Virus record (IMG/VR): IMGVR_UViG_3300021963_000316
Location: 1 to 37,740 of that record
Length of the DNA stretch: 37,740 nucleotides
DNA from: a virus
Reading direction: 5' to 3' (one strand)
The notes beneath the pieces were generated by a model. It did no database searches, was not told the origin of the DNA, and was given only the letters and a program-made list of their open reading frames with translations. Both the position numbers and the translations under genes were made by a program. This document shows positions 1-37,740 of this stretch, one piece after another; position 1 is the stretch's first letter; each line of letters starts with the position of its first letter.

Positions 1-2550
1 AATAAGAAAGATTGGTATAAAAATAACGCATTATATTGGGGTATTTTGGATTCTAGTGAATCAGCTGCGATTACCGCTGACAGAAATAGCCAAAATTTAA
101 CTGGCTATGGTGCGGCAAACCCAGTTTTTGTTGACGCATATGAATTACCAATTGGTATACCTGTTAGTGATAGAACAAATAATATCCTATTAAATGAATT
201 TACATACGATGAAACAACTGATACCTACACAGGTTATGCTTTTGCTTTATATGCGTATGATATAGCTGCAACTAGTGCATCTACTTATACTGGTAAAACC
301 AAAGTTGATGTTTATGAGTTTCAAGCCACACCAAATTCAAAATACCACAAAAAATTAGCGGCTACTTTAAGAAGTAGAGGTGAGTATATCACAGATAGTT
401 TAGGTTTCCACGTTGATTCAACTACTGTTGGTTATTCACAAATTGCTACAGCACAGACTAATCCTTTTGCCACATTTGAGATTACAGGTGCAACAACTGG
501 TGGTACACAATTTACTTACAGCGTTTCTTTAGATAAAACTAAGAAAAACTATATTAAAAATGTATTAGGTACTGGGGCTTACGATAAAGACACTTATTTA
601 TTTGCTGAGGAAGTTTTTGATTCAACACTTAAAAAGGGTTGGGCTTTTGGTGAGATTAAAGGATTACATTATGAAGTATTACCAATTAATAACTGGGATC
701 ACTTCAAATTCCAATTCCAATCACCAGTAACACCATTCTTTGTTTCTGAATTAAGAGGTGGTTTACCACAAAGATTATTTAGATTGATTTCTATCTCTGA
801 TGGTGGTAACGCTAACACGGAAATTAAAACATCTATTGCAAATGTTGACTTGGATAAAAAAACATTTGATTTGTACATCAGATCATTTGGTGATTCAGAT
901 AAATCTCCTGTTATCTTAGAAAGATTCTTAGGTTTATCAATGGATGAAACATTAGATAATTATATCGGTAGAAAAATAGGTACTATTGACAACAAATATC
1001 CTTTAGTTAGTTCATATGTTGTTGTTGATGTTGCTGAAAAAGCACCAAAAGACGGGGTTCCAGCTGGTTTCGAAGGTTATGAATTTAGATCATACGGAAC
1101 TGGATTAACTGAATCCGATTATTGTGGTGTAATTGAATTACCATACAAAACAAAATACTATTCAGCTGGTGAATTAATTGTTAACCCACCATACGCATTA
1201 CCAATTTATTCAAACGGTGATAAAATTAAGAAAGTTTACTTAGGATTCACTGATAACGAATATGGTTTTGACGCTGATTTATTGAAGTTTAAAGGTAAAG
1301 TTTCATTAACAGGTGATAACGCATATAATGATGGTGTTGATTGGTCAACTAAAACTAAAGGTTTCCACATGGATATCAATGCAAGTTCAATTGTTGATGC
1401 CAATGGTAATGTTGTTTTCTCAACTGGTTCTGGTAGCTTTACCGATCCAACTGTGATTGCATCTACCCCTTCTCACCCTTACTATGACATCAGAACTAGA
1501 AAGTTCACAGCTTTATTCTCTGGTGGATTTGATGGTTGGGATATCTATAGAGAGCAAAGAACAAATACTGATGATTACAAAATCGGTAGAAATGGTTTCG
1601 TTAGATCTGGTTTCGATACTTTTACAAGTGTTGAGTACTCTGAGACTTTTGGTACTTCAGATTACTACGCTACATTGTATGGTATTAAAACATATGAAAA
1701 TCCAGAACAAACATCAATTAACATCTTAGCAACCCCAGGTATTGATATCATCAATAACACTGAGTTGGTTAGAGATACAATTGAGATTGTTGAAGAGAAG
1801 AGATTCGATTCAATTTACTTACCAACATTACCTGATATCAAGTTGATTGGTAATAACAATGCGGCTAATACCGATGAGTGGTACTACCCTGGTGATATTA
1901 TTGATTTATTAGATTCAACTGAAATTGATTCAAACTATACTGCGGTATACTACCCATGGATCCAAATTTCAGACGTTGAAAATAATGCAAACTTATTTAT
2001 CCCACCAACGGCAGAAGTTGTTAGAAACTTAGCATTTACGGATAATGTAGCACATCCTTGGTTCGCAACAGCGGGTTACACAAGAGGTATTGTAAATTGT
2101 ATTAGAGCACGTATTCCATTAGATCAAGAAAGTAGAGATACATTATATCCAGGTAGAATTAACCCTATTGCTACATTCTCTGATGTAGGAACGGTTATCT
2201 GGGGTAATAGAAACTTACAAGTTAGAGATAGTGCAATGAACAGATTGAACATTAGAAGATTATTGTTACAAGCAAGAAAATTAATCGTTGCCGTTGCTAA
2301 CAGATTATTGTTCGATCCAAATGATGCACAAGTTAGAAGTCAATTCTTATCATTGGTAAATCCAATCTTGGATAATATCAGAAAAGAAAGAGGTTTAACA
2401 GACTTTAGAGTTTCATTGGTAAATGATGTTGAAGATAGCGACAGAAATACTTTAAGAGGTAAAATCTTCGTTAAACCAACTCCAACATTAGAATTCATCG
2501 AATTAGAGTTCGTTGTAACACCAACAAGCGTATCTTTTGATAGTCTATAA
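1..2550 (+). CDS. Contractile tail sheath protein (gp18-like), 5' partial
   Basis: The reading frame is open from base 1 and ends at a TAA at 2548-2550, so the first methionine lies outside the window; 849 codons are visible. The C-terminal part has the conserved layout of phage sheath proteins: a region with RGIVNCIRARIPLDQ, then NPIATFSDVGTVIWGNR, then the NIRRLLLQARK helix and a final beta segment ending in IELEFVVTPTS. That C-terminal domain forms the inner sheath layer and is the best conserved part of gp18-like proteins. The N-terminal and middle parts are Thr/Gly/Asp-rich and are probably the variable outer domains. The sheath contracts around the tail tube during infection. The tail tube gene follows after a 349-nt non-coding gap, the usual sheath-tube order. 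Identification is firm; the total length is unknown because the start is missing. Confidence 0.93.
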   Translation, partial: NKKDWYKNNALYWGILDSSESAAITADRNSQNLTGYGAANPVFVDAYELPIGIPVSDRTNNILLNEFTYDETTDTYTGYAFALYAYDIAATSASTYTGKTKVDVYEFQATPNSKYHKKLAATLRSRGEYITDSLGFHVDSTTVGYSQIATAQTNPFATFEITGATTGGTQFTYSVSLDKTKKNYIKNVLGTGAYDKDTYLFAEEVFDSTLKKGWAFGEIKGLHYEVLPINNWDHFKFQFQSPVTPFFVSELRGGLPQRLFRLISISDGGNANTEIKTSIANVDLDKKTFDLYIRSFGDSDKSPVILERFLGLSMDETLDNYIGRKIGTIDNKYPLVSSYVVVDVAEKAPKDGVPAGFEGYEFRSYGTGLTESDYCGVIELPYKTKYYSAGELIVNPPYALPIYSNGDKIKKVYLGFTDNEYGFDADLLKFKGKVSLTGDNAYNDGVDWSTKTKGFHMDINASSIVDANGNVVFSTGSGSFTDPTVIASTPSHPYYDIRTRKFTALFSGGFDGWDIYREQRTNTDDYKIGRNGFVRSGFDTFTSVEYSETFGTSDYYATLYGIKTYENPEQTSINILATPGIDIINNTELVRDTIEIVEEKRFDSIYLPTLPDIKLIGNNNAANTDEWYYPGDIIDLLDSTEIDSNYTAVYYPWIQISDVENNANLFIPPTAEVVRNLAFTDNVAHPWFATAGYTRGIVNCIRARIPLDQESRDTLYPGRINPIATFSDVGTVIWGNRNLQVRDSAMNRLNIRRLLLQARKLIVAVANRLLFDPNDAQVRSQFLSLVNPILDNIRKERGLTDFRVSLVNDVEDSDRNTLRGKIFVKPTPTLEFIELEFVVTPTSVSFDSL

Positions 2551-2571
2551 GAAAATAAAATGAGATAAAAA

Positions 2572-2602
2572 AGAAAGTCCTGAGAAATCGGGACTTTTTT
2601 TA
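2572..2602. terminator. Bidirectional intrinsic terminator after the sheath gene
   Basis: A 10-bp stem (arms 2574-2583 and 2588-2597, one T·G wobble) closes on a GAAA tetraloop. It is followed on the + strand by a T run and on the - strand by CTTTTTT. It should stop sheath transcription and can also stop leftward transcription. Confidence 0.85.
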
Positions 2603-2620
2603 TTGCATGAAATTTGCTAT

Positions 2621-2656
2621 ATTCTTAATGGTCCATTATTCTTAAAGGTCCATTAT
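2621..2656. repeat. Short tandem repeat, 17-nt spacing
   Basis: Two 19-nt copies differing at one base, ATTCTTAATGGTCCATTAT at 2621-2639 and ATTCTTAAAGGTCCATTAT at 2638-2656, overlap by two bases. A third weaker copy, TTCCTGATGGTCC, lies at 2709-2721. On the minus strand these read as repeated GGACCATTAAGAA-like blocks. They could be protein-binding sites in DNA or in a leftward RNA; the function is unknown. Confidence 0.7.
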
Positions 2657-2739
2657 ATAATACATTAGTTAATTATTTATTATGTATTATTTAATGTCTC
2701 ATTTATTGTTCCTGATGGTCCCTTTTTCACTTGCCTGTT

Positions 2740-2770
2740 CAAAAGTAACGAAAAAAAACCACAAAGTCAA
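2740..2770 (-). promoter_or_regulatory. Leftward sigma70-like promoter
   Basis: Read on the minus strand, TTGACT (revcomp of 2765-2770) is followed after 17 nt by TACTTT, part of TACTTTTG (revcomp of 2740-2747). TACTTTTG fits the Bacteroidota -7 consensus TAnnTTTG exactly. The same TTGACTTT-type arrangement with a 17-nt spacer precedes the ssDNA-binding protein gene. It would drive a transcript of about 160 nt ending at the bidirectional terminator at 2572-2602. Confidence 0.5.
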
Positions 2771-2798
2771 GTATTTTGAAAAAAATATTTTTTGAGAC

Positions 2799-2806
2799 TA
2801 TTTATA
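2799..2806 (+). promoter_or_regulatory. TATTTATA element, candidate late promoter (distal to tube gene)
   Basis: An exact TATTTATA in the context GACTATTTATAGAAAA, 93 nt before the tail tube ATG. It belongs to a set of similar elements upstream of unit-leading genes in this window. The promoter role is inferred from recurrence and placement only. Confidence 0.4.
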
Positions 2807-2856
2807 GAAAACAAAAATAAAAAATATAAAGCATTGAACAAAGCGATTTTGCTAGA

Positions 2857-2864
2857 TATTTATA
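2857..2864 (+). promoter_or_regulatory. TATTTATA element, candidate late promoter of the tail tube gene
   Basis: An exact TATTTATA in the context AGATATTTATATAAAG, 35 nt before the tail tube ATG. The AGATATTTATA context recurs at 27311-27320, ahead of another unit-leading gene. Confidence 0.5.
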
Positions 2865-2899
2865 TAAAGAAATAAAACACATAAAAAAAATAGAAAATT

Positions 2900-3388
2900 A
2901 TGGCTAACTTATTAATGAAAATGCCTGTTCCTTACGAACCAAAAAAGCAGAACAGGTTTATTTTAAGATTCCCTAGTTCGTTAGGTATCAACGAATGGTT
3001 TGTTATAACAGCTTCAAGACCTAAAATTGCAATTGGTGAGGTTGAGATTCCATTCTTAAATACTTCAACATGGGTTGCTGGTAGATTTACTTGGGATGCT
3101 ATTGACGTTACCTTTAAAGATCCTATCGGTCCTTCAGCTGCACAAGCGTTAATGGAATGGGTTCGTTTACATGCTGAGTCAGTAACTGGTCGTATGGGTT
3201 ATGCCGCTGGTTATAAAAAAGACATTGAATTGGAAATGTTAGATCCAACAGGTGTTGTAGTTGAAAAATGGATTCTTCAGGGTTCAATGTTAACTAATGT
3301 TGACTTTGGTTCATTAGATTACAGTGCTGAAGATATCGCAGAGATTACAGCTACCATTAGAATGGATAGATGTATTTTGGTTTACTAA
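2900..3388 (+). CDS. Tail tube protein (gp19-like)
   Basis: The 162-aa protein matches the length and character of T4 gp19-type tube proteins. It starts with a short N-terminal segment, then the RFILRFPSSLGINEWFV strand pair, a central VAGRFTWDAIDVTFKDP region and a C-terminal ILQGSMLTNVDFGSLDYSAED segment, ending in a hydrophobic strand. These proteins form stacked hexameric rings that make the conduit for DNA. The gene sits directly after the sheath gene and ahead of the chaperone and tape measure genes, the standard tail order. The ATG at 2900 follows an A-rich leader (AAAATTATG) without a Shine-Dalgarno sequence, and two TATTTATA elements lie upstream. A terminator follows, so it is probably transcribed alone or as the last gene of its unit. 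Confidence 0.92.
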   Translation: MANLLMKMPVPYEPKKQNRFILRFPSSLGINEWFVITASRPKIAIGEVEIPFLNTSTWVAGRFTWDAIDVTFKDPIGPSAAQALMEWVRLHAESVTGRMGYAAGYKKDIELEMLDPTGVVVEKWILQGSMLTNVDFGSLDYSAEDIAEITATIRMDRCILVY

Positions 3389-3415
3389 TTTATTAAATTT
3401 AAAAAGAATGACAGT

Positions 3416-3460
3416 ACCCGATTTGCTTACCATAAGAACAGCAATCGGGTCTTTTTTTTT
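3416..3460 (+). terminator. Intrinsic terminator after the tail tube gene
   Basis: Arms 3416-3427 and 3440-3450 form an 11-bp stem (ACCCGAT paired with ATCGGGT plus TGCT/AGCA, one bulged T) with a 12-nt loop, followed by C and nine T's. It also abuts the 3' end of the convergent minus-strand gene, so it may insulate the two units from each other. Confidence 0.85.
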
Positions 3461-3857
3461 AACCGTATATTAGGCCGTACTTTGTAATAAAGTTATTTAT
3501 TTTTTCGGTCAATAGTACTTGGTTTTTCAATTCATGCTCCCAAACAATCAATAGATTGTAGTATTTATCAAACTTAACCAGTTTAAGTTTATGTTGATCG
3601 TTTTTAAGATTGTTTTTTTGTATTTTATATTTTGGTATTGGGTTATGTGTTTTACAGCAATGATAAAAACACCCATGGGTTTCAACTAATATATTGTATT
3701 TTATTAACAGGAAGTCAAATTCCTTACCTTTGAACATATAATGTTGCTCGTAGTTAATTTTCATCTCGTCTAATATTGCTGAAAATTTTACTTCTAAATT
3801 AGATGTGCCACTCATCTCACCCAACATTTTACCAGTTTTACTCTTTTTTTTAGCCAT
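3459..3857 (-). CDS. Vsr-like (EDxHD) endonuclease, probable free-standing homing nuclease
   Basis: This 132-aa protein is the only convincing minus-strand gene in the window. It has the Vsr fold signature: an early Glu in SNLEVKF (E22), Asp in KEFDFLL (D48), then ETHGCFYHCC (H61, H66), a basic KNNLKND segment (D87) and the closing LLIVWEHEL strand. Vsr proteins nick at mismatches, but T4-like phages also carry Vsr-related EDxHD homing endonucleases, which share these residues and often sit alone between structural genes. Its reverse orientation and its position splitting the tube-chaperone pair fit a mobile insertion. The protein starts at the ATG complementary to 3855-3857 with a Lys-rich N-terminus, possibly a DNA-contacting tail. 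A bona fide repair nuclease cannot be excluded, but a homing role is more likely in this context. Confidence 0.75.
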   Translation of the reverse strand: MAKKKSKTGKMLGEMSGTSNLEVKFSAILDEMKINYEQHYMFKGKEFDFLLIKYNILVETHGCFYHCCKTHNPIPKYKIQKNNLKNDQHKLKLVKFDKYYNLLIVWEHELKNQVLLTEKINNFITKYGLIYG

Positions 3858-3901
3858 TTGTATTTACTTGTAATAATAAGTACTTAGTATTGTGTGTACA
3901 G

Positions 3902-3929
3902 TTACCGTTAAAAATAGACTAAACGGTAA
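3902..3929. repeat. Inverted repeat TTACCGTT / AACGGTAA
   Basis: Perfect 8-nt arms at 3902-3909 and 3922-3929 with a 12-nt spacer, in the gap between the divergent nuclease and chaperone genes. It is followed by an A-rich run rather than T's, so it does not look like a + strand terminator. An operator or nuclease-related site is possible. Confidence 0.55.
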
Positions 3930-3955
3930 AAAAAAATAAAAAATATAGTTTACAC

Positions 3956-3965
3956 TATTTAAATA
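3956..3965. promoter_or_regulatory. Palindromic TATTTAAATA, possible bidirectional late element
   Basis: TATTTAAATA is its own reverse complement and resembles the recurrent TATTTATA element. It lies 31 nt before the chaperone ATG and about 100 nt upstream of the divergent nuclease gene, so one element could serve both directions. Confidence 0.35.
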
Positions 3966-3996
3966 TAGATTATAATTAACTTTAAAAGACAATAAT

Positions 3997-4749
3997 ATGG
4001 ATACAATGATGGAACCAGCACATGATGTGATTGCACTACCTTCACAAGGTAAGTTCTACAAAAATAAAAAATCAACAGTTAAAGTTGCTTATTTAACAGC
4101 CGCTGATGAGAATATCTTAACATCACCAAACTTACTTCAAAATGGTAAGGTTATTGACGTTTTATTAGATAGAAAAGTTATTGACCAGGAAATTAAAGCT
4201 AGTCAGTTGCTATCTGGTGATAAAAATGCAATTCTATTCTTTTTGAGATCAACTGGGTATGGTGAAATGTATACCGTTGAGGTTACAGACCCAAAAACTG
4301 GTAAACCGTTTGAAACGGAAATTGATATTAGTCAGTTCCAACCTAAAGAAATTACTCTAGAGCCAGATGAAAATGGTGAATGTGGGTTTGTTTTGCCAAA
4401 GGGTAAGAATAAAATTAAATTCAAATACCTAACAGCTGAAGAAGATGAAAAGTTAGTGAGAGAAGATGAAGCTAGACGTAAAAAAATGGGTCAAAACGCT
4501 ATCTCACAATTAATGACTATGAGATTAGCTGCACAAATTTGTGAAATTGATGGTCTTAGAGATCGTGGTCAAATTCAACAATTTGTTGATAATATGAGTG
4601 TGATGGATTCTGGTTCTCTTAGAAAGTATATCAATGATAACGAACCTGGTTTAGACCTTAACGTATCAATTGAAGCACCTAGTGGTGAATTTTTTTTTGG
4701 TGAACTTCCAATTACCACAAAATTTCTTTGGCCCTTCCTTGACCTATAA
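3997..4749 (+). CDS. Tail-assembly chaperone (gp26-like), short form
   Basis: The 250-aa product begins with a segment typical of T4 gp26-type proteins (Pfam 'T4 baseplate' family): IALPSQGKFYKNKKSTVKVAYLTAADENILTSPNLL, followed by the DVLLDRKVID and LLSGDKNAILFFLRSTGYG motifs. T4 gp26 and gp51 are needed for hub assembly but are absent from the virion. Position between tube and tape measure is where long-tailed phages encode tail chaperones that coat the tape measure before the tube forms. The short form ends at TAA 4747-4749, right after ITTKFLWPFLDL. A CCC-T slip site just before the stop (4732-4735) can join it to a conserved C-terminal region in the +1 frame, giving about 310 aa. The ATG at 3997 has an A-rich leader and a TATTTAAATA element upstream. 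Confidence 0.8.
   Translation: MDTMMEPAHDVIALPSQGKFYKNKKSTVKVAYLTAADENILTSPNLLQNGKVIDVLLDRKVIDQEIKASQLLSGDKNAILFFLRSTGYGEMYTVEVTDPKTGKPFETEIDISQFQPKEITLEPDENGECGFVLPKGKNKIKFKYLTAEEDEKLVREDEARRKKMGQNAISQLMTMRLAAQICEIDGLRDRGQIQQFVDNMSVMDSGSLRKYINDNEPGLDLNVSIEAPSGEFFFGELPITTKFLWPFLDL
4732..4735 (+). other. Probable +1 programmed frameshift site (CCC-T)
   Basis: In the zero frame the codons are TGG CCC TTC CTT GAC CTA TAA. If tRNA-Pro slips from CCC to CCT at 4732-4735, reading continues TCC TTG ACC TAT AAG and gives ..KFLWP-SLTYKKDVLYEF... CCC-U is a recognised +1 slippery tetranucleotide. Slipping here keeps the FLWP segment in frame with the extension. A T9 run at 4690-4698 is a second possible slip point, or a sequencing-error site. 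Confidence 0.6.
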
Positions 4750-4930
4750 GAAAGATGTGCTTTATGAGTTTTACATTCTTATAAAACATGGTAATTTTTC
4801 ATATGGGGATGTTTTACATATGCCAGTATTTGAGAGGAGAGCTTTTATTGAAATTTTAATGGATGAAAACAATAAAGTAAAGGAACATAGAGAAAGAGAA
4901 GCCGCAAAAGCTAATAGTAAACGTAAATAA
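4736..4930 (+). CDS. Frameshifted C-terminal extension of the tail chaperone
   Basis: This frame encodes about 64 residues, SLTYKKDVLYEFYILIKHGNF and then SYGDVLHMPVFERRAFIEIL with a charged Lys/Glu-rich tail. It reads as coding sequence, yet has no good start of its own: the only upstream candidate is a TTG at 4670, and translation from there would run the conserved end of the short form out of frame. Joined at the CCC-T site (3997..4734 plus 4736..4930), it makes a protein of about 310 aa. This resembles the G/GT pair of lambda and its counterparts, in which a minority frameshift product carries the part that binds the tape measure or tube. A strong terminator follows. The alternative is a separate small gp51-like protein or a sequencing error restoring one frame. 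Confidence 0.65.
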   Translation, partial: SLTYKKDVLYEFYILIKHGNFSYGDVLHMPVFERRAFIEILMDENNKVKEHREREAAKANSKRK

Positions 4931-4933
4931 AAT

Positions 4934-4964
4934 AAAACCCACGATTTTCACGTGGGTTTTTTAA
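4934..4964 (+). terminator. Intrinsic terminator after the chaperone
   Basis: A perfect 10-bp stem (4934-4943 with 4951-4960, AAAACCCACG/CGTGGGTTTT) and a 7-nt loop are followed by a T run. The stop codon is only 3 nt upstream of the stem. Confidence 0.9.
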
Positions 4965-4972
4965 TTTAAAGG

Positions 4973-4980
4973 TATTTATA
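4973..4980 (+). promoter_or_regulatory. TATTTATA element, candidate late promoter of the tape-measure unit
   Basis: An exact TATTTATA in the context GGTATTTATATAAAAG, 14 nt before the ATG at 4995 and directly after the chaperone terminator. This is the position expected for the promoter of the next unit. Confidence 0.5.
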
Positions 4981-4994
4981 TAAAAGATAAAATT

Positions 4995-5567
4995 ATGTCA
5001 ATTGAGAAAATAATAGAACGTATTAAAATGATTGAAAACAATGATTTTAATATAACGGAAAATACTTTAGATATTGATACCGTAAAAACAATTAGAGCGG
5101 GTAAAAATTCATCCAATTCAGCTGAAAGGATTGCTAGGGATACATTAGGTGGCTTTGGTGACGATGGCACAACATATTCTAGTTCCGACTCTAGTTCAGA
5201 CTCATCTGGCAATTATATAGCGTTACCAAGTCAATTTGAAAAACAAGTTCAACCAATTTTAATACTGGTTAAAAAATATGAATTAACCGATGATTTAAAT
5301 AGTAGCGGAAAACCAGTATTTGGTTATTCAAAACCTGTTTTTAAAGGTGGTAGAAACAATACTTTAGTTTTACAAAAAAGTGAAATAGTCCAAATTGAAT
5401 TTATTGATGATTCATTATCTAAATTAAAATCTATTAATGTTAAAAAATATAAATCACCAAATTCTAACGTTAATGCTTTTTTTAATGAGGTACTAAAAAA
5501 TAAAGACACATACGGTGTAAAGACAGTAACTAACACCCAAAAGTTTATAGTTATTAAATTCATATAA
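4995..5567 (+). CDS. Hypothetical protein upstream of the tape measure gene
   Basis: The 190-aa protein is not recognised. It has a charged, probably helical N-terminus, a Ser/Asp-rich linker around residues 55-72 (SSSDSSSDSSG) and a C-terminal half rich in beta-forming residues (NNTLVLQKSEIVQIEFIDD, FIVIKFI). Its TAA overlaps the tape measure ATG by one base (TAATG at 5565-5569), which suggests translational coupling and a related role, such as a tail assembly factor or minor tail protein. The start at 4995 follows the AAAATTATG leader typical of this phage. No catalytic motif or membrane segment is visible. Confidence 0.7.
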   Translation: MSIEKIIERIKMIENNDFNITENTLDIDTVKTIRAGKNSSNSAERIARDTLGGFGDDGTTYSSSDSSSDSSGNYIALPSQFEKQVQPILILVKKYELTDDLNSSGKPVFGYSKPVFKGGRNNTLVLQKSEIVQIEFIDDSLSKLKSINVKKYKSPNSNVNAFFNEVLKNKDTYGVKTVTNTQKFIVIKFI

Positions 5568-8422
5568 TGGCTCAAGGCGATTTATTTAAAGGTTTTCTTA
5601 GTAGTACTGGCGCTCTTCAGGAAGCGTTGGATAAAGGCGTTATTTCCGCTGAAAAATTCAGTAGTATCCAAAATGAGTTATTGGAGCAATCTGAAAATAT
5701 GGCCAAGGTTAGAAAGAACATGTGGAAAGCTGATTACAGAGGTCAAAAAGTAACCGAGAGAATGGCTAGCACCATGAGAAAAATGGCTGAACACACTAAA
5801 AAAATTGCTCAAATGAAAAAAGAGCAATTGGTCACCGAAAAACAGTTAGCTAAGATTGATGCTAAAATAAAAGATTCTAGAACTAGCCCACAAGATATTA
5901 AAGTTTTAACCAAAGAATACGACCTTATTAAATTAAAATATTTAAAAAATGCTGAATCATTAAAAATGATGAAGAAAGCCACACCAGTTTTAGGTAAATT
6001 AGGTAGTATTGGTGGCGGTATTGCTAGCGCTTTAGGTGCTTTAGGTGGTGTTATTCCAATAATAGGGGGTATTATATCTGGTTTAATGAAAGTGGGTTCT
6101 GTTTTACTTAGTTGGATTGTGGCGCCATTTAAAAAAGGTTTTAATTTATTCTTACAAATGCAAAGCCTTGTTGGTAATTTAGCTGCTGATATTGGTATGA
6201 CCGCAGGGCAATCTAAAAACCTAATGAATAACATTGTTGGTATGACATTGGCTGCAATGAAGTTCGGTGGTTCAATGGAAGATGTTATTAGTATCTACAG
6301 ACAATTTAGTTCAATGACTGGTAAAAACATGGCGTTTAACGCTGATGAGATTGCCGCTATTGTTGAATTAGGTAAAGGTACTGGTTTAGGTGTTGATGGA
6401 GCCGCTGAAATGGCCGCTAGCTTTGAAAATATTGGTATTTCATTAGGTAAAACCGTTAAGTTAACAGATAAAGCTAGAAATATCGCTGCTAGATATAATG
6501 TTAATGTCACTGATGTTTTAAAATCATATAGAGGTTTAGTTGAAAGTTTAAGTGGTGTTGGTTTTGCTAAAGGTTTAGATAATTTAACAAAAATAGCCGC
6601 AAAAGCTCAAGCTATTAGATTTGATATTGTTGGATCAACAAAAGCGTTTACAGACGCATTCTTTGACCCAGAAAAAGCTGTTGAGGCTTCAGCCAAAATG
6701 CAATTATTAGGCGGTAAATTCGCACAAAGTTTTGGCGACCCAATGCAATTAGCATTCGAATCAATGAATGACCCAACAGCACTAGCTGAAAAATTTGCTA
6801 AAACTTTAGAAGGTGTTGTGGCTAAAGATAAAATGGGTAATTTCTTTATTCCACCAGCCGATAGGAAAATGCTAAAAATGGCTGCTGAAACTTTGGGTCA
6901 AGATTATGAAATGGCAACTAAATCAGCGCTTGAACAAGCTAAGATTACTGACAAAATGGTTGCTTTAAGTAAATCTGGTTTTAGTATGATGGGTATATCT
7001 GAAGAAGATAAACCAGCTTTAGCTTCATTAATGAAGATGAATAAAAATGGTAAGTATGAAATCCAAATGTCTGATGGTACAACAAAACTACTTGAAAATA
7101 TTACGGATAAAAACCAATTAAAAGCCATTTTAGATAATAGAAAGAAAAACGATTTAGCGGCTGAAGGTCGTATGAATTTAATGGAAAGGTTAGAAAATAT
7201 AGTAAATCGATTCACACTTGGTTTTACAAACGTTTTTAATAAGATTTTCACAAATATGGATTTTGAAAACTTTTTAAGTAAAGTTGAAGAATTAGGTACT
7301 TCATTAGCTCAGGTAATATTCCCAGCAATTGACAAATTATTGAATAATAAGGGTGCTATCTCTGGTATTTTTCAAAAAATATTGGATACGGCAACTAGTA
7401 TTGTATCAGCAATAACAAAAATATGGGAAGGCGATGGTACGCTCATGGATAAAATAACGGGCACTATTGGTACGTTAATCATTAAATTATTTGAAGTTGT
7501 TAAACCATACATACAAGTTGCTATGGGTAAATTACTTGAAATTATAGGTGGCGCCTTACCTCAATGGTTAGGTGGTAATAAATTAAAGAACGCTGGTTTA
7601 AATATGCAAGCCAGTGGGGTGGCTAATGATAAAACTGGTGTTTTATCAGGTCTTTATGGTGGTGCAACACCTGGCATGAGTGGTGACGCTAACGCTGGAC
7701 TTAGTTTTACTCAAGGTATTGGTAAATATGGAAAAGCGGGTTATGGTGGCGCAAAACTTGCCACTATGGGTGCTAAATATGGTATGGGTAGAGGTATGGC
7801 TGCTTTAGGTGGTACAATGATTAGTAAAGGTGGTGCTGGAATGGGTAAAATGGGTTTAAAAATTGGTATGGCTGGTGAAAAAATGGCGGGTAAGGCCATG
7901 GCCAAAAGAATACCAGTTTTGGGTTCATTAGTTAGTTTAGGTTTTGCTATAAGTGATGCCATGGAAGGTGATTGGGCTGGTGCTGGTATGCAAACATTAT
8001 CTGGTGCCGCTGGTTTATTAGATTTAGTTGCACCTGGTGTTGGTACGGCTGCGTCATTAGCAATTGATGCTGCTGACGGTTATAGAGAAATGGGTGGGTT
8101 CCAAGATGGTGGAATTGCCATAGCCAAAAATGGTCAATTATATCACGGACACATGGCTAAAGGTGATATGGTTAATTTCATAGACCAAGCCGCAGCTGAC
8201 AGAGCTGGGTCTGGTATGGGTGGTTCTAGCTCAGGATCAATCACACACGGAGGAACAATAAAATTAGTATCAGATGATGGAAAAGTTTTAACTTGGGATC
8301 AAATGTACGCTTCGAGAGATATGATAGGTGGTCGTATGGCATCAATTAGCGAAGGATACAAAGGCGGTTTTGGTAATTATCAAAACTCAAATATATCACC
8401 AATACAACCATTGATGGTTTAA
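5567..8422 (+). CDS. Tail tape measure protein
   Basis: The 951-aa protein has the usual tape measure build. The N-terminal part, about residues 35-140, is Lys/Glu/Met-rich and coiled-coil-like. It is followed by a long hydrophobic Gly/Ile/Leu/Val segment at about 145-188 (GGVIPIIGGIISGLMKVGSV), a helical middle, and a Gly/Ala/Met-rich region at about 690-860. The C-terminal FQDGGIAIAKNGQLYHGHMAKGDM resembles the tail end of many tape measure proteins. It sits inside the growing tube, sets tail length and is ejected into the host envelope, where the hydrophobic segment may help pore formation. The usual rule of about 0.15 nm per residue predicts a tail near 140 nm. The preceding gene overlaps its start by one base, and the next gene starts 13 nt after its stop. 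Confidence 0.88.
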   Translation: MAQGDLFKGFLSSTGALQEALDKGVISAEKFSSIQNELLEQSENMAKVRKNMWKADYRGQKVTERMASTMRKMAEHTKKIAQMKKEQLVTEKQLAKIDAKIKDSRTSPQDIKVLTKEYDLIKLKYLKNAESLKMMKKATPVLGKLGSIGGGIASALGALGGVIPIIGGIISGLMKVGSVLLSWIVAPFKKGFNLFLQMQSLVGNLAADIGMTAGQSKNLMNNIVGMTLAAMKFGGSMEDVISIYRQFSSMTGKNMAFNADEIAAIVELGKGTGLGVDGAAEMAASFENIGISLGKTVKLTDKARNIAARYNVNVTDVLKSYRGLVESLSGVGFAKGLDNLTKIAAKAQAIRFDIVGSTKAFTDAFFDPEKAVEASAKMQLLGGKFAQSFGDPMQLAFESMNDPTALAEKFAKTLEGVVAKDKMGNFFIPPADRKMLKMAAETLGQDYEMATKSALEQAKITDKMVALSKSGFSMMGISEEDKPALASLMKMNKNGKYEIQMSDGTTKLLENITDKNQLKAILDNRKKNDLAAEGRMNLMERLENIVNRFTLGFTNVFNKIFTNMDFENFLSKVEELGTSLAQVIFPAIDKLLNNKGAISGIFQKILDTATSIVSAITKIWEGDGTLMDKITGTIGTLIIKLFEVVKPYIQVAMGKLLEIIGGALPQWLGGNKLKNAGLNMQASGVANDKTGVLSGLYGGATPGMSGDANAGLSFTQGIGKYGKAGYGGAKLATMGAKYGMGRGMAALGGTMISKGGAGMGKMGLKIGMAGEKMAGKAMAKRIPVLGSLVSLGFAISDAMEGDWAGAGMQTLSGAAGLLDLVAPGVGTAASLAIDAADGYREMGGFQDGGIAIAKNGQLYHGHMAKGDMVNFIDQAAADRAGSGMGGSSSGSITHGGTIKLVSDDGKVLTWDQMYASRDMIGGRMASISEGYKGGFGNYQNSNISPIQPLMV

Positions 8423-8435
8423 AATATAAAAAAAT

Positions 8436-11400
8436 ATGGGTTTAAAAATTATATCACAACAGTTTAGAGACGATGTTCTACAACTAAATCTTAAAACACC
8501 ACCCGATATCGTATTGGGTTTGGTTGATTTAAGTGGCGCTGCATTATTAACAGCTTATTTGGATTCAATTGGTAAAGACGCAATAGTAAAAGTAGATAAA
8601 GCGTCTGTTACATTACATGATCCAGGTAATGTTGTTACGGATTCTATCGCACCAAGAACAAAAGATTTAAATAAAAATATTAAAACACCAACAGATGTTC
8701 AACAAGGACTATCTAATTTAACGGCTAGTCAAAGTTTAACACAACAATACTTGGCTGGTCTTGGTGACCCAGCAATTATAAATGATTATAATGTTACTAA
8801 CCCAGGTGACGTTATGACGGAAGGTCAATTACCTAGAATACAGAATTTCAATAAAAACATAAATACACCACCAGATATTACAAACAATATAGCATCTGGT
8901 TATTTAGGTGGTAAAGGTACTGAAGTTGTAATCGGTGATTATAGTGTGACAAACCCAGGCACTGTTGATGATGCGGCAAACATTGAAAGACCCAAATTAT
9001 TAAATAAGAACAAACCAATAAACGTAAACGACCCATCTGAAAACGATGCGTTATATTCTGAATTAAGTAATGGCTCTTACACCTACGCATCATTATTAGC
9101 TGCGATTGGTCAAGCTACATATTTAAGTGATTTAAATATCCCAAATGCAACTAGTATTAGTGCGCAATCAAACCAACCAGCTGAAGTATATTTAAATTTA
9201 TTATTACAGGAAAATAGACAAGTCCCAACACTTTTAAATGTTTATGAACCTGAAATACAAAGCATTTTATCAAAGCAAAGTTTACAACCATATATTGACG
9301 CTTATAACTCTTTAATTTTTACAGATGGTAATCAACCAAATGTTTATCAACCTAGCGAATTTTTAAATATTAGCACAAGTCAATCACCTGTTGCGATATT
9401 AACAAACACAAATTTAGATCCAATGGATGTTCTTTTAAATGGTGGAAAACAACCATTAAAAGATGAGACTTTATTAATGAACATTGCTGCGTTAGAATTA
9501 AAGTTTAATTTTGAATCTAGAATTAGAAGGGCAATAGAAAGAGAAACTTTTGGTAGAACTCAATTAGACGAAGCATTGCATAACCCATCAACAGCTTTGT
9601 CATTGTTAAAAAACCCAAGATCTTGGTTTGAATTAAATTACGAAATAACTGTATCATCAAACCCAATTGGTAAAGCCGCTGAATTTATAGCATCATTAGC
9701 TGGTGTTCAATCACCAATTTCATTAATACCTGATATTAGAGAGGATTACACCCCAAAATGTTTTGGTAATGAGATCGATAATTCTTCGGCTGAAAAAAGT
9801 AATTTTAGTAAATTTATAAGTGATTTACTTGGTAGAACGGCAAGACAACAACCAGATGTTTATTATTTAAATCACACTGGGGCTGGCCAAAAATACCAAT
9901 TATTTTCAAATGTTAAACGAAACAAATACTCACCAAATTATTTGGCTGATTACGAAAGTGGTGTTTTCCAATTAGGTGAAAAAATAGCGCAAGAACTAAG
10001 AAGTATAACAGGATTTTTGGGTTTAGGTGCTGGGTCAAGACCAACTGGTAATTACTATATTGGTAATAGAGATAAACACGAAGATCCATTGTATTTAATG
10101 CAAGATGGTGACGGTGATATTGTTAGAAGTAATGAGAAATTAACTGAAAGTCTAAAACAGTCTAATGCTGGTGCTACATTACCATATGAGGAGCCAGGTT
10201 ACGATGAGGTTTCTAGTTATGGTAATATACAAACAGATTTCATTTGGAAAGATGAGTTTGCTAGAGATACTGTTTTAGATAAATCATTAGGTAAATCTGA
10301 ACAGGTTAACATTCTTAATAAAGTTAAGAATCAAGATAATTTAAGTTTTAATAAATACCATTCTAATAGATTTAGGGAATGTTCAATTTTATATAAGACA
10401 AGCCAATTACTTGAAAAAACAAACGAGTATGGGACACCAATTGATCAGACACTAACTAAATTTTATGATGGTTATAGTTTTGCGTCTAGAGCAAATGCAA
10501 CTATAACACCAATAAAAAAAGAAGTTAAAAACAAACAAGGTGAGATTACAGGTTATAGGTATTTTGTACCTGGTTTGGATGCGAGCGGAAAAAGATCAGC
10601 TGAAGCGATGTATTACGAAGCTGAATTATGTCGTGTTTGGACTAAGACTAGACCATATTCAAAGATAACTGATTTAATCAGATATAAAGAATTACTTAGA
10701 AGAGAAAGAAATTCTGTTTTAGACAGATATGGTAATTTAAACATATTCCCATCCGAATTAAACGTAAATAGGGGTTACGGTAAAACCGAAGGTATTGGTG
10801 CCGCAACAACTGAAGCCTTTGGTGAAAGAAGGGCTAGAAAATACATGTTCTCAATTGAGAACTTAGCTTGGAGAGATAGTGAATTATTTAGAGATTTACC
10901 TGATTGCGAAAAAGGCCCCAACGGTGGTAGAATTATGTGGTTTCCACCATATGATATAAAATTCACCGATGATACAACAGCAAACTGGACAACCCACCAA
11001 TTTTTAGGTAGACCAGAACCAATTTACACATATAATCATAGTGAAAGAAGTGGGTCTTTATCTTGGAAAATTATAGTTGATCATCCATCAATTTTAAATT
11101 TATTAGCTCAAAAAGAATTAGCTAGATTAACTGATGGTGAGATTGATGAAATCTTAACCGCATTTTGGGCTGGTTGTATTGAGTTTGATATTTTTGAGTT
11201 AGCTAGAATTTGGAATCAGTTTTCACAATCTGACATTGATTATTTTAAGAAAGTTATATCTGGTTTAGACCTTAGAACACCTAATGGGGAAATCAAAACA
11301 AAGTTAGTACAAGGTAGTGTATTTAAACAACCAGATGATGTTAAAGGTGATGAAACAAACATAACTTTACCAGTATTTAATGCACAAGGTTTTGGCTTAT

Positions 11401-14400
11401 TCTTTGAAAATGATGTACCATTAAGAAAAACATTAAATAAGAAAAAACACCCATTATACGACCAAGGTATTGTACAACCATTCGATGCTTACTTTGAAAG
11501 ATATAAACAATTAGCTAACGGATCAACAAGTGATAACGTTGAGGTTACTAAAGAAGCTCATTACGGTGTACCAATCAATCCAGAATTTGTTAATTACAAA
11601 TCAACTCTTAACACAACAGATAGATATTTCTTTGATACAACCAAAACAGAAAAATGGTATGGTTTTGACAGACAATACCAGGCAATTGCCAATGAGTTAA
11701 GTGATGAAAAGTTTAAACAGTTTGATCTCGCAATAACATTTACCGCATTTGCATCGCCATTAAATACTTACGCTAAAGGTTATAATGATGACTTAGCTTT
11801 TAGAAGATACACATCAGCAATCAAATGGTTAATAACCAAAAACATACTATCAAAATGTGGTAAGCTATACACAACTAAAGACGGTTCAGTTGAAATAACC
11901 GAAAAAAATGTAGATGAACTATTTGTTGGTAAGGAGACACAATCAAATTTTAAAATATACCGTGATAAAGTTAGTAATGATCCAAAAGATCCCAATAAAT
12001 CAGAGATAGAATTTAAATTGGTCAGAGCTAAAGGTTTAACAACATCTGAAGTTTTCTCAAATAACGGTGTTATAACAACATTTAAAGAATTACCAACAAA
12101 AGAAAAATATTTTGAGTTTCTAGGTGCACCAACTGGTAGTACAACTGGTAGCACACAGGTTGTTTTTTATTGTTTTGAAACAGAAGCTATTGCTAATGAT
12201 GTTAAAAAGAAGAAAAAGCTACCTGGGGTTCCAAATTACAGAATTGGGTCACTTGAATTAGACCAAACTGTTAGAACATATGGTGACATAATGTGTTCGG
12301 TAAACTCAATTGTAGCTTCATACGCTAGAAGGGTTGAAGTCAATCTTGAGGTTAAACCACAAGAGCCTAAACCAAAAAAAGAAGAACCAAAACCAGAACC
12401 AGTATATATTCAGGTTCCTGGTGATGCAAATCTAACACCAAATAACGTTACAAAAAGAGATATAGCGCAAAGAATTATTAATAAATTTATCACCGAGTGT
12501 GATTATTTTGAATTAATAAAAAGCGATGCCCCTATATTATTTGATAGCTTAAAGCAAAAATTAAAATATTTTACACCAGCATTCCACTCAATGACGCCAG
12601 AAGGATTAAACGCACGTTTAACTTTCCTACAACAGTGTATGAGACCAGGTGAGACTATTAAAAGAAAAGATGGGGCATCTTGTGACGCTAGTAATACAGC
12701 GTTTGGTAAACCACCTGTTTGCGTTTTAAGAATTGGTGATTTTTATAACACTAAAATTGTAATTAACAATTTAAATATAAATTACGAACCGCTCGTTTGG
12801 GATTTAAACCCTGAAGGTATTGGTGTGCAACCAATGATTGCAAACGTACAATTAAGTTTTAAATACATTGGTGGTTCTGGTCTTAGAAAATATGTTGATG
12901 AATTACAAAATGCATTGTCATTCAATTTTTATGCTAACGCTGATGTATACGACAGTAGAACATTTGCTAACACCGATTTAACTGAGCGTAATTTAATTAA
13001 CTTAGAAAGAAGTTATTTTGATAATAACACACTAGATTTAATACCGATTGTTGCGAGAGCAGAACAATTTGTATCAAATTCTTTCCAAAACGACATACCA
13101 TATGGTACAATCGGTATTATAACAAAACGAAGAGCCCCAACAACAGCTGGTGGTGCTTATGGTAGTGATATATTAACCGCTAAAACATACGATGGTACAA
13201 AAATCTACCAACCGTTTGAAATTGTAACTAAAGATGATAAATTCTATTTAAGAAAAGCTGATAACGAAGCTAATATAGCGACTGGTAATTCATTTAATGG
13301 AACCAAAGCCGATATTGGTAATTCTAAGTATTGGAATGAGATTAAATGGAGAAACTTTGGTGAACAAGCATTTAGGTTAGAGTTTGGTAAAGTTAGAACT
13401 ACAGGCGTTGATGCAAATGGCACACCGACTGGACAAACAACTGGTAATACTCAGGCAACTGGTACGTTAGATAATACATATTTTAACTGGTATGAAATAC
13501 AATACTTGGATATATTTAAAGAATTGTATGGTACATATGGTAAATTAGTTGAAACTAATTTTAAATTAAATACACCATATTATGATGTTAATAACGCTAA
13601 TAAGGTACCAAGCAGTTTATTGTTGCAATTGGTTTTAAATAAAAACTACAACAAACAATTAACAATAACAAACACATCAAGTATAACATTATCTGGTTCA
13701 TTTGGTACAGCAAGTACAGCAAGTACAGCAAGTACAGCAAGTACAGCAAGTACGTCTGCAACTTCAGGTACTAACGGTACATCAAGCACATCTTTAAATC
13801 CTAACACAACATATTTAGACGGTGTTTTAGATGATTTAGGTAACTTTATTACACCTACAGCACAAATTGGGTCGTTTAGTACATCTAGCACAGCAAGTTC
13901 ATCTAGTACGTCAAGCACATCTGGAACTAACGGTACATCAGCTAGCGGTAAATACTATTTGTACGATGTTTTTGATGCTGAGGCGGCCGAAAGAAATTAT
14001 TTTGAATTTAAAAATTACGGTGCTTTAGCTAAAGCATTTAGTAAAGATTTAGAAAACATTAAAATAGCACCATTAAAATTACATTTATACCCACAAAAAC
14101 ATTTATATAAAATTGGTGATGGTACGACATTAATATCCGCTAGTGGTATATTTGAAGAGGGTAATAGATTTAATCCTGGTGATATTACTGGTGGAAATTA
14201 CAACGATCAAGATAATGCTGAAATAGCTGGTTTATATTTAAAAGATTATTCTTATTTCCAATTAAATATTGATAAATTAATTGCGGCATTAACATTGGAG
14301 ATGGAAGCTAAATTAAGATTAGGTCTTAATATGTTCTGGCATAGCGGTAACAATGACGTTTATAAGAGTTATATAAAATATTTTGAAACAACGCATAAAG

Positions 14401-15992
14401 ACATCTTAGTTAATACGTTAATATCTAAACTAAAAGATTATAGCACAAATTTATTGAATCAATACGATACGATTTTAAATTCTGCCAATCAAAATACGGC
14501 AAAAATGGGTGCTGTGTTAGCTGGTTTATCTGTCATAACTGATGGTTATGAATTAAGAAAAACCGAAGATAACAAAACTGAATATTTTGAGGTAATGCCT
14601 AACGAGTATAAGTTAAGTACTGACGCCAAAACATTGTTTAATTATGATCCATATCATAGCTATATGACTTTATCATTTAACGGTTTTGAGAAAATAACAT
14701 TAAAGGATGTTAAAACTTATATCTCTGATAGAGAAAATGGTGATAGTAATAAATTAAAATTCCTTTCACTAGGTAATGGTGCTTATTTCTTTAAACAAAT
14801 AACCGATGATGCTAACGTTGCAGCTGTTTCGTCTGTAAATTACACATCAACAAACCAATTAATGAGATCTAGAGCGTTGAAAAACGGTATTGACGTAACG
14901 TTAAATGGTTCAGCACCTAATTTTGAATTAACTGGCACTGGCGTTACATTAAATACTGTATATGATAAAAAGGGTAAACCAGGTGAAACAACCGTTAAAG
15001 ATCTAATGCCAACAACTGGTACTACAGAGGCTGTTGATACGTATTCTGAATACTACCCAATGACCTATACATTTGAAAAAATAAATTATGAGTTATTTGA
15101 TTTCACAAATAAAACATTGGATATAATGTTAAATGATAATTTCATTATTAAAGATTTTGATATCGATATTACATTTGATAATGATCTAGATTTTTATTTC
15201 CAAATAAACGATTTATTAGATAAATCAGCTGTTAGTTTATTTTATTATGGTACTGATAGAGCTGCTATGGTAAATACACCAATAACATACTATAAAATAA
15301 ATGAAAAATCCGTTACTGGTACAACAACAGAAGCTGCAATTAAAGCTATAAATAAAAATTGTGAATACACAATAACAATAACAAAAGAATTGGTTGATAC
15401 ATTAAACCCAAGTCTTAGTAGTTTAATTGGTAGTAAAATAAAAATGTCAGGTTTATTGGATATTTTATTCACAGATTTCTTTATGACGTTATCTGATTCA
15501 GATAGAGCTAATATTTTAGTTGAATTGAATAAAATAGAGCCAGTTATTGGTATAAGTAATGACCCAAAAACTAAACAAAAACAAATTGAGGCTAAAAAGA
15601 AGAAAATAGAATCGATTTTGACTTCAATCTTCACATCAATTTACACATTTAGGGATTCAGCTCAGGGTATGATGCAACCTATAATTGACTTATATACAAC
15701 AAATTACGACAATATTAATAAGTCTGTTTGGAAGTCATTAAGTGGCGAGGATGGCACTTTTACTCCAGATTATCAGTTGATACAGAAAACCTTAATAAAG
15801 GGTAATGAGGCTGACTATACTTTGGTATTTAAAGATACTCTTAGCAACAATATCAAAAAAGCGGCCATTAACAACTATAATGTGTTTACAAATAATAGAA
15901 GTGTGTTTAATATTATAACTCAATCTGAATCACAAGAGTCAATTGAAAAAAATACCACAACACAACTAAGTCAATATTTTAAAGGGGAATAA
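8436..15992 (+). CDS. Giant baseplate/tail structural protein (2518 aa)
   Basis: The product is a mosaic. Residues ~18-205 are three tandem ~62-aa repeats, each with a TP.D start, a YL..G centre, a V..PG.V motif and an NKNI.TP-type join. Around 800-885, GRIMWFPPYDIKF and FLGRPEPIYTYNHSERSG lead to a VDHPSIL motif. Around 1425-1490, PPVCVLRIGDFYN, VWDLNPEGIGVQPMIANVQL and SFKYIGGSG look like a tube- or baseplate-cap-type beta domain. A Pro/Glu/Lys linker lies near 1305 and a Ser/Thr-rich linker at ~1755-1830. The C-terminal ~700 residues are not recognised. Its place between the tape measure gene and the gp53-like gene supports a baseplate role, perhaps the tube-baseplate junction (cf. T4 gp48/gp54). 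It starts 13 nt after the tape measure gene and ends one base before the next ATG. Exact function is uncertain. Confidence 0.75.
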   Translation: MGLKIISQQFRDDVLQLNLKTPPDIVLGLVDLSGAALLTAYLDSIGKDAIVKVDKASVTLHDPGNVVTDSIAPRTKDLNKNIKTPTDVQQGLSNLTASQSLTQQYLAGLGDPAIINDYNVTNPGDVMTEGQLPRIQNFNKNINTPPDITNNIASGYLGGKGTEVVIGDYSVTNPGTVDDAANIERPKLLNKNKPINVNDPSENDALYSELSNGSYTYASLLAAIGQATYLSDLNIPNATSISAQSNQPAEVYLNLLLQENRQVPTLLNVYEPEIQSILSKQSLQPYIDAYNSLIFTDGNQPNVYQPSEFLNISTSQSPVAILTNTNLDPMDVLLNGGKQPLKDETLLMNIAALELKFNFESRIRRAIERETFGRTQLDEALHNPSTALSLLKNPRSWFELNYEITVSSNPIGKAAEFIASLAGVQSPISLIPDIREDYTPKCFGNEIDNSSAEKSNFSKFISDLLGRTARQQPDVYYLNHTGAGQKYQLFSNVKRNKYSPNYLADYESGVFQLGEKIAQELRSITGFLGLGAGSRPTGNYYIGNRDKHEDPLYLMQDGDGDIVRSNEKLTESLKQSNAGATLPYEEPGYDEVSSYGNIQTDFIWKDEFARDTVLDKSLGKSEQVNILNKVKNQDNLSFNKYHSNRFRECSILYKTSQLLEKTNEYGTPIDQTLTKFYDGYSFASRANATITPIKKEVKNKQGEITGYRYFVPGLDASGKRSAEAMYYEAELCRVWTKTRPYSKITDLIRYKELLRRERNSVLDRYGNLNIFPSELNVNRGYGKTEGIGAATTEAFGERRARKYMFSIENLAWRDSELFRDLPDCEKGPNGGRIMWFPPYDIKFTDDTTANWTTHQFLGRPEPIYTYNHSERSGSLSWKIIVDHPSILNLLAQKELARLTDGEIDEILTAFWAGCIEFDIFELARIWNQFSQSDIDYFKKVISGLDLRTPNGEIKTKLVQGSVFKQPDDVKGDETNITLPVFNAQGFGLFFENDVPLRKTLNKKKHPLYDQGIVQPFDAYFERYKQLANGSTSDNVEVTKEAHYGVPINPEFVNYKSTLNTTDRYFFDTTKTEKWYGFDRQYQAIANELSDEKFKQFDLAITFTAFASPLNTYAKGYNDDLAFRRYTSAIKWLITKNILSKCGKLYTTKDGSVEITEKNVDELFVGKETQSNFKIYRDKVSNDPKDPNKSEIEFKLVRAKGLTTSEVFSNNGVITTFKELPTKEKYFEFLGAPTGSTTGSTQVVFYCFETEAIANDVKKKKKLPGVPNYRIGSLELDQTVRTYGDIMCSVNSIVASYARRVEVNLEVKPQEPKPKKEEPKPEPVYIQVPGDANLTPNNVTKRDIAQRIINKFITECDYFELIKSDAPILFDSLKQKLKYFTPAFHSMTPEGLNARLTFLQQCMRPGETIKRKDGASCDASNTAFGKPPVCVLRIGDFYNTKIVINNLNINYEPLVWDLNPEGIGVQPMIANVQLSFKYIGGSGLRKYVDELQNALSFNFYANADVYDSRTFANTDLTERNLINLERSYFDNNTLDLIPIVARAEQFVSNSFQNDIPYGTIGIITKRRAPTTAGGAYGSDILTAKTYDGTKIYQPFEIVTKDDKFYLRKADNEANIATGNSFNGTKADIGNSKYWNEIKWRNFGEQAFRLEFGKVRTTGVDANGTPTGQTTGNTQATGTLDNTYFNWYEIQYLDIFKELYGTYGKLVETNFKLNTPYYDVNNANKVPSSLLLQLVLNKNYNKQLTITNTSSITLSGSFGTASTASTASTASTASTSATSGTNGTSSTSLNPNTTYLDGVLDDLGNFITPTAQIGSFSTSSTASSSSTSSTSGTNGTSASGKYYLYDVFDAEAAERNYFEFKNYGALAKAFSKDLENIKIAPLKLHLYPQKHLYKIGDGTTLISASGIFEEGNRFNPGDITGGNYNDQDNAEIAGLYLKDYSYFQLNIDKLIAALTLEMEAKLRLGLNMFWHSGNNDVYKSYIKYFETTHKDILVNTLISKLKDYSTNLLNQYDTILNSANQNTAKMGAVLAGLSVITDGYELRKTEDNKTEYFEVMPNEYKLSTDAKTLFNYDPYHSYMTLSFNGFEKITLKDVKTYISDRENGDSNKLKFLSLGNGAYFFKQITDDANVAAVSSVNYTSTNQLMRSRALKNGIDVTLNGSAPNFELTGTGVTLNTVYDKKGKPGETTVKDLMPTTGTTEAVDTYSEYYPMTYTFEKINYELFDFTNKTLDIMLNDNFIIKDFDIDITFDNDLDFYFQINDLLDKSAVSLFYYGTDRAAMVNTPITYYKINEKSVTGTTTEAAIKAINKNCEYTITITKELVDTLNPSLSSLIGSKIKMSGLLDILFTDFFMTLSDSDRANILVELNKIEPVIGISNDPKTKQKQIEAKKKKIESILTSIFTSIYTFRDSAQGMMQPIIDLYTTNYDNINKSVWKSLSGEDGTFTPDYQLIQKTLIKGNEADYTLVFKDTLSNNIKKAAINNYNVFTNNRSVFNIITQSESQESIEKNTTTQLSQYFKGE
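13706..13753 (+). repeat. 9-bp tandem repeat (TACAGCAAG) encoding Thr-Ala-Ser units
   Basis: Five perfect copies of TACAGCAAG plus a partial sixth lie inside the 2518-aa gene and encode an AST-repeat linker. Because the unit is a multiple of three, slippage would change linker length without breaking the frame. A second Ser/Thr-rich block lies at about 13875-13945, and both blocks include the residues SGTNGTS. Confidence 0.95.
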
Positions 15993-15993
15993 T

Positions 15994-16314
15994 ATGAGTG
16001 GTTATTATAATAGATACAGAAAATTAAATACCGATCAAGGTGTAGTTTCACCGCCATTTATCAAATTGGATGAAAAATCTACCGATGATATGATTCAATT
16101 TGATAAAAGAAAATCAAGACTGGATAAAATAAGTCAAGATTACTACGGTGCCCCATACTATGGTTGGTTAATATTAATGGCTAACCCAGAATACGGTGGG
16201 TTGGAGTGGAATATAGGTGATGGTCAAATGATTAGAATACCTTTACCATTAAATGAAACATTAAAAGAATACGAAAGAAAATTAAACCAAAGAATGAACT
16301 ACTATGGCCAGTAA
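15994..16314 (+). CDS. Baseplate wedge protein, gp53/LysM-like
   Basis: The 106-aa protein has the signature of T4 gp53 and phage tail protein X: SRLDKISQDYYGAPYYGWLI, then LMANPE, an intervening Gly-rich turn, and GDGQMIRIPLP. This is a LysM-like fold in which a D.I...YYG...W.I helix-turn and a final 'IRIP' strand are conserved. In T4, gp53 joins neighbouring wedges to complete the baseplate ring. Its ATG comes one base after the preceding stop, and its 3' end overlaps the next gene by 11 nt (16304-16314), so it is embedded in a coupled operon. Peptidoglycan binding by the LysM-like fold cannot be excluded but is less likely in this position. Confidence 0.75.
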   Translation: MSGYYNRYRKLNTDQGVVSPPFIKLDEKSTDDMIQFDKRKSRLDKISQDYYGAPYYGWLILMANPEYGGLEWNIGDGQMIRIPLPLNETLKEYERKLNQRMNYYGQ

Positions 16315-19300
16315 TTTAGATGAAAAAATTTTATTTCAAAGGGCTAGAAATTCACAAGGTTTACAAATAAAATCTAACCCATACAAAGCGATAGACCAGG
16401 ATTCTGAATCTAATTCTGGCGTTTTGGTTATTGACCCTAATAAGGTTGTTGATAAGTATGGGCAAATAGTTGATAGATATGTTAAACAAGAAGATTTAAC
16501 AATATACGCTTCATTAAAAGTTATTAAAAAAGCCGAAACAGCTGTTATTTCACATGCTGGTGGTGGGGTGGATGCTCAAGGTAATTCAGTACCACCGACT
16601 ATTAGTGCTAGTGAAGTATCTAAAGCTATTTATGTAAATTTTTTAAATCCGTTAAAAAACAAAAAACGAGCTGACGGGACATACGAAAGAAAAAATAAAT
16701 TCACAACAGAGTGGACTGATTTTTTCACTAGTGATTCAGCAAACGATAAGACTAGTCAAAATTACATCCTTGATTCTGAAACGTTTGGTATACATGATAT
16801 TGGTATTGCTGTTAATGCAAATCACCTACCTATAATAAAGATAACATTTACGGATGTACAAGGTAGGATGTTATTTGAACGTGGAAATGACCCCGATAGC
16901 CCATACAACGTATTTTTTACATACCCATATCCAAAATTCTATTTAACATATAAAGGTTATTTCGGTAAAGCTGTTGAAGTACCTATGTACTTACTAAAAT
17001 CAAATACTAGATTCATACCCGAGTCTGGTGATTATGAAGTAACAGCGGAATTCCAAAGCGAAATGTTTGGGTTATTCAACACATTTTTGGTTATCTACGC
17101 CTATGCGGCACCATATATGTTTATGTCAGATGGTGAGTATCTTGGGCGACAGATATTACAAAAACTATACGATGATCAAAATAGTAAAATAGAAGAATTT
17201 TTAACAAAAAGGGGTAAAGCTGACTCGTTTAAGGAATATAAAATAGATAAATGCCCAACACTATACGATCTTAGTAGAGCTGTAAAAATTATACCATCCA
17301 GTGCATTTAATGTTGGTGATAGTGATGTTGGTAAAAAAGACGAGCAGATTATAAAAATAAAATCAGCCATAGAATCCTACCAAAAATCAGTCATATCTTT
17401 TTTTGATAATCCAAGCAATTACACTGTCGATAGAAAAGTTATAACAAACTCAACGGGTAATAATGTAATTGAAAATTTAATATATAAACCAACAAAAGTT
17501 GATTTCTGTTTCACATCAAATAGAAACCCAGTTGAATTTTATAATGCTATAGATAGTTTAAATAAACTAGTTACTGAGTTAACTGAAATAGATACTTATA
17601 TGGTTGGCAAACCAAACATTGGTTATATTTCAGCAATTGATCAGTTAAAAAAATTCATTAAAGAAGATATTTTCATAACAAATGATGAATATAAAAAGCA
17701 AATAGAATCACCAAATGGTTTGCTCATAAATGATACCATGTTTTTTAACACGGGCAACCCTATTTTGGATGTTAAAGAACCCGCTAAAGTTGAATATGTT
17801 ATTCATAATTTTGACAGGGTTATTGTTGAGTTATTAAATCAGGCGTCTTATATGCAAAGCGCCATTGAGAATTTATATATTGATGAGGAAGTTACTGAAT
17901 TAGGTGTTCATTTGGGATATGAACCAAATTTAAATAACGTATTAAGGATTATAGCAAATAACATGCAAACGTTTTTAATCTTGATGGAAATCATGTCTAA
18001 AAACGGATTAAAGCAAATACAAAACGACCCGAAAAGAAGAAAAATTCATGAATCAAAAACTGGCCATATTAGTGATATGGGTGGTAAAGTGAAACAATTT
18101 AGTTCATTCCCAAATTACTATAAAACGGTTAAAAGAACATTGAGTACGGATAATAAAATCGTGGATCAAAAAGTATTGGCTTACCCTGGGATTGATGCGT
18201 CAAACCAAGATTGGTTTGAAGTTTTATTTGTTGAAGAGATATACAAGGCGTTAGAAACAATAAAAGATATCGCTAATCCAAAGGCACTTAACACAATAGA
18301 AAAAAAATTCACATCAATGCTAACAATATTTGGCTTAGGTGAATTGGATTTGGATGCGTATAGAAATAAAAAAACAGCAACAGCTATACTAAGTGAGGCT
18401 ATATCAAAGTACTTGTTATATACAAATTATTCTGGTATAATGTATCGTGGTGTTGACACCACAACAATGGATCAAATCGGTTTGAGTATTGCTCAATTTG
18501 AGATTGACACGATGAATAAGACGATATTCAGCCCATCATCAACAGATGATAATAGTCGAATAAGGTTAGACGCTTTTGATTTTGTTAAAAACAAAGATAC
18601 ATTTGTTGACCCAGCGGCAACGGGGATAAAAAATTCAAAATCTAGTAACGTTTCAGTTAAATACACTAATTTGGGTAATTTAGCAATAAATGGAATAAAT
18701 GCACAATTTAACGGATCAAAAGATAGCCCATCAACAATAACACCTGGTGACGGTGATTCATATGGTACAATTAGCATATACTCAAAACTAAAAGAATTTG
18801 TAAATAACGAATCGGAATTATATGGTAAAAAGTACACTAAAAGTGAATTAGAAACAATTATTAATAACAGAAAAACTTACATTAAAAACTCAATTCAGAA
18901 TGAGCTTTTATATCAAAATATAGCATTTACAAAAGTTGGTAATCCGTTAAAATATTCTGTGATAAACCCAGATGGTAGATCTGATGAACTTACTATGCTT
19001 AATGTATATCCAGATATTAGATCGAGCACCGCATATTATTCTGATATTGCAAAGAGTGGTAATTTTGATGTTATTAATTCATCATTAACGGCTATATCTG
19101 AATCAAATTATGATAATAACCCATTCCAAGGTTTATTTAAAAATTTAAATGAAAAACTAAAAACAGATGCGTTATTAAATTCTGATGTTACAAGAAATGT
19201 CGCTATGGGTAAATCAACCGTACCAGCTTTAACGCACAATACAAAAAACGATGAGATAGCAACTGACGGTATAGCTACACCATTTGGTAAAGTAACCAAA

Positions 19301-19339
19301 CCGTCAACTAATTACAAAAGATTATTTAACGAATTATAA
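16304..19339 (+). CDS. Large tail/baseplate structural protein (1011 aa)
   Basis: I do not recognise a named family. The best-formed region is at about residues 163-256: HDIGIAVNANHLPIIKITFTD, then a ..VFFTYPYPKFYLTYKGYFG.. segment, a VEVPMYLLKS strand and a final DYEVTAEFQSEMFGLFN stretch. That pattern of alternating beta strands resembles beta-barrel domains of phage baseplate or hub proteins. The rest is charged and mixed helical, without catalytic motifs, signal peptide or membrane segments. It overlaps the gp53-like gene by 11 nt and ends exactly one base before the next ATG (TAA then ATG at 19340), so translation is likely coupled. A baseplate role follows from context; which subunit it represents cannot be told from the sequence. 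Confidence 0.6.
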   Translation: MASNLDEKILFQRARNSQGLQIKSNPYKAIDQDSESNSGVLVIDPNKVVDKYGQIVDRYVKQEDLTIYASLKVIKKAETAVISHAGGGVDAQGNSVPPTISASEVSKAIYVNFLNPLKNKKRADGTYERKNKFTTEWTDFFTSDSANDKTSQNYILDSETFGIHDIGIAVNANHLPIIKITFTDVQGRMLFERGNDPDSPYNVFFTYPYPKFYLTYKGYFGKAVEVPMYLLKSNTRFIPESGDYEVTAEFQSEMFGLFNTFLVIYAYAAPYMFMSDGEYLGRQILQKLYDDQNSKIEEFLTKRGKADSFKEYKIDKCPTLYDLSRAVKIIPSSAFNVGDSDVGKKDEQIIKIKSAIESYQKSVISFFDNPSNYTVDRKVITNSTGNNVIENLIYKPTKVDFCFTSNRNPVEFYNAIDSLNKLVTELTEIDTYMVGKPNIGYISAIDQLKKFIKEDIFITNDEYKKQIESPNGLLINDTMFFNTGNPILDVKEPAKVEYVIHNFDRVIVELLNQASYMQSAIENLYIDEEVTELGVHLGYEPNLNNVLRIIANNMQTFLILMEIMSKNGLKQIQNDPKRRKIHESKTGHISDMGGKVKQFSSFPNYYKTVKRTLSTDNKIVDQKVLAYPGIDASNQDWFEVLFVEEIYKALETIKDIANPKALNTIEKKFTSMLTIFGLGELDLDAYRNKKTATAILSEAISKYLLYTNYSGIMYRGVDTTTMDQIGLSIAQFEIDTMNKTIFSPSSTDDNSRIRLDAFDFVKNKDTFVDPAATGIKNSKSSNVSVKYTNLGNLAINGINAQFNGSKDSPSTITPGDGDSYGTISIYSKLKEFVNNESELYGKKYTKSELETIINNRKTYIKNSIQNELLYQNIAFTKVGNPLKYSVINPDGRSDELTMLNVYPDIRSSTAYYSDIAKSGNFDVINSSLTAISESNYDNNPFQGLFKNLNEKLKTDALLNSDVTRNVAMGKSTVPALTHNTKNDEIATDGIATPFGKVTKPSTNYKRLFNEL

Positions 19340-22300
19340 ATGGCAACAGCAGTAGAAACAGCACTTAATGAGTATTTAAGCACAACAAGTAGTTTAGAAA
19401 CCGACCGAATACTTGGTTATTACGGTGTTGGGGATGAGAATAAAATTTTAATTAGCGGTGACCAAACCGCTTTAGGTAATTTCTATACCCTTAAAGGTTC
19501 TGAAAAATATAGCTGTGATGTTAAAAATATTTTAAATACACATGCGTTACCATATTCATTTACATTAAGCGCAACAAAAAACAATAATACAACATTTCCT
19601 GAAGTTGCTATGATGTTTATAAAAACATACATAAAGCAATTATTACCGTATGGTCATATTAAACCAAATGATCTATACAAAGTATTCAATAGAAACCAAG
19701 AATTAGTTGAATTACCATATCCCGTTGTTTTATATTTAGGCGGTTTGCATTACTTTTTGCAAAATGTCCCAAACACATCAAAAATATTAGAAAATGGTGA
19801 TTTATTTAATGTAACTAATGGTATACCACAAAAATATGAACTAGGTAAAACAAAAATAACTAGTAGTGAAGATTTATATGAGTTAAATATACTTAGTCGA
19901 ATGGGACTAACTTATGCCACAGATGAAAGTACAGGTATTGGTAATAGCGGGACAACAACGCAAGTATACGAAAGATTATATGCGCCATCGATGAAAGTTT
20001 TAAATAGATCGTTATATGATTTAAATAGTGGTGATGATACTTATTTTAGTGGTTATTTTAATATAAAAACCAGCGCTGATGGTGAACAAACTAGCACTGA
20101 GATACCATTTAAAACAATCATGCCAGCTGTTGGGTTTGGTATACAAAATAGATTTTTGAATCACTATAATAAAATAATGTTTGGTGATTATTTAAATGGC
20201 ACAAAAGATTTGTTGGAAGATGGGCAACCACATTCGGTTATTGGTGCGTTTTGCGGTATTAGCAAACCAATTAAAACATATAAATCGTATGACATGGAAT
20301 TTACCGCATTTTATAGAAATTTGCATGTTGGTGCTTTTAGTTATAAAGTTGATGACTTAGTTACGGAACTAGATAATGTAACTAAGGGTGTTAAAACAAC
20401 ATATGTTGGAATACACCCATTTGGATCCACATCCACTACACAAGACATTAAGCCAGATTTTTATATTGATGAAAAGGTGTATGTTGCGGCACAAGACAAT
20501 ACATATGTCCACAACCCAATGAGAGCTGAGTTAGAGAAAAAAGATGACCCACTTGATTCATTTTTGTCCGATGATTTTCCAATGAGCAAGATAATACAAG
20601 CGTTTGTAACATATAGTAAATTAAAAGCGATTTATTTAAATAAAACTATTGGTAATAAAGCTGAACTAACTGAAGCGTTAAGAAAATTATGTTCAGTTAA
20701 AAACATTGAGTCTGTTTTTAATAAAGATAAAAAAGCTAAAGGGCAACACGAGATTTCTGATTTTTACTTTTTAGTTTCTCACGTATTTTTTGCTTCATAT
20801 AAAAAAGTGGTGCAGAATCACGAAACACCAAATGGTGGTAATTACTATAGTTTAAATGCTAGATTAAATTTTGGTATGGGTGATGAATATAATGGTAGAT
20901 ACACTTATAGAAATTACCAAGACTATTGTTTAACTGGTACGTTAGATAAGATATTAAATAAGAAAATAACAAGCAAAGATGATGAGGTTTCAGCCTTAAG
21001 TGAATTCTTGAGTTATGTTTGGGGTTTAGAGAGGATTAACCTTAAACCAGAATTTAATAAAGTTGGTGGCGGTACAGACATGAAAGCGGTATATGCGTTA
21101 TATCCTTCATCTGGCGGTGGTATAACACCATTATCATTAATTAGATCAACCGAAGGTTCTTTAGATATAAGATTTAATAATTATGTTGATAATGATTTTA
21201 AATTAGGTACCAACGCAAATAACTCAGCCTTACACACATTATTATATAAAAACCCAAATTCAAATCAAACCAGAGACTACATGAAGGTTGATAAAATTAG
21301 TGGTACACTTGGTGATGATATGGTTGGCGGTGCTCCGTATTTTAGTATTGGCGGTGGTAAGGGTTATGGTGAAGGACCTAAAAGTAGAATTACTAATTTT
21401 ATTGATGAAGATGCGTTAAATAAATTTGATAAATTATTATCAAAAAATAATGTTAGTAAGTACAATAAAAATTTTAAATTCAGCGATAACCCATTATCAC
21501 ATAAATATTATGTTGAACCATCATATGATACAAACACTTTTTTATCACGTGGGTTTGATAATATTGAGGTTTTAAAAAATACAACAAGATTTTTTTGGTT
21601 TGACCCAACAATGTACGGGATTGACCTTAAACCACAATACAAAGTTGATAATAATTTAAACGCAACCATTCCAGATTTATCACTCGAAAATGGTGTTGAT
21701 AAAATGATAAGTAGTTTTGGTGAAAAAGATTACTTCAGCCTTAACATGGTTTCCGTTTTCACTTCTGGTGATTATGAAAAACTTAAAGAACAATATTTCT
21801 TTGAACAATATACGTTAACAAATTTAATGGATTCATTAGATTTTGAAAAGCTGGATAAATTTAAAGATTTATTTATTGATTTTTCAAAATTAAATGGTAA
21901 GTCAAGTGCGATATATAATGAAGCTAACCACACATTAAGATCTTTAATGTTATCATCATCATGTATAACATATGATGATTTTGAAGATGTTAGTTTTGCT
22001 GGTAAAACGTGGTCTAAAGATGAGATCAACCTGATGTTAATCGGTAACTCTTTATTTCAGTATGAGTTTTTATCTGAAAGTGGTATATCAAATATATTAA
22101 ATTATAGTTTATCCAAAGCCCAATATAAAATAACAAATAATGTTATTGATGAATTTTGCTCATCGTTAGTCACAGTCGCAAATTTCTCACCAAGCACACC
22201 AATAGCAACCGATAAAAATGGTGTGTCATCATTACATAGAGTTATTGGGGTACCAGAAATTTTATTCTCAAATAGACCATCATATGATGAAATTTTAACA

Positions 22301-22708
22301 TTACTCGAAAAGACAACGGATGATGATAAAAATAAAATGGGTGTTTATTTTGCAAGAAAAATATTATTTGGGGATCAATACATTGACCCATTTACGGCAT
22401 TATCAAAAGACGAATTAACAACTTTAGGTAATTTAAATTACAAATATTTACTTAATAAACTATATACATATAAGAAATTCGATGGTGATTTAAATGAGTT
22501 ATATAAAAAGATAGTTATAAACTTTTTTGAATTATTAAATGTTAAATTTACAACAGAAAGATATAAACAATTACATAGATTGATTAGAACATATGTTTAC
22601 AGAATATTAAAAAATAACGATATATTGAATGAAAAATCACTTTCAAATAATGAAAGATACCTTTATCAAGTTTTTCCTCAATTTAAAACAGATTTTAATA
22701 TAGGATAA
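19340..22708 (+). CDS. Large tail/baseplate protein of unknown family (1122 aa)
   Basis: The protein has no motif that I recognise. It is rich in Asn, Lys, Tyr and Phe with many short beta-like stretches, for example LPYPVVLYLGGLHYFL near residue 130 and a DEYNGRYTYRNYQDYCL segment near 515. A Gly-rich patch (GGAPYFSIGGGKGYGEG) lies near 665-680. No signal peptide, membrane helix or enzyme signature is apparent. It lies between the 1011-aa structural protein and the hub, with its stop overlapping the hub ATG by one base (TAATG at 22706-22710). Unbroken coupling from 8436 to 27294 argues that it is made with, and assembled into, the same tail-tip complex. Receptor-binding or wedge function is possible but not shown. 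Confidence 0.6.
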   Translation: MATAVETALNEYLSTTSSLETDRILGYYGVGDENKILISGDQTALGNFYTLKGSEKYSCDVKNILNTHALPYSFTLSATKNNNTTFPEVAMMFIKTYIKQLLPYGHIKPNDLYKVFNRNQELVELPYPVVLYLGGLHYFLQNVPNTSKILENGDLFNVTNGIPQKYELGKTKITSSEDLYELNILSRMGLTYATDESTGIGNSGTTTQVYERLYAPSMKVLNRSLYDLNSGDDTYFSGYFNIKTSADGEQTSTEIPFKTIMPAVGFGIQNRFLNHYNKIMFGDYLNGTKDLLEDGQPHSVIGAFCGISKPIKTYKSYDMEFTAFYRNLHVGAFSYKVDDLVTELDNVTKGVKTTYVGIHPFGSTSTTQDIKPDFYIDEKVYVAAQDNTYVHNPMRAELEKKDDPLDSFLSDDFPMSKIIQAFVTYSKLKAIYLNKTIGNKAELTEALRKLCSVKNIESVFNKDKKAKGQHEISDFYFLVSHVFFASYKKVVQNHETPNGGNYYSLNARLNFGMGDEYNGRYTYRNYQDYCLTGTLDKILNKKITSKDDEVSALSEFLSYVWGLERINLKPEFNKVGGGTDMKAVYALYPSSGGGITPLSLIRSTEGSLDIRFNNYVDNDFKLGTNANNSALHTLLYKNPNSNQTRDYMKVDKISGTLGDDMVGGAPYFSIGGGKGYGEGPKSRITNFIDEDALNKFDKLLSKNNVSKYNKNFKFSDNPLSHKYYVEPSYDTNTFLSRGFDNIEVLKNTTRFFWFDPTMYGIDLKPQYKVDNNLNATIPDLSLENGVDKMISSFGEKDYFSLNMVSVFTSGDYEKLKEQYFFEQYTLTNLMDSLDFEKLDKFKDLFIDFSKLNGKSSAIYNEANHTLRSLMLSSSCITYDDFEDVSFAGKTWSKDEINLMLIGNSLFQYEFLSESGISNILNYSLSKAQYKITNNVIDEFCSSLVTVANFSPSTPIATDKNGVSSLHRVIGVPEILFSNRPSYDEILTLLEKTTDDDKNKMGVYFARKILFGDQYIDPFTALSKDELTTLGNLNYKYLLNKLYTYKKFDGDLNELYKKIVINFFELLNVKFTTERYKQLHRLIRTYVYRILKNNDILNEKSLSNNERYLYQVFPQFKTDFNIG

Positions 22709-25700
22709 TGGCTAAAGTATTATCAGATATCACCCTTAATGACAAAGCGTTTTTTAATGACTTTGCTAAAGTAACCATAGACAATAGTTTACATGGTATT
22801 AATTCGTTTTTAAATGCGCTATCCATAGAATTTTCAAATAAAATTAGTGGTGAGGGGGCGATTATGGAGCAAGCCAATAAAGTTGAATCTTATAACGATA
22901 TTAAGAAAACAACATATTACAATATCAAAACATTACACGAAATGATGAGTGGTATTGTAACAAATGATAGTGGTGCTAATTTAGATAACTATATTTCAAA
23001 CCCGAATTCGATTAATAAGATAAGAATAGACTCGGTTGATGAAATGAAATTGTTTAGTACCAGCACACCAGATTGCGACACACCTGGTTCATCAAATAGT
23101 TTCTACGATATCTATAACATATTCCAAGTTGTTGATAGAGGTAATAATGATATTGGTACAAAAGTTTTGGCGAATTTAGCCACACTTTATAAAAACTTAT
23201 ATGCGGATTTCACCAAAGAATCTATAACACCATCTGACCCAAATAATCAGAATACACAAGTAGATGTTTTAACTAAAAGTAGTATTAATAATTTATTTAG
23301 TTCGTTGGCTAGTGAAAGTGGATTCTTGTATCAACAAATACCAAATTACTTAAATGTTAATGGTTCATTACCCAATAAGCATAATGATGAGACGCTATTT
23401 GAAATTGTTGATCATATGTTTGGTACACACACAGATACAAGTTTGTTTGGTGACACATTTAATGCTGAAAGAGATGTTAAATTTGGAGGCCCAACTGGAT
23501 TACCTGGTTGTATTTTCCAATTAGGTACATTATCATCTTCACCAGATGAAGATAAAAATCAAAAAAATAATTACACAAATTCATTTTGTTTAGATCTAAA
23601 TTTAGATTCAAATAGTGAGGTTTCTGTTAATTCTGAAGATGCGCCAGATGATATATTAAAATCCAACGTAACAGCTTTTGTCGTTGATTTCGGTAAGCAA
23701 AATCAACAGATGTTTAAAAGCATTCAATTGGACACAGCTCAATTTTATGACACAGAAGAAAGTATAAAGACTTGGGTTAATTTGGTTAATGATACTGGTA
23801 CTGGACTACAAACAACAAATTTATTTCCAATATTAGAAAAGAGATCATATACTTGTAATGTGGTTTCATTGGGTAACGCAACAATACAACCATTAAGTTA
23901 CTTCTATCTAAGAAATGTACCACTTTTTCACGGAACGTATTGGATTACAAACGTAACGCACAAGTTATCACCTAATACAATGATAACTGAATTTAAAGGT
24001 GTTAGACAACCAATAGCAACTAAAGCTGATACGAGAAAAGCGTTATTAAGGCTCATAAAAGAAAAAATTAAAGACATTGAAAATGCTAACAAAGAAGCTA
24101 GCAAAGTTCAAACAGAAGGCTTACCAGACACACAAGGTACTATTAAATTCTTATCTGGATCAAATAAACCATATAAGGATTTTATACAGCAAGTTAAAGA
24201 TGGTACTGGTTATGCTCAAATAGATGGTAAAGATATTTTAGGCGCCTATATTTACTCAATCACAAGGGATAATAAGATGACAGCCGCAAACTATGGTATG
24301 ATATCTTATTTGTATAACATAGCTTCAATATATAAAGATAGTATTGATCCATCTGAAATATTACCAGCTATGGTTCAAGTTGCGATTGCAAATATGAAAT
24401 TTGTTGCTGAGAATGGTGATACTAGATTTACAGATTCAAATACATTATCATTGTCTTATTTGTTAAAAAACACTGGAGCTAATTTTTTACAAAACGATGA
24501 AATGGGTCAGTATTTGGATAATTTAACTGAATTAAGTTATTTACAAAAAAACCATAAATTACCAGCAAATACTAAAGCCTGGGATATACAAGCTAGCGGA
24601 TCTGGTGGCTCTTTTGATAAAAGTGGTGTTGATACAACACTTAAATCTACAAATACTATTACTGGATTTTCACCAGACGGTATTGATATAAGTGGCGCCA
24701 ATTTATTTTTAGACCCACAGGAAAAAAATAAATCAAATGATGTATATAGGGCAACAAATAACGTACAAACTCTTTATGACATATTCCACGCATATGACCC
24801 AACTAATTTTATTATTAATAAGATTAACACTGAAGTCACAATTGAGCAGGTACCAGACGATAAAGTTACAGCGTTAGCGGCTAAAAAACCAAGAAAGTAT
24901 GAGGATGTAAATAAGGAAGCGCCATTCATGGATTGGTTCAAATTCTTCTATAACGATAATTTTGGTGGTGATGTTGACGATACAACAATGAATCAATTAG
25001 TTAAATTCGCATTAGTTGACTCTGACGGTACTTTTAATGATGATAAATTAGCAACTTATTTATTTGGTGTCGGTAATGATTCAAATTCAGAGAGATTTAT
25101 AAAGATAAGAAATAAAGTTAAAGAGGCTAAAAAGGGTAATAATTACCAAGTCGCAATCTTTAGTGGTATAAAAATGTACAAAACGGTACAAGATATTGAA
25201 TGGGAAGGTGCTGCTGGTGATGATGTTGGTCTTAGTTTTAACGGTTCAAAGCATTGGTATGATTTTGACGCAACTACCGATGCTGGTAGTAAAGAAAACT
25301 TTAAAAAATTTGTTGATAAAGATGTTAAGAGTTTTTACGATACAGTTAACGAAGAATATGAAAAAGAAAACAAAGAAGTTACTAAATCAACCGCAGAACC
25401 AGTAAAGGTAAAATATTTGGGTGCCTATGGTTATGGTACTGGTGACACAACTGACAATGTTGCTTTCTTTAAATTCTTAAACAAAATAACACTTAGCTCT
25501 CAAGCAAAAAAATATATTGATTTAGAAATATCAACGTCAGCGGATGTTTTAGTGTCACAATCTGGTGAAAATGGTGCTGGGGAAAAAAGAGTTACATTAT
25601 TGGGTAATATGAAACGTGTGGCTGAGGCTGAACAAGCTAAATGGCGTGATAGTAGTGGTACATTAAGGAAAGAATGTGAAGAATCGGTAAAAACCTATTT

Positions 25701-27294
25701 AAACTCTTATTGGGAAGCTGTTGGCACAACACTTGAAAAAAAGGGTGGTTGTGGTGTTGCTTGGTCAGCAGCGTTTATATCATATGTTGTTAAAAATTCT
25801 GGCGCATCCGAATTCCCATATTCAGCTATGCATGCGACATATATTGTAAAATCTAGAGATAACAAAAATTCTGGTGGAACATACCCATGGTATGGTTATG
25901 ATGCTTTAACAAAAGACGCAAAAGTTGACGTTGGGGATATTGTTTGCTATTCAAACGGTGCTGGCATTAATACTAAATGGGAGGATTTTAAAAGCGATAC
26001 ACACTGTCATTGTGATGTTGTGGTTAGTATTGATGAACAAAAAAAGGCCAGAACCATAGGTGGTAACGTAAGCCAGACTGTCGGTGGTGATTCGTTACAA
26101 TTAAATGATGATTATACCATTGATATTGACCAAAGTACTGGTGGGGGTGTAAAGATATATCGTGGAGTATTAAAATATCAACCAGCCGAAGATAGCACAA
26201 CAACAGCATCTAACGATACTAAGTCAACTAAAATCAGTAATGAGGAGATGGCTCATAATCAGGTTAAAATTAAAAACATTTTAAAAAATTCAGGCTTAAC
26301 TAAAGCTCAAGCTGCTGGTGTTATGGGTAATATCCAAAAAGAAAGCGGCTTCAACCCAACGGTTAAACCATTTGCTGATTTAAATGGTTATTACTCTGTT
26401 GGTTTAATACAATGGAACGCTAGATACACACCAGATGGTGGAACTAAAGATGTTAATGTTGTTTATAAGACAATTGGAACAACTGTTGAGGAGCAGATGG
26501 ATTATTTATTAAACAAATATTCATCTTATAAAAAATATGTCAAGGAAACTGGATCCGAATCAAGCGCTTGGATGGCCGCTTATTATTTTGCTAAAACAGT
26601 TGAAGTTTGCGCTGGTTGTATTGGTGGGGTAGAGGAATATAAAACAAATAAATACCACCCATACCAAAGAAGTGAATACGCTAATGATTTCTTTAATAGG
26701 TTTAATACACAGGGCGATTCATTATATTGGGGTGATGGTGGTAATATTGCAGCATCGTCAAACCAATCAACAGCATCTAAAATAGTGGCAATTGGTGATT
26801 CATTAGCAACTGGTATAATCGCTGGATATAGTAATATTAAACGTATTAGTAGCCCACAAGAATTAGATCAGGTTGGTAAACATTTAAGCCTTGATGGTGG
26901 CGCAAATAATGGCGGTAAATCAATAATAAATCTATTAAAAGCAACAAACACAACATTCCCAGATGTGAAAACATTGATTTTATCAATCGGAGCTAATGAT
27001 TTGTGGAACTTAAGTAGCGGTTCATCAAAAGAAAAAGAATGTATTGACTTAATTAAAAAAGTATTCCCTAAAGCAAGTTATTATATTTGTAATGGTAATT
27101 ATGGTTGGGGTAATTTATCCGTAACAACAACAAATACAGCAAGTTATTGGCAAAATAAAATAAATAACTACATTAATGTATATAAAAACGCTGGATTTAC
27201 CGTTATTGGTAATGTTTCGTTATGCACAGTTCATCCAGCAAAAGGTGACGCACTGTATAACTCAATGGACTCAAAATTAAAAAGTTTTGCTTAA
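22708..27294 (+). CDS. Multidomain tail hub with DUF2272-like, lysozyme and SGNH esterase domains
   Basis: Domains of this 1528-aa protein, in order: a hub-like region at ~375-435 (ILEKRSYTCNVVSLGNATIQ, then YFYLRNVPLFHGTYWITNVT and a FKGVRQP end), as in gp27-type hubs. A DUF2272/CHAP-like domain at ~980-1155 has GVAWSAAFISYVV, FPYSAMHATYI and a D-V-GDIV strand. A Phage_lysozyme2-like domain at ~1177-1331 has AAGVMGNIQKESGFNP, probable catalytic E1212 and SVGLIQWN. An SGNH/GDSL hydrolase at ~1355-1528 has GDSLATG (S1365), GANDLW (N1430) and VHP (H1509). The hub tip reaches the periplasm after sheath contraction, where these domains could cut peptidoglycan bonds and remove acyl groups. The usual SGNH Asp three residues before the His is Cys here. 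The start overlaps the upstream stop (TAATG). Family calls rest on motifs read by eye. Confidence 0.82.
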   Translation: MAKVLSDITLNDKAFFNDFAKVTIDNSLHGINSFLNALSIEFSNKISGEGAIMEQANKVESYNDIKKTTYYNIKTLHEMMSGIVTNDSGANLDNYISNPNSINKIRIDSVDEMKLFSTSTPDCDTPGSSNSFYDIYNIFQVVDRGNNDIGTKVLANLATLYKNLYADFTKESITPSDPNNQNTQVDVLTKSSINNLFSSLASESGFLYQQIPNYLNVNGSLPNKHNDETLFEIVDHMFGTHTDTSLFGDTFNAERDVKFGGPTGLPGCIFQLGTLSSSPDEDKNQKNNYTNSFCLDLNLDSNSEVSVNSEDAPDDILKSNVTAFVVDFGKQNQQMFKSIQLDTAQFYDTEESIKTWVNLVNDTGTGLQTTNLFPILEKRSYTCNVVSLGNATIQPLSYFYLRNVPLFHGTYWITNVTHKLSPNTMITEFKGVRQPIATKADTRKALLRLIKEKIKDIENANKEASKVQTEGLPDTQGTIKFLSGSNKPYKDFIQQVKDGTGYAQIDGKDILGAYIYSITRDNKMTAANYGMISYLYNIASIYKDSIDPSEILPAMVQVAIANMKFVAENGDTRFTDSNTLSLSYLLKNTGANFLQNDEMGQYLDNLTELSYLQKNHKLPANTKAWDIQASGSGGSFDKSGVDTTLKSTNTITGFSPDGIDISGANLFLDPQEKNKSNDVYRATNNVQTLYDIFHAYDPTNFIINKINTEVTIEQVPDDKVTALAAKKPRKYEDVNKEAPFMDWFKFFYNDNFGGDVDDTTMNQLVKFALVDSDGTFNDDKLATYLFGVGNDSNSERFIKIRNKVKEAKKGNNYQVAIFSGIKMYKTVQDIEWEGAAGDDVGLSFNGSKHWYDFDATTDAGSKENFKKFVDKDVKSFYDTVNEEYEKENKEVTKSTAEPVKVKYLGAYGYGTGDTTDNVAFFKFLNKITLSSQAKKYIDLEISTSADVLVSQSGENGAGEKRVTLLGNMKRVAEAEQAKWRDSSGTLRKECEESVKTYLNSYWEAVGTTLEKKGGCGVAWSAAFISYVVKNSGASEFPYSAMHATYIVKSRDNKNSGGTYPWYGYDALTKDAKVDVGDIVCYSNGAGINTKWEDFKSDTHCHCDVVVSIDEQKKARTIGGNVSQTVGGDSLQLNDDYTIDIDQSTGGGVKIYRGVLKYQPAEDSTTTASNDTKSTKISNEEMAHNQVKIKNILKNSGLTKAQAAGVMGNIQKESGFNPTVKPFADLNGYYSVGLIQWNARYTPDGGTKDVNVVYKTIGTTVEEQMDYLLNKYSSYKKYVKETGSESSAWMAAYYFAKTVEVCAGCIGGVEEYKTNKYHPYQRSEYANDFFNRFNTQGDSLYWGDGGNIAASSNQSTASKIVAIGDSLATGIIAGYSNIKRISSPQELDQVGKHLSLDGGANNGGKSIINLLKATNTTFPDVKTLILSIGANDLWNLSSGSSKEKECIDLIKKVFPKASYYICNGNYGWGNLSVTTTNTASYWQNKINNYINVYKNAGFTVIGNVSLCTVHPAKGDALYNSMDSKLKSFA

Positions 27295-27312
27295 CTTTAT
27301 TAAAAACCTAGA

Positions 27313-27320
27313 TATTTATA
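27313..27320 (+). promoter_or_regulatory. TATTTATA element, candidate late promoter
   Basis: An exact TATTTATA in the context AGATATTTATAAGAAAA, 13 nt before the ATG at 27334. The context matches the element before the tail tube gene. Confidence 0.5.
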
Positions 27321-27333
27321 AGAAAACTATTTT

Positions 27334-27552
27334 ATGGATAATTTAAACAAAAAAATAGACGAATTTTTAAATGAGGAACCTAAGGTTGGTGAAGAGGTAT
27401 GTGATTTAAAAACAGGTATTTGCTATGTTAAAACAGCTGATGGTCTAATCGAAAGAAAATTAATTGAAAAAAAATTAGTACTTGAAGACGGTAGAGAACT
27501 GTTAAGAGAGGAATCGCCAATAAGCAATTCAAATAGAACATTTTTGAGATGA
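27334..27552 (+). CDS. Small hypothetical protein (72 aa)
   Basis: This is a short acidic/basic mixed protein with two Cys residues spaced C-D-L-K-T-G-I-C, followed by a probable beta hairpin (YVKTADGLIERKLIEKKLVLEDG). The two Cys alone do not make a zinc finger. Its stop overlaps the next start as ATGA (27549-27552), so it is translationally coupled to the acidic coiled-coil protein that follows. It leads a three-gene unit after the hub gene and has a TATTTATA element upstream, suggesting late expression and a virion or assembly role. Function unknown. Confidence 0.7.
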   Translation: MDNLNKKIDEFLNEEPKVGEEVCDLKTGICYVKTADGLIERKLIEKKLVLEDGRELLREESPISNSNRTFLR

Positions 27553-28274
27553 GTAAATTAAATAAAATATTAGAAAACGAAATTAAACGTTTCAATACGA
27601 TTATAGCTTACCAAGATAAGATGTCTTTATCTGAGGGTGCTTATAGATTTTATAATGAGGCTGAGGAAGAAGTTCCAGCTCAGGATGCACCAGTTGATGA
27701 TGCACCACCAGCTGATGCCGCTATTGACGGTACGGAGTCTCCAGCGACAGATGGAACTGAAGTTACTGATGGTACTGAGGATTTAAACGCTCAAGATATG
27801 GGTACAGAAGCCCCAGCAACAGATGGAACTGAGGATGTAGCTACCGATGAAGACGTTACCGAAATCGATGTAACAGATTTGGTTAATGATACAAATGAGA
27901 TCAAAGGTAAGATAAGTTCAATTGAGGGTAATCTATCTAAAATGGATAGTATTATGAGTAAAGTTGACAATTTAACCAATAATGTGAGTAAAATGGACGA
28001 ACTTATTGGCAAAATGGAAATGTTGGCAAAACAAGTTGAATTAATGAGACCTCCAACAGAAGCTGAAAGAAGAAAAGCGTTATCTAAAGATTCATACCCA
28101 TTTAATGTAAGTATCGATCAGTATAATAACGGTGAAGGTGTTAAAACACAAACAGACTTAGAAAATCAACCAAACAAAATGTCAATGTTAGACAATTTAA
28201 TGGCTGATTATAATGATGGTGCGGTTAGAGATAGCTTTTATGCACCACAACCAAATCAATTAATGAATAGATAA
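27549..28274 (+). CDS. Acidic linker / coiled-coil protein of unknown function (241 aa)
   Basis: The protein has three parts. The N-terminus is a basic amphipathic helix (KLNKILENEIKRFNTIIAYQ). Residues ~38-105 are very acidic with repeated TDGTE units; on the DNA, a 20-nt direct repeat at 27741-27760 and 27813-27832 differs at one base. Residues ~108-165 look like a heptad coiled coil (ISSIEGNLSKMDSIMSKVDN), followed by an Asn/Pro/Gln-rich tail. It overlaps the preceding gene by 4 nt and ends one base before the next. No enzymatic motif is visible. A scaffold, head-core or tail accessory role fits the composition, but the sequence does not decide. Confidence 0.7.
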   Translation: MSKLNKILENEIKRFNTIIAYQDKMSLSEGAYRFYNEAEEEVPAQDAPVDDAPPADAAIDGTESPATDGTEVTDGTEDLNAQDMGTEAPATDGTEDVATDEDVTEIDVTDLVNDTNEIKGKISSIEGNLSKMDSIMSKVDNLTNNVSKMDELIGKMEMLAKQVELMRPPTEAERRKALSKDSYPFNVSIDQYNNGEGVKTQTDLENQPNKMSMLDNLMADYNDGAVRDSFYAPQPNQLMNR

Positions 28275-28275
28275 A

Positions 28276-28581
28276 ATGATTAGCGCAGGTAAACAACAAG
28301 AATTAGTAACAACCAAATTGGCAACCATTGGTGATAGTATTGAGTCTATTGATACGACTGAATATACCATATCTTATTACGGGTTTTTAACATTAGGTAA
28401 CACAAACGATACTATAACAATAACATTAAATGGTGTACCAGGTATCGAATTATCGATGATTGGTATGTTTGAATGCCCAATCCAAAAAATCACATTGACT
28501 GCCGTTACAGATAGTGGAATGGGTTCAGTTACAAAGGGTTTGCTGGCGTTTGGTGTTAAGCGTTACAAAAGTATTTTTTAA
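28276..28581 (+). CDS. Small beta-rich hypothetical protein (101 aa)
   Basis: The protein is dominated by alternating Thr/Ile/Gly strands (YTISYYGFLTLGNTNDTITI, ECPIQKITLTAVTDSGMGSV), suggesting a compact beta-sandwich. There is one Cys and no membrane segment. It follows the acidic protein with one base between stop and ATG, closing the three-gene unit. A minor virion protein is plausible; the family is not recognised. A T-rich stretch follows its stop, without a clear stem, and then the promoter of the ssDNA-binding protein gene. Confidence 0.65.
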   Translation: MISAGKQQELVTTKLATIGDSIESIDTTEYTISYYGFLTLGNTNDTITITLNGVPGIELSMIGMFECPIQKITLTAVTDSGMGSVTKGLLAFGVKRYKSIF

Positions 28582-28598
28582 TTTTTTTTACTCGGCAC

Positions 28599-28629
28599 TT
28601 GACTTTTTAGAAAACCTTTCGTAATATTG
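28599..28629 (+). promoter_or_regulatory. Sigma70-like promoter of the ssDNA-binding protein gene
   Basis: TTGACT (28599-28604) is followed after exactly 17 nt by TAATAT, within TAATATTG (28622-28629), one mismatch from the Bacteroidota -7 consensus TAnnTTTG. A start near 28635 would leave a leader of about 20 nt before the ATG at 28655. It probably drives the replication genes early or mid infection. Confidence 0.65.
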
Positions 28630-28654
28630 TACCATAAACTTAAAAATAAATTTT

Positions 28655-29578
28655 ATGGATTACAAAAACATCGATTGGAATCAAGCCGTTCAAAACACAC
28701 TGGCAGATTACGAAAAAGCAAAGACCGTTAGACAAGGTTCGGAGCGAAAAGAAGTGGATCTTAGTAAGTATTTCACTTTAGCTTTGCCCGAAAAAGTCAA
28801 TTCTGGTGAAAGAGTATTTAGGGTTTTACCGTTAGACCAAAATGGGAAATGGTATGAGATTGGAAAATTCCACAATCTTAAAGTTGGTAAAAATTGGAGT
28901 AAATTGTACGACCCATCACAAGATGGTGAAGAGTCACCTCTAAACGACATGTACAAGATTTACATGAACACTGGCGATGATGAAGACAGAAAAATCGCAA
29001 TGCCTTACAAATCACGTGAATTTTACATTGTAAAAGGTATCGAACGTGGTAAAGAGCATGAGGGTGTTAAATTCTGGAGATTTCCTAAAGTAAAAGATGG
29101 TTCTGGTATCATGGATAAATTAGTTCCATTGATGAACCGATTAAATGACAAAAACCCTGGTTCTGGTGCTTTTTACCGTCCAGATGATTTAGGTCGTGAT
29201 ATCGTTATTAGCGTTGTACGTGATACGGTTAAAAATTACACAAAAGTTTCTCAAATTATGCTTGAAGACCCAACTCCATTGAGTGCGGATGCTGAACAAG
29301 CTACCGAATGGTTGTCAAACGAAATGACATGGAGAGACGTTTGGAAGAAAAAACCAGTTGAGTTCTTGCGTATTGTTGCACAAGGTGGCGAACCTATTTG
29401 GGATAGCGAATCTAAGCAATTTGTAGCTAAAGTTGATGATATGGGCGCTGGCGCTTATAGCACACCAACACCACCAGCACAAAGTGGTTATTCAGCCCCA
29501 GAGCCAACAAATTCTGATGACACTCAAGAAAGTGGTTCTGAGCCCGTTACACTTAACGTTGACGATTTACCGTTCTAA
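28655..29578 (+). CDS. Single-stranded DNA-binding protein (gp32-like)
   Basis: The 307-aa protein matches gp32 in length and architecture. It has a basic N-terminal segment (QAVQNTLADYEKAKTVRQGS), a central OB-type region with many aromatic and basic residues (RVFRVLPLDQNGKWYEIGKF, KSREFYIVKGIERGKEHEG), then DLGRDIVISVVRDTVKNYTK. An acidic, Pro/Ser-rich C-terminal tail ends in DDLPF. It coats single-stranded DNA during replication and recombination, and its tail usually recruits partner proteins. No cysteines are present, so the structural zinc site of T4 gp32 is absent. The DDLPF tip resembles the DDDIPF tip of bacterial SSB. It has its own sigma70-like promoter and lies immediately upstream of uvsX, with a hairpin between them that may limit read-through. 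Confidence 0.85.
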   Translation: MDYKNIDWNQAVQNTLADYEKAKTVRQGSERKEVDLSKYFTLALPEKVNSGERVFRVLPLDQNGKWYEIGKFHNLKVGKNWSKLYDPSQDGEESPLNDMYKIYMNTGDDEDRKIAMPYKSREFYIVKGIERGKEHEGVKFWRFPKVKDGSGIMDKLVPLMNRLNDKNPGSGAFYRPDDLGRDIVISVVRDTVKNYTKVSQIMLEDPTPLSADAEQATEWLSNEMTWRDVWKKKPVEFLRIVAQGGEPIWDSESKQFVAKVDDMGAGAYSTPTPPAQSGYSAPEPTNSDDTQESGSEPVTLNVDDLPF

Positions 29579-29590
29579 AAATAACATATT

Positions 29591-29648
29591 GAGCATGGAC
29601 AGATACTTGGGCATATTGTCTTAGTTGGTGTCCATGCTCTTATTTTTT
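29591..29648 (+). terminator. Long-loop hairpin / terminator between ssb and uvsX
   Basis: A perfect 11-bp stem (GAGCATGGACA at 29591-29601 with TGTCCATGCTC at 29629-29639) encloses a 27-nt loop and is followed by TTATTTTTTAA. The T tail suggests termination or attenuation. The unusually large loop could hold a second structure. Confidence 0.7.
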
Positions 29649-29674
29649 AATTAAAAACAAACATATTATATACA

Positions 29675-30688
29675 ATGGCAGTTAAGAAAAAAGAATTTTC
29701 TTTTGATGATTTCAAGAAGAAAATGAGCACAACAACAAAATACAAACCCGATTTATTCTTAAATTGTGGTGAGGCGTTTTTAGAGGCATCTGGTGTTCCA
29801 GGCCCTTGCATGGGTCACATAAATATGTTGCTAGGTCATACAAACACTGGTAAAACTAGCGCATTAATTTCATCAGCGGTTGACGCCCAAAGACGTGGTA
29901 TTTTACCAGTGTTTTTGGTTACCGAGAAAAAATGGAGTTTTGAGCATTGTCAATTAATGGGAATGGACATCTATAAAGATGACGAGGGTGAATGGCAAGG
30001 GTTTTTCTTGTATCGTGACGATTTCAACTATATTGAACAAGTTACAGATTACATCAACGAAATCATGGACAAACAAGACAAAGGTGAATTACCGTATGAT
30101 GTTTGTTTCTTCTGGGATTCGGTTGGCTCTGTACCATGTAAAATGACTTGGGAAGGTAAAGGTGGTAAACAACATACCGCAGGTGTATTGGCTGAAAAAA
30201 TCAATATGGGTATCAACCAAAGAATTAATAATACTCGTAAAGAAACATCACCATACTTGGCTGGTTTGGTTGTTTGTAACTTACCTTGGGTTAAATTACC
30301 AGATTCACCAATGGGTCAACCAAAAATGAAACCAAAGGGTGGTGAGGCTATCTACCAAGCAGCCACATTGGTATTCCGTTTTGGTAACGAAGCTGATGGT
30401 GGTATTTCTAAAATTGATGCAACTAAGAATGGTCGTAAGATCAATTTCGCAACAAGAACTAAAGTCACTGTTGATAAAAATCACATTAACGGACTTGGTT
30501 TTGCTGACTCACAAATCATTGTAACACCACATGGTTTCATTACAAGTGACAGAAGAGATGATAAAGCAGCTCTAGAAAAATATAAAAAAGAAACAGCCGA
30601 ATATTGGGCTGAAAAGATAGGTGATAAAACATTTGAACTTGAAGAATATGAAGTTAAACAGAAAATCGCCTACTCGGACGAGGATTAA
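29675..30688 (+). CDS. uvsX: UvsX-like recombinase (RecA/Rad51 family)
   Basis: The 337-aa protein has a RecA core. Walker A is GHTNTGKT (residues 54-61). The adenine/glutamate region follows (VFLVTEKKWSFE), and Walker B is VCFFWDS with D148. A later basic/aromatic segment (IYQAATLVFRFG, INFATRTKVTVDKNHING) covers the DNA-binding loop region. The C-terminus is acidic. UvsX forms filaments on ssDNA and carries out strand exchange for recombination-dependent replication. It follows the ssDNA-binding protein gene, its functional partner. Its end overlaps the next gene, a 5' nuclease, by 41 nt or more depending on that gene's start. The ATG at 29675 lies in an A/T-rich leader without a Shine-Dalgarno sequence. 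Confidence 0.92.
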   Translation: MAVKKKEFSFDDFKKKMSTTTKYKPDLFLNCGEAFLEASGVPGPCMGHINMLLGHTNTGKTSALISSAVDAQRRGILPVFLVTEKKWSFEHCQLMGMDIYKDDEGEWQGFFLYRDDFNYIEQVTDYINEIMDKQDKGELPYDVCFFWDSVGSVPCKMTWEGKGGKQHTAGVLAEKINMGINQRINNTRKETSPYLAGLVVCNLPWVKLPDSPMGQPKMKPKGGEAIYQAATLVFRFGNEADGGISKIDATKNGRKINFATRTKVTVDKNHINGLGFADSQIIVTPHGFITSDRRDDKAALEKYKKETAEYWAEKIGDKTFELEEYEVKQKIAYSDED

Positions 30689-31688
30689 CTGCCTGTTGAT
30701 TGATGGGGAAGCCTTATTAAAACAAGGGTTTCATGGCGCCAAACAAGTACAAACCAAAAACGGTAGTGTTGGCGCCATCTTCCACTTCATTAATACAATC
30801 AAAAGATTCTACCAAGATTTTGGTATAACAAAAGTGGTTGTGTTTTGGGAAGGTGAGAATTCAAAACAATACAGACAGGGTTATTATCCATACTACAAAC
30901 AAAATAGAAACGATAAAGTGTCTATCGATGAAAGACACGATTTAGATCGACAAAGATTACGAATTAAACAGTATTTAGAAGAGATTTTCATTAGACAGGT
31001 TGAAATTGATGGTTGTGAGGCCGATGATGGTATTGCACATTATGTTAGAAATTCACCAAATGAAAATAAAATGATTTATACCAATGATCGTGATTTACTA
31101 CAATTAATCTCCGATGATACCAAAGTATACCTCTATGGTAAAAAAGCGGTTATTAATATCGATAATTTTAAAAATTATTTCGATTACCATTATGGTAACG
31201 TTGGTTTAATTAAAATTATTGCTGGTGATTCATCTGATAATATATCGGGTTTAGAGGGTATTGGTGAAGAAACTGTTTTAAAGTTATTCCCAGAACTAAA
31301 AAAAGAAAAAAAAGACTACGATTGGGTTATTGGTAGAGTTGATGAGTTGTTGAATGAAACACCAAGTAGTAAAAAATTACAGGTTATAAAAGAAGGTAAA
31401 ACAAAATGGGGTACGTATGGCACTGATTATTTTGGGGTTATGAACAAAATAATTAATTTAGAACAACCAAACGTAACCGATGAGTTAAGATCGGCCATTA
31501 TTGAAATGGTTAATGAACCGCTACACCCAGATGGTCGTGGTGGTATTAACAAAATAATGGAAATGATGAAAGAAGATGAATTATTAAATTTTTTGCCAAA
31601 ATATGATGACGGGTTCTTTGTTTTTTGGTCTTCTTTTATTACTATTGTAAACAAAGAAAAAAAATTCTACGAACAAACAAAAAAGTAA
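30648..31688 (+). CDS. 5'-3' exonuclease / RNase H-like flap nuclease (FEN family)
   Basis: Numbered from the ATG at 30648 (346 aa), the FEN-family acidic residues are present: LLIDGE (D19), CEADDGIA (E124, D126, D127), YTNDRDLLQL (D147, D149) and AGDSSDN (D194, D197). A helix-hairpin-helix GLEGIGEETVL then binds DNA. The YRQGYYPYYKQNR motif of the helical arch is clear, but the usual FDG before it reads FWEG. In T4 this enzyme (RNase H, rnh) removes RNA primers and flaps during lagging-strand synthesis. A longer GTG start at 30621 is possible, but ATG 30648 gives a more normal N-terminus; either way it overlaps uvsX. A spurious start at TTG 30696 would cut into the first catalytic strand. 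Confidence 0.88.
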   Translation: MKLNRKSPTRTRINCLLIDGEALLKQGFHGAKQVQTKNGSVGAIFHFINTIKRFYQDFGITKVVVFWEGENSKQYRQGYYPYYKQNRNDKVSIDERHDLDRQRLRIKQYLEEIFIRQVEIDGCEADDGIAHYVRNSPNENKMIYTNDRDLLQLISDDTKVYLYGKKAVINIDNFKNYFDYHYGNVGLIKIIAGDSSDNISGLEGIGEETVLKLFPELKKEKKDYDWVIGRVDELLNETPSSKKLQVIKEGKTKWGTYGTDYFGVMNKIINLEQPNVTDELRSAIIEMVNEPLHPDGRGGINKIMEMMKEDELLNFLPKYDDGFFVFWSSFITIVNKEKKFYEQTKK

Positions 31689-31692
31689 ATTT

Positions 31693-32169
31693 ATGAGTAC
31701 AGAAAATTCACAAAAAAAAGAGTTTAAAAAAGGTGCACAACCATTCGAATTCACAATCTATCTCAACGACAATATTATTGTACAGAGATATTTTAACGTA
31801 ATTGGGTTTAACCAAAAGGCGGTTAACTCAATGAACTTTAAAGAAACGATTGATTATAATCAAGGTATTATTGAGCACCATTTAAAGGTTAAAACATTAG
31901 ATTTTATGAACGATCATTCTAGATTGTTTTATGAGAATCCATCTTTTGACCAAAACAGTTCTAAAGATAAGATTAGAATGGTTGTAAAACATAACGATAA
32001 AGTTATTTCATATCGTGAATGGGATGCAACAATCTATCCAGTTAAAGTTAGATACTCTGTAGATATCCGTGAATATATTTACGAGATGATCACTAAAATA
32101 CAAAAATGTTTATCTGAAAAAAATGATAGACTAGAAACCACTTATTTAACCTATGACCTCGCAGTATAA
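31693..32169 (+). CDS. Hypothetical protein between FEN nuclease and helicase (158 aa)
   Basis: The family is not recognised. A Lys-rich N-terminal tail is followed by mixed alpha/beta sequence (PFEFTIYLNDNIIVQRYFNV, KVISYREWDATIYPVKVRYS) and a C-terminal helix (IREYIYEMITKIQKCL). It begins 4 nt after the nuclease stop and ends 2 nt before the helicase start, so it is expressed with replication proteins and probably serves DNA metabolism. A loader or accessory factor for the helicase is a guess from position only. No catalytic motif is visible. Confidence 0.65.
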   Translation: MSTENSQKKEFKKGAQPFEFTIYLNDNIIVQRYFNVIGFNQKAVNSMNFKETIDYNQGIIEHHLKVKTLDFMNDHSRLFYENPSFDQNSSKDKIRMVVKHNDKVISYREWDATIYPVKVRYSVDIREYIYEMITKIQKCLSEKNDRLETTYLTYDLAV

Positions 32170-32171
32170 TT

Positions 32172-33593
32172 ATGAGCAGATCAATAAAAACACTATCCGA
32201 TTTAGGAAGAGAATTCCAACTGGATTTGTTCAGAGAAATAATTATAGACCCGAAATTTGGTGAAACGGTAATTGATATATTAGATGCATCCCAATTCCAA
32301 TTAGATGTATTCAAAAAACTAATATCAACTTTAAAAGTTTATCATAAGAAAAACGATGGTGTTATATTGAATTTCCCTGGACTTAGAGTTCAGGTTGATA
32401 TGGATGCCACAGATCCAGTTCTCAAACAACAATTACTCGACACTATAAATGAAATAGAAACGAGTAAAGTACAAAATGCAAACGTACAAACATACGTAAC
32501 AAAGTTTTGTAAGTTACAAAATTTAAAGCACGCCTTAAAAGAAATTGAAAAAAAGGTTGAAAGCGGTGTTGTCGATGATTATGATAACATTGAAAAAGTA
32601 TTAAAAGACGCTTTAATTTTTAAAGAAACTGAGGATTCAATTACGTTATACCATGAAATGGAAAACGTATTGTCTGATGAATACAGACACCCAATTCCAA
32701 CAGGTATTAGTGGTATAGATGAATTAGTTGGCGGTGGTTTAGCTAAAGGTGAATTAGCACTTGTTATTGCCCCATTAGGTGTTGGTAAGACAACATATCT
32801 TACAAAGGTGGCTAATACAGCATACCAAGCTGGTTTTAATGTCTTACAGATCTTCTTTGAGGATAAAGAGAAAGCAATCCAGAGAAAGCACTATGCTATC
32901 ATGTCTGAAATCCCACTATCTGAAATAGCCAAAGAGGAAAACAAACCAACGGTACTATCTAAAATACAACGTAAGAAAAAAAGAATTGAGGAGCAAGGTA
33001 ATCAGATATTTTTACAAAAATTACCAGCTGATGGTGTTACAATCACTAAGATTAAAAACATCATTAAGAAATTAAATTCACGTGGTAACAAAATAGATTT
33101 ATTGGTTTTGGACTATGTTGATTGTATCTCAATGGAAAAAGAAGTTGCGGGTACCGAAGAGTGGTCAAATGAGGGTAAAATCATGAGAGCGCTTGAGGCT
33201 ATGGTTGAAGAAATGGATGTGGCGTGTTGGACAGCGACTCAGGGTAACAGATCTTCAACTAGTGTTGAGGTTGTAAAAACTGAAAACATGGGTGGTTCAC
33301 TTAAAAAAGCTCAGATTGCACACTTTATCATGAGTATCGGTAAAACGCTTGAACAAAAAGAAGCCAAGGTTGCGACAATCTCAATCCTAAAAAATAGACT
33401 TGGGGCTGATGGTATGGTATTCCCAAATTGTAAATTCGATAATGGTTTACTATTAATTGACACAAATGACCGAATTACTGAAAATGGTTTCGAGGCTGAA
33501 AGTGAGTCAAAACGAGTAAATAAAGCAAAACAAATTTACCAACAGCAATTAAATGAAAAATTAAAGTCCGATACAGAACAAACACAAATTTAA
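32172..33593 (+). CDS. Replicative DNA helicase (DnaB/gp41-like)
   Basis: The 473-aa protein has the two-domain layout of hexameric replicative helicases. A helical N-terminal domain (about 1-150) is followed by a linker and a RecA-type motor. The motor has GISGIDELVGGGLAKGE, Walker A APLGVGKTT (200-208), the catalytic Glu of FFEDK (E230), and Walker B LLVLDYVD (D314). Later come ATQGNRSS and a C-terminal ILKNRLGADG that may supply the arginine finger. It should unwind the fork on the lagging-strand template and pair with a primase, which is not in this window. It follows the hypothetical 158-aa gene by 2 nt. The Asp/Glu/Lys-rich C-terminus is probably disordered. Confidence 0.9.
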   Translation: MSRSIKTLSDLGREFQLDLFREIIIDPKFGETVIDILDASQFQLDVFKKLISTLKVYHKKNDGVILNFPGLRVQVDMDATDPVLKQQLLDTINEIETSKVQNANVQTYVTKFCKLQNLKHALKEIEKKVESGVVDDYDNIEKVLKDALIFKETEDSITLYHEMENVLSDEYRHPIPTGISGIDELVGGGLAKGELALVIAPLGVGKTTYLTKVANTAYQAGFNVLQIFFEDKEKAIQRKHYAIMSEIPLSEIAKEENKPTVLSKIQRKKKRIEEQGNQIFLQKLPADGVTITKIKNIIKKLNSRGNKIDLLVLDYVDCISMEKEVAGTEEWSNEGKIMRALEAMVEEMDVACWTATQGNRSSTSVEVVKTENMGGSLKKAQIAHFIMSIGKTLEQKEAKVATISILKNRLGADGMVFPNCKFDNGLLLIDTNDRITENGFEAESESKRVNKAKQIYQQQLNEKLKSDTEQTQI

Positions 33594-33597
33594 CAGA

Positions 33598-33605
33598 TAT
33601 TTACT
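33598..33605 (+). promoter_or_regulatory. TATTTACT, weak match to the TATTTATA element
   Basis: AGATATTTACT lies 21 nt before the nrdB ATG and shares the AGATATTTA core with the elements at 2857 and 27313, but differs in the last bases. It is a tentative promoter element. Confidence 0.3.
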
Positions 33606-33626
33606 ATTACCAATAAGAAAAAAATT

Positions 33627-34573
33627 ATGAATTTAAAGAGTAACGACCTTACAAAAAGGTATTCAATTTTCCCCATATCACATCCAGATTTATGGGAGTT
33701 TTACAAAAAAGCTGAAAAGCAAACTTGGGTTGCGGAGGAAGTTGATTTATCGAAAGACAAATACAACGAATTGAATGACTCCGAAAAACAGTATCTAAAA
33801 AATATTTTAGCGTTTTTTGCTATATCGGATGGGTTAGTTATTGATAATTTAGCAACCAACTTTATGGCTGAGGTTGATTTATTAGAGGCTCAATATTTCT
33901 ACGGACACCAAACATTTATTGAACAAGTACATGCTAATGGTTATTCATTATTGATTGAGTCTTATGTAAAAGACGAAAAAGAGAAAATGGATTTATTTAA
34001 CTCGATGGAAACAAGCCCATCGGTTGCAGCAAAAGCATCTTGGGCTGAAAAATGGATCGATCACCCATCTTTTGTTCACAGATTAATTGCATTTGCTTGC
34101 GTTGAGGGTATTTCGTTTAGTTCTGTCTTTGCTGGTGTATTTTGGTATAGATCTAGAAATAAAATGGAGGGCTTGGCATCGATGAACGAATTAATTATTC
34201 GTGACGAGACCCTACATTATGAATTTGCTGTAAATTTGTATAACAACTATGTTGTTGATCAATTACCAAAAGAAACTGTTAGAGAGATTATCTTATCATG
34301 TTGCCAAGTCGAGGAAGTATTTGTTAAAGATAGCATGCCAAATGGTTTAATCGGTTTAACAACTGACATGATGGTTCAATATGTTAGATATGTTCAGATG
34401 TTGTTTTAAAAGATTTTGGTATTGAACCAGAATTTAATGTTAATAATCCGTTGGATTATATGGCTAGAATTGGGTTATCAGCTAAAAATAACTTTTTTGA
34501 ACAACGAATCGGGCAATATACAAGGGTTGACATACCAACTACAACTGATGGTATGTTTGATGATGACTTTTAA
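33627..34573 (+). CDS. nrdB: Ribonucleotide reductase class Ia small subunit (NrdB), frame broken near 34397-34409
   Basis: The first 260 codons have all radical-site residues of class Ia NrdB: D68 (ISDG), then E99, H102 and tyrosyl-radical Y106 in EQVHANGY, E160 in ACVEGISFS, and E194/H197 in DETLH. The frame stops at TAA 34407-34409 after YVRYVQMLF. The -1 frame continues the family's C-terminus (DVVLKDFGIEPEFNVNNPLD, then NNFFEQRIGQYTR, ending MFDDDF, stop 34571-34573). Together they give a normal ~318-aa subunit. The C-terminal tail is what binds NrdA, so a true stop should disable the enzyme. No X-XXY-YYZ slippery heptamer is visible. A missing base in the assembly or a real mutation is more likely than programmed shifting. 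It precedes nrdA, the reverse of the common nrdA-nrdB order. Confidence 0.85.
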
Positions 34574-34584
34574 AAATATATAAA

Positions 34585-36738
34585 ATGAAGATTAAAAAAA
34601 GAAACGGTGAATTCCAGGCATTTATGCCTAATAAGATATTGAGTAGAATTAAACAACACTCAAAAGATTTAAATGTTGATAGTGACCAATTATTTACTGA
34701 AGTTATCCCATTGATTTATGATGGGATGAATACAACTGAATTAGATGAGTTGATCGCATTTAAAGCCGCTGATAAGGTTATTAGTCATCCAGACTATTCA
34801 ACATTAGGTGGTAGATTGTTATTGAGTAGACAATCAAAATTGATTGGTAAAGAATTGCAAGATGTCGATATGACATATGATTTCTTTGCCGCAACTACTT
34901 TCCTAAAAAAGTATTCGATTAAAGATGGTAATACCCCAATTGAACTACCATCATGTATGTACGAACGAGTTTCAAAACATTTGGCTGCTAACGATAAGGA
35001 AAAGAAAATGTTCCTTGAGGAGTTAACTAACAAAAGAATGAATTTCGCCACACCGATTTATACCAATGCTGGTATTGATAAGCGAAATGGTATGATTTCA
35101 TGTAATTTAACAACACTTCACAGCGATAGCATTGAAGGTATTGAAGAAACGCTTACAAAGATGTCATATGCTTCAAAAGAGGGTTCTGGTATTGGTTTAT
35201 TGGTAGACCCAATTAGAAGTAAACATTCAATGGTTAGCTCATTTAATTCAAATGCTGGTGGTGTTGTTAGACTTGCTGATATGGTTCAAAGTAAGATGAG
35301 ATTTTATAAGCAAGGTAGTCGTTCTGGTAGCTGTGCTTTATATCTATCAGTTTGGCATAGAGATATTATCGATTTCCTAGAATTAACATTACCAATTGGT
35401 GACGAACAAATGAGAACAAGAGATTTGTTTACAGCTGTCGTTATTAATGATTTGTTCATGGAAAAGCTAACCAATAACGGGGATTGGTATTTATTCTGTC
35501 CAAATGATATTCAAAAAGCTGGTTTGAAACCATTACACGAGATGTGGGGTGATGAATTTGTTGAAACTTATAACAAGGCCGTTGAACTTGGTTTGGGTTT
35601 TAAAGTTAACCCAAAAACCATTTGGGATGCTATCATCAAAGCTCAAGTTGAAAGTGGTAGACCGTATGTATTCTTTAAAGATAATGCGAATAAAAGAAAC
35701 ATGCAACGTAACATTGGTGTTGTTAAGCAAAGTAATTTATGTATTGAAATTACAAACGTATCAAAGCCTGGTTACACATCACAATGTACCTTAGGTTCTA
35801 TTAATCTAGCAATGCATGATACATTAAAAAGTATTGCTAAAAGTACTAGAGTTATGGTTAGAGCTTTAAATGCGGTGATTGACAAGAACAAATGGAGTGA
35901 TGAATGGAGTGCATTAGCTGGTTTAGACCAAAGATCATTGGCTATTGGTGTAGCTGGTTTAGCTGATTTCTTTGCAAAAAAGAAAATTTCATTTGAAAGT
36001 GAAGAGGCAAAACAATGGAATAAAGATATCTTTGAAACAATGTACAAAGCCGCTGTTACCGAATCAATGGAGATGGCTAAAGAACAAAATAGAACATATC
36101 CAGCTTGGGATGGTAGCCCTTACTCACAAGGCGAAACCTATATACCTGGATGGAGTCCATTACCAGCAGGTGAACCAATTCCGATGTTAAACTCATTACT
36201 ATTAGGATTAATGCCAACAGCATCTTCAGCTATTTTATTGGGCGTGTTTGAATCATTTGAACCAGTAACATCTAACTTATTTACTAGACGTGTTGGCCAA
36301 GGCGAGTTTTTGGTGATTAATAAACACTTAGTCAACGAGTTAAGTGAAATCGGTTTATGGAATAATGATATCAAAAATAAAATCGTTGCAAATGGTGGTA
36401 GTGTTCAAATGATCAATGAAATACCAGATGATATTAAATATCGATATAAAGATGTTTGGGAAATCCCACAAAAGGTATTATTAGATTTATCAGCAATTAG
36501 AAATAATTATGTCGATCAATCTCAGTCGTTAAATGTTTACCACTCAGATGCTAAATATTCGAAAATCTCCAGTGCGCTAATGTATGCTTGGAAGATTGGT
36601 TTAAAATCTGGTGTTTATTATACCAGAACCAAATCAAAAATTGAGAATAACTCAAAGTTATCAAGTGGTAATACAGCTGAATCATTACCGAAAAAACCTG
36701 ATAACTCACAATTTGAATGCTTTGGATGCTCAAGCTAA
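34585..36738 (+). CDS. nrdA: Ribonucleotide reductase class Ia large subunit (NrdA)
   Basis: The 717-aa protein has an N-terminal ATP-cone (about 1-90, KKRNGEFQAFMPNKILSRIK), the allosteric activity site. The catalytic barrel holds the full cysteine set: C173 in GMISCNL, N384/C386/E388 in SNLCIEI, and C401 in SQCTLGSINL. Y678-Y679 (VYYTRT) form the radical-transfer pair. The C-terminal CFGC (C712, C715) accepts electrons from thioredoxin or glutaredoxin. It reduces ribonucleoside diphosphates to deoxyribonucleotides with NrdB, feeding phage DNA synthesis. It starts 11 nt after the restored end of nrdB and ends at a strong terminator. All key residues are intact, in contrast to the broken nrdB frame. 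Confidence 0.95.
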   Translation: MKIKKRNGEFQAFMPNKILSRIKQHSKDLNVDSDQLFTEVIPLIYDGMNTTELDELIAFKAADKVISHPDYSTLGGRLLLSRQSKLIGKELQDVDMTYDFFAATTFLKKYSIKDGNTPIELPSCMYERVSKHLAANDKEKKMFLEELTNKRMNFATPIYTNAGIDKRNGMISCNLTTLHSDSIEGIEETLTKMSYASKEGSGIGLLVDPIRSKHSMVSSFNSNAGGVVRLADMVQSKMRFYKQGSRSGSCALYLSVWHRDIIDFLELTLPIGDEQMRTRDLFTAVVINDLFMEKLTNNGDWYLFCPNDIQKAGLKPLHEMWGDEFVETYNKAVELGLGFKVNPKTIWDAIIKAQVESGRPYVFFKDNANKRNMQRNIGVVKQSNLCIEITNVSKPGYTSQCTLGSINLAMHDTLKSIAKSTRVMVRALNAVIDKNKWSDEWSALAGLDQRSLAIGVAGLADFFAKKKISFESEEAKQWNKDIFETMYKAAVTESMEMAKEQNRTYPAWDGSPYSQGETYIPGWSPLPAGEPIPMLNSLLLGLMPTASSAILLGVFESFEPVTSNLFTRRVGQGEFLVINKHLVNELSEIGLWNNDIKNKIVANGGSVQMINEIPDDIKYRYKDVWEIPQKVLLDLSAIRNNYVDQSQSLNVYHSDAKYSKISSALMYAWKIGLKSGVYYTRTKSKIENNSKLSSGNTAESLPKKPDNSQFECFGCSS

Positions 36739-36743
36739 TAAAT

Positions 36744-36771
36744 AAAAGCCACCTAACGGTGGCTTTTTTCT
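36744..36771 (+). terminator. Intrinsic terminator after nrdA
   Basis: A 10-bp perfect stem (36744-36753 with 36758-36767, AAAAGCCACC/GGTGGCTTTT) on a TAAC loop is followed by more T's. It separates the nucleotide-metabolism unit from the returning baseplate genes. Confidence 0.92.
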
Positions 36772-36795
36772 TTACAAAAAAACAAAGTTTCTTAC

Positions 36796-36803
36796 TATTT
36801 ATG
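36796..36803 (+). promoter_or_regulatory. TATTTATG, near match to the TATTTATA element
   Basis: ACTATTTATGAATAAAA lies 14 nt before the gp25-like ATG, directly after the nrdA terminator. It matches the GACTATTTATA element at 2797-2806 apart from the last base, and is a tentative late promoter. Confidence 0.4.
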
Positions 36804-36817
36804 AATAAAATATACTC

Positions 36818-37234
36818 ATGAATATCAGGAAGAAAACATATGGTATAAATTTCCCATTTTATGATAGTGATAACGGGGATTACCTTAAATTAACCCCAAG
36901 TGTTGAAGCTGAGGTAAAATCAGATTTAATACACCTATTATTAACCAGAAAGGGTAGTAGGTACTTTTTACCAGATTTCGGAACCAACTTATACCAATAT
37001 ATTTTTGAACCATTGGATGAGGTTATAATACAAAAAATTGAGGACGAAATTAATAATGCTGTTGAAAAATACATACCTAATCTAGAGATTAATAAAATTA
37101 ATATTAAACAATTTTACGATGATATTGAATATGTCGCTGATGACAAAAAACAACATTCGGTAACCGTAAATATTGACTATACGGTAAGTTTCAGAACATT
37201 TGAGGCTCCAGGTACAATTACATTAACATTATAA
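36818..37234 (+). CDS. Baseplate wedge protein gp25-like (GPW/gp25 family)
   Basis: The 138-aa protein has the family signature: YGINFPFYDSDNGDYLKLT, then the conserved core LLTRKGSRYFLPDFGTNLYQ followed by YIFEPLDE, and a C-terminal beta segment (HSVTVNIDYTVSFRTF). In T4, gp25 with gp6 and gp53 forms the wedge core, and it nucleates sheath polymerisation. It leads a unit after the nrdA terminator and is followed after 2 nt by the gp6-like gene, the same wedge partner as in T4-like phages. Gene length is typical for the family. The preceding TATTTATG element suggests late expression despite the replication genes upstream. Confidence 0.9.
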   Translation: MNIRKKTYGINFPFYDSDNGDYLKLTPSVEAEVKSDLIHLLLTRKGSRYFLPDFGTNLYQYIFEPLDEVIIQKIEDEINNAVEKYIPNLEINKINIKQFYDDIEYVADDKKQHSVTVNIDYTVSFRTFEAPGTITLTL

Positions 37235-37236
37235 AA

Positions 37237-37740
37237 ATGGCAAAGCAGATAAATTACAGCAAAAGGGATTTTGCATCGTTAAAAACAGAACAAATTAATT
37301 ACATTAGACAGTATTACCCTAACGTAATTGAGGATTATAATGACGCATCAATAATGTCCGTATTCTTGGACTTAAATGCGGCTATTGCGGATAACTTGCA
37401 TTATCATATTGATAGGTCGTTACAGGAAACTGTTTTGGATTATGCTCAAGAAAAGCAATCATTATATAACATAGCTAAAACATATGGTTTAAAACTACCA
37501 GGAAAAGCGGCCAGTATTGCTGTATGCCAATTTAGTATACAAGTACCAATAAGAGGGGATGCTGAAGATAAAAGATACTTACCAATAATGTACGCAGGTT
37601 CTCAGTTCTTATCTGACGGTACAAGTTTTGAGTTATTATATGACGTAGATTTTGCTTCTAATTTTAATATTTCCAATAAAATGGACAGAAGTAAGACCCC
37701 AATTTACACAAATGGGGTTTTAAGTGCATATAAGATCACA
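37237..37740 (+). CDS. Baseplate wedge protein gp6-like, 3' partial
   Basis: ATG at 37237 opens a frame that runs to the window end (168 codons visible). The N-terminus reads MAKQINYSKRDFASLKTEQI, then YIRQYYPNVIEDYNDASIMS and a VFLDLNAAIADNLHYHIDRS motif, followed by LQETVLDYAQEKQSLYNIAK and a YGLKLPG turn. This layout is typical of T4 gp6 and related baseplate J-like wedge proteins, including the 'D...S....L...N..ADNL.Y..DR...E' stretch. It starts 2 nt after the gp25-like stop, consistent with the conserved gp25-gp6 pairing. The gene is cut by the window edge, so its C-terminal domains cannot be assessed. This frame shows no stop or frameshift in the visible part. Confidence 0.85.
   Translation, partial: MAKQINYSKRDFASLKTEQINYIRQYYPNVIEDYNDASIMSVFLDLNAAIADNLHYHIDRSLQETVLDYAQEKQSLYNIAKTYGLKLPGKAASIAVCQFSIQVPIRGDAEDKRYLPIMYAGSQFLSDGTSFELLYDVDFASNFNISNKMDRSKTPIYTNGVLSAYKIT

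Follow-up and report, generated by a model that had tools for sequence, protein, structure and literature searches.

The window, i.e. the whole analyzed stretch of 37,740 nucleotides of viral DNA, very probably encodes a T4 gp26-type tail assembly chaperone that is made in two forms by +1 programmed ribosomal frameshifting, as judged from the sequences of this gene and its relatives. While most frameshifted tail chaperones shift by -1, an apparent conserved +1 site is found here in a large, mostly uncultured group of T4-related phages. The following features of the window are relevant for this finding:

46..2550, + strand: tail sheath protein (phrog_23, E 4.5e-48)
2900..3388, + strand: tail tube protein (phrog_4542, E 7.5e-27)
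3997..4749, + strand: frame-0 ORF, 250 aa, putative short form of the tail assembly chaperone (TAC-N), T4 gp26-type (PF12322, phrog_150, AlphaFold model)
4690..4698, + strand: T9 run, Phe-Phe-Phe in frame 0 (conserved in the window clade)
4723..4734, + strand: proposed +1 slip site TTT-CTT-TGG-CCC (near-invariant motif, codon bias, re-pairing)
4730..4930, + strand: extension in the +1 frame, 66 aa and the stop if CUU.U is the slip codon (conserved throughout the +1 relatives)
4934..4960, + strand: intrinsic-terminator-like hairpin, 4 nt past the +1 stop (-13.3 kcal/mol, z -4.5)
5567..8422, + strand: probable tape measure protein (synteny with Flavobacterium phage immuto, LIS04 and SP-15)

Two frames of the chaperone gene and their surroundings

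The 250-aa protein of frame 0 matches phrog_150 (baseplate hub) with an E-value of 1.3e-11 and PF12322 (T4_baseplate) with an E-value of 1.2e-8 and 35.4 bits, which exceeds the curated cut-off of 24.5; by this profile match it is a member of the T4 gp26 family. Its C-terminal end reads ..ITTKFLWPFLDL*, with the stop at 4749. A first-pass annotation had proposed that coding-like sequence without a usable start follows in the +1 frame, and this agrees with our analysis: the frame is conserved and free of stops from about 4655 up to the stop at 4928-4930 (translation ..FFGPSLTYKKDVLYEFYILIKHGNFSYGDVLHMPVFERRAFIEILMDENNKVKEHREREAAKANSKRK*), and no ATG is present near the overlap in the +1 ORF, the first one being located at 4820 within the conserved domain. 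The only start-like codons of this ORF near the overlap are TTG at 4670 and 4739. In mononucleotide-shuffled sequence, 59 open codons beyond the frame-0 stop are expected for a +1 frame with a probability of about 0.002, and among the frames of the segment only the +1 frame shows positive coding log-odds. A test for a -1 site, comprising a slippery heptamer and an open -1 frame, was negative; in the window the remaining alternative frame closes at 4784. For the C-terminal extension, 12 of 39 members yielded matches to DUF6760 (best 2.9e-5). We propose that the extension represents the C-terminal (T-like) domain of a long form, TAC-NC, of about 310 aa overall; a +1 shift product of this size had been suggested beforehand and is supported by the two conserved frames, the short form comprising 250 aa. 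The CCC-T tetranucleotide and the T9 run had also been placed exactly, at 4732-4735 and 4690-4698. Since the near-identical contigs L001-L004 (99% identity, with names that point to other metagenome datasets) share both the T9 run and the frame break, an assembly error is unlikely.

As for G/GT-type chaperones, the gene is located between the tail tube gene, recognized by profile, and the probable tape measure gene, recognized by synteny only. No Pfam match was obtained for the ORF at 5567..8422, and a tape measure protein is annotated at the equivalent place in L022, L188 and L190. The identity as tail assembly chaperone that the gene had been given at the outset is supported. The terminator-like hairpin behind the +1 stop indicates that the transcript takes in the +1 part. 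Between the tail tube and chaperone genes, a 132-aa ORF on the minus strand (3459-3857) shows a weak match to Vsr-like endonucleases (E 0.006).

We further compared two AlphaFold models, the short form of the window with pLDDT 94 and a -1 relative with pLDDT 86, to known structures. With VIA-align, the best match of the window model was the HK97 chaperone 2ob9 (Z 5.0, next 2.8), and the -1 relative matched 2ob9 (Z 7.7), 3fgx (7.3) and YqbN (3klu, 7.1), which we take to be an XkdN-like chaperone, followed by a value of 4.8. These Z values, all of them below the safe level of the tool, are suggestive of a chaperone fold of the models but not proof, and the Z of 5.0 alone is weak. Foldseek returned no significant PDB match, and no PDB relatives were found by sequence.

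Conservation and substitution pattern of the +1 arrangement

Four viral-contig scans and a single genome-contig scan yielded more than 200 relatives; no DNA-level relatives of the window were found in the phage collection. The +1-type comparison set comprised 152 relatives forming 81 clusters of less than 70% identity, 80 of which are readable to the end. The two-frame arrangement was present in 18 of the 19 first-round loci, and the other one (L013) ends before the gene does. Beyond the frame-0 stop, the +1 frame stays open for at least 42 codons in all 80 testable clusters (median 71); the other alternative frame reaches 40 codons in only 3 of 81 clusters. In 46 independent pairs, variability peaks at position 3 of frame 0 upstream of the motif at the proposed slip site and at position 3 of the +1 frame downstream of it, and the motif between these two substitution regimes is nearly invariant. 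This switch is the strongest single evidence that sequence comparison provides for one protein spanning both frames. The two coding frames, their conservation and the frame switch at the motif are established by this comparison, and, as in G/GT-type genes, the locus has an overlapping frame that is conserved and a site that is compatible with slipping.

The substitution pattern also bears on two explanations that do not involve a ribosomal shift. The +1 ORF might be a separate gene whose translation begins at its own start codon or by re-initiation, as 52 of 73 clusters have some +1-frame start codon close to the stop, an ATG in 25 of them, and small stand-alone ORFs are annotated here in databases (L022, L023, L190). 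The start codons, however, have no conserved place, 48 of the 73 clusters lack an ATG, the +1-type substitution pattern begins right at the motif and fusions in a single frame exist (L272, L289), and we regard a separate gene as very unlikely. The database entries concerned are pieces of the +1 extension listed in public records as stand-alone hypothetical proteins (L022:3327-3437, L190:3264-3383, L023:3228-3464).

Alternatively, RNA polymerase slippage at the T9 run (4690-4698) might give rise to a mixed mRNA population. A T9 run has the length needed for polymerase slippage, and each of the nine window-clade sequences in the comparison carries one, but outside this clade the +1 arrangement exists and T9 does not. 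Moreover, most substitutions in the stretch from T9 to the motif are silent in frame 0 and alter +1 residues. Since this stretch varies only as a frame-0 coding sequence would, the shift probably does not occur at the T9 run, which we rejected in this role as the substitutions follow frame 0 up to the motif; slippage of the polymerase is a highly improbable source of the second form. Some 25 nt lie between the run and the slip motif downstream.

The proposed slip site and the direction of the shift

The slip motif has the family consensus TTT-TTT-TGG-CCT, of which the window carries the variant TTT-CTT-TGG-CCC. Of the 81 clusters, 42 carry the consensus, 13 others TTT-TTT-CGN-CCT and four TTT-CTT-TGG-CCY, window included. 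Eight of the 81 clusters are outside the motif pattern. The non-fitting L188, L190 and L028 carry Phe-Phe variants in which a compatible codon is still present, and the group of L016, L017, L048, L051 and L054 possesses GTT-TTC or ATT-TTT-CTC at the junction, no ideal +1 tetranucleotide being found in L016 and L048 (GTT TTC). Some members of this group have very long N-terminal parts.

We compared the codons of the motif at the level of 70% clusters with locus-wide usage, the P values treating clusters as independent. The first Phe codon is TTT in 68 of 69 clusters (expected 50, P 2e-9), the second in 65 of 66 (expected 48, P 6e-9), and the Arg codon is CGN in 14 of 14 (expected 2.9, P 1e-11), with control codons near their expected usage; at 50% identity the bias of the Phe and Arg codons is weaker (P 0.01 to 0.04). 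All four third bases occur in the CGN of the motif, like in a frame-0 Arg codon, and AGR, the commoner choice, never does. A pyrimidine after UUU is a requirement for +1 re-pairing of tRNA-Phe, and +1 re-pairing is possible in all 73 motif-bearing clusters. The first codon alone is slip-competent in three clusters and the second alone in two; since some clusters allow only the first and others only the second, either Phe/Leu codon can probably serve. Part of the motif conservation may be explained by the overlap of two coding frames and not by slipping.

In the first-pass annotation, the slip had been assigned to CCC-T (4732-4735). The window does contain CCC.U, a codon well suited to +1 slipping, but CCCT occurs in only 6 of 142 relatives, the Pro codon of the motif being normally CCT among them, and L018 has no Pro codon at that place. 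The alignment of homologues that had been suggested as a check thus upholds the +1 overlap (80 of 80 clusters) and not the tetranucleotide, which we rejected as the conserved site; conservation and the capacity for re-pairing come together in the codon pair directly upstream. A slip at CCC-T appears improbable, though for the window taken alone it keeps a small probability.

The same frame would be reached by a ribosomal shift of -2 instead of +1. A -2 shift is known from a tail gene of phage Mu and sets a precedent, and -2 re-pairing on the Phe pair would be possible in 70 of the 73 motif-bearing clusters. L024, L026 and L111, however, permit +1 but not -2 re-pairing, and the CGN, TGG or TAY following the pair keeps a pyrimidine where +1 re-pairing takes place, for which a -2 shift would have no need, leaving -2 a very improbable direction. 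A -1 heptamer is present in one of the 73 motif-bearing clusters. The +1 direction originally put forward is supported by the +1 frame and the re-pairing, both without exception in the clusters considered (80 and 73, respectively).

No stimulatory RNA structure, pseudoknot or hairpin, is supported downstream of the site (z 0 to -1.2; consensus -2.7 kcal/mol), and the window clade has no SD-like stretch upstream of it. In the Arg-CGN clade, 42 of 43 sequences have GGGG ahead of the site; this stretch resembles an SD element and could help the shift.

For +1 frameshifting, we infer how the ribosome joins both parts, which codon slips, the ratio of the two forms and their role in assembly as follows. 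Most ribosomes would stop at 4749 and yield TAC-N of 250 aa, while a minority would slip one base forward with tRNA-Phe/Leu on UUU.C (4723-4726) or CUU.U (4726-4729), re-pairing in the P-site to UUC or UUU, respectively. The slipped ribosomes would read the +1 frame to 4930, and the resulting TAC-NC (about 310 aa) would possess a second domain. By analogy to lambda G/GT, the tape measure might be covered by many TAC-N and few TAC-NC, the latter recruiting tail tube subunits through their additional domain.

Relatives with other arrangements and known systems

In cyanophages, KVP40-type phages and several jumbo phages, the -1 frame holds the extension, and the sequence at the equivalent Phe-Phe is U UUU UUC or U UUU UUU. 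Of 74 viral loci retrieved with the cyanophage protein, 73 show this arrangement; in the remaining one, the -1 clade contig L272, a single frame contains both parts. In L289, an injection-system-like locus of Bacteroidota, one ORF matches PF12322 (2.3e-9) as well as DUF6760 (1.4e-6), so that relatives with both parts in one uninterrupted frame, which the first reading of the window had called for, exist in L289, L272 and T4 gp51. Among the Bacteroidota injection-system-like loci, gp26-like chaperone ORFs are accompanied by DUF6760 in a single frame (L289:871-1626) or in a separate overlapping frame (L288:647-1194). The DUF6760 part of L288 also weakly matches Phage_P2_GpE (E 0.009) and perhaps corresponds to the P2 frameshift extension.

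On the profile level, T4 gp26 and gp51 match each other at 98.9%, with an extra domain in gp51, and PF12322 covers residues 1-206 of gp26 and 1-201 of gp51. The gp51 profile matches the -1 fusion at 98.7% over nearly the full length, and the +1 and -1 profiles match at 99.9% when fused and at 97% for the C-terminal domains. Compared directly, the profiles of the +1 fusion and gp51 match weakly (55%); the link between them runs through the -1 clade. In the tree, gp26 and gp51 form a group (98/98) adjoining -1 members, and the +1 sequences need three changes on it, the tree being midpoint-rooted with long branches and giving at most a tentative order of events. We tentatively suggest, with some doubt, that UUU-(U/C)UU followed by UGG or CGN might be a self-sufficient bacterial +1 signal that acts without an A-site stop, SD-like element or RNA structure, and that the chaperone family switched between -1 and +1 more than once at a constant Phe-Phe.

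G-T frameshifting has been described as conserved in long-tailed phages except T4 (Atkins et al. 2016, PMC5009743). T4 gp26/gp51 are the TAC-N/TAC-NC of T4-like phages according to Vladimirov, Gautam and Davidson (2022, Virology 566:9-15) as cited by a 2025 paper (PMC12846349), and going by this citation the T4 link and the -1 version are already known. No report of the +1 version was found in an open-access library that does not include Vladimirov et al. 2022, and a widespread +1 version of the chaperone frameshift appears to be new. The natural set of strongly conserved +1 sites with a close -1 counterpart makes the determinants of shift direction testable within one gene family. For annotation, TAC-N and TAC-NC can be joined where databases now list a 'baseplate hub' protein and a hypothetical one, or lack the extension.

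When compared to known systems, the window protein shares its family with both T4 gp26 and gp51 (PF12322), and the C-terminal part of gp51 resembles the +1 domain. The contrast to T4 that had been drawn at first is borne out: T4 obtains the two forms from the paralogous genes 26 and 51, whereas the window has one gene with a +1 overlap. The gp26/gp51 pairs of the cyanophage/KVP40 type (S-CAM22, Vibrio phage TCU-VP04-AIR2) consist of homologous parts joined at the equivalent Phe-Phe, but by a -1 shift on U UUU UUC, in the opposite direction to the window. Lambda gpG/gpGT and HK97 gp13 are alike in position and in having a short and a frameshift-extended form, and the predicted fold may be similar to that of HK97 2ob9, whereas sequence similarity to the window protein is undetectable; lambda employs a -1 shift at a G-rich slip site. 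The +1 site of E. coli prfB (RF2), CUU.U to UUU, equals one of the two slip options of the window, but the window has neither an A-site stop codon nor an SD-like stimulator, and autoregulation is not implied. Finally, the haloarchaeal myovirus HSTV-2 has, by the description of Atkins et al. 2016 (PMC5009743), a very likely +1 frameshift in a like kind of gene.

Follow-up and report, generated by a model that had tools for sequence, protein, structure and literature searches.

A Proposed Phage Baseplate Hub Encoded by Two, Probably Three, Consecutive Open Reading Frames Ends in Three Envelope-Enzyme Folds, Two of Which Form an Exchangeable Cassette

The IMG/VR record IMGVR_UViG_3300021963_000316 (37.7 kb; its 37,740 nt are here called the window) carries a T4-like contractile tail module together with replication genes. 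We regard it as fairly likely that the window encodes the baseplate hub of a T4-like contractile phage in two, probably three, consecutive ORFs, and that enzymes on the hub tip open murein for the tail tube. The last of these ORFs encodes a chain (hub1528) in which a tube domain with a gp27-like fold is followed by DUF2272, Phage_lysozyme2, and SGNH folds, and the last two are exchanged as one unit in a near-identical sibling phage. The features are listed in Table 1.

Table 1. Positions and supporting evidence for the hub ORFs, their domains, and the adjoining gene in the window
Feature	Position	Strand	Basis
Baseplate wedge-like protein	15994..16314	+	PHROG 7145 baseplate wedge, E 4e-7
First hub part, 1011 aa	16304..19339	+	HUB profile positions 20-888, E 4e-67; hhalign prob 100
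Middle ORF, 1122 aa	19340..22708	+	Occupies the place of the hub's middle part
Third hub ORF, 1528 aa (hub1528)	22708..27294	+	ORF; residues 3-472 vs HUB profile 1478-1874, E 3e-59
Second tube domain of gp27-like hub, residues 134-437	23107..24018	+	AlphaFold2 model, VIA; best modeled residues 321-437
Region of residues 470-990	24115..25677	+	Beyond the relatives' profile, whose match ends at residue 472
DUF2272 (papain-like clan), S1020/H1101/N1120	25705..26085	+	Pfam
Exchangeable cassette, lysozyme2 + SGNH	26204..27286	+	blastn vs sibling L002
Phage_lysozyme2, predicted catalytic Glu1212	26257..26703	+	Pfam; PDB alignment
SGNH/GDSL hydrolase fold; S1365, N1430, H1509; Cys1506	26773..27291	+	AlphaFold2, fold searches, motifs

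For the division of the hub, we used a profile built from 24 relatives (HUB, 2124 positions). The first ORF is homologous to residues ~20 to 890 of the relatives' single-chain hub, including the N-terminal tube domain region, and the last ORF matches further downstream. The ORF between them was unmatched by hmmsearch with the HUB profile, and hhalign gave a weak, collinear match of its residues 716 to 851 to profile positions 1186 to 1307 (E 0.0025), which none of 100 shuffles equaled; it is possibly the diverged middle part of the hub. Among the matches listed, the hub is one ORF of 1775 to 2381 aa in 17 of the 19 complete viral relatives. The initial annotation had read the 1528-aa chain as the hub, with a gp27-like hub region. 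The hub fold is indeed present in it, but judging from sequence homology this chain holds the second half only, the first half being the ORF at 16304-19339, and a single-chain hub is therefore wrong for this phage as assembled. At the first junction the stop and start codons adjoin in the same frame (TAA|ATG), and at the second they overlap (TAATG); both junctions resemble those of coupled genes. Because neither junction is covered by any sibling contig, the split is known from one assembly. Searches with exact peptide patterns returned no relatives of the first ORF, of the hub N terminus, or of the middle ORF. At another locus (L071, positions 3085-5535, reverse strand), the hub ORF covers the C-terminal part only (profile 1287-2087) and an upstream ORF weakly matches the ORF at 16304, so this is perhaps a second split hub.

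The surroundings of the hub are conserved. The tail module includes genes for sheath, tube, a gp26-like hub chaperone, and gp25, and the genes flanking the hub are the same in relatives (synteny s106-hub-o241); the wedge-like ORF lies directly upstream of the hub, a neighbor that the relatives also keep. Also upstream is a 2518-aa baseplate ORF (8436-15992), two segments of which are 36 to 61% identical to a gene upstream of the relatives' hub. Elsewhere in the window, a 132-aa ORF on the opposite strand (3459-3857) between the tube and hub-chaperone genes looks by eye like a Vsr/DUF559-type endonuclease and is perhaps a mobile insertion. The ribonucleotide reductase beta ORF (33627-34584) encodes 260 aa, versus 289 aa in the homolog of phage immuto, and a gap precedes the alpha subunit, a possible frameshift or insertion.

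The hub assignment of hub1528 draws on relatives and on fold. A DNA motif search (GNAxIQP..YF.L) of viral contigs yielded at least 80 loci, and every one of those listed encodes a relative of hub1528 (E<=1e-17, down to 1e-35), the matching part being residues ~130 to 470. When residues 1 to 470 were modeled by AlphaFold2 from a 73-sequence alignment, residues 323 to 440 were modeled well (pLDDT mostly 65 to 94) and the rest mostly with low confidence; a helix at residues 442 to 469 follows the second tube domain. The best structural matches that VIA found, which involve residues 321 to 437, are hubs, namely, those of R2 pyocin (Z 10.7) and the Algoriphagus CIS (Z 9.9, rmsd 1.5 over 72) and T4 gp27 (Z 9.2; gp27 residues 188 to 376), and Mu gp44 was also matched. 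In most of the matched hubs, the well-modeled part aligns to about residues 190 to 350, that is, to the second half. Foldseek likewise ranked hubs on top, with weak values (best E 8e-3) because most of the model is of low confidence. Hmmsearch with the 73-sequence profile gave no hub match in the PDB sequences, so that it is the fold only which links this region to gp27. A hub profile made from immuto, Mel-JY01, and LR756508 showed no significant match to hub1528. Of the two tube domains that characterize gp27-like hubs, the second is thus recognized by its fold, and the first would be provided, by homology, by the ORF at 16304-19339. The ~520 aa that lead from the tube domain to DUF2272 (residues 470 to 990) have no match in Pfam or in relatives.

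Two of the three enzyme domains are well above their Pfam cutoffs. DUF2272 (PF10030) spans residues 1000 to 1126 (E 4.3e-21; 76 bits versus a cutoff of 27), and its W-S-A, H-x-D, and GGN motifs are kept in all eight aligned sequences, our own and seven relatives. S1020, H1101, and N1120 form a predicted Ser-His-Asn site that is equally conserved, which argues for function. The Cys-His pair of CHAP/NlpC cysteine peptidases is absent, since Ser1020 occupies the Cys position (W-S-A-A). Hence, the label "CHAP-like" holds for the papain-like clan and fails for the nucleophile, and we rejected the reading as a CHAP cysteine enzyme. A published survey of the papain-like group describes the family as having Ser conserved at the Cys position and as possibly still catalytic, which is unproven (PMC10318531). 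Phage_lysozyme2 (PF18013) spans residues 1184 to 1332 (E 2.9e-16; 60 bits versus a cutoff of 28). In a phmmer search of the PDB, this region aligns with the phi29 gp13 lysozyme (3csr), and the ES of GNIQKES, which contains Glu1212, falls on the ES of GNMQSES in gp13.

For the C-terminal domain, Pfam by itself would not establish an SGNH hydrolase: the region alone gave Lipase_GDSL_2 at E 0.013 (16.5 bits, below the cutoff of 32.9) and DUF459 at E 0.045. However, the motifs occur in the expected order, GDS at 1363 to 1365 (S1365), GAND at 1428 to 1431 (N1430), and VHP at 1508 to 1510 (H1509), so that the block I Ser, block III Asn, and block V His are all present. The AlphaFold2 model of residues 1341 to 1528, which was built from an alignment of two near-identical sequences, is of low confidence (pLDDT 52, pTM 0.57) and points to the alpha/beta/alpha, flavodoxin-like fold of SGNH hydrolases. 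The first 17 Foldseek ranks for this model are all SGNH/GDSL enzymes, 16 of them at E<=1e-3 (best 2e-4), and the VIA ranking is headed by SGNH esterases (4h08, Z 9.8), with the CE2 enzyme 2wao at Z 8.9 and the peptidoglycan O-acetylesterase 4k3u at Z 8.8. Because rows within 1 Z are tied and 4k3u is one of many SGNH esterases, no substrate follows from the fold. At the DxxH position, Cys1506, three residues before His1509, replaces the Asp. Absence of this residue is frequent among CE2 enzymes, which function with a dyad of Ser and His (PMC9487903); Cys1506 suggests such a dyad here. No close relatives of the domain were found in phage sequences or in genome contigs, and degenerate SGNH patterns gave no matches. 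Altogether, three envelope-enzyme folds on the tail hub, as originally proposed, are borne out, and the interval assigned to them (25650-27294, residues ~981 to 1528) fits. The profile searches suggested at that time confirm two of the three domains and leave the third below cutoff; structure prediction supplies its SGNH fold with Ser, Asn, and His, in a model of modest pLDDT and without the DxxH Asp.

Comparison with siblings shows that the Phage_lysozyme2 and SGNH domains are one exchangeable unit. Sibling L001 has the same three domains and 98.6% DNA identity over positions 25029 to 30251. Sibling L002 is identical by blastn to 92.8% over 24092 to 26204 and to 99.0% over 27286 to 31441; it keeps DUF2272 and lacks the stretch in between, which is replaced by a transglycosylase-like domain of ~180 aa (L002:2106-2663; PHROG endolysin, E 3e-6; tail injection transglycosylase, 2e-4). 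The cassette is bounded by the Thr-rich linker that follows DUF2272 and by the stop codon. Joint exchange fits a joint function of the two domains, without proving it. The idea that the SGNH domain assists the lysozyme is indirectly supported by this exchange and by the fold that known peptidoglycan O-acetylesterases have in common with it. Among the matches listed, the corresponding position in relatives is taken by other murein enzymes (M23 in five and GH25 in four), and DUF2272 occurs in the window and L002 only, among 78 scanned. Beyond the tube domain, the hub continues for 1073 aa in the window, versus a median of 258 aa in relatives. These observations and the swap in L002 mark the hub end as a site of enzyme exchange that is unusually long here. 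A common profile of the relatives' C-terminal domains did not match the alternative domain of L002 significantly, and we therefore do not assign them to the same family. In another sibling contig (L003, 4253-4343), the end repeats window positions 31552 to 31642 in inverted orientation, which is probably an assembly artifact.

The sequences and models show the domains, their folds and residues, the split, and the cassette exchange. We infer the following location in the virion, enzyme activities, substrates, and order of action. The last ORF would close the tail tube through its second gp27-type tube domain, from which a helix and a linker would lead to the enzymes, arranged as DUF2272 (papain fold, Ser nucleophile), the Phage_lysozyme2 muramidase, and the SGNH esterase. 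When the tail contracts, the tip would pierce the outer membrane, and its enzymes would make a local opening in the murein for the tube. The most likely role of the SGNH domain is to strip acyl groups (O-acetyl, either of muramic acid or of a surface glycan) that would block the neighboring muramidase; that of DUF2272 is to cut or bind the peptide side. O-deacetylation ahead of muramidase action is plausible.

Given the noncanonical active sites (the Asp of DxxH is missing, and Ser stands in for Cys), the SGNH or the DUF2272 domain could instead be a binding module. The SGNH domain, and perhaps DUF2272, would then bind carbohydrate, with weak or no catalysis, and place the lysozyme on murein or surface glycan. 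Both substitutions, Cys1506 for the block V Asp and Ser1020 for the nucleophilic Cys, speak for this, as does the unproven activity of the DUF2272 family (PMC10318531); yet the SGNH domain keeps its Ser, Asn, and His, CE2 esterases with a Ser-His dyad and no Asp are on record (PMC9487903), and the 8/8 conservation of the DUF2272 residues argues for function. We consider a mere binding role rather unlikely. Alternatively, the SGNH domain may act at adsorption on host surface glycan (O-acetyl groups of capsule or O-antigen), independently of the lysozyme. Other phage tail SGNH domains, such as that of G7C gp63.1, act on surface polysaccharides and provide a precedent; this one, however, is located at the C terminus of a hub and not of a fiber or tailspike, and it is exchanged together with the lysozyme. 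We regard a separate function at the cell surface as improbable.

It is also conceivable that mutation or errors of assembly have broken a single gene into the three ORFs, as the single chain of most complete relatives (17/19) and the single in-frame TAA of the first junction would suggest. Against breakage, ordinary start signals lie directly at both stops, three long clean ORFs follow in succession, and the gene transfer agent (GTA) has a two-protein hub (PMC10038345). We hold it to be quite improbable and retain a hub of two, probably three, ORFs with murein-opening tip enzymes. A more far-reaching proposal, which we make tentatively and ourselves find doubtful, is that the hub is split over three coassembling polypeptides and that its enzymatic end is a plug-in site, where, after an invariant Ser-type DUF2272, near-identical phages swap SGNH plus lysozyme (deacetylate and cut) for a different murein enzyme, perhaps tracking murein modification in the host. 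If true, the sibling pair would be a natural experiment with one phage background and two sets of tail-tip murein enzymes, the matching of tail-borne enzymes to host wall chemistry (e.g., O-acetylation) would become testable, and DUF2272, whose members have a papain fold with Ser at the Cys position and unproven activity, would gain a tractable example.

Published precedents cover each element: an SGNH domain on a hub, three wall-degrading domains, and a two-protein hub. The gp27-like Tal proteins of Staphylococcus phages, 80alpha gp59 and phi11 gp44, end in an SGNH hydrolase domain like the hub described here (PMC7048315, PMC4876445), and that of phi11 Gp44 was likened to CE2 2WAO (PMC4876445). 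They differ in being one chain with one enzyme domain, in belonging to siphophages of Gram-positive hosts, and in having an Asp at DxxH (DGLHP) where Cys1506 is found here. In Bacillus phage 0305phi8-36, the gp27-like hub gp147 is oversized, its termini are exchangeable, and it has three domains that degrade murein (PMC2147016), but these are transglycosylase, NlpC, and M23 domains in a single chain, in contrast to DUF2272, Phage_lysozyme2, and SGNH. Given these hubs, the combination highlighted by the initial annotation is less exceptional than was implied. In Flavobacterium phage immuto, whose T4-like tail module is syntenic, the protein at the hub position (gp033) has a murein enzyme at its C terminus, but this is one VanY carboxypeptidase, in a single chain of 938 aa. 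At the tail tip of phi29, gp13 (morphogenesis protein 1) carries a lysozyme domain that belongs to the same family; unlike our hub, gp13 is a small two-domain tail-tip protein with no hub fold. GTA Hub and Megatron form a baseplate hub of two proteins and together align with T5 pb3; this system is siphophage-like and is not reported to carry such an enzyme chain (PMC10038345). Within the limited open-access literature searched, beyond which earlier reports may exist, the enzyme combination, the cassette exchange between near-identical phages, and a hub that is divided in a contractile phage and undivided in its relatives are new.
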